DNA of 60,839 nt from Streptomyces sp. NP160 (GTDB lineage Bacteria; Actinomycetota; Actinomycetes; Actinomycetales; Quadrisphaeraceae): NCBI RefSeq assembly GCF_006335115.1, contig NZ_VDMJ01000022.1, positions 1 to 60,839 of the forward strand. Direction: 5' to 3'. Below, piece after piece: positions 1 through 60,839 of this stretch. The position numbers were made by a program, and so were the translations under genes. Each line of letters starts with the position of its first letter. Within the stretch, counting starts at the first letter, position 1. The notes beneath the pieces are model-generated. The model was not told the DNA's origin. It saw only the letters and a list, made by a program, of their open reading frames with translations, and did not search any database.

Positions 1-59
1 CTGGGGTGCGCGAGTGCAGGGAGGGACCTCGCCGGAGGCGCACTGGGGTGCGCGAGTGC
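1..59. repeat. 17-bp direct repeat, two copies
   Basis: CTGGGGTGCGCGAGTGC occurs at 1-17 and again at 43-59, a 42-base period. The first copy touches the window edge, so more copies may lie to the left. It sits just beyond the end of the minus-strand GH15 gene. Function unknown; it may be an intergenic repeat family or the end of a repeat-containing gene outside the window. Confidence 0.5.
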
Positions 60-86
60 GGACGGGGTCGCGGGACGGCGCGGGGG

Positions 87-1901
<1,815 letters not shown>

Positions 1902-1928
1902 GACCGATGACCTTACTGAGGGACCAGC

Positions 1929-1954
1929 GGTCGCGGGGGTCAGCGCCCGCGACC
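1929..1954 (-). terminator. hairpin downstream of rmuC
   Basis: GGTCGCGGG (1929-1937) and CCCGCGACC (1946-1954) form a perfect 9-bp stem with an 8-nt loop, 17 bp past the rmuC stop on the minus strand. There is no T run, as is common for actinobacterial terminators. Confidence 0.5.
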
Positions 1955-1970
1955 GGGGCGCCGGCTCCGC

Positions 1971-3230
1971 TCACAGGCTCCGCTGGGCGTGCAGCGACCA
2001 CCCGGTGAGGTCGGTGACGGGCTCCTCCCCGCGGGGCTCGTGGGCGGGCAGCGGCACCACGAGCTCGGGGGCGGTGAGCGGGCGCGGGAGGGTCTCCACC
2101 ACCGGCACGTCGGGCACGGTGACGTCGGTGAGGTCGAGCGCACCCATCCGTCGCGCCGAGACCAGCACGCGCGTCTCCAGCGTCCCGACGACCTTGTTGT
2201 AGTCGTCCACGGCGCGGGCGAGGGTGCGGCCGAGCTTGCCGGTGTGCTCGCCCAGGGTGGCCAGGCGGCCGTGCAGCTCCCGGCCGATGGTGAACAGCTC
2301 CCGGGCGCCGTCGGACAGGGCCGCCTGCTGCCACGTGATGGCGACCGTGCGCAGCAGCGCCAGCAGCGTGGTGGGCGTGGCCAGCACCACCTTGCGCGCC
2401 ATGGCGTGCTCCAGCAGCGCCGGGTCGGCCTCGCACGCCGAGGCGAGGAACGCCTCCCCGGGCACGAAGCAGATGACGATCTCCGGGGCGGGCTGGAAGG
2501 CCGTCCAGTACTGCTTGCCGGCCAGCGCCTCGACGTGGCCGCGCAGGGCGCGGGCGTGCTCGGTGGCGGCCGCCGCGGCGCGCCGCTCCCCGAGCGCCGC
2601 GCCCGGCGCGAGGCCGTCGCGCGCGGCGAGGAAGGCCGCCAGCGGCGCCTTCGCGTCCACCACGACGTGCTTGCCGCCCGGCAGGTGGACGACGGCGTCG
2701 GGGCGCACCGCGTCCCCGTCGGCGTTGACGCCCACCGCCTGCACGTCGAAGTCGACCCGCTCCAGCATCCCGGCGTGCTCCACGACGCGCCGCAGCTGCA
2801 CCTCGCCCCACGCGCCGCGCACGTTGGGGGAGCGCAGCGCCCCGGCCAGCGACTCCGTCTGGTGGCGCAGCGCCTCCCCGGAGGCCGCCACCTGCTGCAG
2901 CTGGGCCCCCAGGCGCCCGTACTGCTCGGCGCGCTCGCGCTCGAGCTGCTGCACCTGCCGCTCGATGCGCGCCACCGAGCTGCTCACGGGGGCCAGCACG
3001 GCGGCGAGCTCGCGCTCCTCCTCGTGCTCGGCGGTCAGCTGCGCCTCGAGCGTCGCCACCCGCGCCGCCAGCAGGTCGCGCTCGGCGGCCACCTGCGCCG
3101 AGGCCAGGCGCTCGCGCCCCGACACCACCTGCCACGCACCGGCAGCGCCGACCGCCGTGCCGGCGAGCAGGGCGAGGAGCATCACCAGCAGCGAGAGGGC
3201 GTCCACGGTCCCGAAGGTGCCACGCACCAC
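1971..3230 (-). CDS. rmuC: RmuC family DNA recombination protein
   Basis: A 419-residue protein with one N-terminal membrane helix (about 10-32, LSLLVMLLALLAGTAVGAAG), a long coiled coil (about 40-125, rich in AERDLLAARVATLEAQL heptads) and a C-terminal RmuC nuclease-like domain (about 130-370). The domain has the characteristic NVRGAWGEVQLRRVVEHAGML, DAVVHLPGGKHVVVDAKAPLAAF and later QYWTAFQPAPEIVICFVPGEAFL blocks. RmuC limits recombination at inverted repeats and carries a PD-(D/E)XK-like fold: D and K of VVDAK fit that core. It is divergent from ychF with about 100 bp between. GTG start at 3230; an in-frame GTG nine codons on is also possible. Confidence 0.93.
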   Translation of the reverse strand: MVRGTFGTVDALSLLVMLLALLAGTAVGAAGAWQVVSGRERLASAQVAAERDLLAARVATLEAQLTAEHEEERELAAVLAPVSSSVARIERQVQQLERERAEQYGRLGAQLQQVAASGEALRHQTESLAGALRSPNVRGAWGEVQLRRVVEHAGMLERVDFDVQAVGVNADGDAVRPDAVVHLPGGKHVVVDAKAPLAAFLAARDGLAPGAALGERRAAAAATEHARALRGHVEALAGKQYWTAFQPAPEIVICFVPGEAFLASACEADPALLEHAMARKVVLATPTTLLALLRTVAITWQQAALSDGARELFTIGRELHGRLATLGEHTGKLGRTLARAVDDYNKVVGTLETRVLVSARRMGALDLTDVTVPDVPVVETLPRPLTAPELVVPLPAHEPRGEEPVTDLTGWSLHAQRSL

Positions 3231-3318
3231 CGACAGCCGGTGCCCGAACGGCCCGGCCCGGCGCGTCGCCGGGCCGCCTCCCGCAGCCGCTCGGTCGGGG
3301 GAGGCGCCCGCGCTCGCG

Positions 3319-3334
3319 TAGGCTCACCTGCCCG
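3319..3334 (+). promoter_or_regulatory. putative -10 element for a leaderless ychF transcript
   Basis: TAGGCT at 3319-3324 ends 9 nt before the GTG start of ychF, and no Shine-Dalgarno sequence precedes that start. A transcript starting 7-10 nt after the element would begin at or next to the start codon, as in leaderless actinobacterial mRNAs. No clear -35 element is seen. Confidence 0.35.
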
Positions 3335-4419
3335 TGGCGCTCACCATCGGCATCGTCGGCCTGCCCAACGTCGGCAAGTCCACCCTCTTCAACGCCCTCA
3401 CGAAGAACTCGGTGCTGGCGGCCAACTACCCCTTCGCGACGATCGAGCCGAACACCGGCGTGGTCCCGCTGCCCGACCCGCGCCTGGACCGGCTCGCCGA
3501 GGTCTTCAGCAGCGAGCGCACGGTGCCCGCCACCGTGACCTTCGTCGACATCGCCGGCATCGTCCGCGGCGCGTCGGAGGGCGAGGGCCTGGGCAACAAG
3601 TTCCTCGCCAACATCCGCGAGGCCGACGCCATCTGCCAGGTGGTCCGCGCCTTCGCCGACCCCGACGTCGTCCACGTCGACGGCCGCGTGGACCCGAAGG
3701 CCGACATCGAGACCATCGCCACCGAGCTGGTGCTCGCCGACCTGCAGACCCTCGAGCGCGCGGTGCCGCGCCTGGAGAAGGAGGTCAAGGGCAAGAAGGC
3801 CGACCCCGCGGTGCTCGCCGCCGCGGTCGGGGCCCAGGCGGTGCTCGACCAGGGCACCACGCTGTTCGCGGGCGCCGCGGCCGCCGGCGTGGACGTCGAG
3901 CAGCTGCGCACGCTCGGCCTGCTCACCACCAAGCCGTTCCTCTTCGTCTTCAACGTCGACGAGGCCGGCCTGGTCGACGAGGCCCGCCGCTCCGAGCTGG
4001 CCGCCCTCGTGGCGCCAGCCCAGGCGGTGTTCCTGGACGCCCAGCTCGAGGCCGACCTCGCCGAGCTCGACGACGACGAGGCCGCGGAGCTGCTGGCCAG
4101 CGTCGGCCAGGACGAGCCCGGCCTGGACATCCTGGCGCGCGCCGGCTTCGAGACCCTCGGCCTGCAGACCTACCTCACGGCCGGTCCCAAGGAGTCGCGC
4201 GCGTGGACCATCCGTCGCGGCGCGACCGCGCCCGAGGCGGCCGGCGTCATCCACACCGACTTCCAGAAGGGCTTCATCAAGGCCGAGGTCATCGGCTTCG
4301 AGGACCTGGTGGCGGCCGGCTCGGTGGCGGAGGCCCGCAAGAGCGGCAAGGCCCGCATCGAGGGCAAGGAGTACGTCATGGCCGACGGCGACGTGGTGGA
4401 GTTCCGCTTCAACGTCTAG
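3334..4419 (+). CDS. ychF: redox-regulated ATPase YchF (Obg-like)
   Basis: A 361-residue P-loop NTPase of the TRAFAC class. Walker A is GLPNVGKST (residues 9-17), switch/DxxG is DIAGIVRGASEGEGLGNKFL, and the usual NKxD is replaced by NVDE. That replacement is the family hallmark that shifts preference from GTP to ATP. A coiled-coil insertion follows, then a C-terminal TGS domain (about 280-361, with TGPKESRAWTIRRG and VIHTDFQKGFIKAEV). YchF associates with ribosomes and modulates stress responses. Full length with the canonical C-terminus VMADGDVVEFRFNV. It is the last clearly chromosomal gene before the accessory island. Confidence 0.97.
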   Translation: MALTIGIVGLPNVGKSTLFNALTKNSVLAANYPFATIEPNTGVVPLPDPRLDRLAEVFSSERTVPATVTFVDIAGIVRGASEGEGLGNKFLANIREADAICQVVRAFADPDVVHVDGRVDPKADIETIATELVLADLQTLERAVPRLEKEVKGKKADPAVLAAAVGAQAVLDQGTTLFAGAAAAGVDVEQLRTLGLLTTKPFLFVFNVDEAGLVDEARRSELAALVAPAQAVFLDAQLEADLAELDDDEAAELLASVGQDEPGLDILARAGFETLGLQTYLTAGPKESRAWTIRRGATAPEAAGVIHTDFQKGFIKAEVIGFEDLVAAGSVAEARKSGKARIEGKEYVMADGDVVEFRFNV

Positions 4420-4747
4420 GCCGCTTCTCCGACCAGCAGTCTTGGAGTCTTGCAGGCCGCTGACCTGGGCGAATGTCGCTGACTGGCGTTGGGCGGCGTT
4501 GGCTGTCTTCGGCTGTCCTGCGGACCTGGTGCGGACTTCATGCGGACTGGGGAGGTGCTGCGAGCACCTCCCCAGTTGCCCCGTGGTGGGCACTCATGGC
4601 AGGTGCGGCGGTAGCGCTGCGTTGCCTACCGGCGGTGCTGTCATCCCTTCGGTCGCCTCCTTGCCGCATGGCTCATTGGGAGTGTCCTAGCCGGTCTGTA
4701 CGTTGTCTCAAGTACGACACGTGACTACTGCGGACAGGGGGTGCGAC
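4420..4747. other. island-edge intergenic region
   Basis: 328 bp without a supportable gene between ychF and the antitoxin gene. It holds the perfect 14-bp inverted repeat annotated separately, and TGCGGAC/CGGAC-type repeats around 4520-4550. Base composition is visibly less GC-biased than in the flanking chromosome. It is the likely left boundary zone of the accessory island, but no direct repeat shared with the right side was recognised. Confidence 0.4.
4546..4576 (+). terminator. perfect 14-bp inverted repeat after ychF
   Basis: ACTGGGGAGGTGCT (4546-4559) pairs completely with AGCACCTCCCCAGT (4563-4576) across a 3-nt loop GCG. It starts 127 bp past the ychF stop and has no downstream T tract. 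It most simply reads as a strong factor-independent-like or bidirectional terminator. An element-end or recombinase site is an alternative. Confidence 0.55.
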
Positions 4748-5191
4748 ATGAGCAAGGTCGATGACGTGGCGGCCTACATCATCGAGCGCAAGGGCCCCAT
4801 GACTGCCATGAAGCTGCAAAAGCTCGTCTACTACTCGCACGCGTGGCACCTGGTCTGGGAGGAGGCGCCTCTATTCCCGGACACCATCGAAGCCTGGGCC
4901 AACGGGCCGGTCGTTCGGCATCTGTACGACCAGCACCGAGGCAACTTCCAGGTCGCCGACTGGCCTTCCGGTGAGCCCGAACGCCTGGACCACGACGAGC
5001 GCGAGTCGATCGAGGCCGTTCTCGAGTACTACGGCAAGCGCTCGGCGCATGACCTCAGTGAGCTCACCCACAGTGAGGACCCGTGGAAGCGGGCTCGTGC
5101 CGGTCTTGGAGCCGGCGTGCGAAGCAGTGCGCCGATCACGGACGAGTCCATGTTCGAGTACTACGACGGACTCACCCGCTCCGGGGCCTAG
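4748..5191 (+). CDS. Panacea/SocA-domain antitoxin (DUF4065-type)
   Basis: A 147-residue protein matching the SocA/Panacea domain: KVDDVAAYIIERKG, TAMKLQKLVYYSHAWHL and EAWANGPVVRHLYDQHRG near the N-terminus, with a C-terminal EDPWKRAR segment. Members are antitoxins that neutralise very diverse adjacent toxins, some acting as ClpXP adaptors. The ATG at 4748 was chosen because AGGGGG lies 7-8 nt upstream; an in-frame ATG at 4703 would add 15 residues of poor character (MSQVRHVTTADRGCD). The stop overlaps by one base the GTG of the next gene, the tight coupling expected of a toxin-antitoxin pair. Domain call is strong; antitoxin activity is inferred. Confidence 0.85.
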   Translation: MSKVDDVAAYIIERKGPMTAMKLQKLVYYSHAWHLVWEEAPLFPDTIEAWANGPVVRHLYDQHRGNFQVADWPSGEPERLDHDERESIEAVLEYYGKRSAHDLSELTHSEDPWKRARAGLGAGVRSSAPITDESMFEYYDGLTRSGA

Positions 5192-5691
5192 TGGCCAAGA
5201 AGGGCCGGGGTGAGAAGAAGCCTCCCCGCACAGCGCCTCCCGGTGGCTGGCCGACCGGCAAGCAGGCCGCAGCGGCCAGTCCGCCACCATTCGGCCAGAA
5301 GATCCCTTCCTCAGTCGAGCCCGACCGCGAGGAGGTGATGAACCGCAAGTTGGGGTGGCGTCTCGGTCAGGTCGACTTGGATGGACCCTGGGGCTTTCTG
5401 AAAATGGCCCCTACGGAGTTGAGGGCAGTCCTGGACCGGCTCAGCAGCTTCGAGACCATGACGGTGCGCGAGGTTTTCTACACCGGGGAAGAACCCGGAA
5501 AGCACTACAGCGTTGACGACCTCGTAAAGGAGGCACGCGACCGTCTCACCGAGTTGGACCTCGACGATGAGACGCTCATCGCCCGTCTTCGCATCGACGG
5601 CCCGGGACGCGTCTATGGCTTCCTGCGCGAGAGCGACTTCTGGTTCCTCTGGTGGGATCCAAGGCACGAGATCTACCCGACGAGCAGGTGA
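5191..5691 (+). CDS. candidate toxin paired with the Panacea antitoxin
   Basis: 166 residues starting at a GTG that overlaps the antitoxin stop by one base. The first 45 residues are basic and proline-rich (VAKKGRGEKKPPRTAPPGGW) and probably disordered. The folded part (about 50-166) holds MAPTELRAVLDRLSSFETMTVREVF, an acidic helix, and an ending GRVYGFLRESDFWFLWWDPRHEIYP. That pattern of a short strand, aromatic cluster, D and H recurs at the end of several small toxin-like proteins. I do not recognise a named toxin family or prove a catalytic site. The role as the toxin partner is inferred from the one-base overlap and from the known habit of Panacea antitoxins to sit beside their toxin. 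Confidence 0.55.
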   Translation: MAKKGRGEKKPPRTAPPGGWPTGKQAAAASPPPFGQKIPSSVEPDREEVMNRKLGWRLGQVDLDGPWGFLKMAPTELRAVLDRLSSFETMTVREVFYTGEEPGKHYSVDDLVKEARDRLTELDLDDETLIARLRIDGPGRVYGFLRESDFWFLWWDPRHEIYPTSR

Positions 5692-6031
5692 GGTCGGCTG
5701 ATCATGCGGGGACCTCGCAAGAGGTTCGCGGTTTTCCACTCGGCGCAGTGACCGCGCGAGCTTGCGTCATCGCGCCGGCGACGAGGAAGCGGCGTGCCAG
5801 AGCGGCCGGCCTGTGGTTCGTGCTGTGCGCGACGCGATCAACGGCGTCACACACGTAGCCGGCGGGAGCGGCGTTACCGCCGCTGCTTCGTGCACGGCCT
5901 TGCCGAGCAGATCCCAGCAGCGGTTTGCCCTCCGGGGCGATGCGTCTCTATGTAGCGTTTCAGCGACGTAGGTCAGCTGGAGTAGTCGGTGACCGCGATG
6001 AGCCACGTTCGAGAGGCCGGGGGGCGGCACG
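5692..6031. other. intergenic region between the TA pair and the TerB operon
   Basis: 340 bp with no supportable gene on either strand; short open frames here have no recognisable product and no ribosome binding site. It contains the hairpin at 5710-5727 and must hold the promoter of the operon starting at 6032, though no clear -35/-10 pair was found. Confidence 0.4.
5710..5735 (+). terminator. GNRA-capped hairpin with short T run after the TA pair
   Basis: GGACCTC (5710-5716), tetraloop GCAA (5717-5720) and GAGGTTC (5721-5727) form a 7-bp stem including one G-T pair, followed by TTTT at 5732-5735. It begins 18 bp past the candidate toxin stop and is the most terminator-like structure in this part of the window. 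Confidence 0.45.
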
Positions 6032-8359
6032 ATGGGACTGTTCGGCCTCTTCAAGCGGAAGGCGATGGCGCCTCCGCCCCCGCCTCCCCAAGATCATGAC
6101 GGTCAGTCGTTCATCACGCCGAGCCGTGTTCTGTCACGAGCGCCTGAGTCGACGCCCCAACAGCACAGTCCCCGGGTGGTCCAACGACCCCCCAGCCAGA
6201 CGGCGCCGCGACCAACGTCAGCTCCTCCGGCCCGCGCACCGCGCCAGAGCGGACCAAAGAGCTTGTGGATTGCTCCCGGTGCAGAAGTACGCATCGGTCC
6301 TCTACTGCTACCCGGCGGGATGCTCTACGTCGGCCAGCGTCTTCAGGCTGGGAACGGCTACGGCATAGAGCCTGCTCTGATCAACCCGCACCTGGACGTC
6401 GACCACCGCAGACCCGACTGGGCGGGGGAGACCGTCGGCTACTGGCCGTCCTTCTCGGACATCTCCCCGCGTGCACGCGGCGCCTACCTGAGCTGGCTCG
6501 CTGCGGGCAGGGTCGGGCCTGTCCCGATCAGCTGGGTGTTCCTGTTCTTCTACGGGCTGGAACGGCGGGTCATCGTTGATGCGACCAGAGCGGGGACCCC
6601 GGCGCGGGCAGACCTGCCGGCGATCCGCACGGAGGTCGAGCGACTGCTCGGCCTCTACGGCACCAACCACTCGTTCCGCCGGTACGCCACGGAGTTCCTC
6701 TCCGTCATCGACCTCGCCGACGGATTGACCCACGAGGACGCCGTACCCCCGGAGCGGGTCGCGGAGCGGTGGCCCGTTCCCCACACGCTTCGTCTCAAGC
6801 TCGGTGAGCTGGCGAACGCGGGAACCCCCGTTCCGGCTGAGTGGGCACTCGCATGGGTGCATTTCAACATGAACATCCACTTGCGGACCCCTGCCCAGCG
6901 CTGCCCCGAGGAGTTCGAGCAGCTCTTCCTCAGCCGCTACAGCGCGAAGTACGGCCCCGGCATGGTGGTGAAGCCCAACAAGACCCTGGTCAAGCACCAG
7001 TACCACTCCGCCAGCTCAGGACTCGGCTCCGTCGAGCTCTCCGCGGCTGTCCCAGACGTGCTTGAGCTGGCGGCTCCGACCACCAAGCTCGAACGACTGG
7101 TGACCGACTGCACGGACGCGCTCGACGCCTACAGCCGGTTGCTCGGACGGCGACCAGAAGCGCGAGGCACCCTCGCAGCGTCGGCACTCCTGCCGCCCGA
7201 GCTCATCACGGACACCACGGGGGACCTCGCCCGACTGCGAGCTTGGGTGACGGCGCGGACCGACAGCGGGGCTCCAGTGCCCGTCGACGCTCAAGAACTG
7301 CTCGCCTTCTGGCCCGCGGAGATACCAGGTCAGCTGACGAAGGCCGAAGCCGTGGGCCTGATCCAGCTCCTCGGCAGCCAGGGGGTGGGCATCGAGCCTG
7401 ACCTTCGCTTCGGCGGACCCATCCTGGGCCCAGGCAGTGCGGTGCTCTTCACCACCGGCCGTCGGGCGCCGACCACGGCCAGCCCGAGCTACACCGCAGC
7501 CGCCACGATGCTCCACCTCGCGGCCGCGGTGTGCGCGGCCGACGGACGGTCCTCGGGCGCTGAGACGGCTCACCTTCAAGCGCACCTCGAGTCCTCCATG
7601 GACCTCAGCGCCGGTGAACGCGCGCGGCTTCAGGCCCACATGACGTGGTTGCTCAGCGGCCAGATCAAGCTCACCGGACTTTCCAAGCGGCTCGCAACCC
7701 TCGGCGTGACCCAACGCGAGTCACTCGGCGACTTCCTCGCGACCGTTGCCGCAGCCGATCGTGAGGTCACCCCCAGTGAGGTCGACATCCTCACCAAGAT
7801 CTTCAAGCTGCTGGGACTTGACACCGCCTCGGTCTACAGCCGCCTGCACACCTCGACGACAGCCGGACCACCCGCCGCCCAGGGGCCGGTGGTCGTGCGT
7901 GCTGCCTCCAGTCGCAAGACCGGCTACGCCATCCCTGCGCCGCCGCGCGTCGACGAAGTGAAACCGAGCGGCACCCCGGGCCGATCTCAGGTGCGGTTGG
8001 ACTCCGCCGCGATCGAGGCCAAGCTCGCTGAGACCCACGCTGTGTCGATGCTGCTGGGAAGCATCTTCACGGAGGAGCCGGACGACGTCGTCGCGACCCC
8101 AGCCCCGAAGGCCGCAGACGCACCACCCCCCGTCGCCGGGCTCGACACCGCGCACTCGGCACTCCTGCGCGTCCTCGTCACACGTGCACGCTGGAGCCGC
8201 GCGGACCTGGAAGCGGAGTGCGCGAACCTCTCCCTCCTCCCCGACGGAGCACTCGACACGCTGAACGAAGCGGCCTACGACGTGACCGGCGACCCTGTGG
8301 TCGAGGGCGACAACCTGATCGACATCAACACCGACGTCGCTGCGGAGATGCTGACATGA
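6032..8359 (+). CDS. TerB N-terminal/TerB-C domain protein
   Basis: A 775-residue protein. After a proline-rich, low-complexity linker (about 11-75) comes a TerB-N domain (about 80-330: VRIGPLLLPGGMLYVG, PALINPHLDVD, GYWPSFSDISPRARGAYLSWL, FLFFYGLERRVI). Next is a helical TerB/TerB-like region (about 490-620: MLHLAAAVCAADGRSSGAE and LATVAAADREVTPSEVDIL, whose acidic D/E residues are the usual metal-binding positions). A TerB-C domain ends the protein (about 650-775). Proteins of this architecture are not classical tellurite resistance genes. They occur with DNA-processing ATPases and helicases, as here: the next two genes follow with a 4-nt overlap and a 4-nt gap. The GGGGGG before ATG 6032 is a good ribosome binding site. 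A sensor or scaffold role in defence is inferred. Confidence 0.85.
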   Translation: MGLFGLFKRKAMAPPPPPPQDHDGQSFITPSRVLSRAPESTPQQHSPRVVQRPPSQTAPRPTSAPPARAPRQSGPKSLWIAPGAEVRIGPLLLPGGMLYVGQRLQAGNGYGIEPALINPHLDVDHRRPDWAGETVGYWPSFSDISPRARGAYLSWLAAGRVGPVPISWVFLFFYGLERRVIVDATRAGTPARADLPAIRTEVERLLGLYGTNHSFRRYATEFLSVIDLADGLTHEDAVPPERVAERWPVPHTLRLKLGELANAGTPVPAEWALAWVHFNMNIHLRTPAQRCPEEFEQLFLSRYSAKYGPGMVVKPNKTLVKHQYHSASSGLGSVELSAAVPDVLELAAPTTKLERLVTDCTDALDAYSRLLGRRPEARGTLAASALLPPELITDTTGDLARLRAWVTARTDSGAPVPVDAQELLAFWPAEIPGQLTKAEAVGLIQLLGSQGVGIEPDLRFGGPILGPGSAVLFTTGRRAPTTASPSYTAAATMLHLAAAVCAADGRSSGAETAHLQAHLESSMDLSAGERARLQAHMTWLLSGQIKLTGLSKRLATLGVTQRESLGDFLATVAAADREVTPSEVDILTKIFKLLGLDTASVYSRLHTSTTAGPPAAQGPVVVRAASSRKTGYAIPAPPRVDEVKPSGTPGRSQVRLDSAAIEAKLAETHAVSMLLGSIFTEEPDDVVATPAPKAADAPPPVAGLDTAHSALLRVLVTRARWSRADLEAECANLSLLPDGALDTLNEAAYDVTGDPVVEGDNLIDINTDVAAEMLT

Positions 8360-9768
8360 CTGCTACCACCATCCGGCCTCGCGAACGCGACGCGATCCTT
8401 CTTGCCCTGCGCGCCGGAGTCGTTCCGCGACTCGGCCAGCAGCACATCCAGGTGGGGCGCGCCTCCGAGGTCAAGGCGCTCGTCGACGACGTCGACCGGA
8501 TCGCCGACGGTGGCTCGGCGATCCGCTTCGCCATCGGGGAGTACGGATCCGGGAAGACCTTCTTCCTGCACCTGGTGCGGTCGATCGCGATGGAGCGCAA
8601 GCTCGTTACGGTCCAGGCGGACCTCTCTCCTGACCGACGCCTGCACGCCACCGGCGGTCAGGCGCGCTCGCTGTTCACCGAGCTGATGCGCAACATCTCC
8701 ACGCGCGCGAAGCCAGACGGCGGAGCCATGGGCAGCATCGTGGAGCGCTTCGTCAGCCAAGCGATGACAGCGGCCCGCGACAGCGGATCCTCTACGGAGT
8801 CCGTCATCCGCTCGAGGCTCAGCGAGCTCTCGGAGATGGTCGGCGGCTACGACTTCGCCGAGGTCATCGCGGCGTACTGGCGAGGCCATGACAACGGGGA
8901 TGAGCAGCTCAAGAGCGACGCCGTGCGCTGGTTGCGGGGGGAGTACTCCACCCGCACCGACGCACGGGCCGCACTGGGCGTCCGCACGATCATCGACGAC
9001 GCCAACTTCTACGACCAGCTCAAGCTCATGTCCCGCTTCGTCGTGATGGCAGGCTTCTCCGGCCTCCTGGTGTGCCTCGACGAGCTCGTCAACCTCTACA
9101 AGCTCGCGAACTCCCAGGCGCGCAACGCGAACTACGAGCAGATCCTCCGCATCTTGAACGACAGCTTGCAGGGCAGCGCAGGTCACCTCGGGTTCGTGCT
9201 CGGCGGGACCCCGGACTTCCTCCTCGACACCCGTCGAGGGCTGTACAGCTACGCCGCCCTGCAGTCGCGGTTAGCCGAGAACAGCTACGCCACGAACGGT
9301 CTGGTGGACTACTCCGGCCCCGTCCTGCGCCTGGCGAACCTCAGCCAGGAGGACTTCTACCTCCTCCTCACAAGACTGCGGAACGTCTTCGCCAGTGGTG
9401 ACCCCTCAGCCCACCTCGTGCCGGATGAGGCCATCACCGCCTTCATGGAGCACTGTTCGTCTCGCGTGGGAGACGCCTACTTCCGCACCCCGCGCACGAC
9501 CATCAAGGAGTTCGTCAACCTCCTCGCGGTGCTCGAGCAGAACCCGGGCGCTGACTGGACGGACCTCCTCGGCGCCGTCCGCCTGACACCGGAGACGAAC
9601 CCGGATCTCGAGCCCCTCCCCACGGCAGCGCAGGAGGAGTCCCCGATCGCCTCACCCCTGAGCGCTGGCGCAACGTCTCCCGCGGAGCCCGCCAGCGTCC
9701 GCCACGGCGATGTTCCCCACGCCCCCCAGGCGCGGGACGACGACGAACTCACCTCGTTCAGGCTGTGA
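8356..9768 (+). CDS. BrxD-like P-loop ATPase (BREX system ATP-binding domain)
   Basis: A 470-residue AAA/ORC-type ATPase. Walker A is GEYGSGKT (61-68) and Walker B is LLVCLDE (about 235-241). The preceding IRPRERDAILLALRAGVVPRLG and HIQVGRASEVKAL are typical of the DUF2791/BrxD family, and LGFVLGGTPDFLLDTRRGLYSY fits its sensor region. BrxD is a DNA-handling ATPase found in type 2 BREX (Pgl) loci, where it pairs with the helicase BrxHI, the gene immediately downstream here. The ATG overlaps the TerB protein stop (ATGA), so the genes are translationally coupled. The last 45 residues are acidic and unstructured. No other BREX core gene (PglX, PglZ, BrxC, BrxL) is present. Confidence 0.85.
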   Translation: MTATTIRPRERDAILLALRAGVVPRLGQQHIQVGRASEVKALVDDVDRIADGGSAIRFAIGEYGSGKTFFLHLVRSIAMERKLVTVQADLSPDRRLHATGGQARSLFTELMRNISTRAKPDGGAMGSIVERFVSQAMTAARDSGSSTESVIRSRLSELSEMVGGYDFAEVIAAYWRGHDNGDEQLKSDAVRWLRGEYSTRTDARAALGVRTIIDDANFYDQLKLMSRFVVMAGFSGLLVCLDELVNLYKLANSQARNANYEQILRILNDSLQGSAGHLGFVLGGTPDFLLDTRRGLYSYAALQSRLAENSYATNGLVDYSGPVLRLANLSQEDFYLLLTRLRNVFASGDPSAHLVPDEAITAFMEHCSSRVGDAYFRTPRTTIKEFVNLLAVLEQNPGADWTDLLGAVRLTPETNPDLEPLPTAAQEESPIASPLSAGATSPAEPASVRHGDVPHAPQARDDDELTSFRL

Positions 9769-9772
9769 ACGC

Positions 9773-12079
9773 ATGACTGCCGGCGAGGAGGACGGACGGA
9801 CGTCTACCGGCTTCGCGCGGTTGCACCCCCGCATCCAGCACTGGATTTGGCAGCAGCGCTGGGACGACCTGCGCGACGCCCAAGAACGTGCGGTCGCTCC
9901 CATCCTCGCCGGTGACTGCGATCTGATCATCTCGGCCGCCACGGCCTCCGGGAAGACGGAGGCTGCCTTCCTGCCGATCTGCACAGCGCTGCTCACGGCT
10001 CAGGAGTCTCCGCCTTCCACGGCTGATGATGCCGCCGGTGCCGACGGGGTTCAGGTGCTGTACCTGGCTCCGCTCAAGGCACTGATCAACGACCAGTTCG
10101 GGCGCCTGGAAGCGCTGTGCGAGCACCTCGAGCTGCCGGTCCACCGGTGGCACGGCGACGTGGCGGGCTCACGCAAGGCCAAGGTGATCAAAGACCCTTC
10201 CGGGCTGCTCCTGATTACCCCGGAGTCCTTGGAAGCGCTGCTCGTCATCCACGGTCCCAAGGTCGGCCGCATCTTCGGCGGCCTGCGATACGTGGTGATC
10301 GACGAGATGCACTCGTTCCTGGGAACGGAGCGCGGTGCTCAGCTGCAGTCCTTGCTCCACCGCATCGAGCTGGTCCTACGACGGCGCATTCCGCGCATCG
10401 GCCTGTCCGCAACCCTGGGAGATGCGAGCGGCGCCCGTGAGTTCCTGCGGCCAGCTGACGGGGAGCGAGTGCTGGAGGTCGTGGCCGAGGACGACGGGCA
10501 GGAGCTCCAGTTTCAGCTCCGAGGCTATGAAGCAGAACCTCCCCTGCTGAGCGAGTCGGAGGCGATGGCGCTCGAGAGCGCAGGCAAGGTCGTAGAGCCT
10601 GAGGACGTGACCACCGGGGACCGGTTGGCGATCGCCGAGCACCTCTTCACCACGCTGCGGGGCTCGGACAACCTGATCTTCGCGAACTCTCGTCGAGAGG
10701 TGGAGACGTACGCCGACCTCCTGGCGAGGCGCTCTGCCCAAGCGCGCGTGCCCAACGAGTTCGTACCGCATCACGGGAGCCTGTCGAAGGACCTCCGCGA
10801 GGACGCGGAGTCGCGGTTGAAGGACAGGTCTGTGCCCGTCAACGCCGTCTGCACGTCCACCTTGGAGATGGGCATCGACATCGGCAGCGTCAACTCCATC
10901 GCGCAGCTCGGGGCGCCGCACACCGTCGCCAGCCTCCGCCAACGACTCGGACGCTCAGGGCGCCGCGGAGGCGCAGCCACCCTGCGCCTCTACGTGACCG
11001 AAGACAGCATCAGCCCGCAGACGCCTCCTCCGGATGCGCTGCGCGTCGAGCTGGTGCAGAGCATCGCCATGATCGAGCTGCTCCTGGGGAAGTGGAACGA
11101 GTCACCCGGCGCGGGAGGCCTGCACCTGTCCACGCTGGTCCAGCAGCTCCTGTCGTTGATCGCACAGCACGGGGGCGTCACCGCAGTGCATGGCCACCGT
11201 GCGCTCTGCAGCCAGGGACCGTTCGCTGGTGTCGACGCGAAGATGTTCGTGGGTCTTCTCAGGGGCTTGGGGGCCGCTGACCTCATCACCCAGAGCACCG
11301 ATGGGCTGCTCCTCCTGGGACTGGCGGGCGAGCGGATCGTCAACCACTACAGCTTCTACGCGGCCTTTGCGACCGCCCAGGAGTACCGCCTCATCGCCAA
11401 CGGGCGCAGCTTGGGAACGTTGCCGCTCGACTACCCGTTGATGTCGGGGTCGCTGCTCATCTTCGGAGGGCGCCGGTGGAAGGTCATCACCGTCGACACG
11501 CGCAACAAGGTCGTCGAACTCATCCGGTCGACCGGAGGACGCCCTCCCACGTTCAGCGGCTCCGGTGGAGAGGTCGCCGATGAGGTCAGGCGTCGAATGC
11601 GGTCTGTCCTGGCCGGCGCTGACGTGCCGACCTACTTGAACGTGGGGGCCGTGGATCTGCTGGCCGAAGGTCGGCTGAGTTTCCAGCGACTCGGGCTCGC
11701 GGCCGACCCGGTGATTGCGTGGGGAGCCGACACCTTGCTCTTTCCCTGGCGGGGGGACCGGATCATGTCGACGCTCGCTCTTGCCCTGACTGGAGCTGGC
11801 GCCGAAGTAGCGCAGGACGGCGTCTGCTTGACCATGACGAAGACGACTCGGGGGCAGGCGATCGACCGGATGACCGAGCTTCTGGATGCCGGCCCGCCGG
11901 ACCCTCTGGCCCTTGCGGCCATGGCTGGCACCAAGGTGGCCGAGAAGTACGACGACTACCTCACCGAGGAGTTGCAGAACGCGGGGTTCGCTGCCCGTTC
12001 CCTCGACGTTCCCGGCGCGTGGGCTGCACTCGAGACACTCCTCAAGGAAATCCCGGTCGAGCAGTTGAGAGATCACTGA
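9773..12079 (+). CDS. BrxHI/Lhr-like DEAD/DEAH-box helicase
   Basis: 768 residues, superfamily 2. Motif I is TASGKT (57-62), motif Ia APLKAL, motif II DEMH (177-180) and motif III SAT. Motifs V-VI are CTSTLEMGIDIGSVNS and LRQRLGRSGRRGG. The second half lacks the full Lhr-core extension and ends in a region resembling the BrxHI C-terminal part (SFYAAFATAQEYRLI, GTLPLDYPL, LIFGGRRWKVITVD). Lhr-type enzymes translocate 3' to 5' on ssDNA and unwind duplexes. It starts 4 nt after the ATPase stop; an upstream in-frame ATG at 9710 inside that gene is rejected because the added residues are out-of-frame coding of the ATPase. Probably works in complex with the two preceding products. Confidence 0.9.
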   Translation: MTAGEEDGRTSTGFARLHPRIQHWIWQQRWDDLRDAQERAVAPILAGDCDLIISAATASGKTEAAFLPICTALLTAQESPPSTADDAAGADGVQVLYLAPLKALINDQFGRLEALCEHLELPVHRWHGDVAGSRKAKVIKDPSGLLLITPESLEALLVIHGPKVGRIFGGLRYVVIDEMHSFLGTERGAQLQSLLHRIELVLRRRIPRIGLSATLGDASGAREFLRPADGERVLEVVAEDDGQELQFQLRGYEAEPPLLSESEAMALESAGKVVEPEDVTTGDRLAIAEHLFTTLRGSDNLIFANSRREVETYADLLARRSAQARVPNEFVPHHGSLSKDLREDAESRLKDRSVPVNAVCTSTLEMGIDIGSVNSIAQLGAPHTVASLRQRLGRSGRRGGAATLRLYVTEDSISPQTPPPDALRVELVQSIAMIELLLGKWNESPGAGGLHLSTLVQQLLSLIAQHGGVTAVHGHRALCSQGPFAGVDAKMFVGLLRGLGAADLITQSTDGLLLLGLAGERIVNHYSFYAAFATAQEYRLIANGRSLGTLPLDYPLMSGSLLIFGGRRWKVITVDTRNKVVELIRSTGGRPPTFSGSGGEVADEVRRRMRSVLAGADVPTYLNVGAVDLLAEGRLSFQRLGLAADPVIAWGADTLLFPWRGDRIMSTLALALTGAGAEVAQDGVCLTMTKTTRGQAIDRMTELLDAGPPDPLALAAMAGTKVAEKYDDYLTEELQNAGFAARSLDVPGAWAALETLLKEIPVEQLRDH

Positions 12080-12211
12080 TCTCTGGGGGAGGTGACGGCT
12101 CAGCCACGCCACTGGCGCGGGACAGGGGCGGAGAATTCACACAAGGTGCTTCTGATGAGTCGTTGACGCGAACTCCCTTCGGCCAGCCCGACCTAGTGGC
12201 AGCCTGAAGCG

Positions 12212-12886
12212 ATGGGGGAACAGCCCGAAGACGGGCGCTTGCCAGTAGTCGCAGTCATCGACTCCGAGGGCGAGCGGATGGCCGTGTGGTGGGTGGCCCT
12301 GGACGGGGCGACCGGCTCCGACTCGAGCCGCCTCGCGGGCGCCTGGGTGGTTCCAGCAGACCCCGACAGGCTGGTGTCGCTGGTCGCCCAGCGCCACCTG
12401 CTGATCTGCCCCGGCGCTTTGGCGCTGGCGCGCACGTCGGGACTGGAGACGCAGCCGTGGTTCGACGCCAACGGCTCCAGGACTGCCGTCCTGGACGAGC
12501 GGCGCTCGCTGGAGCAGGTGCACGCGGAGTTCCTGGCAGGTATCTCCGCCGCGCGCGCCAGGACCCTCACGGAGCCGCAGTGGCCGGTGGTCATCAACCC
12601 GCTGGAGCACATGGCGCGGGGGCGAGTTCCGGGTAGCTCGGGGCAACCCGGTGGCGCCAAGACCGCGCAGACCATCGCCGCGCCCGCCGAGAAGGAGCCT
12701 GAGGTGGGCATCGAGAGTGATCCGCTGGCGCAGTCGACCCTGAGGGTGGCGCAGTGGGTCAAACGGCTCGGTGTCTGTTGGGAGGAGCTCGAGGCAGTGC
12801 GGATCTCCCGCAAGCACCTGCGCGCCGCCCGGGACCACGACCCGCGCCCCTTCCCCATCCGTCATGGTGGGCCGGAGGCCGTGTGA
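12212..12886 (+). CDS. hypothetical protein, co-transcribed with exonuclease
   Basis: 224 residues, no family recognised. The N-terminal half looks like a compact alpha/beta domain (LPVVAVIDSEGERMAVWWVAL, GAWVVPADPDRLVSLVAQRHLLICPGALAL), and a helical middle (RRSLEQVHAEFLAGISAARAR) leads to VVINPLEHMARG. Then comes a flexible glycine/alanine stretch and a C-terminal helix. No signal peptide or membrane segment. Its TGA overlaps by one base the ATG of the exonuclease, so the two are probably translated together and may act together. The 132-bp gap from the helicase shows no terminator, so read-through from the TerB operon is possible. Only a weak purine stretch precedes the ATG. Confidence 0.7.
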   Translation: MGEQPEDGRLPVVAVIDSEGERMAVWWVALDGATGSDSSRLAGAWVVPADPDRLVSLVAQRHLLICPGALALARTSGLETQPWFDANGSRTAVLDERRSLEQVHAEFLAGISAARARTLTEPQWPVVINPLEHMARGRVPGSSGQPGGAKTAQTIAAPAEKEPEVGIESDPLAQSTLRVAQWVKRLGVCWEELEAVRISRKHLRAARDHDPRPFPIRHGGPEAV

Positions 12887-14025
12887 TGCACCCTCCGCGA
12901 CCGCGCACCCATGATGACGAGCTTCTTTCTCAGGCGTTCACGAAGGCGCTCAAGGCGGTGTCCACTGCGCTTCCGGCCGGAGACCTCGATGCAACGTCCG
13001 GGGCAAAGTCCGTCGTGGGCTCCGAGGCCGGCCCCGTCGGCCTCAGTGGGGCCGGCCAGGGGCTGGACTTCGTCGCTCTGGACGTCGAGACCGCCAACTA
13101 CCGCCGCGGGTCGATCTGCGCGATCGGCCTGGTCATCGTGCGCGGGGGGCAGATCACCGAGCGCCACGCCTGGCTGGTGAGGCCCGCGCCCGCGTTGGAC
13201 TGGTTCGACTCCTACAACACCTCCCTGCACGGCATCGGACCCGCTGACGTCGTCGCCGCCCCTAGCTTCGCTGCCAGCCTGCAGCGCCTGGTCACCGTGG
13301 TCGGTGAACTCCCAGTGGTGGCGCACAACGCAGCGTTCGACATCGGGGCGTTGCGTGACGCCTGTGACGCAGCAGACCTGGCGTGGCCCTCGCTGACGTA
13401 CGCCTGCTCCCTCGTCATGGCGCGCAGGGCTCTACCCCTCATCAGCTATCGACTCCCCATGGTCGCCGGTGCCCTCGGGGTGGACCTGCTCAGCCATCAC
13501 GACGCTGCCGCCGATGCCGAAGCCGCTGCACGGATCGTGCTGGCTATCGGTGCGCAGCGAAGAGTGACCTCGCTGGATGCCCTGGCGACCCAGCTCCTCG
13601 TCTTGCTGGGCCAGGTCGAACCCGATGCATGGCGGGGGTGTCACCGCACCTACACCTCAGGCTCTGGCGGCAAGCCGTTGCCGCCTCAAGCCAACCCTGA
13701 AGCCGATCCCCACCACTACCTCTTCGGTCAGGTGATGGTCTTCACCGGGGCGCTGTCCCTGCGTCGTGAAGACGCCTGGGCACAGGTCGCAGCGCTGGGC
13801 GCCATCCCCGAGAGCGACGTCACCAAGCGGACGAACCTGTTGGTCATCGGAGGTGGCTTCACCGGCAGCGACCCAGCCGATTTCGCGACCGGCAAGGCCG
13901 CCCGGGCTGCCGCCAAGCGCGCGAAGGGGCAAGACATCGAGGTGCTGTCCGAGACCGATCTGCTGTCGCTGCTGAACGAGACCACCACCGGCGGACGCAG
14001 ACTCCGTCGTCCAGCACCTCGCTGA
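12886..14025 (+). CDS. DEDDh 3'-5' exonuclease with C-terminal BRCT domain
   Basis: 379 residues. The exonuclease domain (about 60-225) shows all four acidic positions and the histidine: D66 and E68 in LDVETA, D152 in HNAAFDIGAL, and H205/D210 in HHDAAAD, as in the DnaQ/RNase T superfamily. A linker precedes a BRCT domain (about 280-370: GQVMVFTGALSLRREDAWAQVAALGA, TKRTNLLVIGG, KGQDIEVLSETDLLSLL) like that of DNA ligase and of DnaQ-BRCT proteins. Such enzymes trim single-stranded 3' ends, and BRCT domains bind DNA ends or partner proteins. The ATG overlaps the upstream stop by one base. Placement after the TerB-ATPase-helicase operon suggests the nuclease arm of the same pathway, which is an inference. 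Confidence 0.88.
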   Translation: MHPPRPRTHDDELLSQAFTKALKAVSTALPAGDLDATSGAKSVVGSEAGPVGLSGAGQGLDFVALDVETANYRRGSICAIGLVIVRGGQITERHAWLVRPAPALDWFDSYNTSLHGIGPADVVAAPSFAASLQRLVTVVGELPVVAHNAAFDIGALRDACDAADLAWPSLTYACSLVMARRALPLISYRLPMVAGALGVDLLSHHDAAADAEAAARIVLAIGAQRRVTSLDALATQLLVLLGQVEPDAWRGCHRTYTSGSGGKPLPPQANPEADPHHYLFGQVMVFTGALSLRREDAWAQVAALGAIPESDVTKRTNLLVIGGGFTGSDPADFATGKAARAAAKRAKGQDIEVLSETDLLSLLNETTTGGRRLRRPAPR

Positions 14026-14145
14026 CGCTCCGCACCCACAGGCGACCCTCACCCGGTCGGCACCCGTGTCCTGCTCAGTCGTGTGTCGACATCAGCGGTC
14101 AGCAGCTACAACTTGCCGGCTTCGCCAGATGCAGGCCTCCCGACC

Positions 14146-14718
14146 TCATCGCAGGGTCGAGACGTGGACGTGGTCGAAGTGGCCGCCGGTCGGCGTGCTG
14201 ACGTCATAGACCCCGCCCCCTTCATAGGTCCGCCAGCCCTCGCGCGCCCGGTTAGCGGACCAGATGCGCCCGTCCCAGATGACGTAGGCGACGTCGAGGG
14301 CCGCAGCGTTGTCCGTGAGCCAGTCGGCGATCTCCCAGCCGTACGCGCGATCCGCCGCGTCGGGGAACTGACCTGCCGTTCCGATGGTGAAGTCGCACGC
14401 CTTGCCTCGGGGATGGTCGCTCGTGGGGTTCCAGGCGTGGGCGTCCCAGCACGACGACGGAAGTTGTCCGAAGTGCAGCAGCGTCTGCTGGTAGAGCCAC
14501 GCCATCGCAGGGGTCAGGCAACTGTCCCCTCTGGTGGGGTCGGGTTCGGTGCAGCCCGTCGAGGAACCGCTGGAGGCCGTGACCGGAGGAACGCCCGCGA
14601 CCGTGCCCGTGGCATCACCGCCTACAGGCAGGGTCGGCGCGAAGCCGTAGAAGCCCCCTCCGAGGACCAGCACGACCACGAAGAGCGTGCCCACGCCCGC
14701 CACCGCGCTTCCCCTCAT
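14146..14718 (-). CDS. membrane-anchored ARB-07466/M15-like C-terminal domain protein
   Basis: 190 residues. An N-terminal membrane anchor or signal (about 6-27, VAGVGTLFVVVLVLGGGFYGF) is followed by a Ser/Thr/Gly linker and an extracytoplasmic domain. That domain has LTPAMAWLYQQTLLHFG, SDHPRGKACDFTIG and HFDHVHVS. The H-P-R-G-x-A-x-D and H-x-D-H-V-H patterns resemble zinc-ligand positions of M15/D-Ala-D-Ala-type peptidases and the ARB-07466-like C-terminal domain common in actinobacterial conjugation loci, where they could loosen peptidoglycan. The ATG at 14718 has AGAGGG 6 nt upstream; longer in-frame starts lack one. It converges on the exonuclease gene (120 bp between stops). Confidence 0.75.
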   Translation of the reverse strand: MRGSAVAGVGTLFVVVLVLGGGFYGFAPTLPVGGDATGTVAGVPPVTASSGSSTGCTEPDPTRGDSCLTPAMAWLYQQTLLHFGQLPSSCWDAHAWNPTSDHPRGKACDFTIGTAGQFPDAADRAYGWEIADWLTDNAAALDVAYVIWDGRIWSANRAREGWRTYEGGGVYDVSTPTGGHFDHVHVSTLR

Positions 14719-14948
14719 AAGGACCCTCTGACCTCGAGGGGTCGGCGAGAGTGGCCTGAGGGTCCAGAGCGTCGGCACGGCGCCCGTACGAGGCTGGGGA
14801 GTCGTGTCATGGCCTTCCGCGGTCGCCGGGGACCGGCGGGCGGAGGCACACCGGCCCCGCGAGCCAAGACGGCGGCGGTTGCATGATCGCTCTTCGCGCG
14901 GCGTCAGGCGCCCACCCACAGCAAGGCAAGCTCGCCCGCCGGAGCAGC

Positions 14949-15896
14949 TCAGCTCACGACGACGGCCTGCGCCTCGCCGATCTGCACAGCCGCGTCGGAC
15001 GTCAGGTCCATCTCCTCCTGCCCGGTCTGCCCTCCGCCGGTCCAGGTGATGGCCCAGTGGCTGGTGGCGGTCACCGTGTAGGAGTTGCCGGGCTGGCCGA
15101 CGGACGACCGCGAGTAGACGTGGCCGCAGTCAGGGGAGCGACTCGCCCCTGCGGCGTCTGTGTACGGAGTGCCTCGACCGCAGATGACCGTCGTCCCGTC
15201 ACCGAGGTCCCAGGTCACGTGCTCGACCTTCGCGGTGGCCGTGACGGTGACCCCACCTGCGGCGGCAGTCCTGGTCGTCGGCCCGAACGTTGTCGCCGTC
15301 GGTTCAGCGACCCACATCCACGCCGGCAGGCCGACCAGGCCGACGCTGTCCGCGCCGGCCTCGGGGACCATCCCGATGGTGATCGCCTGCAGCCCCATGG
15401 TGGCGATGGCCTCTTGCGCCAGCTGTGCCGGGTCCGGGCCAGCGGGTGGCGCAGCCGCCCAGAACGAGTAGGCGGTCTGGAACTGGTTGCCGATGTCGGG
15501 GGTGCAGCTGTAGACCGCTCCGTCGGTGTGGCCCTCGAAGAGGATGCTGCCGGGGAGCGGGTTCTCCGCGGAGGGCTGCACGTAGCAGTCGCGTGAGTTG
15601 GACCAGGAGCCCATGGCGCCGGAGCACGGGACGACTTTGGCGGACCAGTCGCTGTAACAGGAGGCTGCCGAGGACGACCTCCCGGACGTGCCGCCTGACG
15701 CGCTGGCGTTCTGCGTCCGGCCCGGTGCGCTGGCTCCCAGTCTGCAGTAGCCCGTGCGCACGTCGAGCTGCTGGCAGGTCGTCGTCACGCCTGCAGCCAC
15801 AGGGGGAGCCGCTGCCGCCACGTGGGCGCTGGGGACGCCGATGACCACCAGGGCGACTGCGAGCACGAAGGCCGCTCGCATCGTCATCCAGCGCAT
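14949..15896 (-). CDS. secreted PKD-like domain protein
   Basis: 315 residues with an N-terminal signal peptide (MRWMTMRAAFVLAVALVVIG, AHVAAAA cleavage zone). A cysteine-containing region follows (CQQLDVRTGYCRLG, AASCYSDWSAKVVPC, YSCTPDIGN). The C-terminal half has a PKD-like pattern (VTATAKVEHVTWDLGDG, CGHVYSRSSVGQPGNSYTVT). Proteins like this recur beside Tad/T4SS genes in actinobacteria; the exact role is unknown, plausibly a cell-surface part of the apparatus. ATG 15896 has AGGGCGAG upstream; an ATG at 15887 forming ATGA with the lipoprotein stop is the alternative. It overlaps the lipoprotein gene by 13 nt, so is co-transcribed. Confidence 0.7.
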   Translation of the reverse strand: MRWMTMRAAFVLAVALVVIGVPSAHVAAAAPPVAAGVTTTCQQLDVRTGYCRLGASAPGRTQNASASGGTSGRSSSAASCYSDWSAKVVPCSGAMGSWSNSRDCYVQPSAENPLPGSILFEGHTDGAVYSCTPDIGNQFQTAYSFWAAAPPAGPDPAQLAQEAIATMGLQAITIGMVPEAGADSVGLVGLPAWMWVAEPTATTFGPTTRTAAAGGVTVTATAKVEHVTWDLGDGTTVICGRGTPYTDAAGASRSPDCGHVYSRSSVGQPGNSYTVTATSHWAITWTGGGQTGQEEMDLTSDAAVQIGEAQAVVVS

Positions 15897-16477
15897 GGCT
15901 CGCCCTGCGCCGAGGTCCGGTCGACCGTCCAGCGAGCATCTCCTGCGGCCACCACGGTGAGGTGGACGACCGACGAGGTGGTCCGGTCCGGCGCGAGTGC
16001 AGAAGCACCTGCGTTGTCGACGACGTCCAGCGCGGAGACGTCCACGCACGCGTCGATCGTGACCGTTGGCGGAGCCTGCAGATCCGCGCCTGTCGCGGTG
16101 AGATCGGCCAGCACGACGCTGCCCGTCTGGCGCAGGCCCCTGACGCGCTGCTCCTGGACCTGCCGACGGAGGAGGTCCAGCTCCTCGCCGCTGGCCACGG
16201 AAGCGGCCTCGTCCACGGACGTCTGCGGATCGCTGAGCAGCCGGTCGGTGACCGCGTAGTACGAACGCACCGCCTCTGTGGCGGCTGCGACAGCTGCATC
16301 CGTCTCGGCGACCGCCGTGGAAGACGGTGACGGAGACGCCGTGGTGGCTGCCTCAGTGCTAGCGGCGGGAGTTGCGCCGGGGCTCGTCATGCACCCCGTC
16401 AACCCGATGGAGAGTCCGCTCAGGCAGACGACGACGGATGCGCGCCGTGCGCGCGCCAGCAGGTCACGACGAGACAT
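15884..16477 (-). CDS. predicted lipoprotein
   Basis: 197 residues with a lipoprotein signal: basic start MSRRDLLARARRA, a hydrophobic stretch and the lipobox LTGC at about residues 26-29. A Thr/Ser/Pro/Ala linker is followed by a small alpha+beta domain (AVAAATEAVRSYYAVTDRLL at its start, then VSALDVVDNAG and VVHLTVVAAGDARWTVDRT). This layout is common in lipoproteins of transfer or secretion loci, some with NTF2-like folds. It starts 14 nt inside the end of the LysM-BTAD gene. No enzymatic motif seen. Confidence 0.75.
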   Translation of the reverse strand: MSRRDLLARARRASVVVCLSGLSIGLTGCMTSPGATPAASTEAATTASPSPSSTAVAETDAAVAAATEAVRSYYAVTDRLLSDPQTSVDEAASVASGEELDLLRRQVQEQRVRGLRQTGSVVLADLTATGADLQAPPTVTIDACVDVSALDVVDNAGASALAPDRTTSSVVHLTVVAAGDARWTVDRTSAQGEPCAG

Positions 16478-19400
16478 GACGAGAGCCTTCCGAGAGATCG
16501 TCGCGGGTGCGCGCAGTTCGAGGAAGCAGCCGGGAGATGAGCTCGTGGGTCTCCTCTTCCAGGTCGTCCCCGAGCTCCTCGGCCAGGCCCGTGAACCGCT
16601 GCGCGAGGGCCTCTAGGGCCCCTCGGTTGCCCGCGAGGTGTTCCGCACGCATGGCGGCTCGCCACAGCTGTTCGGAACCGGGTTCGGCTTGCAGCCCGAC
16701 GGCTGCGGCCCGCCGAGCCTGCGCCCCGTCGCCATCGCCGAGTGCCCGTTCTGCCAGCTCGACGGCCACGTCGACGATGAGCTCGATCATGGTCTGCTTC
16801 GGAACATCGGCCCACGCGTAGCGGAACGGGTGGACGCCGGCGAAGGGCTGACCGCGGACGAGGTCGAGCGCATCGAGGAGCTGGCTGGTCGCGACCGACG
16901 ACGGATCGTCGCCCACGAGTTCGCGGAAGTCGTCCCAATCGCTCCGCACGGCCGGCGCCAGCTGGTACCCCTCGGACTTCGCGAGTGGGAGGTAGCGAGC
17001 TCCGTCTGCATCGCTGCCCAGCCATGCTCGCGTCCGCGAGATGAGCTGGTTGCGACGAGTGCGAGGCACGCGCTCACCTGGCCACAGGAGTCCGTCGACG
17101 AGGTGAGGCTGGCTGTTCGGGTACAGGGCGAGCAGCGCGACGAGCTCGGTCATGGTCGACAGGTTGTTGCTCGGGGCGGTCCCGGGCCGTGGGCCGTGCA
17201 CCTCCACCGGACCAAGGACCAGGACGCGGGGCGGCGCAGGCGCTGTGGTGCGGTCGCCGCTGTACGACCGGGCTCGCCGGGTGCGGCCGTCCTCAGCCGC
17301 CGCGTCCCCCGGCGGCGCAACGGGGTCCGTTCTCGCAGCGTCGTCGCCGGATGTCTGAGGCACCGGCGCAGCACAGTCCTCCGAGCAGGCGACCAGGGCC
17401 GGGGCGACCGCGCCCGCCTCGACCTCCTCCGCAGACAACGCGGAAGGCGGCTCTTCGAGGTTCCGAGGCGAGCCGGAGGTGGGAACGGTGGCCGTGTGGA
17501 CCGCCGTTGCGAGCAGCGCCCGTGCCTCAGCCCCCAGCTGCTGCGGGCTGAGCCGCAGGCTCAACGGCTGCAGGAGTGCAAGGTCTGCGTACTCGTCCAC
17601 GGCCAGCGTCCATGCCGTCGCTGTGATGGCGGTCGTGCTGATGACAGCGAGGGGAACGGACTGAGCACCGGTCATCAGGCGTGCGAGGCGAGCCCTCTGG
17701 TCTTCGCGGAGCGCGGAGCCGATCACGAGGACTCGGGGCCTCAGCGCGTCACCGCAGTCCCCTGAGGCTCGCCCCGCGGCGGGACGAGCCTGATGGGTGA
17801 GCGCCACGGCCTCCTGCAGGTCGGCGGCCCACCGCTCGACCTGGTCCAGCACCCCATCGACGTCATCGGTCTGCTCGACGTGAGGCACCTCGAGAGTGGT
17901 GACGAGCCCGTCGAAGGAGCCGGTGACGACGACGTCGGCCTCCGCGCCCCACGGTGACGTGGCCAGGTCGATGACGAGGGCGCTCAGCACCGCCTCGACC
18001 TCGTCTGCTGAGCCTCCCCGAGCCGACGCGATCCTCGTCTCCACACACAGCTCACCGACGGCCTCGAGGTCGACCAGGACGAGCCCGCCGTCGAGGTCCC
18101 GGCCCAGCACGACCAGGGTCGGGAAGGGGGTCGGAGCGTCGGGGCCAGGAGCCGGCTCGTCGAGCGCGGCGTGGCGGTCGAACTGCCACAGGGAGTCGTC
18201 CCCACCAGCGGCCGTGAAGGGCAGGAGGGGGAGCGCCGGCGTGCCCAGCTGCAGCTCGATGCGTTCACCGGTGAGCCGGATCGACCTCACATCGGGCAGG
18301 GCAGTGCCATCGCGGTGGCACCGAGCGCTGAGCGCCCGCAGCGCCGCGTCGAGCTGCTCCACGGTGTACGGGTCCTGCGCAGCGTGCACCTGCCGCTGCA
18401 CCGTCTGCGTCGCTGGTGGGGCTGTCGGAAGCCGCTGACCCTGACGGCGGTGGCGCTGCTGGCGGCGGCGCCGGCGGCGGATGAGCCCGGTGATCCCAGC
18501 AGCCGTCAGGCCGCTCAGAGCGACTCCTGCGCCGAGCACCCACAGGTTGATGGCGACAGCGTCGTCGACCGCATCATCACCGGAGTCGCCGGCCGCGCCA
18601 CCCCTCTCGGTGGAGACCGCCCTCGAGGACGGTGACGTGGCCCGGTTCGGCGCGGAAGCGCGCGGAGCTGCAGGCTCGACCGCTCCGACGTCAGGTGCCC
18701 GTGTCCCACCACGGGCACCTGACCCCGACGCCCCTGGCGTCTCGGTGCTCTCCTCGGCGTCCGCATTCGAGTCGAGAGGTCTCTGCGTGGGCACCGTCGA
18801 GCCCGAGGGGACCATGACGATCCAGCCGGGATAGATCTGGTCTGCGTCCTGCAGGTGGCGTCCGTCGGGCTGGGTGACGTCGCGGGTCGCGTCCACGAGC
18901 TCGGGGTAGAGCGCCCCGTCACCGAGGTGGTGCGCAGCGATGCCCCACAGCGTGTCGCCGCCGTGCACCGCGACCTGAACGGTCAGCGGAGGGGCCTGGG
19001 GCGCCTGCCCGGGTGCCAGCGACGTCGCAGGGGTCGGCGGCGAGGTGGCAGCAGCTGTCATGGCCGGCGGGGCGGCCACAGCTGCTGGCGCCACGAAGAG
19101 CACCGCGACCGAGGCGACCAGACCGCCAGCGATGCGCTGCTGCAGGCTCAGGAGGGGCAGGGGAGGCAGGCGCCAGCCTCGGACCGCAGCCAGCACTTCG
19201 AGGACGACGGCGCCTGCGAAGGAGAGCCAGGCCACGCTGGCGACGAGGGCGAGCGCTCGGAGGAAGAGGGTGCCGTCGTCGGGCGTCGTGAAGGCCGCGA
19301 CGAGGTCTGCGGTGTCGGGGAAGCTCGTCGGCACCAGCAGGGGAGCCATCTGCCCGAGCAGGAGCGGCGGACCGATGAGCAGCGTGACGAGCGCCCCCGC

Positions 19401-19544
19401 CGCGCCGAGGCCGCGGAGCACGTCTCCTGCTCGGCGGACGGCCCGCCTGCGGCCTGTGGCCGGATCCCGATGGCTTGCGACGGGAGACCGGCGGTGCCCC
19501 GCAGAGGGGCTGCCTGACGGCCGCGGGGGAGCGGTGACGCTCAT
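16464..19544 (-). CDS. large membrane protein with LysM and BTAD (transcriptional activator-like) domains
   Basis: 1026 residues. Three N-terminal membrane helices (about 46-70, 95-120, 140-158) precede a LysM domain (190-247: VAVHGGDTLWGIAAHHLG, DADQIYPGWIVMVPSG) that should face the wall. A fourth helix (about 330-350) follows, then a very basic RRRRRRQQRHRR stop-transfer. A large cytoplasmic region ends in a winged-helix-like plus BTAD/TPR unit (about 790-1010: VLVLGPVEVHGPRPG, LVALLALYPNSQPHLVDGLLWP). It thus joins wall binding outside to a SARP-like regulatory module inside. Such LysM-BTAD proteins accompany Tad genes in actinobacteria; signalling or assembly checkpoint is a guess. ATG overlaps the TadG-like stop (ATGA). 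Confidence 0.8.
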   Translation of the reverse strand: MSVTAPPRPSGSPSAGHRRSPVASHRDPATGRRRAVRRAGDVLRGLGAAGALVTLLIGPPLLLGQMAPLLVPTSFPDTADLVAAFTTPDDGTLFLRALALVASVAWLSFAGAVVLEVLAAVRGWRLPPLPLLSLQQRIAGGLVASVAVLFVAPAAVAAPPAMTAAATSPPTPATSLAPGQAPQAPPLTVQVAVHGGDTLWGIAAHHLGDGALYPELVDATRDVTQPDGRHLQDADQIYPGWIVMVPSGSTVPTQRPLDSNADAEESTETPGASGSGARGGTRAPDVGAVEPAAPRASAPNRATSPSSRAVSTERGGAAGDSGDDAVDDAVAINLWVLGAGVALSGLTAAGITGLIRRRRRRQQRHRRQGQRLPTAPPATQTVQRQVHAAQDPYTVEQLDAALRALSARCHRDGTALPDVRSIRLTGERIELQLGTPALPLLPFTAAGGDDSLWQFDRHAALDEPAPGPDAPTPFPTLVVLGRDLDGGLVLVDLEAVGELCVETRIASARGGSADEVEAVLSALVIDLATSPWGAEADVVVTGSFDGLVTTLEVPHVEQTDDVDGVLDQVERWAADLQEAVALTHQARPAAGRASGDCGDALRPRVLVIGSALREDQRARLARLMTGAQSVPLAVISTTAITATAWTLAVDEYADLALLQPLSLRLSPQQLGAEARALLATAVHTATVPTSGSPRNLEEPPSALSAEEVEAGAVAPALVACSEDCAAPVPQTSGDDAARTDPVAPPGDAAAEDGRTRRARSYSGDRTTAPAPPRVLVLGPVEVHGPRPGTAPSNNLSTMTELVALLALYPNSQPHLVDGLLWPGERVPRTRRNQLISRTRAWLGSDADGARYLPLAKSEGYQLAPAVRSDWDDFRELVGDDPSSVATSQLLDALDLVRGQPFAGVHPFRYAWADVPKQTMIELIVDVAVELAERALGDGDGAQARRAAAVGLQAEPGSEQLWRAAMRAEHLAGNRGALEALAQRFTGLAEELGDDLEEETHELISRLLPRTARTRDDLSEGSRHVSS

Positions 19545-19999
19545 GGGATCTCCTGGTCGAGGCCGCGCACGATGCGGGCGGTGGCGGTGGCGGTGGCGCT
19601 CACGTCGGCGATGCCGATGGCGGCCAGGAAGGTGGTCGGTTCGGTCACCGTGGCCGTGACCGTGACCGTCGTGGCGGTGGCGGTGGCGCTGCCTCGAACT
19701 CCCGCTGCAGCGAGGTAGGCGCCAGCTGCCTGTTGCGCGGTGGCGGTGTCGATCTGGGGGCTGAGCCCGCGGACCGAACGGTGAGCGATCAGTTGCTGGC
19801 TTGCCGTGCGCGCGGCCTCTTGCGCGAGGGCGTCGGCGCGCTGGAGGGCCTCAACCTTGCGCCCGCCGTCGACGACGAGGCCGATGGCCAGCATGAGTGC
19901 GACGACGGCGATGAGGACGAACAAGGAGGCTGACCCCTCGTCCCGGGAGTCCACCGTGGCGCGCCATGACCCGGTGGGCGATGGGCTGACGGGTGACAT
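19541..19999 (-). CDS. TadG/Rv3660c-like pilus assembly protein
   Basis: 152 residues. Short hydrophilic N-terminus ending in DEGSASLFVLIAVVALMLAIGLVVDGGRKVEALQRAD, the putative Flp pilus-assembly TadG-like helix with a pseudopilin-type site (G-S). The rest is an extracytoplasmic Thr/Val/Ala-rich beta domain. ATG 19999 was chosen because it overlaps the preceding TadE stop by one base; the long in-frame upstream extension is antisense-like low-quality sequence. Expected to be a minor pseudopilin or membrane-anchored assembly protein. Confidence 0.8.
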   Translation of the reverse strand: MSPVSPSPTGSWRATVDSRDEGSASLFVLIAVVALMLAIGLVVDGGRKVEALQRADALAQEAARTASQQLIAHRSVRGLSPQIDTATAQQAAGAYLAAAGVRGSATATATTVTVTATVTEPTTFLAAIGIADVSATATATARIVRGLDQEIP

Positions 20000-20481
20000 C
20001 AGCGTTCCCTGTAGCGGTCGAGGGGGCTGGTGACCTCGGCCGTGACGAGCCGGTCGCCGTTGAGCCCCGGGATGGCGATGTCGGACAGCCGCACGGTGCA
20101 GGCGACGGAGACCGTCACCTGCGCGGGTTGGCCGACCGGCACGGAGAACCCGCTGGTGTCGGCATGCACTTCTGAGGCACTGCACTGGAGTCCTTCCTGC
20201 GCCAGCGCCACCCGGGCCGTCTGCTCGGCGAGCTCCTGTGCTGCTGGTCCGGTGCGGGCCAGGGAGGCGCTTCGTGCGGCGTCTCCAGCGGCGCTCTGCA
20301 CGGCGTTGTGGGCCACGGCCATGCGTCCTCCGACGACGAGGAGAGAAACCAGGAGCAGCAGGCCGGGAGCGATGACGACCAGTTCGAGCGTCAACGAGCC
20401 TCGGTCCCCTGCCGTTCTGCGGCGCGTGACCGTCCGGAGGAGGCCGCTGGCGGGGCGCCGGAGGCCCTTGCCGCGATTCAC
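19999..20481 (-). CDS. TadE-like minor pseudopilin
   Basis: 160 residues. The basic N-terminus followed by GDRGSLTLELVVIAPGLLLLVSLLVVGGR is the TadE signature: small residue, then S-x-x-x-E, then a hydrophobic helix cut by a prepilin peptidase. The exposed C-terminal domain has two cysteines (LQCSAS, VACTVRL) likely to form a disulfide outside the cell. GTG start overlaps the preceding stop (GTGA). Confidence 0.85.
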   Translation of the reverse strand: MNRGKGLRRPASGLLRTVTRRRTAGDRGSLTLELVVIAPGLLLLVSLLVVGGRMAVAHNAVQSAAGDAARSASLARTGPAAQELAEQTARVALAQEGLQCSASEVHADTSGFSVPVGQPAQVTVSVACTVRLSDIAIPGLNGDRLVTAEVTSPLDRYRER

Positions 20482-20951
20482 GGCGCACTCCTCGACGTGA
20501 AGCGTTCAACGGGGCCGGTGACCGACTCCCGCACGGCGGGTCCCGGCACGCCGGGGAGCAGGCTCACGCTGTGTCCGATCACGACGACCTCCACGCGCGT
20601 CGCGTCGCGCCGAGCATCGACCTGGGCGTTCAGGACGGCGTCACCGTTCGCGGACAGGAACGAGGTGGCTTCGAGGCGGCCGTCGTCGGCGGATGAGCCC
20701 TCAGCGCGAGCGGCAGCGGCACCACCGGCCGCCGCCGCCCTGGCGACGTCTCGGGCGTGGTACCAGAGCGCGCCCTGCACCAAGCCGAAGATGATCAGTA
20801 GGACCGCGGGGAAGACGACCACCAGCTCCAGGCTCGTCGAACCTCGCTCATCCCCGCTGACCATGCGGACTGTGCGGCGAAGGCGGACGAGGCGCGCCAC
20901 GACGGGGCGCTGGCACGCCTGCCCGCCGTCGCGGGCTCGACCGTGACGCAC
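20478..20951 (-). CDS. TadE-like minor pseudopilin
   Basis: 157 residues from GTG 20951. The pseudopilin motif is DERGSTSLELVVVFPAVLLIIFGLVQG, with S-x-E at the +5-type position, followed by WYHARDVARAAAAGGAAAARAEG typical of TadE helices. The start is uncertain: GTG 20951 lies one base past the pilin stop and gives a 29-residue basic leader like that of the neighbouring TadE, whereas ATG 20864 gives a two-residue leader before the motif. Forms a tandem pair with the next TadE gene. Confidence 0.8.
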   Translation of the reverse strand: MRHGRARDGGQACQRPVVARLVRLRRTVRMVSGDERGSTSLELVVVFPAVLLIIFGLVQGALWYHARDVARAAAAGGAAAARAEGSSADDGRLEATSFLSANGDAVLNAQVDARRDATRVEVVVIGHSVSLLPGVPGPAVRESVTGPVERFTSRSAP

Positions 20952-20952
20952 G

Positions 20953-21165
20953 TCAGTTGATCTGAGCGAGACGGGTGTTGACGGCTGCGGTGATGGCTGC
21001 GACCAGCACACCGGCGACCAGGAAGAGGCCGAGCGCGATGACGACGATCTCCAGCGTCGAGGCGCCGACGTCACGCGCTGACGACGAGGACTGCCCTGCT
21101 GCGCGCTGCCGGACGTCAGCAGCGAAGGCACGCACGAAGGTGAGGGCGACGGCGAGGTGGCTCAT
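20953..21165 (-). CDS. Flp-like major pilin candidate
   Basis: 70 residues, too small to be judged by length alone but supported by context and a very strong ribosome binding site (AAGGAGAT, 6 nt before ATG). Leader about 1-34, then GASTLEIVVIALGLFLVAGVLVAAI: G-A-S-T-L-E gives the conserved E at +5 after a G/A processing site, followed by one membrane helix and a short tail. This is the shape of Flp-type pilins. The strong SD and separate 103-bp leader suggest it is the most highly translated Tad gene. No prepilin peptidase is encoded in the window. Confidence 0.8.
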   Translation of the reverse strand: MSHLAVALTFVRAFAADVRQRAAGQSSSSARDVGASTLEIVVIALGLFLVAGVLVAAITAAVNTRLAQIN

Positions 21166-21268
21166 GGTGATCTCCTTGGTGAGGGGGTGGCGAGGTGGTG
21201 CAGGGAAGCGCCACAGGCGGGGAGCCGGTAGCGGCGCGGCAAGGGAGCTCGGTGGGCGGTGCGCGGGT

Positions 21269-22147
21269 TCACAGCACCCGTGCCAGCGCGGGGAAGGCGA
21301 GGAGGCACAGGAACAGCAGGCCCAGCAGCGCCACGGGGATGACCATCCGCTCGCTGTCGGCGTTGGCGCGTGCCTGCTCCCGGGAGAGCATCGCGGTGCG
21401 CATGCTGCGGGAACGGGCGCGCAGGTTGCCCTGCACCGCGACGCCCTCCTCGCCGGACAGACGCATGATGTCGGCCATGTCGTCCAGCTCGGGCACGCCG
21501 AGCTCCTCGGCCAGCTCGGAGAGCGCTCGCCACGGTGGTTCGCCGCTCCAGCGGGCTCGGTGGAGCGCTTCGCGGATCCGCTGGAAGACCCAGGAGTCGG
21601 CGATGGCGGCAGCGTTCTCCAGCGACTGCGTCGTGCCCGTACCTCCAGCGCGCTCCAGCGCCGTGAGGTCGATGTAGGCGGTGACGGCCCGAGCGAACTC
21701 GGCTCGGGCGGACGTCGCCTTGCTCCTCACCTCGACGTCGGGGACGAACCAGAGCGCGGTGGCGAGCGCCACGCTGCCTGCGGCGGGTAGCGCGAACGGC
21801 AGGTCGAGGCCTGCGAGCGCGACAGCAACCCCCATCAGCGGTGGGAACAGCAGCCCCACGACGGCGAAGAGCGCCTTCTGCCCGAACCACGCCGCGGGAG
21901 CCACCTGCAGCACGGCCAGGTCCCGCCGGGGCACGCGCGCCCAGCGCTGCTCCTGGACCCGGTCGGCGACGATGCGGCCCAGTCGCGCCTCCAACCCGAC
22001 GGCTGGCTCTTCGCGAGCAGCGACGGGCTCAGCGGTCAGGCGAGCGATCGTCGACCTCAGGTGCGGAGTACCGGGGACCACCTCGCGGAGAAGGAGCAGG
22101 ATGCCCAGCCCACCGATGAGTCCGGCGACCAGCGAGAGCTGCAGCAC
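21269..22147 (-). CDS. tadC: TadC-like type II secretion system F family membrane protein
   Basis: 292 residues, several membrane helices (N-terminal 1-20, about 115-150, C-terminal 268-292) and a cytoplasmic T2SSF domain. ARAEFARAVTAYIDLTALERAGGTGTTQSLENAA and the ending SERMVIPVALLGLLFLCLLAFPAL are typical of TadC. With TadB it forms the inner-membrane platform driven by TadA. GTG starts directly after the TadB TGA, without a gap. Confidence 0.88.
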   Translation of the reverse strand: MLQLSLVAGLIGGLGILLLLREVVPGTPHLRSTIARLTAEPVAAREEPAVGLEARLGRIVADRVQEQRWARVPRRDLAVLQVAPAAWFGQKALFAVVGLLFPPLMGVAVALAGLDLPFALPAAGSVALATALWFVPDVEVRSKATSARAEFARAVTAYIDLTALERAGGTGTTQSLENAAAIADSWVFQRIREALHRARWSGEPPWRALSELAEELGVPELDDMADIMRLSGEEGVAVQGNLRARSRSMRTAMLSREQARANADSERMVIPVALLGLLFLCLLAFPALARVL

Positions 22148-23074
22148 TCACACCACCTCCGCGAGCCGGCTCGCCTCGTCCGCGGGCTGGCGCGGGGCAG
22201 CGCCAGCTGGCAGGAAGCGGGGTACGGCACGGCCACGCGTGATGTGTCGCATCCACACGAGGGCCGCCGCGTAGGCGCCGAGCAGCAGGGCGAGCGCCAT
22301 CTGACCCATCGGAGTGCCGTATGGAGCGATGTACGTGGTGTTGAAGGCCAACAGGCCCAGCACGGCCAGGGTGATGATGGTGACGGCGCGTGCCGTCGTG
22401 CGGGGCTTGGCCCTGTCCGCCTCGACGGCCCGGCGCATCCGCACCTCTTCCGCCACGGTCTCCGCCAACCCCTGCAGGACGCGGGTCAGCCCCGCGCCCC
22501 GACGGCGAGCCCCGAGGATGAGCGACGCGGCCACGAGGTCTCCGGTGGCGTCGTCGAGGTCGTCCGCGAAGGCCCGCAGTGCCTGCTCGGTGGGCCAGCG
22601 CGAGGACAGCCGCGCGACCAGGGTCTGCACCTGCGGCCGGATGGCTGCCGGGGTGGACTTGAGGTTGACCATGATTGCCTGCTCCAGGCCCACGCCGACG
22701 TCGAGGACCCCGGCGAGGTGCCGCGTCCACTCCTCCAGCGCTTCAAGACGTCTCACGCCGGCGTCGGTGTCGGTCCGTGCCAGCAGCACCGGAAGGCCTG
22801 CCGCAGCGGCGGGTAGGACGACGACGGCGACCAGCCACCCGCTGATGAGCCACACCGCTGTCCCGAGGCCCAGACCGACGAGCAGGCGGAGGCGCGCCTC
22901 TCGCAACGCTGCCCCGAGGGGGGTGGCTGAGCTGCCGCCGGAACCGCGCTGCAGCCACATGCGCCGCGGTCGTCCGTCCTGTACCGGGGCCTGGTGGAGG
23001 CCCGCGACGACCAACCAGGCGCCGGCTGCGGCCAAGCACCCCGTTGCTGCCGCGGCGAAGGCCAGGCCCGTCAC
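22148..23074 (-). CDS. tadB: TadB-like type II secretion system F family membrane protein
   Basis: 308 residues. N-terminal helix (TGLAFAAAATGCLAAAGAWLVVAGL), a second helix pair around 85-125, a T2SSF domain with LEEWTRHLAGVLDVGVGLEQAI and AASLILGARRRGAGLTRVLQGLAETV, and C-terminal helices with AVTIITLAVLGLLAFNTTYIAPY. GTG 23074 overlaps the TadA stop (GTGA); longer in-frame starts would lie inside tadA. Platform partner of TadC. Confidence 0.88.
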   Translation of the reverse strand: MTGLAFAAAATGCLAAAGAWLVVAGLHQAPVQDGRPRRMWLQRGSGGSSATPLGAALREARLRLLVGLGLGTAVWLISGWLVAVVVLPAAAAGLPVLLARTDTDAGVRRLEALEEWTRHLAGVLDVGVGLEQAIMVNLKSTPAAIRPQVQTLVARLSSRWPTEQALRAFADDLDDATGDLVAASLILGARRRGAGLTRVLQGLAETVAEEVRMRRAVEADRAKPRTTARAVTIITLAVLGLLAFNTTYIAPYGTPMGQMALALLLGAYAAALVWMRHITRGRAVPRFLPAGAAPRQPADEASRLAEVV

Positions 23075-24720
23075 GGCAGGGCTCCGACCTGGTCGTGTGC
23101 GCCGACTCCGATGGAAGCGCCGTCGGTCCAGGTGCCGTGCGGATCGTCGAGCAAGCTCGGCTCGAAGCCGTCCTCGACGAGTTCGGTCATCCACGGTGGC
23201 CGCACTCCGGTGGGCACCGCCCGCCCGTCGAGGCCCGGGGCGAAGAGGTCGGTGAGGGAGATGCCGTTGGGGCCCTCGCCGCGCTCGAGGTGGACCACCT
23301 CGGCGACGTAGCGGTGCTTGCGACCACCGCGCGGGGTGTTGTCGGTGACCGTGACCTGCACGATGAGGTCGATGTGCTGGGCGATCTGCCGGTAGGCGTA
23401 CCCCTCGGAGATGTGGGGTCCAGCCTCCAGCGCACAGGTCGCCAGGCGCTCGATGGCGTCCCGTGCGGACTCGGCGTGGGTGGTGGAGAGCGATCCGCGC
23501 CCGGCCTGCATGGCCTTGAACATCGGCAGGATCTCTTTACCGCGGACCTCGCCGACCACGATCCGGCTGACGTTGTGGCGCAGGGAGTCGTAGACGAGCT
23601 TGTCCAGCGTGATCGCCCCGACCTCGGCGCCGTCGGCCGTCCGCTCGCCAGACCCTGGACGTGCCTGCATCGGGACGATGCGCGGGTGCCGCTCCGGCAG
23701 GTGGTGGAGCAGCAGCTCGTACTCGGTCTCGATCGTGCAGACCCGCTCCAGTGGGTCGAGCGCGTTGGCCAGCGCGCGGGTGAGAGTGGTTTTCCCGGCA
23801 CCGGGTAGCCCCGCGACGACGATGGAGCGGCCCGACCTGACCGCGGCGGCGAGGAACTGCCGGAGGACCTCGTCCAGCATCCCGAGGTCCCGCAGCCCGG
23901 CGAGGTCGATGTCCGTGTAGCGGTGACGACGGATCGTGATCGTCGGACGGTGGGACGTCCACGCCATCGCCGCCAGCCGCGACCCGTCGTGCAGCTGCAG
24001 GTCCAGGGTCGGGTGCGCCGACGAGAACGGCCGCTCGCCGTTGCCGCCGTGGGCCGCGAGGAACTGCAGGTCGGCGATGAGCTCCTCATCGGTGTCAGCG
24101 ACGTCCGGGCCGGGCACGAGGCGGCCGTCGGCGTACTGGAGCCAGACGTTGTCGCAGCCGGTGATCTCGATGTTCTCGACGTCCGGGTTGTCGACGAGCG
24201 GCTGGAGCCGCCCCAGGCCGAACATGGCGTCGAAGACGGCCTTGGCGAGTTCCTGCTCGGCGAGGAGGTCGGGAGCCGGCGCACCGCGCGACAGGAGAGC
24301 GTCGGCGTGGTCGGTCAGCGCCTGGGCGATGAGGCGGCGCCCCAGGTCGCGTTGGGCGTCCTGCGATCCCAGCTGGTGCTTCTCCGCCTCTGCTGCGAGC
24401 TGGTCGGCGACCTTCTGCCGGAGTGCGCGCACGAGGGACCAGTCGACGGAGTCGACGGACCGCTCGTCGCCACGCCCGGCGCCCGTCCCTGGTGGGGTGG
24501 TGCGCTGGGCAGCCATCGGCAGGGCGCCTGCGCTCGTGTCCGCGCGACCTGTGTCAGGCTTCGGGTGCTGCGCCTGCTGTGAGCCGGTAGAAGGGCGCGG
24601 CACGACGCGCCCGTCAGCCGGCCAGCGGAAGTCGTCACCGGTCCCGACGCTGAACAGCGGGAGGTCGAGGAGGCGCGCTGCTGGACCGTCACCGGGGATG
24701 CTCGCCGACTGCTCAAGCAC
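23071..24720 (-). CDS. tadA: TadA/CpaF-type secretion ATPase
   Basis: 549 residues. The first about 90 are Pro/Gly-rich and poorly conserved. Then come the N-terminal CpaF domain (about 95-290, DNPDVENIEITGCDNVWLQYADGRL) and the ATPase core. Walker A is GLPGAGKTT (304-312), the Asp box is ERVCTIETEYELLL, Walker B is RIVVGEVRGKEILPMF, and the His box is STTHAESARDAIERL. It is the hexameric motor of the Tad pilus. Interestingly, TadA-type ATPases also resemble VirB11 of T4SSs, and no separate VirB11 is encoded in the adjacent transfer operon. GTG start overlaps the TadZ end by 8 nt. Confidence 0.93.
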   Translation of the reverse strand: MLEQSASIPGDGPAARLLDLPLFSVGTGDDFRWPADGRVVPRPSTGSQQAQHPKPDTGRADTSAGALPMAAQRTTPPGTGAGRGDERSVDSVDWSLVRALRQKVADQLAAEAEKHQLGSQDAQRDLGRRLIAQALTDHADALLSRGAPAPDLLAEQELAKAVFDAMFGLGRLQPLVDNPDVENIEITGCDNVWLQYADGRLVPGPDVADTDEELIADLQFLAAHGGNGERPFSSAHPTLDLQLHDGSRLAAMAWTSHRPTITIRRHRYTDIDLAGLRDLGMLDEVLRQFLAAAVRSGRSIVVAGLPGAGKTTLTRALANALDPLERVCTIETEYELLLHHLPERHPRIVPMQARPGSGERTADGAEVGAITLDKLVYDSLRHNVSRIVVGEVRGKEILPMFKAMQAGRGSLSTTHAESARDAIERLATCALEAGPHISEGYAYRQIAQHIDLIVQVTVTDNTPRGGRKHRYVAEVVHLERGEGPNGISLTDLFAPGLDGRAVPTGVRPPWMTELVEDGFEPSLLDDPHGTWTDGASIGVGAHDQVGALP

Positions 24721-25522
24721 GTGCCCACCGCCCCTGGGCGGTCACGACACCAGCTGCGACTGGTGCTCGGCGCTCTTCCACCGTGCGCGCGATGACGTCG
24801 GCGGCACCGACGAGGTCGCGCACGAAGCGGCTCTGCTCCCAGCGGCGGGGACGCGTGGCGCCGAGCGAGAGCACGTCCGCGCCGACCGGGTCCCAGGCGA
24901 GCGGGGCCAGGACCGGCAGACCCGTCACCTCTGCGATCTCCGCGCCCGTGTAAGGACGTCCGTCACCGACGACGAGGAGCTGGGCTGACCGTCCCCCGGC
25001 GGAGTCGGTGAGCTCCGCCATCGACCGGACCCGCGCATGCGCTGCCGCGACGGCCGGCAGCTGGGTGCGGGTGACCAGGGCGCACACGTCGGCGGCTCGC
25101 AGGAGCTGGTGAGGGCCGTGCGCCGTACCCAGCCGGCCAGCGTCGACGATGACGTCGACGCCGTGGCCGTCCAGGTCGGTGAAGACCCCAGCGAGTGCGT
25201 CCCAGACCGAGTCGAGCACGGGCGCCTGCTCGGGAGCAGGCAGCGCTGGGATCAGCCGGTGGCGTCGCTCGTCGTCGAGAGGCACGGTCTGGTCGTCGAT
25301 GGCCTCCGCGAGTCGCCCGACGCGGTGCGCCTTGACCAGCCCGAGCAGCGATGCGCCGCGGGGAGGAACAGCCCCACGGAGGTACCCGGCGAGCACGGAC
25401 GAGCCGTGAGAGGGGTCCGCTTCCACGAGCAGGGCGGGCTTGGGCCACACGAGGGCGAGACCCAGGGCCGTGGTGGTGACGCCAGGGGCTCCACTGGCGC
25501 TCGTAAGGGCGATGACGGCCAT
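24713..25522 (-). CDS. CpaE/TadZ-like MinD-ParA family protein
   Basis: 269 residues. The N-terminus MAVIALTSASGAPGVTTTALGLALVWP is a deviant MinD/ParA Walker A: the sequence GAPGVTTT has valine where the catalytic-loop lysine of GKT would be. LLVEADPSHGSSVLAGYL supplies the switch I Asp. TadZ proteins with degenerate P-loops localise Tad machines to a cell position. ATG overlaps the CpaB stop by one base. Confidence 0.82.
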   Translation of the reverse strand: MAVIALTSASGAPGVTTTALGLALVWPKPALLVEADPSHGSSVLAGYLRGAVPPRGASLLGLVKAHRVGRLAEAIDDQTVPLDDERRHRLIPALPAPEQAPVLDSVWDALAGVFTDLDGHGVDVIVDAGRLGTAHGPHQLLRAADVCALVTRTQLPAVAAAHARVRSMAELTDSAGGRSAQLLVVGDGRPYTGAEIAEVTGLPVLAPLAWDPVGADVLSLGATRPRRWEQSRFVRDLVGAADVIARTVEERRAPVAAGVVTAQGRWARA

Positions 25523-26223
25523 CAGGCGCTCCTGGAGTCGAGGACGAGGGCGACTCGCCCCGTCGCGGCCTTGGCTGCCAGATCGGCCGCTTGCAGACCA
25601 GGGACGACGACGTCGACCGTGCGCGCCCCCGCAGCGTCCGGCTCGGAGACCGAGACGACCTCGGCGGTCACGACGTCAGGGGCGTCAGCGGGTGGGTCGG
25701 CCTGCGCGAGCGGGGTGGAGACGATGCGGACGGGGTCCCCGGCGGTGAGCGGCTCGGCAGGCATCTGCGCCGGGGTCAGCGAGACGCCCACCACGGACTG
25801 CCCTGCACCCGGAACGAGCGCCTGCGTCGTCGCTGCGCGGGTGATCAGCGAGCCGGCGCTCATCGATGCGGCGGCGCGCTGGCCCACGACTCCGTCGATG
25901 TCGCCCGCGGCGACCGTCGAGAGCTCGGGGCTCGGGGTGAGGCGGACGACGACGAGGTCGTCGACGGTGAGCACCTCCCCCTGCTGGACGTCGTGGGCCA
26001 GAGCCAGGACGGGTTCGGTGTCGCTCGCCGAGGTGACCAGGTACGCGCTGCCCAGTCCGCCGAAGCCCACCAGCAGGACGCCAGCCACCACGAGCGCGGG
26101 CCGCCGGCGAGAGCGCACGGGGGCTGGCCGGGCGACGCGCGGCGCCTCGTCGAGCGCGCCGCGGTCACGTCGTCCCTGGCGGGGAACGCCGGCGCCGCGG
26201 GCGAGGCGGAGGGCTTGAAACAT
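25522..26223 (-). CDS. SAF domain protein (CpaB/RcpC-like)
   Basis: 233 residues. Basic cytoplasmic start, one helix (about 46-66, PALVVAGVLLVGFGGLGSAYLV), then an SAF domain (about 75-140: LALAHDVQQGEVLTVDDLVVVRL, DIDGVVGQRAAASMSAGSLITRA) and a beta-rich C-terminal part. CpaB/RcpC proteins sit in the envelope and guide the pilus. ATG 26223 chosen as the start of the family-like region (MFQALRLARG); in-frame upstream codons run into the divergent control region. First gene of the leftward Tad operon. Confidence 0.85.
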   Translation of the reverse strand: MFQALRLARGAGVPRQGRRDRGALDEAPRVARPAPVRSRRRPALVVAGVLLVGFGGLGSAYLVTSASDTEPVLALAHDVQQGEVLTVDDLVVVRLTPSPELSTVAAGDIDGVVGQRAAASMSAGSLITRAATTQALVPGAGQSVVGVSLTPAQMPAEPLTAGDPVRIVSTPLAQADPPADAPDVVTAEVVSVSEPDAAGARTVDVVVPGLQAADLAAKAATGRVALVLDSRSA

Positions 26224-26642
26224 GCTCGGTCCGTTCTCGTCGTCGTAGGGCGGTGATCCCGCGGTGGTGACCGTAAGTAGCCGCGATCCCGATCTTCTGG
26301 GGACGCGAGCCGCGTCACCCTTGCGGTGGCCGCTTGCTTGAGCGCTTGCCTCACGGTGCGTGCTTACCGGTGACTCACGGTCACTCACGGTCGATCACCG
26401 GCGAAGGCCGCGGCGCGCTTGACGATCTTGAAGGGCCTCTGACCTGGACCGGGCAACCATCCGAGCAACCGGCAGGTGACGTCCGTTCCCTCTAGAGACG
26501 CCCGGTCGGCGGAGGCCCTGCCGGCTGGAGCGGCCAGGCAACCAGCGCCGTCAATGGTCGTTCGCGTGCGTGCCGTGCGTCGTCTCGAAGGCGACAGACC
26601 GAGGACCGGCTCGCTGCAAGTGACTGAAGGTGAGGACGATCG
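26224..26642. promoter_or_regulatory. divergent control region between Tad and T4SS operons
   Basis: 419 bp without a gene separating two long divergent operons. It holds three copies of CTCACGGT (26350-26357, 26374-26381, 26384-26391) and a spanning inverted repeat CCGGTGA (26367-26373) / TCACCGG (26395-26401). The rest shows no clear structure. It must carry both operon promoters, though no unambiguous -35/-10 pair was recognised. Confidence 0.5.
26350..26401. repeat. CTCACGGT iterons with flanking inverted repeat
   Basis: Three direct CTCACGGT octamers spaced 24 and 10 bases apart, start to start. The second and third lie inside the CCGGTGA...TCACCGG palindrome (arms 26367-26373 and 26395-26401). 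Spacing near one helical turn between the last two and the divergent position suggest an operator for a transfer regulator not identified in this window. Confidence 0.5.
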
Positions 26643-26933
26643 ATGACAGACACCCTGACGCTGACCAGCGTCCTGCTGGCCGCGGTGCCCAACCCCGCAC
26701 CGGCCGCACCGCCGGGACTGGAGGGGCCGGTCTCGCTCTTCATCAGCTGGATGAAGTGGATCGGCATCATCGCCGGGTTGTTCGGCTTCGGGATGTGCGC
26801 ACTGATGATGATCCTCGGCAGGCGGAACCGGTCCTCGATGGCCGTGGACGGCGCCGCCGGACTTCCCTGGGTCCTGGGCGGGCTGTCGACGCTGACTCTG
26901 GCGGCCGGCATCGTCGGCGTCCTGGTCTCGTGA
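26643..26933 (+). CDS. small two-helix membrane protein (VirB2/TrbC-like position)
   Basis: 96 residues. A weak signal-like start with an AVPNPAPAAPPG stretch is followed by two membrane helices (about 30-58, SLFISWMKWIGIIAGLFGFGMCALMMIL; about 72-95, LPWVLGGLSTLTLAAGIVGVLVS) around a short basic loop RRNRSSM. The size, topology and first position in the transfer operon match VirB2/TrbC-type T4SS pilin-like proteins, though sequence similarity is not decisive. GAGGA lies 7 nt before the ATG. Its stop overlaps the next start (GTGA). Confidence 0.72.
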   Translation: MTDTLTLTSVLLAAVPNPAPAAPPGLEGPVSLFISWMKWIGIIAGLFGFGMCALMMILGRRNRSSMAVDGAAGLPWVLGGLSTLTLAAGIVGVLVS

Positions 26934-28174
26934 GCGGGGTCACCGCGCAGGCACCGGTGCTCGCCGTCGGCGTCACCGGGCTGCTGGGCGACCCCTTCGC
27001 AGACGCCATGCGCGAAGGGGCGGCGTGGGTGATGGCGGCCACGCTCGGGTGGTGGGTCGCGGTGCCGTCCGTGGACGTCGCGACCTCGCCTGCCGTCGTC
27101 ATCCGCGGGTACGTCGCGTGGCTGGCGCTGGCAGTGGCCACCGGGGGAGTGACGTGGCAGGCGATCCTCCTCATGGTCTCGCGGCGTCCCGACCCGCTCC
27201 TGGACATCGGGCGCGGTCTCTTCGCCCTCGTGTTGTGGGCGGCGATCGGGATCGCCGCCCCCGCCGCGGCGCTGCGCGCCGGCGACGCCTTCTCGACGTG
27301 GGTGCTCCTGCGAGCGGCGGACGGCGACCCCTCCGCCCGCCTGATGTCCCTGGCGCAGCTGACCGGTGTCGACTCGAGCGGGGCCGTCATCGTCCTCGGC
27401 CTGCTGCTCATGCTCGCGGGACTCGCTCAGGCCGTCGTCATGGTCTTCCGGGAAGGAGCCGTCGTCGTCCTCGCCGGAGTCGTCGTCCTGGCGGCAGCTG
27501 GCTCGCTGACGGCAGGCACGCGCAGCTGGCTGCCGCGAGTGCTCAGCTGGATGCTCGCGCTGATCGCTTACAAGCCTGTTGCCGCGCTCGTCTACGCCAC
27601 AGCCGTCGCCCTGATGGGTGACGACCAGGACCCTCGGACGGTCCTGGTCGGTCTGACCATGATGCTTCTCGCGATCATCGCCCTCCCCGCGTTGATGCGG
27701 TTCTTCAGCTGGACCACTTCGGGCATCGCCTCCGGCGGAGGCGGGATGGCGGTCGTCGGGATGACGGCCTCGGCGGTGTCAACCGCAGCGGCGGTCCATG
27801 CGTCTCGGGCGTCAGCGGGACCGGGCGCATCCGCCCAGGCGTCGCGGTTGCGGGACGACCTCGGTCCCAGTGCCGGTCCTGAGCCGCCGTCAGGCGCACC
27901 GGCAGGTGCACCTCCTGCACCTGCCGGCCCCCCACCCCCCACCCCCGTCGCCGCCGGTGCTGCTGCCGCTCCGGCGAGTGGCGCCGCCGCGGGCGCCGGG
28001 TCAGCGTCAACGGCGGCCGGGACGGCGACCACCGCAGCCGGGGCCACCGCCACCGGCGCTGTTCCCGTCGGCGCAGCTCTCGCGGTTGTCGCCGTCGGTC
28101 AGGCGGCCCTCGAGGGCGTGAGGCAGGTCGCGTCCTCCGCGGCCGACGAGCTCATCGGTGAAGCACGGTCGTGA
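26930..28174 (+). CDS. polytopic membrane protein (VirB6/TrbL-like)
   Basis: 414 residues from GTG 26930 (GTGA overlap). At least six membrane helices in residues 20-280 (for instance VIRGYVAWLALAVATGGVTWQAILLMV, VVIVLGLLLMLAGLAQAVVMVF, VVVLAGVVVLAAAGSLTA, TMMLLAIIALPALMRFF). A long Ala/Pro/Gly/Thr-rich cytoplasmic or exposed tail (about 295-400) follows. This architecture, and the place between the small pilin-like protein and SCO6880, is that of the channel component VirB6/TrbL in actinobacterial T4SSs. Confidence 0.75.
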   Translation: MSGVTAQAPVLAVGVTGLLGDPFADAMREGAAWVMAATLGWWVAVPSVDVATSPAVVIRGYVAWLALAVATGGVTWQAILLMVSRRPDPLLDIGRGLFALVLWAAIGIAAPAAALRAGDAFSTWVLLRAADGDPSARLMSLAQLTGVDSSGAVIVLGLLLMLAGLAQAVVMVFREGAVVVLAGVVVLAAAGSLTAGTRSWLPRVLSWMLALIAYKPVAALVYATAVALMGDDQDPRTVLVGLTMMLLAIIALPALMRFFSWTTSGIASGGGGMAVVGMTASAVSTAAAVHASRASAGPGASAQASRLRDDLGPSAGPEPPSGAPAGAPPAPAGPPPPTPVAAGAAAAPASGAAAGAGSASTAAGTATTAAGATATGAVPVGAALAVVAVGQAALEGVRQVASSAADELIGEARS

Positions 28175-29721
28175 GCGCCCGCGACGGGGCCACCGCGACG
28201 ACGGCGGACGACCAGGTGCGTATGTACGGCGGGTGGCGCCTGCGACGCGGCATCGGGCTGTGGGGTCTTGACGCCGCCTCCACGACGGTCGTCCTGGCCT
28301 GCGCCCTCGTGCCCCTCGTCCTGGCCGCGATCGACCCGCGCGTCGGTGCCATCAGCGCGGCGCCGGCACTGCTAGTGGCGAGCGTGACGGCGGTCCGTGT
28401 CGGAGGCGTCCCACTCGGCGTCCACGTCCAGCGACGCGTGACGTGGGGCCGCTCCCGCAGGGCCGGGCGCAGCTCGCGCCGGTACGGACCAAATGCTGCG
28501 AGCACCGCCGCCGCCTGGCCGGCGCCGCTCGGCAAGCTGCAACTCATCGAGGCGCAGGGGACGAGAGGTGCCTACGCGGTGGTGCGTGACCTCGACCTCG
28601 GACTGCTCACGGTGTCGATCAGGTGCGCGGCGTCCTCGGCGTGGCTCGTCGAGCGCGATCAGGCCGACGGCTGGGTCGGTGCGTGGCACGCCTGGCTGGC
28701 GTCTCTGGGCTATGCGCCGTCGGTGAGGTGGGTGAGCGTCGTCGTCGAGACGGCACCGGAGTCCGGGACCGCCCTGCGCGACGAGGTCGCTGCCCGCGAA
28801 GCCCCCTCGTCGCCACGAGACGCCCGCAGCCTGCTGAAGGAGCTGGTCCGGCGTTCGCCGGCGGCCGCCGCTCACGTCAGCACGTGGGTCTGCGTGACGG
28901 TCGACCCCACGGGCGTGGACCGCCGCAGGCGACCTCGCAGGGCGGGCACGGAGGCCGGTGCCGCCGGGGACCTGCCTGAGCTGGACAGGCTCATCTCCGG
29001 TTTGGAGTCTTCGCTGGCCGGGTGCGGCGTGACGGTGCTGGGTCGAGCAGATGCCACCCAGCTCCTCGGCGCGGTGTCCGACGCCTACGACCCCGTCACG
29101 CGTGGTCGGCGTTCCGTTGTGCTGCCGGCCACGCGCCGCACCGCGAGCCGCCTGCGCACCTGGGACGACGGCTCACCGGTCGCCGTGGAGGAGGCCTGGG
29201 ACCATCTGCGTCACGACTCGGGCTGCTCCGTGAGCTGGGGCTGGCGTGAGGCGCCCCGCGCCCAGGTGACCAGTGATGTGCTCTCGCGATTGCACTCACC
29301 CGGCCGCCATCCTCGACGCGTCGCCGTGCTGTACCGACCGCTGCCAGCGGCGGACGCCGCTCGACTGCTGGAAGCGGAGGTCAACGCCGCGGACTTCCGC
29401 GAGGCCATGCGCCGCGCCCAGCGCCGCGACGAGACCGCTCGGGACGTCGCCGACCGGGAACAGGCCCGCAAGGCCGCACGCGAGGAGGCCAGCGGAGCCG
29501 GCGTCGTCCTCGTCAGCATCTACGTGACGAGCACCGTCACCGACCCGGCGCAGCTCCCTGACGCGGTCGCCGAGGTCGAGGCGCGCGCAGACCAGTCGCG
29601 CATCCGGCTGCGCCGCTTGTACGGCGGCCAGGCGGTCGGGTTCGCCGCCACGCTGCCGCTGGGCCTGCACCCCGTGGCGATGACGAGCCGGCCTCGTCGC
29701 GGACAGAGGAGCCGAGGATGA
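28171..29721 (+). CDS. SCO6880 family protein (T4SS component)
   Basis: 516 residues. N-terminal YGGWRLRRGIGLWGLDAAS leads into two membrane helices (about 34-75), as in the PrgI-like start of this family. The cytoplasmic body carries APLGKLQLIEAQGTRGAYAVVRDLDLGLLTVSIRC, WVGAWHAWLASLGYAPSVRWVSVVVETAPESG and a later SWGWREAPRAQVTSDVLSRL region. Members are encoded just before the VirB4-like ATPase in actinobacterial transfer loci and are thought to correspond to the N-terminal VirB3/VirB4 portion. GTG start overlaps the upstream stop (GTGA) and its own stop overlaps the next start (ATGA). Confidence 0.85.
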   Translation: MSARDGATATTADDQVRMYGGWRLRRGIGLWGLDAASTTVVLACALVPLVLAAIDPRVGAISAAPALLVASVTAVRVGGVPLGVHVQRRVTWGRSRRAGRSSRRYGPNAASTAAAWPAPLGKLQLIEAQGTRGAYAVVRDLDLGLLTVSIRCAASSAWLVERDQADGWVGAWHAWLASLGYAPSVRWVSVVVETAPESGTALRDEVAAREAPSSPRDARSLLKELVRRSPAAAAHVSTWVCVTVDPTGVDRRRRPRRAGTEAGAAGDLPELDRLISGLESSLAGCGVTVLGRADATQLLGAVSDAYDPVTRGRRSVVLPATRRTASRLRTWDDGSPVAVEEAWDHLRHDSGCSVSWGWREAPRAQVTSDVLSRLHSPGRHPRRVAVLYRPLPAADAARLLEAEVNAADFREAMRRAQRRDETARDVADREQARKAAREEASGAGVVLVSIYVTSTVTDPAQLPDAVAEVEARADQSRIRLRRLYGGQAVGFAATLPLGLHPVAMTSRPRRGQRSRG

Positions 29722-31160
29722 GGCGGGAGCAACCAGCGTCAGCCCCTCGGTCACGCGGCACGGCAGTCGAGCGTCCCATCCACGTGGAGGCCGCCCCGGA
29801 GTACCAAGCCACCACGGTGCAGGCCGCGGGCCTGTTCCCCTTCACCGCCGGGTCGGGCTCACCCGCCTCCGGCGTCCCCGTCGGGCGGCACCTGCTGTGG
29901 GGCGAGGTCGTCTGCCTCGATCCTTTCGCGTGGCTCGAGCAGGGGCTGGTCACCAACCGCGGGATCTTCGTTCTCGGCCAGCCGGGGACCGGCAAGAGCG
30001 CCATCGCCAAGCGCCTCACCCGTGGCGGGATGGCCTTCGGCGTGACGCCGCTGTTCCTCGGCGATGCGAAACCGGACTACTCGCCGGTCGTCGGCTCGGC
30101 AGGCGGACAGGTCGTCCGCGTCGGTCGAGGTCTGGACCGCATCAACCCCCTCGACAGCGGCCCGCTCGGCGCTGCCCTGACGCACCTGTCCGGTCAGGCC
30201 GCAGCCACCGTCCGTGCCGAGGTGAGGGGGCGCAGGATCTCGGCGGTGCTCGCGCTGGCGGCGCTGGTCCGCATCTCCGCCCCCGTCACCAACGGCGAGG
30301 AGGCCGTGATCGGCGCGGCCATCGACCTCCTCACGGACCCCCACGCCGGACGGGGTGGTGAACCGACGGTGCCGGACGTCCTCAGCCTGCTGCGCCAGGC
30401 GCCGGACCAGGTCATGTCCGCGGCGGAGGTCACGTCAGCAGAGCAGTACGACCTCGAGACCCGTCGCCTGCGGCAGACGTTGCGCACCCTGTGCGACGGC
30501 TCCCTGCGCGGCGTCTTCGACGGGCCGACCAGCACGCCCCTGGACCTCAGTGCGTCAGCCATTAGCGTGGACATCTCAGCGGTCGCCTCAGCCGGGGACA
30601 CGCTTCTCGCCGCGGCGATGCTGTCCACGTGGTCCTACGGCTTCGCCGTCATCGACGCGGCCGCAGCCCTCGCCGACGCCGGTCTGGCGCCGCGCCGGCG
30701 GTTCGTGGCCGTGCTGGACGAGCTCTGGCGAGCCCTGCGCGGCGCCCCGGGGCTCGTCGACCACGCCGATGCGCTGACGCGGGTCTACCGCGGTCGCGAC
30801 GTGGCCCACCTGATGGTCACCCACTCCCTGGACGACCTCAGCGCCCTCCCCAGCGAGGCTGACCGCGCCAAGGCCAGGGGGTTCGTCGACCGCTGCGCCA
30901 TCACCGTCCTCGCTGGGCTGCCGATGCGGGAGCTGGACGAGCTCAGCCGGATCGTGCACCTGACCACCGCGGAGCGGCAGCTCGTCGCCTCGTGGTCCTC
31001 ACCCGAGACCTGGCACTCCGGCGGACGCCATCCTGGACGCGGCAAGTACCTGATCAAGACGGGACAGAGGATCGGCATCCCGGTCGAGATGCAGCTTGTG
31101 GGTGACGAACCCGGCCTGTACGAGACCGACCACCGCGCCGGTCCGAGGCCGACGTCGTGA
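29718..31160 (+). CDS. VirB4-like conjugative transfer ATPase
   Basis: 480 residues. Walker A is GQPGTGKSAIAKRL (about residue 90), followed by GVTPLFLGDAKPDYSPVVGSAGGQVVRVGRGLDRINPLD, a VirB4 hallmark, and Walker B VAVLDELWRALRG with the downstream RDVAHLMVTHSLDDL. It lacks the N-terminal half of classic VirB4, which in this lineage is supplied by the separate SCO6880 protein. Powers assembly or substrate transfer. Start and stop both overlap neighbours (ATGA, GTGA). Confidence 0.88.
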   Translation: MRREQPASAPRSRGTAVERPIHVEAAPEYQATTVQAAGLFPFTAGSGSPASGVPVGRHLLWGEVVCLDPFAWLEQGLVTNRGIFVLGQPGTGKSAIAKRLTRGGMAFGVTPLFLGDAKPDYSPVVGSAGGQVVRVGRGLDRINPLDSGPLGAALTHLSGQAAATVRAEVRGRRISAVLALAALVRISAPVTNGEEAVIGAAIDLLTDPHAGRGGEPTVPDVLSLLRQAPDQVMSAAEVTSAEQYDLETRRLRQTLRTLCDGSLRGVFDGPTSTPLDLSASAISVDISAVASAGDTLLAAAMLSTWSYGFAVIDAAAALADAGLAPRRRFVAVLDELWRALRGAPGLVDHADALTRVYRGRDVAHLMVTHSLDDLSALPSEADRAKARGFVDRCAITVLAGLPMRELDELSRIVHLTTAERQLVASWSSPETWHSGGRHPGRGKYLIKTGQRIGIPVEMQLVGDEPGLYETDHRAGPRPTS

Positions 31161-33046
31161 GGCGCGCGGACAGCGGTGGCGGTCTCGAAGCAGCTGGCGG
31201 ATCCGGGCCCTGGCTGCTGCTGGTGGCGCTGTGGACGCCCGTCGCCGTCGCGGGCCTGTGGTGGACCGCTGGATGGACCGCCTCGTGGCTCAGCGGTCGT
31301 GGAGGGGTCGGACCGTCGCTCGGCCTGCCCTTCGTGCGGGCTCAGCTGCTCGACGGTCCGTCCAGCGTCTGGCCCGGCGTCTCCTCGACGGTCGTGGCTG
31401 TCGTCTTCCTCCTGGAGCTGCTGGCCATCGCCGCCGCAGGAGGCGTCGTCGTGGTGAGGCGCCCGGTGCTGGGTCGGTCCGTGCCGCTCAGCTCACTGGC
31501 GCGGGCGTCCGACGTCGCGGTGCTGGCACCGGCGGGCGTTGGGCGTCGCGCTCTTGCTCTCCGCCCCTCGTTGGCGAGCACCTCGTCCCGCCGGATCCCG
31601 CCGTCGGAGAAGGGGGTTGCGCTGGGACACCTGAACGGCGAGCGACGGCGGGAGTGTGAGCTGCGCGCCTCGTGGGAGGACGTGCTGCTCGCGGTCATGG
31701 CCCCTCGAGCGGGGAAGACCACGGCGCTCGGCGTCCCTGCGGTGCTCGACGCTCCGGGGGCCGTCGTCGCGACGAGCAACAAGGCGGACCTCTGGACGGC
31801 GACCGCCCAGCTGCGGGCGCAGGAGACCCAGGAGGTCGTCTGGGTCTTCGACCCGCAGCAGATCGTCTTCGCTCCCCAGACCTGGTGGTGGAATCCGCTC
31901 AGAGGAGTCACGAACATTGAGGAGGCGCACCGGCTGGCGGGCCACTTCGTCCAAGAGGTGAGGGGCTCCCGGAACCGCGACTTCTGGACGTCGGCCGCTC
32001 ACGACCTCCTCACCGGCCTCCTATTGGCTGCCGCGGACGCCGGCAAGGACCTGCACGACGTCTACAGCTGGCTCAACGACCCGACCACGCCGGAACCGGC
32101 TGAGCTGCTGGCCCGGCACGGGCGTGCCGCCGCCTCCGCGAGCCTTCGTGGTCGCCAGCTCGGTGCCCCCGAGACCCGCGACGGTGTCTTCGAGACGGCG
32201 CGTACGGCTGCCCAGTGCCTTCGCGACGAGGCGATCATGTCGTGGGTCACCGCTCCGCCTGGCGGTGGAGCTGGCGCTGGGGGCGTCTCAGGGACGACAG
32301 CCGAGGAGTTCGACGCGGTCCACTTCGCCGTCTCCCGGCAGTCCCTCTACCTGCTCTCGCGAGACGGTGCCGGCGCTGCGGCCCCGCTCGTGGCGGCGAT
32401 CACGGACCGGGTCATGCGCGAGGCGGTACGAGCCGCCGAGCGTCGCGGGGGAAGGCTCGACCCACCGATGCTCGTCGTGCTCGATGAGGCAGCCAACGTC
32501 TGCCGCATCAGCGATCTGCCCGACCTCTACTCGCACCTCGGGTCCAGAGGCGTCGTGCCGCTCACGATCCTCCAGTCCTACCGGCAGGGGACGCGCGTGT
32601 GGGGTGAGCACGGGATGGACGCCCTGTGGTCGGCTGCCACCTGCAAGGTCATTGGCTCGGGGCTCGACGACGCCAAGGTCGCTGAGGACATCTCACGCCT
32701 CATCGGAGACCACGACGTCGTCGTCCGCTCGACCAGTCGCACCCGGGGCCAGGTGAGCACCTCCACCAGCACGAGGAGCCAGCGCATCCTCGCCGCAGAC
32801 GCCGTGCGAGCCCTCCCGCGGGGAAGCGCGGTGCTGCTCGCTACCGGGTGCCGCGCCGCCTACGTCGGGTTGACGCCCTGGTACGAGAGCAAGCGGGCCA
32901 CCGCAGTCCGGCGGGAGATGCACGTCGCTGAGCAGCTGCTCACCACACGTGCCGGCCGGGCCTTCGGCGTCGACGCAACTGAGCCCCAGAGGAGATCACC
33001 CTGTGAACCGGCCCTCACCCCGCGACCACGACGCCGTCCTCGCTGA
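31157..33046 (+). CDS. VirD4/TraG-type coupling protein (T4SS DNA transfer ATPase)
   Basis: 629 residues. Two N-terminal membrane helices (about 15-40 and 75-100), then the RecA-like core. Walker A is APRAGKTTALGVPAVL (about residue 180), followed by VATSNKADLWTATAQLR, VFDPQQIVFAPQTWWWNPLRG, Walker B MLVVLDEAANVCRISDLPDLYSHLGSRG and an arginine-rich ILQSYRQG block. Coupling proteins recruit the relaxase-DNA complex to the transfer channel. Full length for the family. GTGA overlap with the VirB4-like gene. Confidence 0.92.
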   Translation: MRRADSGGGLEAAGGSGPWLLLVALWTPVAVAGLWWTAGWTASWLSGRGGVGPSLGLPFVRAQLLDGPSSVWPGVSSTVVAVVFLLELLAIAAAGGVVVVRRPVLGRSVPLSSLARASDVAVLAPAGVGRRALALRPSLASTSSRRIPPSEKGVALGHLNGERRRECELRASWEDVLLAVMAPRAGKTTALGVPAVLDAPGAVVATSNKADLWTATAQLRAQETQEVVWVFDPQQIVFAPQTWWWNPLRGVTNIEEAHRLAGHFVQEVRGSRNRDFWTSAAHDLLTGLLLAAADAGKDLHDVYSWLNDPTTPEPAELLARHGRAAASASLRGRQLGAPETRDGVFETARTAAQCLRDEAIMSWVTAPPGGGAGAGGVSGTTAEEFDAVHFAVSRQSLYLLSRDGAGAAAPLVAAITDRVMREAVRAAERRGGRLDPPMLVVLDEAANVCRISDLPDLYSHLGSRGVVPLTILQSYRQGTRVWGEHGMDALWSAATCKVIGSGLDDAKVAEDISRLIGDHDVVVRSTSRTRGQVSTSTSTRSQRILAADAVRALPRGSAVLLATGCRAAYVGLTPWYESKRATAVRREMHVAEQLLTTRAGRAFGVDATEPQRRSPCEPALTPRPRRRPR

Positions 33047-33449
33047 CCTCGACGCTCGGTTGACGCGCCTGACCAGCGACGTCGAAGACCTCGCTTCCCT
33101 CACCAGGGCGGACGCGCCAGCTGCTGCGGACGCCGCGTCACAGCCGGAGTCGCCCGGCTTTCCCGTGCCTCCCGTGTACACGTCTGCCGAGGTCTGGGTG
33201 CGCGAATTCGTCTTCGAGGTCTTCCAGCGGCCCTTCGGGGGAGAGGTGCGCTGGTGCGCGAGCTGGCAGGACCACCCCGAGGCCGTCCTGCGCCTGGAGG
33301 CGATGTGGCGCGCGTGGGAAGTGCTGCACCAGGACGACGGGCTCGGCCTCTCCCGCTGGCTGCTGAGCCACTTCGACCCCAGCTTCACCGTCCTGACGGG
33401 ACGCACCGGTCCCTTCGCCCGCTGCACGGTCGAGCGGCATGTGGCGTGA
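33003..33449 (+). CDS. DUF4913 domain protein
   Basis: 148 residues starting at GTG 33003 with AGGAGA 8-9 nt upstream, inside the end of the coupling protein gene (44-bp overlap). The N-terminal third is a charged coiled-coil-like helix (HDAVLADLDARLTRLTSDVEDLASL). The DUF4913 part (about 60-145) is WVREFVFEVFQRPF, EVRWCASWQDHPEAVLRLEAMWRAWEVL, SRWLLSHFDPSFTVLTGRTGPFARC. This family almost always follows a TraG-type gene in actinobacterial elements; function unknown, perhaps a T4SS accessory. Last gene of the rightward transfer operon. Confidence 0.85.
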   Translation: MNRPSPRDHDAVLADLDARLTRLTSDVEDLASLTRADAPAAADAASQPESPGFPVPPVYTSAEVWVREFVFEVFQRPFGGEVRWCASWQDHPEAVLRLEAMWRAWEVLHQDDGLGLSRWLLSHFDPSFTVLTGRTGPFARCTVERHVA

Positions 33450-33454
33450 CGGTG

Positions 33455-34315
33455 TCAAGTGGTCGGACGGACGGCCGCCAGACCCAGGTGCCTAGCTGAG
33501 AAGAGCATGTGCCTGTCGTAGCTGATCAGGGTCACCGGCCGGTCAGCCATCTGCTGGATCTGCAGTGCCTGAGTGATGATCTCCGAGTCTCCTACCGGCA
33601 GCGGCACATGGTGCGGCCCGTCGAGGAGTAGCCGTCCCCACACTCGGCACCCTCCGGCGCTGACGTCGGGACGGATGACGAAGCGCTCTTTCGATTCGGC
33701 GACGTTCACCTCCAACCAGGCGAGCACTCTGAGCGCCCGAGTCCGGGTGTTGGCATCGGTCGCACTCGCTGCTTCGGTCTTTGGCTTCCGCAAAGCGTCG
33801 CCGCGGTCCTTGAGGCGATCCAGCTCGACCAGCACCTGGTGGAGGACGACCACCTCGACGCTGTCGCCCCGGTCTGCGACGTACGACTCCCAGGCTGCCT
33901 CGGGCAGGTACGGCTCCTGGCCCATGAGGACGCTGGTGTCGGGAACGAGCAGCGTCCCCGCTGACTCCCACATCCGCTGTCGAGAGGCGATCTCGACGAG
34001 GGTCTCCTCGAAGGCCCTGAGGCGCAGCTCGACCTCGCTCAGCACCAGGTGCGTCAGCTGTTGTCCGAGTGCGCGTGGATCCACTCCGTGGACCAGGTAG
34101 TAGCCGCGGGAGGTGACGAGACCGTCCAATGTTGGACCGGTGACGACGCTCGAGAGCACCGGCAGGCGCGAGCCGGCCCACCTGACATAGGCGTTGAAGG
34201 TGTCGACCGCCTGGTTCGAGCCGACGTTCCGAACGGACGCGAGAGCCTCCTGCGCCTCCTTCAGGACCCTCTGGATGTGGTCGATGCGGACACCGGGAAC
34301 GAGATGGACGTCCAC
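33455..34315 (-). CDS. PIN domain ribonuclease-like protein
   Basis: 286 residues, two parts. The N-terminal 115 residues form an unrecognised helical domain (HIQRVLKEAQEALASVRN, TLDGLVTSRGYYLVHGVDPRALGQQL). The C-terminal 150 hold a PIN domain: LLVPDTSVLM, with the first metal Asp, VVVLHQVLVELDRLKDRG, with the conserved E, VGDSEIITQALQIQQM, with the D-S-E trio, and VTLISYDRHMLFSARHLGL. PIN proteins are metal-dependent RNases, many of them toxins. No antitoxin-like partner is adjacent. It converges on the DUF4913 gene, with 5 bp between stops. Confidence 0.82.
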   Translation of the reverse strand: MDVHLVPGVRIDHIQRVLKEAQEALASVRNVGSNQAVDTFNAYVRWAGSRLPVLSSVVTGPTLDGLVTSRGYYLVHGVDPRALGQQLTHLVLSEVELRLRAFEETLVEIASRQRMWESAGTLLVPDTSVLMGQEPYLPEAAWESYVADRGDSVEVVVLHQVLVELDRLKDRGDALRKPKTEAASATDANTRTRALRVLAWLEVNVAESKERFVIRPDVSAGGCRVWGRLLLDGPHHVPLPVGDSEIITQALQIQQMADRPVTLISYDRHMLFSARHLGLAAVRPTT

Positions 34316-34385
34316 ATCCGACAGTCAGCCACCGATGCCGGGTGGTGCACCACTCCAGCTGCGCCGCCTGCATCGCCGGGCCGAC

Positions 34386-35816
34386 TCATCGCCCTCGGCT
34401 CCGGGACGGCGACTGCTCGCTGGGGACTCGGTCATGCTGGGGCGGGCGGGCTGTCCCGGGCCGTGCGGCGAAGGTGCTGCCAGCAGTGGGGGTTGCGGCG
34501 CGGACCGCCGCGTCGACCGTGCTTGCCAGCAGGTCAAGCCGCTCCGCGAGCTGGCGGCTCGCAACTGTTCGCGCCTCTTCGGGAAGGACCGCGACGAGCG
34601 GCGCGACGTGTCGTGCAGCTCTCACCCGGCCCTCGACCCATTGCAGCTCGTCCCTCCAAGCGTCGAGACGGGCGTTGATGACGGAGGTGAGCAGAGGCAC
34701 CCGCTCGTTGCTGATGAGAAAGGCCAGGTGGCCGGCTCCCTCCTGCCGCAGGACGTCGGCAGGGTCCTGTCCCTGGGGGAGCTGGAGGCGGTGGAGGCTG
34801 GCGCCGCGGGGGGCGAGGTGCCTGAACGCCGTCTCCGCCGCCGCTTCGCCTGCACGGTCGTGATCGGTGGCGACGATCACGGTGGGGTGCTCCCCGCGCG
34901 GCGCTCCCACGAGAGTCGCGACGTGGCGCTCTGACATCGCGGTACCGCACAGGGCCATACCGGCCCATCGGGTGCCCTGGCAGGAGGAGACGGCGATGGC
35001 GTCGAGAGGCCCCTCCACCAGGACAGGTGTCGCCCCCCACCACCGCACGTCGCGAGGGTCTCTCGCTGCGTAGAGCGTGGCGGACTTGTCGTAGATGGCC
35101 GACGCGGGGCTGTTGAGGTACTTCGGCGTGCGGCTGTCTGCACCTTCGGCGCAGCGGCCGACGAAGGCCACGACGTCGTCGCGCACCCTGACGGGAAGGA
35201 CCAGGCGGTCGCGGAAGTGATCGATCAGGTTGCCCGTGGACGCACGCCTGCTCAGCCCTGAGGCGACGAGCACCTCGTCTCCCCACCCGCGCTGGCGCAG
35301 GTGGTCGGTCAGCGCGGTCCACCCGGCCGGCGCGTACCCGGCCGACCACGGGTCCTCGAGGGCGATGTCGAGCCGACGCGCAGCGAGGTACTCGGGCACC
35401 CAGCTGCGCGGCAGGTGGCTCCGGAAGAAGGCCAGCGCCTCGTGGTGCACCGCGTACAGGTCTTCCTCGGGCCGGCGCAGTGGTCTCGTCGTCGGACCTG
35501 CTGGGGTGGGACCGTGATCGGCGGCGCTGGCGAGGAGGACTCTTGTCGAGACCGCTCGTGTCGGCGCTCCAAGGGTGCCGCCAGCGTCCACGTCGGCTGG
35601 GTGGCTCCACGGCGACGTCGAGCTGCTCACCGCGTCGGGTGCGCGCTCGATCGCGGCCTGGGTCTCGGGCTCGCGGGCGGCGGGCCGGCCAGGCCGCAGC
35701 CGGCGTCGGATGGAGGAGATCCGCACCGCTGCCTCGGCCGCCGAGGTCAGCAGGCTGCCCAGCTGGGCCAGACGCTGCACGCCTTCTTCGTGCGGGTCGG
35801 AGTTGTCGGCGCTCAC
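34386..35816 (-). CDS. Toprim-domain DNA primase of the mobile element
   Basis: 476 residues. After a variable N-terminus comes a DnaG-like catalytic core (about 115-360): EALAFFRSHLPRSWVPEYLAARRLD, LVLPVRVRDDVVAFVGRC, SRTPKYLNSP and KSATLYAA. The Toprim part has LVEGPLDAIAVS, with the catalytic Glu, GMALCGTAMSERHVATLVG and VIVATDHDRAGEAAAETAF, with the D-x-D motif. No CHC2 zinc finger is seen at the start, unlike chromosomal DnaG. Element primases prime the transferred strand or plasmid replication. Overlaps the relaxase stop by 4 nt (ATGA). Confidence 0.88.
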   Translation of the reverse strand: MSADNSDPHEEGVQRLAQLGSLLTSAAEAAVRISSIRRRLRPGRPAAREPETQAAIERAPDAVSSSTSPWSHPADVDAGGTLGAPTRAVSTRVLLASAADHGPTPAGPTTRPLRRPEEDLYAVHHEALAFFRSHLPRSWVPEYLAARRLDIALEDPWSAGYAPAGWTALTDHLRQRGWGDEVLVASGLSRRASTGNLIDHFRDRLVLPVRVRDDVVAFVGRCAEGADSRTPKYLNSPASAIYDKSATLYAARDPRDVRWWGATPVLVEGPLDAIAVSSCQGTRWAGMALCGTAMSERHVATLVGAPRGEHPTVIVATDHDRAGEAAAETAFRHLAPRGASLHRLQLPQGQDPADVLRQEGAGHLAFLISNERVPLLTSVINARLDAWRDELQWVEGRVRAARHVAPLVAVLPEEARTVASRQLAERLDLLASTVDAAVRAATPTAGSTFAARPGTARPPQHDRVPSEQSPSRSRGR

Positions 35817-37225
35817 GCGTGGCCCCGTCCCTGCCGAGGGGCTGCCGTCACCGTCGGGTGCGCGGTGGCGGTTCCGGCACTCGGGGCCGGCGCAGCGCGG
35901 TGCAGAAGGTGCGCTGCGCCTCGCAGCGCCGTGGCGGCTTCCCTGGCTGCCGCTTCCTGTTCCCGACGGTGCTGAGTCGCGCGGAGGTCGGCGAGCGCCG
36001 CGGCCAAGGCGCCCGTCGCCATCAGGAGGTCGGCGACCTCCTGTCCCTCTCCGCGCTTCGCGCGGGCCAGACGGGCCAGGTCGCGAGCTGCGCGGCGCAG
36101 GTAGGCCCCTAGAGGGGAGGCGGGGGGCACCCTGCCCCAGGAAGCTCGTGCAGCGCGCTGGTACCGGTCCGTGACTCGATGGACCGTCCCCTCCTGGCGT
36201 CCCTCGACCAATCGCCCCGCGGCCGCGATGACGTCTCCACCCGCGGTGGCGACGTCATCGGCCTCGGTGATGCGCTGATGGTCTCCGAGCGCTCGGGCAG
36301 CGGCGCGGACGGTCTGGGTCGCTTGTCGGTAGGCGTCCTGACGCAGGGCGGGGTCGGTGGTCAGCTGCGGAGGCAGGGGGCCCGACGGCGTCTCCCAGCG
36401 AGCGGCGAGACGACCCCAGGACAGGTCGGGTGCGAGCTTGCTGCCACCGAACCACACCGGCTGGCCCTCGGCGTTGTGGTCTCCGGGCCACGCGACGGCG
36501 TACCCCGTGATGACGTCGGGGTCCTGCTCGCTGCGCCGCTCGCGCACGAGCACTCCAGCCGCGCGCAGCTCGGTGACGAAGGCGGCAGGAGAGTTGGCCA
36601 CCGCTGCAGCGCTCAGCACGGCCCGACGCAGGAGTACTCGCGGCGCTTCGGTCCTCTCGTGGCGCAGCGCCTTCTCCACCTCGCCGCGGGAGGCCTGCTT
36701 GCCGGCTGTGCGGTCGGTCGCGCCGGTCAGCTGCAGTCCCAGCTGCGCCTCCATCGAGCGGCAGGCCTCGCCCACGCGGTAGAAGTCGTTGGACGTTGAG
36801 ACCCTGCGTCCGTCCTGCCGGGCCAGCGTGACCACCACATGCACATGGTCTGCCGCGTGACGCACCGCCACCCAGCGGCAGCCGCCCTCGTCGTCCTTGG
36901 AGGCGAGACCTGTCCGGTCGAGCACCTCCCTGACGACGACTTCCCACTCCGCATCGCTCAGGCGGCGGTCCGCCGGGGCAGTGCGCAGAGCGCAGTGCCA
37001 CACCGACTTGGACGGCTTGCGGAAGTCCGCCAGGAGGGGCTGCTGGAGCATCGTGGTGAGCGCACGGAGGTCGTGCTTGCCGTCCACCATGGCAGGTTGG
37101 TGCACCGACCGCGGATCCCATGCGGCTGCGACGTGCGGGTCCATGTGCTCGTTCACCCGGCCGGGCCCGAAGAGGTAGTGCAGCAGTCCAGCCACCCGTT
37201 GACCGCGGACCACTTTACCGATCAT
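35813..37225 (-). CDS. relaxase/mobilization nuclease
   Basis: 470 residues. Begins MIGKVVRGQRVAGLLHYLFGPGRVNEH, typical of actinobacterial MOB relaxases. HCALRTAPADRRLSDAEWEVVVREVLDRTG follows, and then the histidine motif HAADHVHVVVTLARQDGRRVSTSNDFYRVG (about 130-160), the metal-binding HxH region. The catalytic Tyr may be one of those near the N-terminus. The C-terminal half is helical and Ala/Arg-rich. It nicks oriT and pilots the strand to the T4SS. Between the MobC-like gene (7 bp upstream) and primase. Confidence 0.88.
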   Translation of the reverse strand: MIGKVVRGQRVAGLLHYLFGPGRVNEHMDPHVAAAWDPRSVHQPAMVDGKHDLRALTTMLQQPLLADFRKPSKSVWHCALRTAPADRRLSDAEWEVVVREVLDRTGLASKDDEGGCRWVAVRHAADHVHVVVTLARQDGRRVSTSNDFYRVGEACRSMEAQLGLQLTGATDRTAGKQASRGEVEKALRHERTEAPRVLLRRAVLSAAAVANSPAAFVTELRAAGVLVRERRSEQDPDVITGYAVAWPGDHNAEGQPVWFGGSKLAPDLSWGRLAARWETPSGPLPPQLTTDPALRQDAYRQATQTVRAAARALGDHQRITEADDVATAGGDVIAAAGRLVEGRQEGTVHRVTDRYQRAARASWGRVPPASPLGAYLRRAARDLARLARAKRGEGQEVADLLMATGALAAALADLRATQHRREQEAAAREAATALRGAAHLLHRAAPAPSAGTATAHPTVTAAPRQGRGHA

Positions 37226-37232
37226 GACGGCC

Positions 37233-37745
37233 TCACCTCAGCTTCTGGGTGATGGCGTGGGCTGCTTCGTCCACGTGGACGACGGCCTGCGCTGCGTCCG
37301 CGATCGCAGCGCGCAGCCACGACGGCGGCTCTCCCGTGCGGTGGAGGACCTTGCCCGCGAGGTGGACGTTCGTCTCTAGCCGCCGCAGCTGAGCCCGTGC
37401 GTCGATGAGATCGCCGAGCGCAGCCCGCAGGGGCTCAGAAATCGGTGGTCGGCTGCCGGCAACAGCGGCGACGGTCGCCTCCGCGGCGTAGCCCGAGAGC
37501 GTCAGCCCCGCCGCGCGAGCGGCCTCCTCCACGGCGACCGCCTGCTCCTCGGTGAGGCGCAGGAGCACGCGCACCGAGCGCCGCGGTCCGCGGTGGTCCC
37601 GGTCACGTCGCCGGGCTGAGGCGCGTCGCGCAGCGCAATCCCTCCCGTGCGAGCCGCAGGAGGCGTCGCCGCCCGCGGCACGGGAGCTGTCGCCCTCCGG
37701 GAGCCTGAGAGGTCTGCAGCGCTCGACGGAGTCGTCGTCCTTCAT
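37233..37745 (-). CDS. MobC-like relaxosome accessory protein
   Basis: 170 residues from ATG 37745. The first 60 residues are very basic and low in complexity. The conserved part (about 62-170) begins RSVRVLLRLTEEQAVAVEEAARAAGLTLSGYAAEATVAA, a ribbon-helix-helix-like start shared with MobC proteins. It continues with LRAALGDLIDARAQLRRLETNVHLAGKVLHRTGEPP and a final helix. MobC binds oriT and helps the relaxase open it. Start codon is uncertain: there is no strong ribosome site and a GTG precedes by one codon. Its upstream gap is the natural place for oriT. Confidence 0.8.
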   Translation of the reverse strand: MKDDDSVERCRPLRLPEGDSSRAAGGDASCGSHGRDCAARRASARRRDRDHRGPRRSVRVLLRLTEEQAVAVEEAARAAGLTLSGYAAEATVAAVAGSRPPISEPLRAALGDLIDARAQLRRLETNVHLAGKVLHRTGEPPSWLRAAIADAAQAVVHVDEAAHAITQKLR

Positions 37746-38020
37746 CACACCACGACGGTCGCCGCAGCTGGTTGCCCGCTCAGTGCTCCGTGTTCTCGGG
37801 GCCACCACTGCACCGCACGGGCAACCGCACCTGAGCAGCCTCGCCAGCCTCCCGCACCGTCCAGGAGGTCTTCGTGCTGCCCGCTCCTCGAACGCCACAC
37901 CCCAGCGCCTGTCGGTCGACGTGTCCACGCCCACGCGTCCTGTGGACGACTGGCGCAGTTGTCCACAGGCGTAGGGCGGCCGACCTCGTCGAGTACCGAA
38001 GATGGATCAACGTCCGCTTC
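37746..38020. other. candidate oriT/origin region
   Basis: 275 bp between the divergent MobC-like gene and an unknown gene. It contains a 9-bp inverted repeat GGTTGCCCG (37770-37778) / CGGGCAACC (37818-37826). It also holds CCTGTGGAC (37939-37947) / GTCCACAGG (37961-37969), which embeds two DnaA-box-like 9-mers, TTGTCCACA on the plus strand (37959-37967) and TCGTCCACA on the minus strand (37941-37949). Position beside mobC-relaxase is the usual site of oriT, and the DnaA-box-like pair would suit a replication origin or DnaA control. Confidence 0.5.
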
Positions 38021-38395
38021 ATGGATGACCGCACCTCCCGTCTACTCGGCTCCCGCGAGACGAGGACCACCCACGTCCCACACCCGGCGGTGCGCAATGC
38101 ACTGCGCTCCCTGCTCCGGGTACTCGCGGATCCTGAGGCGTCGCCCGTGGCCCTCGACCTCGTCGACGAGGTCGCGGACGTCGTGACCGACCTTATCGAC
38201 GTCGACCCTCCGCTGCCCCCTCTGACCTACCCCGAACGCGGGGCTTGGGGGGATGAGCACGCGCTGGAGCTGGTCTGCAGCGCCATCGCCGACCTGGAGA
38301 CAGCGGTGGAGGTCAGTGCTGACGCGTCGGAGAGGCTCCGTACGGCCATCGCAGCCCGTCGGCTGCGGGCGGTCATCGGCAGGTGGCGGCAGTGA
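38021..38395 (+). CDS. hypothetical protein
   Basis: 124 residues from ATG 38021. No family recognised. Mostly helical with HPAVRNALRSLLRVLADPEASPVALDLVDEVADVVTDLIDVDPP and a C-terminal ALELVCSAIADLETAVEVSADASERLRTAIAARRLRAVIG. No membrane segment or signal. Its stop overlaps the next gene's GTG (GTGA), so the two are probably one unit. Given its position opposite the mobilization genes, it could be an element maintenance or regulatory protein. Confidence 0.6.
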   Translation: MDDRTSRLLGSRETRTTHVPHPAVRNALRSLLRVLADPEASPVALDLVDEVADVVTDLIDVDPPLPPLTYPERGAWGDEHALELVCSAIADLETAVEVSADASERLRTAIAARRLRAVIGRWRQ

Positions 38396-39816
38396 GTGGT
38401 GACTGGCGCGGGCACAGCGAGGACCTGACCGTCCGGCTGGCGCACCTCGTCAAGCTCGGATCCGAGCCAGCCGTGAACGACCTCGATGCAGCCCTGCACG
38501 CGCGACGGGCCGTGATGACCCTGGCGACGGACGTCCTCTTCGTCGTCAGCCAGGTTCCCCGTCACACCCCTCGTCGCTGGGACAAGAGCGAGCGTGAGAT
38601 GCACCCTGTCGAGTACCTCGGACGCGTGCTGCAGACACAGCACCAGCCGCTGCCGAAGATCTCTCTGGCGGAGTGCCTGGCCCAGAAGGGATCGGGACCC
38701 GGTGGGCAGGTCTGGCGGAGGGCGGCCACCGATGCGGTCCTCGCCCACCACGAGTGGAGCCGCCTCGACGCACTCGACCAGCGTCTCGGCAGCGAAGCGT
38801 GGACCGCGGTGCACGAGGTCGCGCAGTTCACCCACGCGCTGTCACTCCTCGACGAGGGGCTCGCCGTCTGCTGTCACACCGCAGGGCGGCACGACGACGC
38901 TGCCGCGCTCCTCGACGCGGCTCCCCGATTGCGCGGAGCCGCAGTCCCCGTTGTCGCCCTCGCCGGCAGCGGACCGCTGCCCGTGCTCCGGACGCGCACG
39001 CCACCGGTCGCTCGGGCCGCGCTCATCATCCGCCGTCCCGAGCACCTCCCGGCTGCGCTCGAGCGCCTGACGCACCTGGTGCGGACGGCCGAGCAGGTCA
39101 GCCCCGCCCACGTCCAGTTCGCCTACCGCCTGCTCGGGCGGGTCAGCGGGGACGCCTGCACTGCTCTGTCGAGCACAGAGCAGCTGACCTTGCCCGCCAC
39201 GACGCCGTCCGGCGCTTCCAGCTCGGCGGCGACGCTCGGGGACGTCGCCGTCGAGTTCAGCCGAGCCCTGCACCGGGCCGGACGCCAACCCGGCCGTGCC
39301 AGCACCGTGGAGGCCTCCGACTCCGCGGTCCTGGTGCAGCTGCAGCTCATCGCCACCCTGAGCGCCGCGGAGCCGTCTGCGCGAGGGCTCCTGTGGGCCA
39401 GGGGTACGCCAGGGCGAGCAAGGCAGGCCGCCATGGAACTGCTGAGGGCCTCGACCAGCACCGCAGACGCGCTCTCCGAGGTGACCGTCCGATGCCTGGA
39501 GGACAGGAAGTGGCTCGTGCCAGCCGGCTTCGGGGGTGCAGCCGAGCTGACGTGGGTGCCGTCGTGGCCGCACCAGGCTGATGCCGTCAACCCGGATGCA
39601 CCGCCGCTGCTCGCCGCCGGGCTCGACGCACGTCGGCTCGGTGAGGTCGTGGCTGACCGCCTGACGACCGAGCTGCCACAGACGGTGGCCGCGGCAGCGG
39701 GGCGCTCCCGCCCTCCTGCGGACAAGCGGCTCGGCGCCGCCCTGTTGTCGGCGGAGCGACAGGCAGCGCCGATGGCCATGCGCGCGTCCGAACTACGGCT
39801 CCGGCCGGGCCGCTGA
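38392..39816 (+). CDS. hypothetical protein of the mobile element
   Basis: 474 residues, no recognised family, no membrane helix or signal. Predicted mainly helical, with RLDALDQRLGSEAWTAVHEVAQFTHALSLL, ALERLTHLVRTAEQVSPAHVQFAYRLLGRV and DVAVEFSRALHRAGRQPG. A GTG at 38392 gives a GTGA overlap with the upstream gene and is preferred to a GTG three codons earlier. Resembles the large helical proteins of unknown role common near mobilization genes of actinobacterial elements. No catalytic motif seen. Confidence 0.65.
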   Translation: MSGDWRGHSEDLTVRLAHLVKLGSEPAVNDLDAALHARRAVMTLATDVLFVVSQVPRHTPRRWDKSEREMHPVEYLGRVLQTQHQPLPKISLAECLAQKGSGPGGQVWRRAATDAVLAHHEWSRLDALDQRLGSEAWTAVHEVAQFTHALSLLDEGLAVCCHTAGRHDDAAALLDAAPRLRGAAVPVVALAGSGPLPVLRTRTPPVARAALIIRRPEHLPAALERLTHLVRTAEQVSPAHVQFAYRLLGRVSGDACTALSSTEQLTLPATTPSGASSSAATLGDVAVEFSRALHRAGRQPGRASTVEASDSAVLVQLQLIATLSAAEPSARGLLWARGTPGRARQAAMELLRASTSTADALSEVTVRCLEDRKWLVPAGFGGAAELTWVPSWPHQADAVNPDAPPLLAAGLDARRLGEVVADRLTTELPQTVAAAAGRSRPPADKRLGAALLSAERQAAPMAMRASELRLRPGR

Positions 39817-39901
39817 ACCGGAACGTCAGCAGCCCGGCGAGAGGCCCACCTCCATCCACCTGCCAGAACCACCAACAGACCCGACAAGAGGAGTCATCAC
39901 C

Positions 39902-41299
39902 ATGCCCAAGCACCGCCAGCCCACTCCCGCCGCGCGTCGTGCGCGCCCTGCCCTGGTCACCGCTGGAGCGCTGACGCTCCTGTGCACCGCCACCGGCGTC
40001 GCCCTGGCCGCCACGAACCCCGCGGCCGAGCCGTCACCGGCTGCCTCATCGGCGATGGAGTCGGCGACCACCGCCCCGACGTCCGACACGACGAAGCAGC
40101 CCACCGCAGCGCCGACGGCGACGGCGACCAGCGACCCGACGGCTCGCGACGCCGACGCGGAAGCCACTCCGTCGCCACCGGTCAGCGACGGCCAGGCATG
40201 GCTGTCCGGAGCCTCCGGCGACGGAGCCGCGGACGGGGCGCTGGGCCAGTGGCGCGGAGATCCGGTCGACATCGTCGGCACCTGGGCCGACGAGGGCGAC
40301 AATCAGACCGAGCTGTACTCCATCGCCCCCGGCGGAGAGGTCGCCGACTTCGACGGCGCCATCGACATCGCCCCCGGCGGCCTGCAGGACGGCGACACCT
40401 GGGCCACGGCTGCCGACGGCGCCTACGACGACCGCTGGCGAAAGTCCCTGACCCGCATGGCCGAGCTGCGCGCCGGCAAGGGAACCACCTACATCCGCCC
40501 CTTCCACGAGTTCAACCTCGCCGGGTGGGACTGGACGGTCAGCCCTGGCGAGGCCGAGGCCTTCAAGACCGCCTGGACGCGCTACCGCGCCATCCAGCAA
40601 GACGTCTTCCCGCAGGCGCAACTCGTCTACGGCGTCAACGTCACCAGCTCGGGCACCGACCTCGACTGGCGCACCACCTGGCCCGGCGACGGCCAGGCCG
40701 ACGTGCTCGGTGTGGACACCTACAACGGCTGGCCGACCATCACCTCCGCAGCCGACTTCGAGGCCCAGCTCGACGCCCGCGGCGACGACGGCATCCCGGT
40801 CGGGCTGGACGCCTACAGCGAGCAGGCCGCCGAGTGGGGCGTGCCGCTGGCCGTGCCGGAGTGGTCCGGCCGCGCGGAGATGGGCGATGAGAGCGCCTAC
40901 GTCACCGGGATGGTCGACTGGTTCGCCGCGAACGCCGGCAACGGCCCGGGGCAGCTGGCCTACGAGATCCTCTTCAACGCACCCCAGGACGACGGCAACT
41001 TCCAGCTCTTCTCCGACGCCACGCGGATGCCCGAGTCCGCGCAGGCCTACGTCGAGGCCGTCGACGCGACCTCCGGCGACCGCGCAGCCGAGCCCAGCCG
41101 TCCCGCCGAGGAGCCGGCCGCGACCCAGGACGAGGCCGAGGACGAGGACGAGGCCACCGCGTCTGCAACGGCTTCACGGCCCGCCACCGCTCCGGAGACG
41201 GTCCCGCCGGCCGGTGCGACGCCGGCCGTCGAGCAGGCAGACATCGACGAGCTGGTCGCGCGGCTCGATGCGCTCATCGCCAGGCTCCAGCAAGGCTGA
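39902..41299 (+). CDS. secreted glycoside hydrolase family 26 (mannanase-like) protein
   Basis: 465 residues. Signal peptide (about 1-36: RRARPALVTAGALTLLCTATGVALAAT), a Thr/Ala/Pro/Ser linker (about 37-90), then a GH26-type barrel (about 95-380). TTYIRPFHEFNLAGWDWTVS holds the general acid Glu of the R-P-x-H-E motif; ADVLGVDTYNGWP and VPLAVPEWSGRAEMGDE, with the nucleophile Glu, follow. The C-terminal tail is Ala/Glu/Pro-rich and ends in a short helix. GH26 enzymes cleave beta-1,4-mannan or related beta-1,3 links. GAGGAG lies 8 nt before the ATG. It is cargo: a polysaccharide enzyme inside a conjugative element, with no transporter beside it. Confidence 0.87.
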   Translation: MPKHRQPTPAARRARPALVTAGALTLLCTATGVALAATNPAAEPSPAASSAMESATTAPTSDTTKQPTAAPTATATSDPTARDADAEATPSPPVSDGQAWLSGASGDGAADGALGQWRGDPVDIVGTWADEGDNQTELYSIAPGGEVADFDGAIDIAPGGLQDGDTWATAADGAYDDRWRKSLTRMAELRAGKGTTYIRPFHEFNLAGWDWTVSPGEAEAFKTAWTRYRAIQQDVFPQAQLVYGVNVTSSGTDLDWRTTWPGDGQADVLGVDTYNGWPTITSAADFEAQLDARGDDGIPVGLDAYSEQAAEWGVPLAVPEWSGRAEMGDESAYVTGMVDWFAANAGNGPGQLAYEILFNAPQDDGNFQLFSDATRMPESAQAYVEAVDATSGDRAAEPSRPAEEPAATQDEAEDEDEATASATASRPATAPETVPPAGATPAVEQADIDELVARLDALIARLQQG

Positions 41300-41319
41300 C
41301 TCACCCGCGCGGCCTCCCG

Positions 41320-41652
41320 GTGTCGGTGGCGAAGACCAGCATCACAGCCGTGGCCGGAGGGATGGCGAAGAAGGGGGCACCGCTGCCCGCGTGGCTGGTC
41401 GCCGCCAACACCGAGCAGCGCCTTGCCGCGGAGGAGGCGATGCGCCAGCGCCGCCCGGCGGGCAACCCGTTCGTGTGGGTCGTCGGCTCCGAGGCGGACT
41501 ACCCCGGCATCGTCATCGACCGCCGCCGGGTGGGCGCGGGCTGGCAGATCTACGTCGCTCATACCTCGCCTCGGCATGAGCTGCTGCAGCAGTGGCTGGT
41601 CGCCGAGCAGCTCCTCCCCTATGAGCGCCTCGGACCCGAGCCACAGCCGTAG
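41320..41652 (+). CDS. small hypothetical protein
   Basis: 110 residues, no family recognised. Conserved-looking core: LPAWLVAANTEQRLAAEEAMRQRRPAGNPFVWVVGSEADYPGIVIDRRRVGAGWQIYVAHTSP, likely alpha+beta. No signal or membrane helix. Start uncertain: GTG at 41320 or 41326, or ATG at 41362, the last with GGAGGG directly abutting it and so too close. A 12-bp hairpin begins 8 bp past the stop, which supports it as a real transcription unit. Confidence 0.55.
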   Translation: MSVAKTSITAVAGGMAKKGAPLPAWLVAANTEQRLAAEEAMRQRRPAGNPFVWVVGSEADYPGIVIDRRRVGAGWQIYVAHTSPRHELLQQWLVAEQLLPYERLGPEPQP

Positions 41653-42223
41653 CGACCCCCGCAGCAGGCGCCAGCCCGTCAGAGTCGGCGCCTGCTGCGT
41701 CGTCGGCGAGGTCCGCGGAGCAGTTCGCCGCGCGAGACTCGGGGCGCGTCCCTACGACGGTCGAGGCGCCTCACCGGCGGTGTTCCCTCACCGAAGAGCG
41801 GCCGTGGACGGGGGAGTGGTGGCTGGCCGGCGTTGGTTGGGAGCGGCACGTCGGTCCGTGGCTGGCGCCGTCACGAGAGCGGCCCGGGCGCTTCGCGCTG
41901 TGTCATTCGACGCAGCAAAGTGAGACGGGCCACCGAACGGGTCAAACGCGACTTGAACACAAGCCGTGAAGACAGCGGGCCTGGCGCCGATGAGCCGTCC
42001 GGAGAGGAGTCGGCCACCGAGACGACTCGGCACCTCAACGGCCTCGTCGAGGCGTCTGGTGGCCATCACTGGTACGACGACGAGACGGCCAGGTGTACTG
42101 CCTGGATGACCCGTCCCGCCCTGGTGCACCACGCGCATAAGGGCAGGAGGGATGATCAGTTTCTGCGGCGTTGACTACTCGCTGACGCAGTGACGAGCGA
42201 GCCGAGAACAGGAGGACCACACC
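41653..42223. other. 571-bp region without a confident gene
   Basis: Holds the hairpin terminator at 41661-41698. Short open frames here, for example one of about 113 codons from 41833 on the plus strand, lack a ribosome site, a family match and sensible composition. It may be degenerate sequence near the right end of the accessory island. Confidence 0.4.
41661..41698 (+). terminator. 12-bp stem hairpin after the small gene
   Basis: GCAGCAGGCGCC (41661-41672) pairs perfectly with GGCGCCTGCTGC (41687-41698) across a 14-nt loop, 8 bp after the stop of the preceding gene. No T tract. Confidence 0.6.
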
Positions 42224-42457
42224 ATGGTCGCTGGCATGTCGATGCTCTTGATGGGCATCGTGGTGGTCAACCTGGCTGCCGTGCTCACGGTCTATGCGAT
42301 CTTGCGCGGCCGGCAGCCCGCCCGGGTGGCCGTTCCGGTGATCTCCGTGATGGTCCTCGCAGCGATATGCACCTTTGCGGCAGCGCGCACACTGGGTGGC
42401 CTGGAGTTCGAGTGGGATCAAATGAACGCCGGAGGCGTGCTCCTTCCACCTCGCTAG
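42224..42457 (+). CDS. small two-helix membrane protein
   Basis: 77 residues, too short to stand on length, but ATG 42224 is preceded by a strong AGGAGG. Two membrane helices: MSMLLMGIVVVNLAAVLTVYAIL (about 5-27) and VAVPVISVMVLAAICTFAAARTL (about 35-57). They are joined by a basic loop RGRQPAR and followed by an acidic tail. No family recognised. It is the last gene before the chromosomal sugar-metabolism region. Confidence 0.7.
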   Translation: MVAGMSMLLMGIVVVNLAAVLTVYAILRGRQPARVAVPVISVMVLAAICTFAAARTLGGLEFEWDQMNAGGVLLPPR

Positions 42458-42720
42458 CCGCAGGTCCATCTGCCGGAGATGGCGATCGTCAATCGGTACT
42501 CGGGATGGTGGCCTCGAGACGTGAGATGAGAAAAAGTTGGTAGTCGATGACGCCTGGCACCTGCACTTCGAGCTCGCACTGCCGCAGGCACGGTGTCGGC
42601 GCCGCCCCCACGAGGACCCTGCGGCTCGTTGGCCACGGGCACGGCGCGGAGGCGCTGAGGACCGCATCGACGGCGCTCCGGTCACCCGGAGCCGAGTGGA
42701 CGCCCAGACCCCGCCACAGG
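42458..42720. other. intergenic region, possible right edge of the accessory island
   Basis: 263 bp between the small membrane protein and the first sugar gene, with an unusual A-rich GATGAGAAAAAGTTGG stretch near 42530. No gene is supportable. It contains the hairpin at 42675-42692. It shares no convincing direct repeat with the left edge near 4420. Confidence 0.35.
42675..42692 (-). terminator. short hairpin after the minus-strand oxidoreductase operon
   Basis: GCTCCGG (42675-42681), loop TCAC and CCGGAGC (42686-42692) form a perfect 7-bp stem 28 bp beyond the end of the last operon gene. No T tract. Confidence 0.4.
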
Positions 42721-43773
42721 TCACTGGGCGGCGACGCCGTGGACGGCTGCCTGCACGGCGTCGAGGGCGCGCAGCGTGGCCAGCGAGGCGTCGAGCGAGC
42801 GCAGGGGTGTCTCGGTGAGCCCGGCGTCCACGCACCGCGCGACCTCAGCCGCCTGCCAGTGCAGGCCGGCGTGCCCGGTCTCAGGCTCACGGCGGACCAC
42901 CGGGGTCGGGCGCGCCCCTGACCCACCGGCGGGGACGAGGACGACGTCGCCGGAGGCGTAGAAGGGACCCGGCAGGCGCAGCGTGGCGCGCTCGCCGACC
43001 ACGTGCGCCGTCGTCGGGGTGTCTCCCAGCAGCGTGGTGTGCACCGACGAGAGCGCTTCGCCGTGCTGCAGAACGGCGCCTACCTGCCCCAACACGCCAC
43101 TGGCGTGGGGCACCCCCGTGGCGGTGGCGGCAGTGACCTCGCCGAGCACCCACGTGGCCAGCGCGAGCGGGTAGGTGGCCAGGTCGAGCAGGGGTCCGCC
43201 GTGCTGCTCCGAATCGAAGACGCGGTGCCCGGGGTCGAAGTGCTCGCCGAGGTCGGCGTCGACGGCGCTCACCGCTCCGAGGGTGCCGTCGTCGAGCAGC
43301 TGGCGCACCACGTCCCACCGCGGGAGGTAGGAGCTCCACAGCGCTTCGGCGCAGAAGACGCCCGCGGAGCGGGCGGCGTCGGCGATCCGCTGCCCCTGCG
43401 CGGCGTCCAGGGCCAGGGGCTTCTCGACCAGCACCGGCTTGCCCGCTTCCAGGGCGGCGAGCGCACCGGCGAGGTGGTCCGCGTGGCCGGTGGCCACGTA
43501 GACGACGTCGACGGCCGGGTCGGCGACCAGCTCAGCCCGGCTGCCCCAGGTGCGCTCGACCCCCAGCCGCTGCGCGGCGGCCCGGGCGCGGTCGCCGCTG
43601 CGGGACCCGATGGCGGTGACCCGCTGGCGCGTTCCCGCCCGCACCGCCGCAACGAACCTCTCGACGATCCACCCGGTCCCCATGACGCCCCAGCGCAGTG
43701 CCGGGGCCATCACCGGGTCGGGAGTGCGCGGTTCGGGCAGCGCGGTGGGCAGGGCAGTGCCGAGCGCGCTCAC
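42721..43773 (-). CDS. Gfo/Idh/MocA family oxidoreductase
   Basis: 350 residues from GTG 43773, which overlaps the upstream stop (GTGA). Rossmann fold start is LRWGVMGTGWIVERFVAAV, catalytic EKP is in GKPVLVEKPLAL, and the C-terminal alpha/beta domain has YPLALATWVLGE. It lacks the D/H sugar-binding pair of true IolG at the usual place, looking more like a trans-1,2-dihydrobenzenediol or glucose-fructose-type dehydrogenase. NAD(P)-dependent, substrate unknown. Last of three overlapping dehydrogenase genes. Confidence 0.85.
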   Translation of the reverse strand: MSALGTALPTALPEPRTPDPVMAPALRWGVMGTGWIVERFVAAVRAGTRQRVTAIGSRSGDRARAAAQRLGVERTWGSRAELVADPAVDVVYVATGHADHLAGALAALEAGKPVLVEKPLALDAAQGQRIADAARSAGVFCAEALWSSYLPRWDVVRQLLDDGTLGAVSAVDADLGEHFDPGHRVFDSEQHGGPLLDLATYPLALATWVLGEVTAATATGVPHASGVLGQVGAVLQHGEALSSVHTTLLGDTPTTAHVVGERATLRLPGPFYASGDVVLVPAGGSGARPTPVVRREPETGHAGLHWQAAEVARCVDAGLTETPLRSLDASLATLRALDAVQAAVHGVAAQ

Positions 43774-44801
43774 GCGGGCACCACCACGGGCACCCACGGA
43801 CCCGCGCCGTCGACGGCAGCGCGCATCGAGCCGACGGCTGCGTCGCAGACAGCGGCCGCCACCAACCCGTCCCGGGCGGTGGCGAGGGCAGGCGCCGGGA
43901 GGCCGTGCACACCGTCCACCCACGCCTGCAGCTCGCGCCGGTACGCCTCAGCGAACCGAGGGCGCCAGTCGGCGGCGTAGGCGCTGGTCCGCAGCAGGTC
44001 CGCTGACCGGGTGGTCAGGGAGGTGGCGTGCGTGGCCCCGGACAGCGCGACGGCACCGGCGTCGCCGACCACTTCGCAGCAGATGTCGTACCCGTAGCGG
44101 GCCCCCAGGAGCACGTCCACAGTGGTGAGCACGCCGTCGGCGGTGCGCAGGAGCAGCAGCTGCGGGTCCTGCAGCTCTGGGCCTCCTGCGCTGCGGCGCG
44201 GTGCCTGCCAGCACACGTGGGTGACCGGAGAGCCGAGAAGCCATGGCACCGAGTCGGCCTCGTGGACGAAGGACCCGGTGATGAGGCCCTCGCTCGTGGC
44301 GCCCGGACCGGCGCTGACGCCGCGGCTGGTGCCGTGGACGAGCAGCGGGGTCCCTACGGCGCCGCTGCGCAGCGCGTCGCGCAGCTCGACGTGCGCTGGG
44401 TCGACCCGGCGCATGAACCCCAGCGTGACGAGCCGCTCGGCGCCGTCCGCCTCCAGCGAGCGGACCACCCGTGCCGCCTCTTGGAGCGACGGCGCCAGGG
44501 GCTTCTCGCACAGCACCGGCTTGCCGGCCGCCGCAGCAGCCAGCACCAGCGCGGAGTGGGTGGCGTCCGCGGACGCGACGACGACGGCGTCGACGTCGTC
44601 CTCAGCGATGAGCGAAGGGCCGTCCGCGCTCGTCCGAGCGCCCAGCTCGGTGGCGAGCGAGCGGGCACGCCCGGCGTCGAGGTCGGTGAGCCGGGTGAGC
44701 ACCGCACCCGACACCTGCCGCGCCAGCAGACGGGCGTGATCGGTCCCCATGACGCCGCACCCGACGACGCCCACCCGCAGGGGCCTGGTGCCTGCGCTCA
44801 C
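43770..44801 (-). CDS. Gfo/Idh/MocA oxidoreductase (inositol dehydrogenase-like)
   Basis: 343 residues from GTG 44801 (GTGA overlap). Rossmann start is RVGVVGCGVMGTDHARLL, the active EKP lies in AGKPVLCEKPLAPS, FMRRVDPAHVELRDAL follows, and substrate-domain residues are in SFVHEADSVPWLLG, the H-E-x-D analogue of the catalytic D/H of IolG. Probably oxidises an inositol or related polyol. A GTG five codons upstream is an alternative start. Confidence 0.85.
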   Translation of the reverse strand: MSAGTRPLRVGVVGCGVMGTDHARLLARQVSGAVLTRLTDLDAGRARSLATELGARTSADGPSLIAEDDVDAVVVASADATHSALVLAAAAAGKPVLCEKPLAPSLQEAARVVRSLEADGAERLVTLGFMRRVDPAHVELRDALRSGAVGTPLLVHGTSRGVSAGPGATSEGLITGSFVHEADSVPWLLGSPVTHVCWQAPRRSAGGPELQDPQLLLLRTADGVLTTVDVLLGARYGYDICCEVVGDAGAVALSGATHATSLTTRSADLLRTSAYAADWRPRFAEAYRRELQAWVDGVHGLPAPALATARDGLVAAAVCDAAVGSMRAAVDGAGPWVPVVVPA

Positions 44802-46006
44802 GCGAGCGGCTCCCACGCTCCGCTGGTCACCGAGCGGCTCATCGCGTCCAGGGCGCGGGCGCTGGCGACGGCGTCGTCCAGCGTCGCGGGCCCGCGCTCG
44901 GCGGGGAGCGCCGGGTCGGCGACGGCGCGCAGGAAGCGCGCGGCCTCGACGACCTTGAGGTCGTCGTAGCCCATGGCGATCGCGGCACCCGGCTGAAAGG
45001 CGGCGTGGTCGCCGTGCCCGGGGCCGACGAAGAGCGTCTGGGTGGGCGCGTCCTGGTAGAGCACCGAGCCGTCGCCGGCCCGGCCGCCGCTCACGCTAAG
45101 CTCACCCATCCGGCGGAAGTCCCAGCGGAGCACGCCGTGGTTGCCCGCCACCTCGAAGCCGTAGGTGTTCTGCTCACCGACGGCGACGCGGCTGGCCTCG
45201 AGCACGCCGCGCGCACCGGAGGCGAACCGCAGCAGGGCCGTCACGGCGTCCTCGTTCTCCACGTCGCCCATCGCGGTGCTCTCGCCCAGGACCACGCGCT
45301 GGTGCCCGGAGGTCGCCGCCGACGGCACCGCCCGCCGGGGGATGAAGACCGCGGTGTCGGCGACCACGGCGTTGATCTCACCGACCAGGTAGCGGGCCAG
45401 GTCGACGCCGTGGGAGGCCAGGTCTCCCAGCACCCCGGCGCCCCCTCGCTCCCGGGAGTAGCGCCAGCTCAGCGCGCCCGCCGGGTCGGCGGCGTAGTCC
45501 GAGAGCAGGCGGATGCGCACGCCCTCCACCTCGCCGATCGCGCCCGCGGCGATCCTCGCTCGCGCCTCCTGCACCGCGGGCGCCCAGCGGTAGTTGAAGC
45601 CAACGGCCGCCCGCACCCCCGCGGAACCCACGGCGTCCCGGACGGCTGTGGCGTCGGCCGCGCCCACCCCGACCGGCTTCTCGATCCACAGGTGCTTGCC
45701 CGCGGCGGCCACCGCGGCGCCGATCTCGCGGTGGAAGAAGTTCGGCGCCGTCACGCTGACGGCCTCGACGCGTGGCTCGGTGAGCACCTCGTGCCAGTCC
45801 TGCACGGCGGAGGCGAACCCGTACTGGGCCGCGGCGGCTTCGGCGCGGCCGGGCACCTCGTCGGCCACGACCACCAGCTCCGGGCGCACGCCCAGGTCGG
45901 GGAAGTGGTGGGTCACCCGCGCGTAGGACTGGGCGTGCACCCTGCCCATCCACCCGAAGCCCACCACGGCCACCCCCAGCGGGCGCGGCGCTGCGCTCGT
46001 CACCAT
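44798..46006 (-). CDS. Gfo/Idh/MocA family oxidoreductase
   Basis: 402 residues. VAVVGFGWMGRVHAQSY, EKP in KHLWIEKPVGVG, and DLASHGVDLARYLVGEI with catalytic D and H. Longer than the other copies because of an insertion around VFIPRRAVPSAATSGHQ typical of myo-inositol 2-dehydrogenase-like proteins near LacI regulators. ATG 46006 and the next codon GTG 46003 are both possible; GAGGAG spacing favours the GTG. First gene of the operon controlled by the palindrome 20 bp upstream. Confidence 0.87.
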   Translation of the reverse strand: MVTSAAPRPLGVAVVGFGWMGRVHAQSYARVTHHFPDLGVRPELVVVADEVPGRAEAAAAQYGFASAVQDWHEVLTEPRVEAVSVTAPNFFHREIGAAVAAAGKHLWIEKPVGVGAADATAVRDAVGSAGVRAAVGFNYRWAPAVQEARARIAAGAIGEVEGVRIRLLSDYAADPAGALSWRYSRERGGAGVLGDLASHGVDLARYLVGEINAVVADTAVFIPRRAVPSAATSGHQRVVLGESTAMGDVENEDAVTALLRFASGARGVLEASRVAVGEQNTYGFEVAGNHGVLRWDFRRMGELSVSGGRAGDGSVLYQDAPTQTLFVGPGHGDHAAFQPGAAIAMGYDDLKVVEAARFLRAVADPALPAERGPATLDDAVASARALDAMSRSVTSGAWEPLA

Positions 46007-46025
46007 CGACTCCTCAGCTCAAGAC

Positions 46026-46039
46026 TTGGACCGGTCCAA
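46026..46039. promoter_or_regulatory. LacI-type operator palindrome
   Basis: TTGGACCGGTCCAA is a perfect 14-bp palindrome with the central CG usual for LacI-family sites, 20 bp upstream of the first dehydrogenase start and 35 bp past the end of the LacI-type gene at 46075-47211, its likely reader. Confidence 0.7.
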
Positions 46040-46074
46040 ACATTGCTGATCCTGGCGGACCAGCAGTAGTGGCG

Positions 46075-47211
46075 TCAACGGCTCGGCGGCGGCGCAGTCG
46101 TGTGGCGCGGCGTCAGCGAGACGGGTGCCACGACGGTGCGGCGCTCCCGCGACCGGTCCGCGACCCGGTCGAGGAGCAGGTCGACCGCCGTGGCGCCGAC
46201 GGTGGCGCTGCTGGCGTCCACGGTGGTGAGGGACGTGCCGGGCAGGCGAGCGAGCGCGACGTCGTCGAAGCCGACCACGGAGACGTCCTCAGGTACCCGC
46301 AACCGGTGCTGGGCGGCTGCGCGCAGGACGCCCAGCGCCGCGACGTCGGCAGCGGCGAAGACGGCCGTGGGCCGCTCGTCGGCGGGGCGGCCCAGCAGCT
46401 CCAGCGCGGCCAGGTAGCCGGAGTCCTCGGTCATGGCGGTGCGCACCACCTCGAGGTCGACTGCGGTCCCGTTGATGACGTCGGTGAAGCCCTTCTCGCG
46501 CAGGCGCATCACCGCGCCGGTGCTGCCGGCCAGGTGGGCCAGTCGCCGGTGGCCCAGCGCCAGTAGGTGCTCCGCGGCCAACCCGCCACCGGCGAGGTCG
46601 TCCTGCACGCTCACGTCGACGTCGGGGAGGTCGACGTCGCGGGCTCCCGCGACCACGGTCGGGAGCCGCTTCGCCGCCTCGAGCACCGCGGGAGTGGGGT
46701 CGAGGGAGCCCACGAGCACCAGCCCGTCGAGGCGCAGGTCGACGAAGGTGTGCAGCACCCGCTCGTCAGCGGCGGCGTCCAGGCGGGCGTCGCCCAGGAG
46801 CATGGTCGCCCCAGCCGTGTGCAGCCGGGCGTTGACGGCCTCCAGCGCCTCCGCGTACCACGGGTTGCGCAGGTCGTGCACGAGCACGCCGACGACACCG
46901 GTGCGCCGCGAGCTGAGGTTGCGGGCGGTCGCGCTCGGTCGGAAGCCGAGCTCCTCGACGGCGGCCAGGACCGCAGCGCGCTTCTCCTCCCGCACCAGGG
47001 GCGAGCCGTTGATGACCAGCGACACCAGCGACTTCGACACCCCGGCGCGCGCGGCGACGTCGCGAATCGTCGGTGGTCTCGGCACGGACGACGAGTGTGC
47101 CGGAGACCCAGCGACGCCGCTGCGCCGGTCAGCCGCTCGGATGCGACTGCTCCGGACCGCGTCCCCCGTGCCCCTTGCGGTCGGCGCGCCAGGGGTCTCG
47201 AGGTCGGTCAT
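46075..47211 (-). CDS. LacI family transcriptional regulator
   Basis: 378 residues from ATG 47211 (ATGA overlap with the isomerase stop). About 45 residues precede the helix-turn-helix, more than usual. PTIRDVAARAGVSKSLVSLVINGSPLVREEKRAAVLAAVEELGF is the HTH and hinge start, and GVVGVLVHDLRNPWYAEALEAV begins the periplasmic-binding-like effector domain with VSVVGFDDVALARL. A shorter start is possible. Probably an autoregulated sugar-responsive repressor acting on the operator at 46026. Confidence 0.9.
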   Translation of the reverse strand: MTDLETPGAPTARGTGDAVRSSRIRAADRRSGVAGSPAHSSSVPRPPTIRDVAARAGVSKSLVSLVINGSPLVREEKRAAVLAAVEELGFRPSATARNLSSRRTGVVGVLVHDLRNPWYAEALEAVNARLHTAGATMLLGDARLDAAADERVLHTFVDLRLDGLVLVGSLDPTPAVLEAAKRLPTVVAGARDVDLPDVDVSVQDDLAGGGLAAEHLLALGHRRLAHLAGSTGAVMRLREKGFTDVINGTAVDLEVVRTAMTEDSGYLAALELLGRPADERPTAVFAAADVAALGVLRAAAQHRLRVPEDVSVVGFDDVALARLPGTSLTTVDASSATVGATAVDLLLDRVADRSRERRTVVAPVSLTPRHTTAPPPSR

Positions 47212-48113
47212 CGGGGCCCCGTGGTGGGAGGGGCGGGCGCAGGCTCGACGTCGGTGGAGCCCGCCAGCACGGCGAGCGCGGTGTCGCGGGCTCGCACGAG
47301 CCCCTCCCTCAGGGGCTGGGCGCGGTGCTCGGCGGAGAGCGCCTCGACGCCCCACGGGCCGTCGAAGCCCGCCGCGCGGAGCACGCGGACGAAGCCGGCC
47401 AGGTCGAAGGAGCCCTCACCGCAGTAGCGGCGGCGGTCGCGGGTGTCCTCGAAGAGGGTCCCCACGACGCCGGGGTCGGCGTCGTCGAGCTCCACGGCGA
47501 CGACCACCGCCCGCCCGCCCCGCTCCAGGGCCGCGGCCAGCTCCTCCAGCGAGGTGCCGGCGCGGAAGACGTGCCAGGCGTCCACGCACACGCCCAGCGC
47601 CGGGCGGTCGACGGCGAGGGCGAGCTCCACCCCGGCGGGGACGCTCGCCACCGCGGTCCACGGCAGCGGCTCGAGGGCGAGCCGCGTGCCGACCGCCCCG
47701 GCCTCCTCGGCGAGCTCCCGCAGGCGCGGCACGAGGTCGTCGGTGTGCTCCACGGGCGGTGGGGTCACCTTGACGTGCGCTGCCCCGAGCGCGCCCGCCG
47801 CCGCAAGCAGCAGCTCCCAGCGGGTCCGCCACCCGTGGTCGTCCTCGCCGGCCCACCAGCCGTCGAGCAGCTCGACCTCCACGTGGCCCAGGCCCTCGCG
47901 GCGCAGGAGGTCTGCCAGCTCGCCGAGGCAGCTGGCGCCGAGGGCCTCGAGGTCGGCGTGCAGCAGTCCCAGGCCGACCCACCCGGTGTCGGCGACGGCG
48001 CGGACGCGCTCGGCGAGCGGCAGGGGACTGCGTTCATCGGGCGCGGCCGGCACCACGTCGCCGGCGCTCGTCCAGCAGGTGGCGACCAGCTCGTGGCGGG
48101 TCGTGGAGCCCAC
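47208..48113 (-). CDS. TIM-barrel sugar phosphate isomerase/epimerase (IolE-like)
   Basis: 301 residues from GTG 48113, 5 bp after the preceding stop. Starts HELVATCWTSAGDVVP, has AAHVKVTPPPVEHTDDLVPRLRELAEEAG, LALEPLPWTAVASV, VCVDAWHVFRAG and VAVELDDADPG: the E, D and H metal-binding residues of xylose-isomerase-like barrels. Neighbouring IolG-like genes suggest inosose dehydratase or isomerisation of a ketosugar. No strong ribosome site; translation is probably coupled. Confidence 0.8.
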   Translation of the reverse strand: MGSTTRHELVATCWTSAGDVVPAAPDERSPLPLAERVRAVADTGWVGLGLLHADLEALGASCLGELADLLRREGLGHVEVELLDGWWAGEDDHGWRTRWELLLAAAGALGAAHVKVTPPPVEHTDDLVPRLRELAEEAGAVGTRLALEPLPWTAVASVPAGVELALAVDRPALGVCVDAWHVFRAGTSLEELAAALERGGRAVVVAVELDDADPGVVGTLFEDTRDRRRYCGEGSFDLAGFVRVLRAAGFDGPWGVEALSAEHRAQPLREGLVRARDTALAVLAGSTDVEPAPAPPTTGPR

Positions 48114-48118
48114 CGGCG

Positions 48119-49162
48119 TCAGGCCGACAGGTCGACGCGCACGGTGCGGCCCTCGCGGGCCGAGGCGCCCGCGGCGTCGGCGAGCACCAGCGCGGCGCGT
48201 CCGTCCTCGAAGCCCGGGCTGGTCATCGGTCCTCCCCGCACCGCGGAGAGGAACGCCTCCAGCTCCGCGGAGTACGCCTGGCTGTAGCGCTCGAGGAAGA
48301 AGGTCTGGAACGGGGCGCTGGAGTCTCCCGAGGCCCCGGTGGAGGATCTGACGAGGGTGTCGGTGGCGTTGCCGACGGTGAGGGTGCCCAGCGGACCAGT
48401 GGCCTCCAGCCGCTGGTCGTAGCCGGCGGCGCAGTGGCGGGAGTTGGTGATGCTCACCGACTGACCGCCGGCGCCGACCAGCGTGACGACGGCGCCGTCG
48501 TAGTCGTCGTGCCTCGCGGTGACGTCGGAGAACTGCCGCAGGCCCACCGCGGTGACCGCCACGACGTCCGGCACGAACCAGCGGGCGGTGTCGAAGTCGT
48601 GGATGGTCATGTCGCGGAAGATGCCGCCGGACGCCCTGATGTAGTCCTCGGGAGCTGGCGCCGGGTCGCGGCTGGTGATGGTCAGCTGCTCGAGGGGACC
48701 GATCTCCCCGGCCTGCACGCGGCGGTGCAGCTCGGCGAAGTGCGGGTCGAAGCGGCGGTTGAAGCCGAGCGCCACCGGCACCGACGCCTGTGCGGCGCGC
48801 TCGCGCAGGCCGTCGACGCGGGCGATGTCGAGGTCGATCGGCTTCTCGCACAGCACCGGCTTGCCGGCGTCGAGGCAGGCGGCGATGAGGTCGACGTGCG
48901 TGGACGTGGGGGAGGCGACCACGACGGCGTCGACGTCGTCTGCGGTGATGGCCGCGAGGGCGTCGGCGGTCGCTCGTCCGCCGAACCTGGCCACCAGCGA
49001 CTCCGCTCCCGCGATGAACGGGTCGGCGACGACTTGGAGCGCGGCGCCCTCCGAGCGGTGCACGCCCAGGGCGTGCACCTGGCCGATGCGGCCGCTGCCG
49101 ATCAGCGCGATCCGAACCGGCCGGTCGACCGCCGAGCTGGTGGGAGTGCTGGGGCTGGTCAC
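48119..49162 (-). CDS. Gfo/Idh/MocA oxidoreductase (inositol 2-dehydrogenase-like)
   Basis: 347 residues from GTG 49162, with AGGAG 8 nt upstream. RIALIGSGRIGQVHALGVH, EKP in GKPVLCEKPIDLDI, GFNRRFDPHFAELHRRVQAGEIG and SGGIFRDMTIHDFDTARWFV, whose D and H in MTIHDFD are the catalytic pair of IolG/IdhA. The closest to a true inositol dehydrogenase among the five copies. Heads the unit dehydrogenase-isomerase-LacI, with the TTGTCAGG motif 62 bp upstream. Confidence 0.9.
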   Translation of the reverse strand: MTSPSTPTSSAVDRPVRIALIGSGRIGQVHALGVHRSEGAALQVVADPFIAGAESLVARFGGRATADALAAITADDVDAVVVASPTSTHVDLIAACLDAGKPVLCEKPIDLDIARVDGLRERAAQASVPVALGFNRRFDPHFAELHRRVQAGEIGPLEQLTITSRDPAPAPEDYIRASGGIFRDMTIHDFDTARWFVPDVVAVTAVGLRQFSDVTARHDDYDGAVVTLVGAGGQSVSITNSRHCAAGYDQRLEATGPLGTLTVGNATDTLVRSSTGASGDSSAPFQTFFLERYSQAYSAELEAFLSAVRGGPMTSPGFEDGRAALVLADAAGASAREGRTVRVDLSA

Positions 49163-49223
49163 CGGTGGTGCTCCTCGTCGTCGAGATCCGGGCGGCACGA
49201 CGCCGCGCCGTGATGCTAGCGAG

Positions 49224-49243
49224 TTGTCAGGTCATACCGTCAA
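49224..49243. promoter_or_regulatory. putative GntR operator, site A
   Basis: TTGTCAGGTCATACCGTCAA, an imperfect palindrome 61 bp upstream of the IolG-like gene start. The same pattern occurs before the MFS gene (57439) and between the GntR regulator and iolC (58739). Confidence 0.55.
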
Positions 49244-49316
49244 GCATCGCCGGTCGTTGTCGCGGGCGCGGCGTCGGCTGGCGCTCGCGACGCCCACGAC
49301 CGCAGTCGGGCGTGCC

Positions 49317-50531
49317 TCAGACAGCGGAACTTCGACGCTCCCCGGCGGCGTCGAGCGCCTCGACCAGCGCCGCGCGCTCCCAACCCTGCGACAGCGCCTG
49401 CCAGACCAGCTCGGCCTGGGTCTGAGGGGCCAGGCCGCCGATCGGCTGGTCGCGGTCGAGGTTGGTCGGGAAGGCGTAGCCCTCCGCGGAGGCCGCCACG
49501 ACGTTGCGCAGCGACCGCTCGTCGGCGCCCGCCGCCTTCAGCCCGCGCAAGGTCTCGAAGAGCGCCGCGACCATCGCCGACCTGTCGACGACCTCCATCG
49601 CCCGGCCGAAGCCGGAGGAGACCTGCAGGAGGTTGGCCATGCGGCGCACGTCGGTGCTGGCGTTGCTGCCGGCCCCGTGGAAGAGCGCCGGGTTGAAGAA
49701 CGCGGCGTCGCCCTTGGCCAGCGGCAGCTGGACGGAGTGCTCGAGGAAGTGCGCGGTGAACTCGGGCTGGTGGAAGGCGATGTAGCCGGCCGGGTACTTG
49801 TGGGAGTGGGGCAGGTACAGCGTCGGACCGGTCTCGACGGGCATGTCGACGTGCGCCACGGCGCCCTGCAGCGTCAGGACCGGCGAGAGGACGTGCACCT
49901 GGGCAGGGAAGCCCGCCGCCTGGTCCTGGTCCATGAAGCCCAGGTGGTAGTCGCGGTGCGCCGTCTGCGCCTGCCCGCCGGGGTTGACCACGTTGACCTG
50001 CGAGGTGACCTGGTAGCCGCGGCCGAGCCACGCCTCGCTGACCAGCGCCAGCACGTCGTTGGCGTAGTAGGCGGCGAAGGCCCCGGGGTCGCGGACGGCG
50101 AACTTGTCCAGCGCACCCCAGATCCTGTCGTTGGCGCCGGGCTTGGCGAAGTGGTCGCCGACGACCGCACCGGCTGCCTCCTGCTCCTCGATCATCGCGC
50201 GGAACACGTCCGTGGCGCGGTCGACGACGCCGGTGTCGAAGGCCTTCTTGACGACGACGATGCCGGGGCCGTCGGCCAGCGCCCGCGCCAGCTCGGCCTG
50301 CACGTCGCGGCGGCCCTCGGGAGTGGTGGTGTGCTCGCGCAGCCGCGCGCCGTAGACCAGCACCCCCTGCTCCAGGGCGTCGGCGTACGGGTAGTCGTCG
50401 AGTGACGTCTCGGCCAGGCCGGCCTCCACGACCGCGCGGAAGTCGTCCAGGGAGCAGTCGGCGGGGGAGTACCAGCCCGTGGCGACGGTGGTGCGCGCCG
50501 GGGCGCTGGGGCGGAGCGGGGTGGCGGTCAC
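49317..50531 (-). CDS. phytanoyl-CoA dioxygenase (PhyH) family protein
   Basis: 404 residues. Fe(II)/2-oxoglutarate double-stranded beta-helix core: TAHRDYHLGF supplies the H-x-D metal pair, and the distal His is in AFFNPALFHGAGSN followed by RRMANLLQVSSG with the 2-oxoglutarate Arg. An N-terminal helical part (30-100) and C-terminal helices are extra. Members hydroxylate small metabolites. In a sugar/inositol locus the substrate is not evident. GTG start with AGAGG 9 nt upstream. Divergent from a LacI gene that may regulate it. Confidence 0.85.
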   Translation of the reverse strand: MTATPLRPSAPARTTVATGWYSPADCSLDDFRAVVEAGLAETSLDDYPYADALEQGVLVYGARLREHTTTPEGRRDVQAELARALADGPGIVVVKKAFDTGVVDRATDVFRAMIEEQEAAGAVVGDHFAKPGANDRIWGALDKFAVRDPGAFAAYYANDVLALVSEAWLGRGYQVTSQVNVVNPGGQAQTAHRDYHLGFMDQDQAAGFPAQVHVLSPVLTLQGAVAHVDMPVETGPTLYLPHSHKYPAGYIAFHQPEFTAHFLEHSVQLPLAKGDAAFFNPALFHGAGSNASTDVRRMANLLQVSSGFGRAMEVVDRSAMVAALFETLRGLKAAGADERSLRNVVAASAEGYAFPTNLDRDQPIGGLAPQTQAELVWQALSQGWERAALVEALDAAGERRSSAV

Positions 50532-50625
50532 GGGGGTGCCTCTTCTCGTCGTCGAGCTGTGGGGCGTGGTGCGCGGGGAGGTCCGCCGCTGACAGCGACG
50601 CTAGGCCCGGCAGACGCCCACCCGG

Positions 50626-50652
50626 AGGGGCGGACCCCTCAAGAACCCCTCA
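50626..50652. promoter_or_regulatory. direct and inverted repeats between dioxygenase and LacI genes
   Basis: ACCCCTCA occurs at 50634-50641 and 50645-50652, 11 bases apart (one helical turn), and GAGGGG at 50626-50631 forms an inverted repeat with the first copy. Located in the 137-bp divergent gap, so a candidate operator for the LacI-type protein starting at 50669. Confidence 0.45.
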
Positions 50653-50668
50653 GCCGACGTGGTGTGCT

Positions 50669-51715
50669 GTGCGGGTGCGCCACCCCTTCCGCGTGCGCGA
50701 GATCGCCGCCCAGGCGGGCCTGTCGGAGGCCACCGTCGACAGGGTCCTGCACGGCCGTGACGGCGTGCGGCCCTCGACCGCCCGGCAGGTGGAGCGGGCC
50801 ATCGCGGACCTGCAGCGACAGGCCGACCAGCTGCAGCTCGGCGGGCGCACGTGGGTGCTCGACGTGGTGGTCCAGGCCCCGCTGCGCTTCTCGGTGGAGG
50901 TGCGCACCGCGCTCGAGGCGGAGCTGCCGGGTCTGCGGCCCGCCGTCGTCCGCGCCCGCTTCCACCTCCTCCAGGGCGCTGGTCCTGCACCCGTGCTGGC
51001 GGCGCTCCGCAAGGCCGCGGGCGCCCGCTCCGACGGCGTGGTGCTCAAGGCGCCGCAGCACCCCGGTGTCGTCGGAGCCGTGGCCGCGCTCAAAGCAGCC
51101 GGTGTCCCGGTGGTGACGCTGGTGACCGACCTACCGGGCTCGCCGCGCACGGCCTACGTCGGCCCGGACAACCGCGGTGCCGGTCGGACCGCTGCCCACC
51201 TGGTCGACCAGTGGCTCGGCCCGGCCGCCGCCCGGGCCAGGGCGCCGGCGGTCCTGGTGGTGCGCAGCAGCGGTGCGGACCTCGGCGAGGACGAGCGCGC
51301 CGCGGGCTTCGCCGAGGTGCTGGGGTCGCGCCGCGTGCTCGAGGTCCGCGACGACGAGACCCGCGCCCACGCCGTCGTCGAGGACCTGCGCACGACCCTC
51401 CACGAGGGAGACGGCGGTGGCGTTCGAGCCGTCTACGCGATGTACGCCGGGGCCGGCGGCGTCACCGCCGTGCTCGACACGCTCGTGCAGCACGGCCACG
51501 AGCCGCTCGCGGTCGTCGTGCACGACCTGGCGGCCGAGCACCTCGCTCTCCTGCGCAGCGGACGGGTCTCCGTGGTGCTCCACCACGACCTCCGCACGCA
51601 CCTGCGGCGGGCAGCGCGCGTGCTGCTGCAGTCGCGCGGGGGCCTGCCAGGACCGGTGCGCTCGTGGGCGGCGCCCGTGCAGGTGGTGACGCGCTTCAAC
51701 GTCCCGCTGCGGTGA
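50669..51715 (+). CDS. LacI family regulator
   Basis: 348 residues from GTG 50669, or GTG 50675. The helix-turn-helix FRVREIAAQAGLSEATVDRVLHGRDGVRPSTARQVERAIADLQ lies at the extreme N-terminus, followed by a periplasmic-binding-like domain with LDVVVQAPLRFSVEVRTALEAEL, VVLKAPQHPGVVGAVAAL and VTLVTDLPGS. Belongs to the substrate-binding-domain subgroup lacking the classic L-x-x-P hinge context. No ribosome site; perhaps leaderless. Probable regulator of the divergent dioxygenase gene. Confidence 0.87.
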   Translation: MRVRHPFRVREIAAQAGLSEATVDRVLHGRDGVRPSTARQVERAIADLQRQADQLQLGGRTWVLDVVVQAPLRFSVEVRTALEAELPGLRPAVVRARFHLLQGAGPAPVLAALRKAAGARSDGVVLKAPQHPGVVGAVAALKAAGVPVVTLVTDLPGSPRTAYVGPDNRGAGRTAAHLVDQWLGPAAARARAPAVLVVRSSGADLGEDERAAGFAEVLGSRRVLEVRDDETRAHAVVEDLRTTLHEGDGGGVRAVYAMYAGAGGVTAVLDTLVQHGHEPLAVVVHDLAAEHLALLRSGRVSVVLHHDLRTHLRRAARVLLQSRGGLPGPVRSWAAPVQVVTRFNVPLR

Positions 51716-51716
51716 T

Positions 51717-51756
51717 GCACGAGCCAGGTGCCGCCGCAGGGACCGCTGGCTCGTGC
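51717..51756. terminator. bidirectional hairpin between convergent genes
   Basis: GCACGAGCCAG (51717-51727) and CTGGCTCGTGC (51746-51756) form a perfect 11-bp stem with an 18-nt loop, between the LacI stop (51715) and the isomerase stop (51770). Confidence 0.65.
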
Positions 51757-51769
51757 CCGCCCGCGGCCA

Positions 51770-52783
51770 TCAGACCCCCGCGGCGCTGCGTGCCTCCGCC
51801 AGGGTGGTGGCGGCCACCTGCAGGCCCTCGATCCGTTCGAGCGCGGTGTCCTCGTGCTCGATGTTCACCTTCATCTCCGGGTCGACCTCGTGCAGCGCCC
51901 GCAGGAACTCGGTCCAGAACTCGACGCCGTGGCCGTTGCCGACCGCCACGAAGTCCCAGGCGGAGTCGGACGGCCACTCGTTGACGTAGTGGTCGCCGTC
52001 GGTGAGCGGGCCGGTGCCCAGCCCGACGCGCGCCTCGTCGGGCCGCAACCGCCGGAACCTGTCGTCGAGCACCCCGTGGATGGCTGCGGCCGGGTTGGTC
52101 CGCACGTCCTTGGCCGCCGCGTGGCGCACGAGCGGGCCGAGGTGGCGGATCGCGGCGACCGGGTCGATCTGCTGCCAGAACAGGTGCGAGGGGTCCATCT
52201 CGGCGCCGACGTGCGTGGCCCCGGTCTGCTCGACCAGCCGCTCCAGCGTGGAGGGGTTGAAGACGAGGTTCTGCGGGTGCATCTCGATGCACAGGTGCAC
52301 GTCCGCGTCGGCAGCGCGCCGGTCGAGCTCCCGCCAGAAGGGCACCGCGACCGACCACTGGTGCTCGAGGGCGTCGAGCCAGGAGGAGTCCCAGGGGTTA
52401 ACGATCCACGTGGGTGCCACGGCTCCCGGTGCACCCCCAGGCAGCCCCGACATGCAGACCACGCGCTGCTGACCGAGCCGCCGGGCCAACTCGACCGAGC
52501 GCACCAGGTCGCCCGCGTGCTTGGCGCGCACAGCGGGGTTCACGTGCAGTGCGTTGCCGTTGACGTTGAGCCCGTTCAGGTGGACGCCGGCCTCCTCGAA
52601 GAGGCCCAGGTACTCGTCACGCGCGGTGTCCGAGGACAGGACCGCGTCGACCGGCAGGTGCGGCGTGCCGACGAAGCCACCGGCGTTCACCTCCACGCCC
52701 TCCAGGCCGAGCTCCTTGGCGGTGGCCAGCGCGGAGCGCAGGTCGAGGTCGTGCAGGACGGCGGTGTAGACGCCGATCTCCAT
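51770..52783 (-). CDS. TIM-barrel sugar phosphate isomerase/epimerase
   Basis: 337 residues from ATG 52783, with GAGAGGA upstream. Starts MEIGVYTAVLHDLDLRSALATAKELGLEGVEVNAGG; CIEMHPQNLVFNPSTLERLVEQ, GAEMDPSHLFWQQIDPVAAIRHLGPLV and HAAAKDV supply the metal ligands E, D and H, and IEHEDTALERIEGL supplies the last E. Characteristic of the family that accompanies Gfo/Idh/MocA dehydrogenases. Second gene after the dehydrogenase upstream (29 bp gap). Confidence 0.88.
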   Translation of the reverse strand: MEIGVYTAVLHDLDLRSALATAKELGLEGVEVNAGGFVGTPHLPVDAVLSSDTARDEYLGLFEEAGVHLNGLNVNGNALHVNPAVRAKHAGDLVRSVELARRLGQQRVVCMSGLPGGAPGAVAPTWIVNPWDSSWLDALEHQWSVAVPFWRELDRRAADADVHLCIEMHPQNLVFNPSTLERLVEQTGATHVGAEMDPSHLFWQQIDPVAAIRHLGPLVRHAAAKDVRTNPAAAIHGVLDDRFRRLRPDEARVGLGTGPLTDGDHYVNEWPSDSAWDFVAVGNGHGVEFWTEFLRALHEVDPEMKVNIEHEDTALERIEGLQVAATTLAEARSAAGV

Positions 52784-52812
52784 GGGTCCGGTCCTCTCGT
52801 GGGTGGTGGGTG

Positions 52813-54012
52813 TCAGGCGTCGACGTCGACGGTGGTGCCCGGCTGCTGCGCAGCGCGGGTGACCGCGTCGAGGACGCGCAGGTTGTGCAGGCCGTGGGAG
52901 AGCGGCAGCAGGGGTGGTGTCTCGCCGGTCCCGGCGACCTGCTCCAGGAACGCGCGGCACTGGAACGTGAAGAAGTCGTTCTGCCCGTGGCCGACGCTCG
53001 GGAAGTCCATCGCGAGCCCGCCCGCGACGTAGGGGTGCTCAGGTCCGACCAGCACCTGGCGGTAGCCGCCCAGGCCCTGCAGGGCGGAGTCGTCGGAGAC
53101 GAGCAGCTCGGCGGGGCGCTCGAGGTCGAAGACCGCAGCCCCGCGGTCGCAGAACACCGAGAAGCCGAGGCCGTTGGCGTGCCCGTGGGAGATGCGCGAG
53201 GCGGTCAGCGTGGCGGTGGCGCCAGAGGCGAGCGTGGCGGTGAAGCTCACGAGGTCCTCATTCTCCACGGGTGCGCGCTCGTCGGAGACGGCGCCCCTCG
53301 CGTGCCCGACGACGACGCCGAGGGGCGTCGGCCGCGAGGTGGTGACCGTGGTGAACGTCGTGCCCCGCACCGAGGTGACCGGGCCGCCGAGGAACTCGGC
53401 GAGGTCGACCAGATGGCTGCCGATGTCCGCCAGCGCCCCGGTGCCCGGGCCGCCGCGGTAGCGCCAGCTCATGGGGGCGTCGGGGTCGACGGCGTAGTCG
53501 CACCAGTAATGGCCGTCGACGTGCCGCAGCGCACCGATCGAGCCGCTGGACACGAGTCGCTGGACGGCGCTGATGGCGGGGGAGCGGCGGAAGGTGAAGC
53601 CCACGCCGGAGACCGACCCGTGCTCAGCGGCCGCGCGCTCGGCGGCGGCGACCATCGCCTCGGCGTCCTCGACGGAGGGCGCGAGGGGCTTCTCGCACAG
53701 CACGTGCTTCCCAGCAGCGAGAAGCCCCTCGACCACCTCGCGGTGCAGGGAGTTCGCCACCACCACGCTGACGGCGTCGACCTCGGGGTCCTCAGCCACC
53801 TCCTGCCAGCTGGTGACGGCCTTCGCGTACCCCCAGCGGCGGGCGACGGACTCCGCGAAGGGGGCGTGGGCGTCGGCGACCGCCACGAGGCGCACCTCGG
53901 GCAGGCCGCCGCCGTAGAGGGAGCCAGCGGCGCGGTAGCCCGCGACGTGGGCGCGGCCGGCCATGCCGGCGCCGATGACGGCGACACCGATCGAGGAGGG
54001 GGGAGTGGTCAT
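52813..54012 (-). CDS. Gfo/Idh/MocA family oxidoreductase
   Basis: 399 residues from ATG 54012, with AGAGAGG upstream. VAVIGAGMAGRAHVAGYRAAG, EKP in GKHVLCEKPLAPS, FTFRRSPAISAVQRLVSSG, WRYRGGPGTGALADIGSHLVDLAEFLGG, with catalytic D and H, and long C-terminal beta domain ending with FFTFQCRAFLEQVAG. Heads the unit with the isomerase, with a LacI operator 35 bp upstream. Confidence 0.88.
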   Translation of the reverse strand: MTTPPSSIGVAVIGAGMAGRAHVAGYRAAGSLYGGGLPEVRLVAVADAHAPFAESVARRWGYAKAVTSWQEVAEDPEVDAVSVVVANSLHREVVEGLLAAGKHVLCEKPLAPSVEDAEAMVAAAERAAAEHGSVSGVGFTFRRSPAISAVQRLVSSGSIGALRHVDGHYWCDYAVDPDAPMSWRYRGGPGTGALADIGSHLVDLAEFLGGPVTSVRGTTFTTVTTSRPTPLGVVVGHARGAVSDERAPVENEDLVSFTATLASGATATLTASRISHGHANGLGFSVFCDRGAAVFDLERPAELLVSDDSALQGLGGYRQVLVGPEHPYVAGGLAMDFPSVGHGQNDFFTFQCRAFLEQVAGTGETPPLLPLSHGLHNLRVLDAVTRAAQQPGTTVDVDA

Positions 54013-54046
54013 GGGCGTGCCTCTCTGCACCGGACTGAGCCAGCGT

Positions 54047-54060
54047 TTAAAACGCTTTAA
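54047..54060. promoter_or_regulatory. LacI-type operator in divergent promoter
   Basis: TTAAAACGCTTTAA is a near-perfect CG-centred palindrome (12 of 14 positions), overlapping AGCGTTTAAAACGCT (54042-54056). It lies between the divergent dehydrogenase (start 54012) and LacI gene (start 54110), so it can control both. Confidence 0.72.
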
Positions 54061-54109
54061 GACTCGGCTAGCATCACCACCGTCGCCGTCATCCGTCAAG
54101 GGGGTGGGT

Positions 54110-55132
54110 GTGTCGAGCAGCTCAGGACCCGGAGACCAGTCGCGCCGCCCCACGCTGGCCGACGTCGCCGCCCGTGCCGGGGTGTCCCCCGGCACGGCGT
54201 CGCTGGCGCTGCGCGGCGCCGCTGGCCCGAGCGCCGCCTCCGTGCAGCGGGTCCGCGCTGCGGCGGCGGACCTCGGCTACCGCGCGGACCGGGCCGCCAG
54301 CCGCCTGGCCGCTCGTCGCACGCGCCTGCTCGGGGTTGTCCTGACGATCCGCAACACCTTCCACGCCGAGCTCGCCGAGGCCCTGCAGGACGCCGCCGAC
54401 GACGCCGGCTACCAGGTGCTGCTGCACCCGGCCACGGAGCGGGCCGGGGAGTCAGGCGCTGTCGACGTCCTGCTCGACTCCCGCTGCGAGGCGCTGCTCC
54501 TGCTCGGCACCGAGCTGCCCGCCGACCAGCTCACGGCCCTGGACGCCCGGACGCCGGTGGTGCTCGTCGGCCGGCGGGCGCCCGGGCTCGACGTCGTCAG
54601 GGTCGACGAGGCGGACGGCACCGAGCTCGCCGTCGCGCACCTCGCCAACCTCGGGCACACCCGGCTCGCGCACGTCACCGGCGGGTCCGGTGAGGTGGCC
54701 GGGGAGCGCCGCGAGGGCTTCCTCGCAGCGGCCCTGCGGCGGGGGATCGGCACCACCGTGGTGGACGGCGCCTTCAGCGAGGACGCGGGCGCCGCAGCGG
54801 CGCCCGCCGTCCTCGCCAGCGGGGCGAGCGGCGTGCTCGCCGCCAACGACCGCGTGGCGCTCGGCCTGCTCGACGCGCTGCGCCGGACGGGCACTGACGT
54901 GCCGGGTGCGCTCTCGGTGGTCGGCTACGACGACAGCCCGCTCGCCCGACTGGGCCACGTGGGGCTGACGTCGGTGGGCCAGGACCCTCCGGCGCTCGCA
55001 GCCGCAGCCGTGCGCCTCGCGGTGGAGCGCCTCGACGGGGGGCGGGAGCAGCCGGTCGACGTCATCGTCGAGCCGCGCCTGCGCGTGCGCGCCACCACTG
55101 CCACCCGGGACGACGAGGAACGAGGACGATGA
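54110..55132 (+). CDS. LacI family transcriptional regulator
   Basis: 340 residues from GTG 54110, preceded by AAGGGGG. HTH is PTLADVAARAGVSPGTASLALRGAAGPSAASVQRVRAAAADLGY, hinge SRLAARRTRLLGVVLTIRNTFHAELAEALQDA. Effector domain has VAHLANLGHTRLAHVTGG, GVLAANDRVALGLLDAL and SVVGYDDSPLARL. Its stop overlaps the isomerase start (ATGA). Likely reads the operator at 54047. Confidence 0.92.
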   Translation: MSSSSGPGDQSRRPTLADVAARAGVSPGTASLALRGAAGPSAASVQRVRAAAADLGYRADRAASRLAARRTRLLGVVLTIRNTFHAELAEALQDAADDAGYQVLLHPATERAGESGAVDVLLDSRCEALLLLGTELPADQLTALDARTPVVLVGRRAPGLDVVRVDEADGTELAVAHLANLGHTRLAHVTGGSGEVAGERREGFLAAALRRGIGTTVVDGAFSEDAGAAAAPAVLASGASGVLAANDRVALGLLDALRRTGTDVPGALSVVGYDDSPLARLGHVGLTSVGQDPPALAAAAVRLAVERLDGGREQPVDVIVEPRLRVRATTATRDDEERGR

Positions 55133-55914
55133 GGCTGGCGGTCTGCGCGGAGATGGTCATGCTCGACGTGCCGTTCGAGCAGCGGGTGCGACGCATCACG
55201 GAGCTCGGGTTCGGCACCGTGCTGTGGGACTGGTGCGGCAAGGACCTGGGCGCGCTGGCGGCCCTGCGCGAGAGGGGTGCGTGGTACTCGTCGATGACCG
55301 GCTACCTCGAGGGCGCCCTGGCCGACGACGACGGTGCCGCGCGGCTGCTCGCCACCGCGCGCCAGTCGCTCAGGGCCGCCGAGCAACTGGGCGTCGAGAG
55401 GCTCAACGTGCACGGCACCGGGCTCGACGGTGACGGGCTGCCCGTCGTCCCCGTCGGCCCCGGTGGGGCGACGCCCACCATGTGGCTGCGCGCCGTGCGC
55501 ACCCTCGAGGCGCTCGCGGCGCTGGGGGAGGAGCACGGGCGGGTCTTCGTGCTGGAGAACCTCAACACCGCCGTCGACCACCCTGGTGTGCCCTTCGCCA
55601 GGGCCGCGGACACGATCGCCCTGGTGGAGGCGGTGGCTTCGCCCTTCCTGCGCCTGAACCTCGACCTCTACCACGCCCAGATTGGTGAGGGGAACCTCGT
55701 CCAGCTCGTGGAGCGCGCCCTGCCGCTCGTCGGCGAGGTGCAGGTGGCCGACGTGCCCGGTCGGTGTCAACCGGGCACCGGTGAGGTGCACTACCCGGCT
55801 GTGGCTGCGGCGCTGCACCGCCTGGGCTACGACGGGGTCGTGGCGCTGGAGGCGTTCGCCCGTGGGGATGACGAGGCCGCGCTGGAGGACTTCCGCCGGG
55901 CGTTCACCCCCTGA
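55129..55914 (+). CDS. hydroxypyruvate isomerase-like TIM-barrel protein
   Basis: 261 residues. MRLAVCAEMVMLDVPFEQRVRRITELGFGTVLWDW, LNVHGTGLDGDGLP, RVFVLENLNTAVDHPGVPFARAADTIALVEAVASPFLRLNLDLYHAQIGEGNL, and HYPAVAAALHRLGYDGVVALEAF. The E, D, H and E residues fit the Hyi/xylose-isomerase-like metal site. Hyi interconverts hydroxypyruvate and tartronate semialdehyde; related enzymes act on other 2-keto sugars. Coupled to the LacI gene (ATGA); its end overlaps the convergent transporter by 11 bp. Confidence 0.85.
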   Translation: MRLAVCAEMVMLDVPFEQRVRRITELGFGTVLWDWCGKDLGALAALRERGAWYSSMTGYLEGALADDDGAARLLATARQSLRAAEQLGVERLNVHGTGLDGDGLPVVPVGPGGATPTMWLRAVRTLEALAALGEEHGRVFVLENLNTAVDHPGVPFARAADTIALVEAVASPFLRLNLDLYHAQIGEGNLVQLVERALPLVGEVQVADVPGRCQPGTGEVHYPAVAAALHRLGYDGVVALEAFARGDDEAALEDFRRAFTP

Positions 55915-57346
55915 CCGGCGGCTGGACCGCGGGCAGGCCGCCCGCCGGTGTGCGCAGGTGCTCTTCCAGCGACTCCAGCGTGTGCCCCCTCGTCTCAGGG
56001 GCGCACCGGAGGACGAAGAACAGGGACGCGACGTTGACCGCGGCGAAGAGCAGGAACGTCGTGGTCGTGCCCAGGGCCTCGGTGGTCGGCTCGAAGGCGA
56101 AGGAGATGGCCCCGTTGACGACCCACAGCACGAACACGGACAGGCCCATGGCGAAGCCGCGGACGGCCAGCGGGAAGATCTCCGAGAGCATGAGCCAGAT
56201 GCCGGTGCCGATGAAGCACTGGACGAAGGCGACGAAGACCAGCATCGCGCCGAGGATGACGAAGCTGCGCGCGGTCGACTGGGGCAGCAGGAAGACGAGG
56301 GCGAGCACCACCTGCGACCCGACGACGCCGGCGAAGCCGGTGAGCAGCATGCGCCGGCGGCTGACGAAGCCGAGCAGCCAGATGCCGAGCAGCGTCATGG
56401 TCACCGAGGTCACGCCGATGGCGATGGTGGAGACCAGGGCGACCTGGTCGCCCAGGCCGGTGTCGGCGAGGATCTGCGTCCCGTAGTAGTTGACGGTGTT
56501 GATGCCGGTGGCCTGCTGGACGGCGGCGAGCCCGACGCCAATCCACAGGAGCCGGCGCATCCACGGGTTCTCGCGCAGCACGGCCCTGATGGTCGTCCGC
56601 GCCGCCGCCCTGTCCTCGGTGGCCAGGTGCGCGATCTCCGTGAGCTCGCGGTCAGCCTCGGCGGCCGGGCGGCTGCGGAGCAGCACGGCGTGCGCCTCGT
56701 CGGTGCGCCCGCGCAGGGCCAGCCAGCGCGGCGACTCCGGCAGCACCAGCATGCCCACGAGCAGCCCCACCGCCGGCACGGCGGCGACGCCGAGCATCAC
56801 GCGCCAGTTGCCGGGGTGGTCCACGAGGGCGCCGATGGCGGCGTTGGTGGCGAACGCGAGGAGCTGTCCGGTGACGATCATCAGCTCGTTGATGGTGACG
56901 ATGCGGGCGCGCTTCTCGGCGGGGGCCATCTCGGCCAGGTAGACCGGGCAGATCACCGCGGCGGCGCCGACGCCGAGGCCCAGCACCAGGCGGGAGGCCA
57001 CCAGCACGCCGAACCCCGGGGCGAGGGCGCAGCCCAGGGCCCCCAGCAGGAAGACGACCCCGCAGAGCAGCAGGGTGGTGCGCCGCCCGATGCGGTCCGC
57101 GATCCGGCCGGCGAACAGCGCGCCGAGCGCAGCACCCGGCAGCAGCAGGACGGTGACCACCGTCGCCGTCTGCACGGTGGTGAGCCCCAGGTCGTCAGGC
57201 ATGGTCAGCAGCGCACCGGCGATGACGCCGGTGTCGTAGCCGAACAGCAGGCCACCGAGGGTGGCGATGGCGGTCAGGCGCACCAGGAAGGCGCCGTGAC
57301 CGGTGCCGGGCCCCTGCGGGCCCCGTCGGGCGGACATCGTCGTCAT
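55904..57346 (-). CDS. sugar porter family MFS transporter (IolT-like)
   Basis: 480 residues, twelve membrane helices. LGGLLFGYDTGVIAGAL begins helix 1, and the GRIADRIGRRTTLL motif follows helix 2. The PESPRWLALRGRTDEAHAVLLRS signature sits before the central loop, QQATGINTVNYYGTQILADTGL is the sugar-binding helix 7, and CAPETRGHTLESLEEHL ends the protein: all hallmarks of the sugar porter family that includes myo-inositol transporters. ATG 57346 has AGGGAG 5 nt upstream. Site B of the GntR motif lies 93 bp upstream. Probably imports the inositol or sugar processed by this locus. Confidence 0.9.
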   Translation of the reverse strand: MTTMSARRGPQGPGTGHGAFLVRLTAIATLGGLLFGYDTGVIAGALLTMPDDLGLTTVQTATVVTVLLLPGAALGALFAGRIADRIGRRTTLLLCGVVFLLGALGCALAPGFGVLVASRLVLGLGVGAAAVICPVYLAEMAPAEKRARIVTINELMIVTGQLLAFATNAAIGALVDHPGNWRVMLGVAAVPAVGLLVGMLVLPESPRWLALRGRTDEAHAVLLRSRPAAEADRELTEIAHLATEDRAAARTTIRAVLRENPWMRRLLWIGVGLAAVQQATGINTVNYYGTQILADTGLGDQVALVSTIAIGVTSVTMTLLGIWLLGFVSRRRMLLTGFAGVVGSQVVLALVFLLPQSTARSFVILGAMLVFVAFVQCFIGTGIWLMLSEIFPLAVRGFAMGLSVFVLWVVNGAISFAFEPTTEALGTTTTFLLFAAVNVASLFFVLRCAPETRGHTLESLEEHLRTPAGGLPAVQPPVRG

Positions 57347-57438
57347 GGCGCTCCCTCGCGCATCGGCTCGGGCGCTGGGCGCCCCGGCGCCGCCGGGCCC
57401 GGGGCGCCAGCGGCAAGAGGGACCGTACGTCGCCGTAT

Positions 57439-57458
57439 TTGTCAGGTCAACCCGTCAA
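57439..57458. promoter_or_regulatory. putative GntR operator, site B
   Basis: TTGTCAGGTCAACCCGTCAA, differing from site A (49224) at two positions, upstream of the MFS transporter. Confidence 0.6.
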
Positions 57459-57470
57459 AGTGGACCAGGG

Positions 57471-57881
57471 TCAGGACGGCTCGGCCTCGGCCTTGACCAC
57501 GACCACGGGGCAGGGGGCGTGGAGCAGGACCTGCTGCGCGGTGCTGCCGAGCAGCAGCTTGGAGACCATTGACCGCGGTCGCAGCCCGATGACGATGCAC
57601 CGCGCCCCCACCTCCGCCGCCACGTCCAGGAGCGCTTCCGCGGGCTCGTGGCGCGGTTCCTGCCGCACCTCGGCCCGCACCCCGGACTCCTCCAGCGTGC
57701 GGCGCAGCACCTCCAGGTGGGTGTCCTCCACGAGGGCCGGCCCCTCGGGGGCGCCGGTGCCGCGGGCGCTGTCGGTGTTGACGACGACGAGGGGGGCGCC
57801 GAAGGCCCTCGCGTGCTCGATGCCCGCCTCGACTGCGGCGCGGCCGATGCTGCTGGGGACGTATCCGACGACGACGGTCAC
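57471..57881 (-). CDS. universal stress protein (UspA family)
   Basis: 136 residues. MTVVVGYVPSSIGRAAVEAGIEHARAFGAPLVVVN begins the Rossmann-like fold. The end, IVIGLRPRSMVSKLLLGSTAQQVLLHAPCPVVVVK, has the G-x2-G-x9-G-S/T ATP-binding pattern with the first G replaced. GTG start with GAGGAG 6 nt upstream. In line with the GntR gene (20 bp), so co-transcribed. Usp genes inside sugar clusters are common in actinobacteria; role not specific. Confidence 0.88.
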   Translation of the reverse strand: MTVVVGYVPSSIGRAAVEAGIEHARAFGAPLVVVNTDSARGTGAPEGPALVEDTHLEVLRRTLEESGVRAEVRQEPRHEPAEALLDVAAEVGARCIVIGLRPRSMVSKLLLGSTAQQVLLHAPCPVVVVKAEAEPS

Positions 57882-57901
57882 GGGGTTCTCCTCGGTGGTG
57901 G

Positions 57902-58663
57902 TCAGCGGTCGACGAGGGTGGTCTCGAAGGCGTAGCGCGAGGCGCGGTAGACGTGGTCGCCCACCTCGATGACCGAGCCGGCGTCGTCGTAGGCGGTGCG
58001 GTGCATGGTGACCAGCGCTGCGCGAGGGCGCTCGTGCAGGAGCCGCGCCTCGGCGGCGGTGGCCAGGCGGGCCCCGACGCTCTGGCGGGCCACGCGGAAC
58101 TGCACGCCCCGGGCCCGCATCACCTCGTAGAGGCCCTCGGTCTCGAGCTGCTCGCGGGTCGGCGCGCTCGCGGCGGGGATGTGGTTGGTCAGGATGGCCA
58201 GCGGCTCGTCGTCGGCCGAGCGCAGCCGCCGCACCGTCACCACGTCCGTCCCGGGGGCGATGCCGAGGGCCTCGGCCAGCTCGTGCGGTGCGGGGGCGAC
58301 GTCGTAGTCGAGGACCTCGGTGCTGGGCGTGCGGCCGCTGCGGGCGAGGTCGTCGTGGAGGCTGGTCAGCGCCATCGACCTGTTGACGTGCGGGTGCACC
58401 ACCTGGGTGCCGACGCCGCGCCGCCTCACGAGCAGGCCCTTGTCGACCAGCTCCTGCAGGGCCTGCCGCATGGTCGGCCGGGACAGGCCGAGGCGCTCGG
58501 CCAGGGCGACCTCGTTCTCCAGGCGCGAGCCGGGCGGCAGCGTGCCGTCCGAGATCGCCCCCCGCAGCAGCTCGGCCAGCTGGTGGTAGAGCGGGACCGG
58601 GCTGGACCTGTCGATCCCCCGCGCGAGCATCCCGGCGAGGTCGGGCGCGGCGGTGCTGCTCAT
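57902..58663 (-). CDS. GntR family regulator (HutC/UTRA type)
   Basis: 253 residues. Winged HTH (about 20-85): VPLYHQLAELLRGAISDGTLPPGSRLENEVALAERLGLSRPTMRQALQELVDKGLLVRRRGVGTQV. UTRA effector domain (about 105-250): LTSLHDDLARSGRTPSTEVLDYDVAPA, DVVTVRRLRSADDEPLAILTNHIP and VIEVGDHVYRASRYAF. Divergent from iolC with site C between. It is the likely reader of the three TTGTCAGG sites and so may be the regulator of the inositol regulon (IolR-like in role). Confidence 0.92.
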   Translation of the reverse strand: MSSTAAPDLAGMLARGIDRSSPVPLYHQLAELLRGAISDGTLPPGSRLENEVALAERLGLSRPTMRQALQELVDKGLLVRRRGVGTQVVHPHVNRSMALTSLHDDLARSGRTPSTEVLDYDVAPAPHELAEALGIAPGTDVVTVRRLRSADDEPLAILTNHIPAASAPTREQLETEGLYEVMRARGVQFRVARQSVGARLATAAEARLLHERPRAALVTMHRTAYDDAGSVIEVGDHVYRASRYAFETTLVDR

Positions 58664-58738
58664 GGACGCATCATCGCAGGCCGACCCGTCGGCGAACAGC
58701 CTCTTCCGCCGTTCGCGCTCTGGACGATCGGAAGACCG

Positions 58739-58760
58739 TATGTCAGGACAACACTTGACA
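58739..58760. promoter_or_regulatory. putative GntR operator, site C, with TTGACA
   Basis: TATGTCAGGACAACACTTGACA: inverted TGTCA...TGACA in the divergent gap between the GntR gene and iolC. It shares TGTCAGG-CA with sites A and B. Its final TTGACA (58755-58760) also matches a -35 hexamer, so binding would block the iolC promoter. A matching -10 is not clear. Confidence 0.6.
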
Positions 58761-58883
58761 GGCGACCGTCGGCGGGAGCAGTGTCGTCACCGGCGGTGCT
58801 GCCGCCCCCGGATCCCGGGGGTCGTCCTGCGCGCCCGCCCCCCGCACCGCACCACCCAGCCGCACGACGACGTGGAGGTCTCC

Positions 58884-59897
58884 GTGAGCACGCCCGCCAC
58901 CGCCCCCGAGGTGCTGGTCGTCGGACGCTGCGGCGTCGACGTCTACCCCCTCCAGACCGGTGTGGGCCTCGAGGACGTCGAGACCTTCGGCAAGTTCCTC
59001 GGCGGCAGCGCCGCCAACGTGGCCGTGGCCGCGGCCCGGCTCGGACGCCGCCCCGCCCTGCTCTCCGGCGTCGGGGACGACCCCTTCGGCCGGTTCGTGC
59101 GCCGCTCCCTGCGCGAGCTCGGCGTCGACGACTCCCTGGTGGTCACCGACGCCGACCTCCTCACACCGGTGACGTTCTGCGAGATCTTCCCCCCGGACCA
59201 CTTCCCGATCTTCTTCTACCGCCGGCCGACGGCCCCCGACCTCCAGCTCGCGGCCGACGCCCTCGACCTCGGCGCGGTGACCGGCGCCGACCTGCTGTGG
59301 GTCACGCTGACCGGCCTGTCGGAGGAGCCCAGCCGCTCGGCGCACCACGCCGCGCTGGAGGCGCGCAGCGCCGCGGCGCCCTCGGGCGCGCGGCCCCGTC
59401 ACGCCGTCCTCGACCTCGACTACCGCCCCGACTTCTGGGCGGGTGCCGGCGGCGCCGAGGCCGCCCGCGAGCAGGCGCAGCGCGCCCTGGCCCACGTCAG
59501 CGTCGCCGTCGGCAACCGCGAGGAGTGCTGGGTGGCCACGGGGGAGGAGGACGCCGGAGCGGCCGCCGACGCCCTGCTCGACCTCGGGGTGGATCTGGCC
59601 GTGGTCAAGCAGGGGCCACGGGGGGTCCTCGGCGCCACGCGGGGCGAGCGCGTCGTCGTCCCCGCCACACCGGTGGACGTCGTCAACGGCCTCGGTGCTG
59701 GCGACGCCTTCGGCGGGTCCCTCATCCACGGGCTGCTCGCGGACCTGCCCCTGGGGGAGCTGCTGGCCCGGTGCAACGCCGCCGGCGCCATCGTCGCGTC
59801 GCGCCTGGAGTGCTCGACGGCCATGCCCACGGCGGCCGAGATCGCCGCACACGTCACCGCCCACACCCGCGCCGCTGAGGAGTCTCCCCGTGCCTGA
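58884..59897 (+). CDS. iolC: 5-dehydro-2-deoxygluconokinase (IolC), PfkB family
   Basis: 337 residues from GTG 58884, with GGAGGT 6 nt upstream. EVLVVGRCGVDVYPLQTGVGLEDVETFGKFLGGSAANVAVAAARLG is the IolC-type start, LTPVTFCEIFPPDHFPIFFYR the substrate lid, HAVLDLDYRPDFW and VAVGNREECWVATGEE follow, and NGLGAGDAFGGSLIHGLL is the PfkB ATP/catalytic motif with the base Asp. It phosphorylates 5-dehydro-2-deoxygluconate in inositol breakdown. Overlaps the aldolase gene by 8 nt. Confidence 0.93.
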   Translation: MSTPATAPEVLVVGRCGVDVYPLQTGVGLEDVETFGKFLGGSAANVAVAAARLGRRPALLSGVGDDPFGRFVRRSLRELGVDDSLVVTDADLLTPVTFCEIFPPDHFPIFFYRRPTAPDLQLAADALDLGAVTGADLLWVTLTGLSEEPSRSAHHAALEARSAAAPSGARPRHAVLDLDYRPDFWAGAGGAEAAREQAQRALAHVSVAVGNREECWVATGEEDAGAAADALLDLGVDLAVVKQGPRGVLGATRGERVVVPATPVDVVNGLGAGDAFGGSLIHGLLADLPLGELLARCNAAGAIVASRLECSTAMPTAAEIAAHVTAHTRAAEESPRA

Positions 59898-60807
59898 CAC
59901 CCGGACCCAGGCCCCCGTCGTGCCGTCACCGCGGGCGCGCACCTACGCCGAGGTCACCGAGCTGCGCGCACGCCACCCCGAGGCCGTCGCCGCCGCCCTC
60001 GCCGACCGGGTCCGCCGCCCGACCTTCGTGCCCGAGGACGGCCGCCTCATGGTGGTCGCCGCCGACCACCCCGCCCGCGGGGCGCTCTCGGCGCGCGGGC
60101 GCGCCGACGCCATGGCCAGCCGGACCGAGCTGCTCGACAGGCTGCGCACCGCCCTGGCCCGCCCCGGCGTCGACGGCCTGCTCGCCACCGCCGACATCGC
60201 CGAGGACCTGCTCCTCCTCGGCGCCCTGGAGGACAAGGTGGTCATCGCCTCCATGAACCGCGGCGGCCTGGCCGGCTCGGTCTTCGAGCTGGACGACCGC
60301 ATGACCGCCTACGACGTTCCCGGCATCGTGGAGTCCGGCTTCGACGCCGGGAAGATGCTCCTGCGCATCGACAAGGACGACCCCGGCTCGCTCGCCACCA
60401 TGGAGGCGTGCGCCAAGGCGGTCACCGAGCTCAACCGCGCCGGCAAGGTGGCCATGGTGGAGCCCTTCGTCAGCTCCAGGGACGGGCGGAAGGTGGTCAA
60501 CGACCTGTCGCCCGAGGGCGTCATCACCTCCATCCACGTCGGCCAGGGCATCGGAGCCGCCTCTGCGCGCACCTGGCTGAAGCTGCCGGTGGTCGACGAC
60601 ATGGAGCGGGTCATGGAGGCCACGACGCTGCCGACGCTCATCCTCGGCGGCGACCCGGTCACTGCTCCCGAGGCCACGTACCAGACCTGGCAGAAGGCCC
60701 TGTCCCTCCCCGCGGTGCGGGGGCTGGTCGTCGGCCGCGCCCTGCTGTTCCCCCCCGACGACGACGTCGCCGCAGCCGTCGACACCGCCGTCTCGCTCGT
60801 CCGCTGA
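59890..60807 (+). CDS. Cgl0158-type beta/alpha-barrel aldolase of inositol catabolism
   Basis: 305 residues from GTG 59890, with GAGGAG 7 nt upstream. RLMVVAADHPARGALSARG, GVDGLLATADIAEDLLLLGALEDKVVIASMNRGGL, ESGFDAGKMLLRID, VAMVEPFVSS and PTLILGGDPVTAPEATYQTWQKAL with RGLVVGRALLFPPDDD. This is the family, resembling deoxyribose-phosphate aldolase/LacD, found directly after iolC in actinobacteria. It probably cleaves 5-dehydro-2-deoxygluconate-6-phosphate to malonate semialdehyde and dihydroxyacetone phosphate, replacing IolJ. Chemistry is inferred from context. Confidence 0.88.
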   Translation: MPDTRTQAPVVPSPRARTYAEVTELRARHPEAVAAALADRVRRPTFVPEDGRLMVVAADHPARGALSARGRADAMASRTELLDRLRTALARPGVDGLLATADIAEDLLLLGALEDKVVIASMNRGGLAGSVFELDDRMTAYDVPGIVESGFDAGKMLLRIDKDDPGSLATMEACAKAVTELNRAGKVAMVEPFVSSRDGRKVVNDLSPEGVITSIHVGQGIGAASARTWLKLPVVDDMERVMEATTLPTLILGGDPVTAPEATYQTWQKALSLPAVRGLVVGRALLFPPDDDVAAAVDTAVSLVR

Positions 60808-60830
60808 CCCCCACTGCCCGGAGGACCCCC

Positions 60831-60839
60831 GTGACCACC
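60831..60839 (+). CDS. start of a further gene, truncated by the window
   Basis: GTG at 60831 with GGAGGA 5 nt upstream, 23 bp after the aldolase stop. Only three codons (V-T-T) are visible, so the product cannot be named. In other actinobacteria the next iol gene is often iolB or iolA/mmsA. Confidence 0.4.

Follow-up and report, generated by a model that had tools for sequence, protein, structure and literature searches.

The window analysed here, a stretch of 60,839 nucleotides from Streptomyces sp. NP160, carries a locus of five consecutive genes (Table 1), the first three of which are, by homology, sngA, sngB and sngC of Shango, an already described anti-phage system. The other two, here called U and EXO, encode a protein of unassigned function and a DEDDh–BRCT exonuclease, and form a pair that turns up again among defence genes in other actinobacteria, as a separate candidate defence module. 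Our preferred reading, held tentatively and with somewhat less than an even chance of being right, is that a portable nuclease module of two genes, separate from Shango, stands beside it here and acts with it by the mechanism proposed below. A literature search returned no paper on SngC–DEDDh fusions or on a link between U–EXO and Shango, and no publication in which the U–DEDDh pair appears.

Table 1. Genes of the locus, with positions in the window
Gene	Positions	Strand	Product and main matches
sngA	6032..8359	+	775 aa; TerB_N - TerB - TerB_C; PADLOC SngA 1.3e-92
sngB	8356..9768	+	470 aa; BrxC/BrxD-type P-loop ATPase; PADLOC SngB 6e-185 vs BrxD 1.2e-45
sngC	9773..12079	+	768 aa; DEAD/H-box SF2 helicase; PADLOC SngC 1.9e-273 vs BrxHI 7.5e-122
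U	12212..12886	+	224-aa protein, function unassigned; DUF6218 weakly; recurrent DEDDh exonuclease neighbour
EXO	12886..14025	+	379 aa; DEDDh 3′–5′ exonuclease domain + C-terminal BRCT; RNase_T 5e-14

Shango genes in the window

All five genes of an earlier, sequence-only reading of this DNA were recovered where it had placed them, together with the 4-nt overlap of sngA and sngB (ATGA) and the 4-nt gap between sngB and sngC. A further 132 bases separate sngC from U, and the U stop shares one base with the EXO ATG (TGATG). In Pfam searches, SngA contains TerB_N (3e-56), TerB (1e-9) and TerB_C (4e-24); SngB contains BrxC_BrxD (4e-156), with the Walker A motif GEYGSGKT; and SngC contains DEAD (3e-30) and Helicase_C (4e-16), with motifs AATASGKT, DEMH and GRSGR in place and no nuclease fused to it. 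PDB searches with SngA and with SngB found nothing. SngC matches YprA (6znp, 1.4e-17) and scores better against 5v9x (7.6e-24) and 7lhl (3e-23), which we take to be Lhr helicases.

The window has the make-up by which Shango is recognized, namely a TerB-domain SngA, a BrxC/D-type SngB and a DEAD/DEAH SngC in one contiguous A–B–C operon. The PADLOC family scores bear out the earlier proposal of a defence system, and what had been taken for an unnamed complex of TerB protein, ATPase and helicase is, by the same scores, the known Shango. Credit for Shango reportedly goes to Millman et al. 2022 as well. Its anti-phage activity was shown in Pseudomonas aeruginosa PA14, where, in the accessible text of the report, a clone of the three genes protects (PMC10250203).

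A search of GTDB gave 364 SngB candidates, the best 80 of which (SngB identity 62–83% over the best segment) make up our locus set. All 80 of these SngB-selected loci keep the order SngA–SngB–SngC on one strand, incompletely where a contig stops or a gene is split; the arrangement that the sequence-only reading had proposed looking for in other genomes is indeed found there, and its conservation far exceeds chance. This conservation of the three genes as a set also speaks against the locus being a remnant of BREX that kept BrxD and BrxHI and lost BrxC, PglX, PglZ and BrxL. SngB and SngC do match the BrxD and BrxHI models, but the Shango models score far more strongly (Table 1), the BrxD equivalog model, at 150.8 bits, falls short of its cut-off of 350, and PglZ has no match at E ≤ 0.001 in the genome (98% complete). 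We therefore reject a BREX remnant as vanishingly improbable, and the earlier statement that this is not BREX stands.

Across a sample of the phylum, a search for the SngC family gave 29 matches, spread over 28 of the 396 genomes. Close loci were confined to the window and one other genome, G085 (SngB 100% and 69%), and 16 matches form a divergent group, in which SngB, when within reach, is at 33–43%. In the remaining 10 genomes the matches (E 1e-148 to 1e-103) presumably represent BrxHI-like proteins, and these genomes were left out of the Shango count.

The U–EXO pair and its neighbourhoods

EXO has its catalytic motifs in place (DVET, HNAAFD and HHDAAADA), and residues D65, E67, D151, H204 and D209 are invariant across five sequences (numbered from 12889, one below ATG numbering). 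It matches NCBIfam PRK06195 at 1.6e-54, under the cut-off, and its top Foldseek match is the exonuclease part of Staphylococcus aureus DinG (1.7e-9). The proposed fusion to BRCT holds through a PDB profile matching LigA and RFC1 chains (E 9e-6 to 3e-4) and through a β–α region at residues 282–362 of the model, which is consistent with BRCT; Pfam does not call the domain in EXO, and a relative from locus L032 reaches 0.056, also under the cut-off. Three weaker relatives of EXO occur in its own genome. Of the 12 other genomes of the family that were searched, a single one has a 77% relative, and on this ground we rejected a chromosomal housekeeping exonuclease.

The U protein matches Pfam DUF6218 at E 0.0056 and 16.8 bits, under the gathering score of 26.8. 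Its model has low confidence (mean pLDDT 66) and an RNase H-like strand order, and Foldseek gave no match at E ≤ 0.001. Because actin-like folds and ribosomal proteins appear beside RNase H-like folds among the weak matches, and given the pLDDT, we treat the RNase H-like fold as a hint. Three further U hits, in G424, G556 and G581 (E 1.3e-4 to 9.3e-4), were discarded as chance; the U profile finds no U in these genomes, and their loci of about 3.2 kb hold neither U nor DEDDh.

U lies next to a DEDDh gene in all 11 loci, some of them found through EXO itself, and in this respect the two downstream genes do stay attached to each other. Their attachment to the three-gene operon is upheld only in part: 3 of the 11 U loci, the window included, are at Shango, in three different arrangements, whereas others lie near Gabija, Lamassu, type I restriction–modification (R–M) or Old-like genes. 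At L008 the U–DEDDh set stands beside Shango and the DEDDh catalytic residues are lost, as judged by eye; at G416 the set directly precedes Shango and the U frame is broken. In G404, a genome from the same genus as the window and without an SngC match, the pair (its EXO 77% identical) sits some 1.6 kb away from GajA/GajB, and seven further U loci have no Shango in the examined stretch. In a raw tally of the fetched stretches, the pair’s neighbours elsewhere include type I R–M (L144), a methylase and a PD-T4-6-type kinase (L146), a HamB-like helicase and Old (L172), LmuA/LmuB (L173) and Old (L174).

Since G404 carries the pair without Shango, U–EXO is a separate module and not an obligate Shango part. 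This, together with its occurrence near other defence systems, leads us to reject the single five-gene complex of the sequence-only reading as stated. Given its presence without Shango in G404 and in the examined stretch of the seven loci, the pair may act alone. In a class sample, Shango is present in one of the three other genomes with U, compared with 6 of 393 other genomes overall, a weak association (Fisher p = 0.045). The suggested seat on a conjugative island is partly supported, by a TraG/TraD coupling protein, a T2SSE ATPase and a primase at 23–36 kb of the window; 6 of the 10 proteins scanned there have no Pfam match at E ≤ 0.001.

DEDDh exonucleases fused to SngC

Among the 80 SngB-selected loci, in-frame fusions of SngC to a DEDDh 3′–5′ exonuclease occur in 14 of the 26 assessable named Actinomycetota and in none of the 43 assessable named loci from outside that phylum. 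Thirteen of the 14 fused domains have all catalytic motifs, and in L012 Glu replaces the middle Asp. More such fusions occur outside the 14, in G085, in G456 and on the conjugative plasmid pLDW-10, whose SngC (WP_074703541.1) has 970 aa. In 16 of the 80 loci (two decayed), a DEDDh match follows SngC at a distance of no more than 1.5 kb, against 2 hits in 957,669 other bases; the corresponding binomial p of 1.8e-14 overstates certainty, because the fused domains, together with EXO, were the source of the DEDDh profile, and because the loci are themselves related. In the examined stretch, no DEDDh was seen in 10 of the 26 assessable named Actinomycetota or in any of the 43 others, which indicates that Shango does not need one.

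The Mycetocola locus L032 has both an SngC–DEDDh fusion and a separate EXO relative (45%), in another frame and with its ATG four bases past the stop; no U was found there. As the fused domains and the EXO group fall apart in the tree, two DEDDh lineages have become attached. Eight of the 89 tree rows are unlabelled, their contigs ending too soon (L005, L010, L011, L023, L028, L038, L050 and L169, the last, from G874, with no DEDDh in 2.8 kb after SngC). A divergent Shango, L170 (G769), with a DEDDh 5.7 kb from the SngC match, was excluded from the tree, and G480, with an SngB equal to that of L022, was not counted as independent. The SngC of L080 has a tail of 334 aa that matches nothing in Pfam. 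A PDB search with the C-terminal part of L006 gave nothing, which leaves sub-threshold Pfam hits as the basis for its BRCT and TerB-like parts.

Proposed mechanism, alternative readings and known systems

If Shango does work with a portable nuclease module, SngA and SngB would recognize invading or abnormal DNA and load onto it, SngC would translocate along the DNA and open it, and the DEDDh–BRCT exonuclease, docked onto its partner machine by U and the BRCT domain, would act in trans to strip the 3′ strand so exposed. The SngC–DEDDh fusion of many other Actinomycetota would be a hard-wired form of a similar pairing. U–EXO probably, if not provably, works with Shango in this strain, where EXO would be physically linked to SngC, and it may supply nuclease to Shango and other systems. 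The earlier idea that the nuclease serves the helicase gains independent support from the fusion of SngC itself to DEDDh, and further support from the U–DEDDh sets adjoining Shango at L008 and G416, although the former has a DEDDh that looks dead and the latter a broken U. Together, the fusions and the adjacent module suggest a testable mechanism of unwinding followed by 3′ strand degradation, and offer ready point mutants. A broader version, which we find rather unlikely, makes U–EXO a general plug-in nuclease effector that U docks or licenses for Shango, Gabija, Lamassu, type I R–M and Hachiman-like systems, with actinobacterial Shango having independently fused another DEDDh lineage to its helicase; Shango would then be a sensor-motor that depends on nuclease provided to it, whether its own or the host’s.

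Alternatively, the two sets of genes could be unrelated neighbours in a defence island, Shango acting independently and U–EXO being its own two-gene defence or anti-plasmid system, found beside many systems, in which EXO would degrade DNA ends under the control of U. The pair near GajA/GajB in G404, its varied company elsewhere and the gap between sngC and U make this a serious possibility, if not a probable one; it leaves unexplained the SngC fusions in over half of the assessable named Actinomycetota, the EXO relative almost abutting sngC in L032 and the recurrence of U at Shango in three arrangements. It is also conceivable, but improbable, that both EXO and the fused DEDDh domains serve in repair or self-protection, sparing host DNA during Shango activity by MrfAB- or DinG-like resection instead of attacking the invader. 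In the accessible text, MrfB acts in mitomycin C repair as a DEDDh exonuclease with a helicase partner (PMC11194089), and deletion of S. aureus DinG, whose exonuclease part is the closest fold to EXO, is described as causing sensitivity to crosslinking agents (PMC12345164); repair would be an unusual role for genes that sit among defence genes on plasmids and on a variable stretch.

Among known systems, MrfAB of Bacillus subtilis likewise pairs a helicase gene with a DEDDh 3′–5′ exonuclease gene, in a repair role, with neither a TerB protein nor a BrxD-type ATPase named in the accessible part of the source (PMC11194089); unlike its exonuclease, EXO has a BRCT domain and a U partner. In YprA-family helicases, including those of the defence systems DISARM, Druantia and ARMADA, nucleases are fused to the C terminus or encoded downstream, as here, and those named in the accessible text are the MrfB exonuclease, PLD, Vsr and EEP (PMC12458937, from which the words Shango and TerB are absent). 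One difference is that SngC and BrxHI, as far as the available text goes, share a clade with DruE and DpdJ (PMC12278908). S. aureus DinG combines helicase and exonuclease in one protein; unlike in the SngC fusions, the exonuclease is N-terminal and the helicase is of the XPD/DinG family. Cas2–DEDDh (8fy9), which acts in CRISPR adaptation, joins a DEDDh nuclease to a defence protein in an otherwise unrelated system. Finally, published Shango has the same three proteins, order and domain make-up as the window (TerB protein, ATPase and DEAD helicase) and is described, in the accessible literature, as three genes with no nuclease and no mechanism; to these the window adds the U–DEDDh–BRCT pair downstream, and many actinobacterial SngC proteins carry a fused DEDDh domain.

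The Shango operon and its setting

The sequence-only reading took five consecutive genes as one self-contained, non-BREX complex, a candidate system against mobile elements or for DNA processing. All five are present in the window with the claimed spacing, as judged by ORF and junction coordinates: sngA and sngB overlap by four bases (ATGA), gaps of 4 and 132 bases separate sngB from sngC and sngC from U, the 224-aa protein gene, and the U stop and the start of EXO, the DEDDh–BRCT exonuclease gene, have one base in common (TGATG). PADLOC recognizes the first three genes as Shango (SngA 1.3e-92, SngB 6e-185, SngC 1.9e-273), with the BrxD and BrxHI models scoring far worse on SngB and SngC, and PglZ has no match anywhere in the window's genome. 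Membership in Shango, judged by sequence, is secure; activity is predicted only. The Shango operon of PA14 is reported to protect PAO1 against several phages when expressed there (PMC10250203), and a 2024 helicase tree is reported to place SngC in one clade with BrxHI, DruE and DpdJ (PMC12278908).

Coordinates of the features discussed (window unless a locus is named)
Feature	Coordinates	Assignment
Antitoxin-like gene and overlapping ORF	4703-5691	SocA/Panacea-type (PF13274 7e-20); 202-aa ORF
sngA	6032-8359	TerB_N/TerB/TerB_C (Pfam)
sngB	8356-9768	BrxC_BrxD (Pfam)
sngC	start 9773	DEAD/Helicase_C (Pfam)
U	12212-12886	
EXO	ATG 12886 to 14025	RNase_T (Pfam)
Minus-strand genes beyond EXO	14146-19544 (minus)	peptidase-like or secreted; large LysM/BTAD-like (by eye)
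Right flank	42724-60839	matched in relatives
L008 helicase gene	3104-5743 (minus)	PIF1-type (7.8e-27) with DEDDh domain
L006 SngC tail	13710-15149	DEDDh, TerB-like, BRCT-like
L080 SngC tail	13524-14528	nuclease-like by eye
L144 (genome G325)	5677-11073	type I R-M methylase and specificity, DEDDh, U, second DEDDh-like gene

Among the best 80 of 364 SngB matches, picked by SngB similarity alone, all 80 loci have SngA and SngC matches on either side of SngB, with order and strand conserved; this count takes in partial loci with contig ends or split genes. SngB identity across these 80 loci is 62–83%, from Actinomycetota to Pseudomonadota. Shango is rare among near relatives: of the 13 genomes in its family, 2 have a SngC-family match (E<=1e-100), the second being distant (3.3e-115), and the window's SngC protein (E<=1e-120) matches 4 of 376 genomes of the order and 7 of 394 of the class, the window's own genome being counted each time. 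A divergent SngC group was also seen in 16 small genomes (1.8–2.5 Mb) of families f41 and f20 in the phylum sample (L086, L088-L102), with SngB 33–43% identical where within reach and no EXO match in these short loci.

The window runs collinear with four genomes of the same genus as far as the end of ychF (4415-4419); beyond it they diverge, and the window carries a variable stretch with conjugation genes. From ~42.7 kb these relatives match again, mostly at 79–88%, but there the right flank sits on a separate contig from ychF (for example C20 against C5 in G404, and C5 against C1 in G406), so the element marks either a rearrangement, a large insertion or a wrongly joined contig. Between ychF and Shango, the antitoxin-like gene and the ORF overlapping it, which has no assigned function, are possibly a toxin–antitoxin pair; the minus-strand genes beyond EXO adjoin tad-like and conjugation genes.

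U and its exonuclease partner

The U–EXO pair is a module separate from Shango. A DEDDh gene adjoins U in 11 of 11 U loci (class sample, plasmids, the same-genus genome G404, and L008), and Shango lies beside U in 3 of the 11. How each locus was found bears on the first count: G404, pDK313-98 and pRho-G13 were reached through EXO and so tell only that EXO is accompanied by U; G325, G416, G731, pRZP5, pdjl-6-4 and pLRE138 were reached through U, and DEDDh is present in 6 of 6; L008 was reached through SngB. By profile, U occurs in 4 of 394 class-sample genomes, the window's included, each with an adjoining DEDDh gene (4/4). Against 72,556 plasmids, EXO (E<=1e-40) matches 4 records, all with an adjoining U profile match, and U matches 3, of which two are shared with EXO and the third, pRZP5, has EXO on the opposite strand and a U match split over two frames. 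The U frame of G416 is broken after ~130 residues; G325 has a DEDDh gene before U that groups with the fused type described below, on a long branch of a quick DEDDh tree, and a second DEDDh-like gene after U; and L008 has a PIF1-type helicase whose DEDDh domain has lost its catalytic residues (by eye), encoded divergently to Shango with U next after it. The L008 protein also carries TerB-like and BRCT-like stretches by eye.

The pair sits downstream of Shango in the window, divergent upstream in L008 and directly upstream in G416 (SngA 3.2e-78, SngB 1.3e-173, SngC 7.8e-265). Within the class sample, Shango is found in 1 of 3 U genomes versus 6 of 393 genomes overall, the window excluded (Fisher p 0.045), a weak association. 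Other neighbours were scored by PADLOC in the stretches fetched, with the unannotated pRho-G13 record left out. In G404, where EXO is 77% identical, U adjoins in the same order and SngC has no match, the pair lies ~1.6 kb from GajA (4.6e-174) and GajB (4.8e-117) of Gabija, with an integrase-like gene (by eye) beyond. LmuA/LmuB accompany it on pLRE138, Old on pRZP5, a type I-like methylase and a PD-T4-6-type kinase in G731, and an Old-like gene and a helicase matching PDC-M23B (7e-60) and HamB (4e-55) on pdjl-6-4; for pDK313-98, record annotation alone gives a TIR-domain gene and a toxin–antitoxin pair. In G325, PADLOC gives type I R-M methylase and specificity genes, and this closely spaced L144 set is possibly an R-M operon with a nuclease add-on.

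Ten aligned U homologues have R40, G43, W45, R197, R212 and P215 in common. Modelled from six sequences, U shows a strand-strand-strand-helix-strand-helix core at pLDDT ~81–90 apart from a loop, whereas the mean over the model is 66. Foldseek gave no match to this model at E<=0.001; the gp17 nuclease domain led the weak matches, above hexokinases, poxvirus resolvase, RuvX and ribosomal proteins. No conserved acidic catalytic pattern is visible by eye in the homologues, and we therefore guess that U is a non-catalytic partner. The BRCT half of EXO finds no support from Pfam; a five-sequence profile matches the PDB chains of LigA and RFC1, and the structure model agrees.

DEDDh domains on SngC

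Extending SngC matches to the stop codon revealed long tails in Actinomycetota. A profile built from SngC tails, EXO and an EXO relative at L032 places DEDDh in frame with SngC at 14 of 80 loci (L006, L009, L012, L015, L017, L018, L019, L021, L024, L027, L032, L036, L043 and L048). The D-x-E, HN..[FY]D and last H...D motifs are kept in 13 of the 14, the middle Asp being replaced by Glu in L012. By record phylum, and leaving out 4 more loci cut by contig ends, the 26 assessable named Actinomycetota comprise 14 fused loci, one with a DEDDh neighbour (L008), one decayed (L042) and 10 without; none of 43 assessable named Shango loci in other phyla shows DEDDh in the stretch analysed, and of the 4 loci whose record names no phylum, one has a decayed copy (L014). 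A DEDDh match lies in the 1.5 kb that follow the SngC match in 16 of 80 loci (108,959 bases), as against 2 hits across the remaining 957,669 bases (binomial p 1.8e-14, optimistic because the loci are related and the profile was built from SngC tails and EXO).

Further fusions occur in G085, G456 and the conjugative Arthrobacter plasmid pLDW-10, whose 970-aa product is annotated merely as a DEAD/DEAH box helicase. The seven Shango genomes of the class sample include two fused (G085, G456), two with U–DEDDh beside Shango (the window, G416) and three whose fetched stretch shows no DEDDh (G480, G533, G593). On a quick SngB tree the fused state requires 7 changes and any DEDDh 11; a quick DEDDh tree, subject to long-branch effects, separates the fused domains from the EXO group. 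At L032 the ATG of the EXO relative lies four bases past the stop of a fused SngC–DEDDh, with no U at the locus.

In the Blastococcus SngC (L006), the DEDDh domain leads into two regions that miss the Pfam cut-off, one TerB-like (E 0.44) and, at the end, one BRCT-like (E 0.018), nearly the layout of the window's EXO on SngC itself. In a Sideroxydans genome (L080), SngC has a 334-aa tail without a Pfam match that resembles a PD-(D/E)XK-type nuclease by eye; its sister L073 has no tail.

A proposed portable nuclease module

The observations on the nuclease point two ways. It is fused to SngC in one lineage and repeatedly adjacent in another, which speaks for a benefit to Shango from a 3′-5′ exonuclease. 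The U–EXO pair also turns up close to genes of Gabija, Lamassu and R-M systems, which speaks against its being a subunit of Shango. Both observations are compatible with a portable nuclease module. In the literature searched, with most subscription journals outside its scope, we found no publication describing either a nuclease of Shango or a partner protein of the U type, and the literature searched gave none combining BRCT, an exonuclease and a defense island. Precedents are the YprA-family helicases, whose nucleases are reported to be either C-terminal or encoded downstream (PMC12458937), MrfAB (PMC11194089), and counter-invader systems in which HerA/FtsK is reported to carry a fused 3′-5′ exonuclease domain (PMC10853773).
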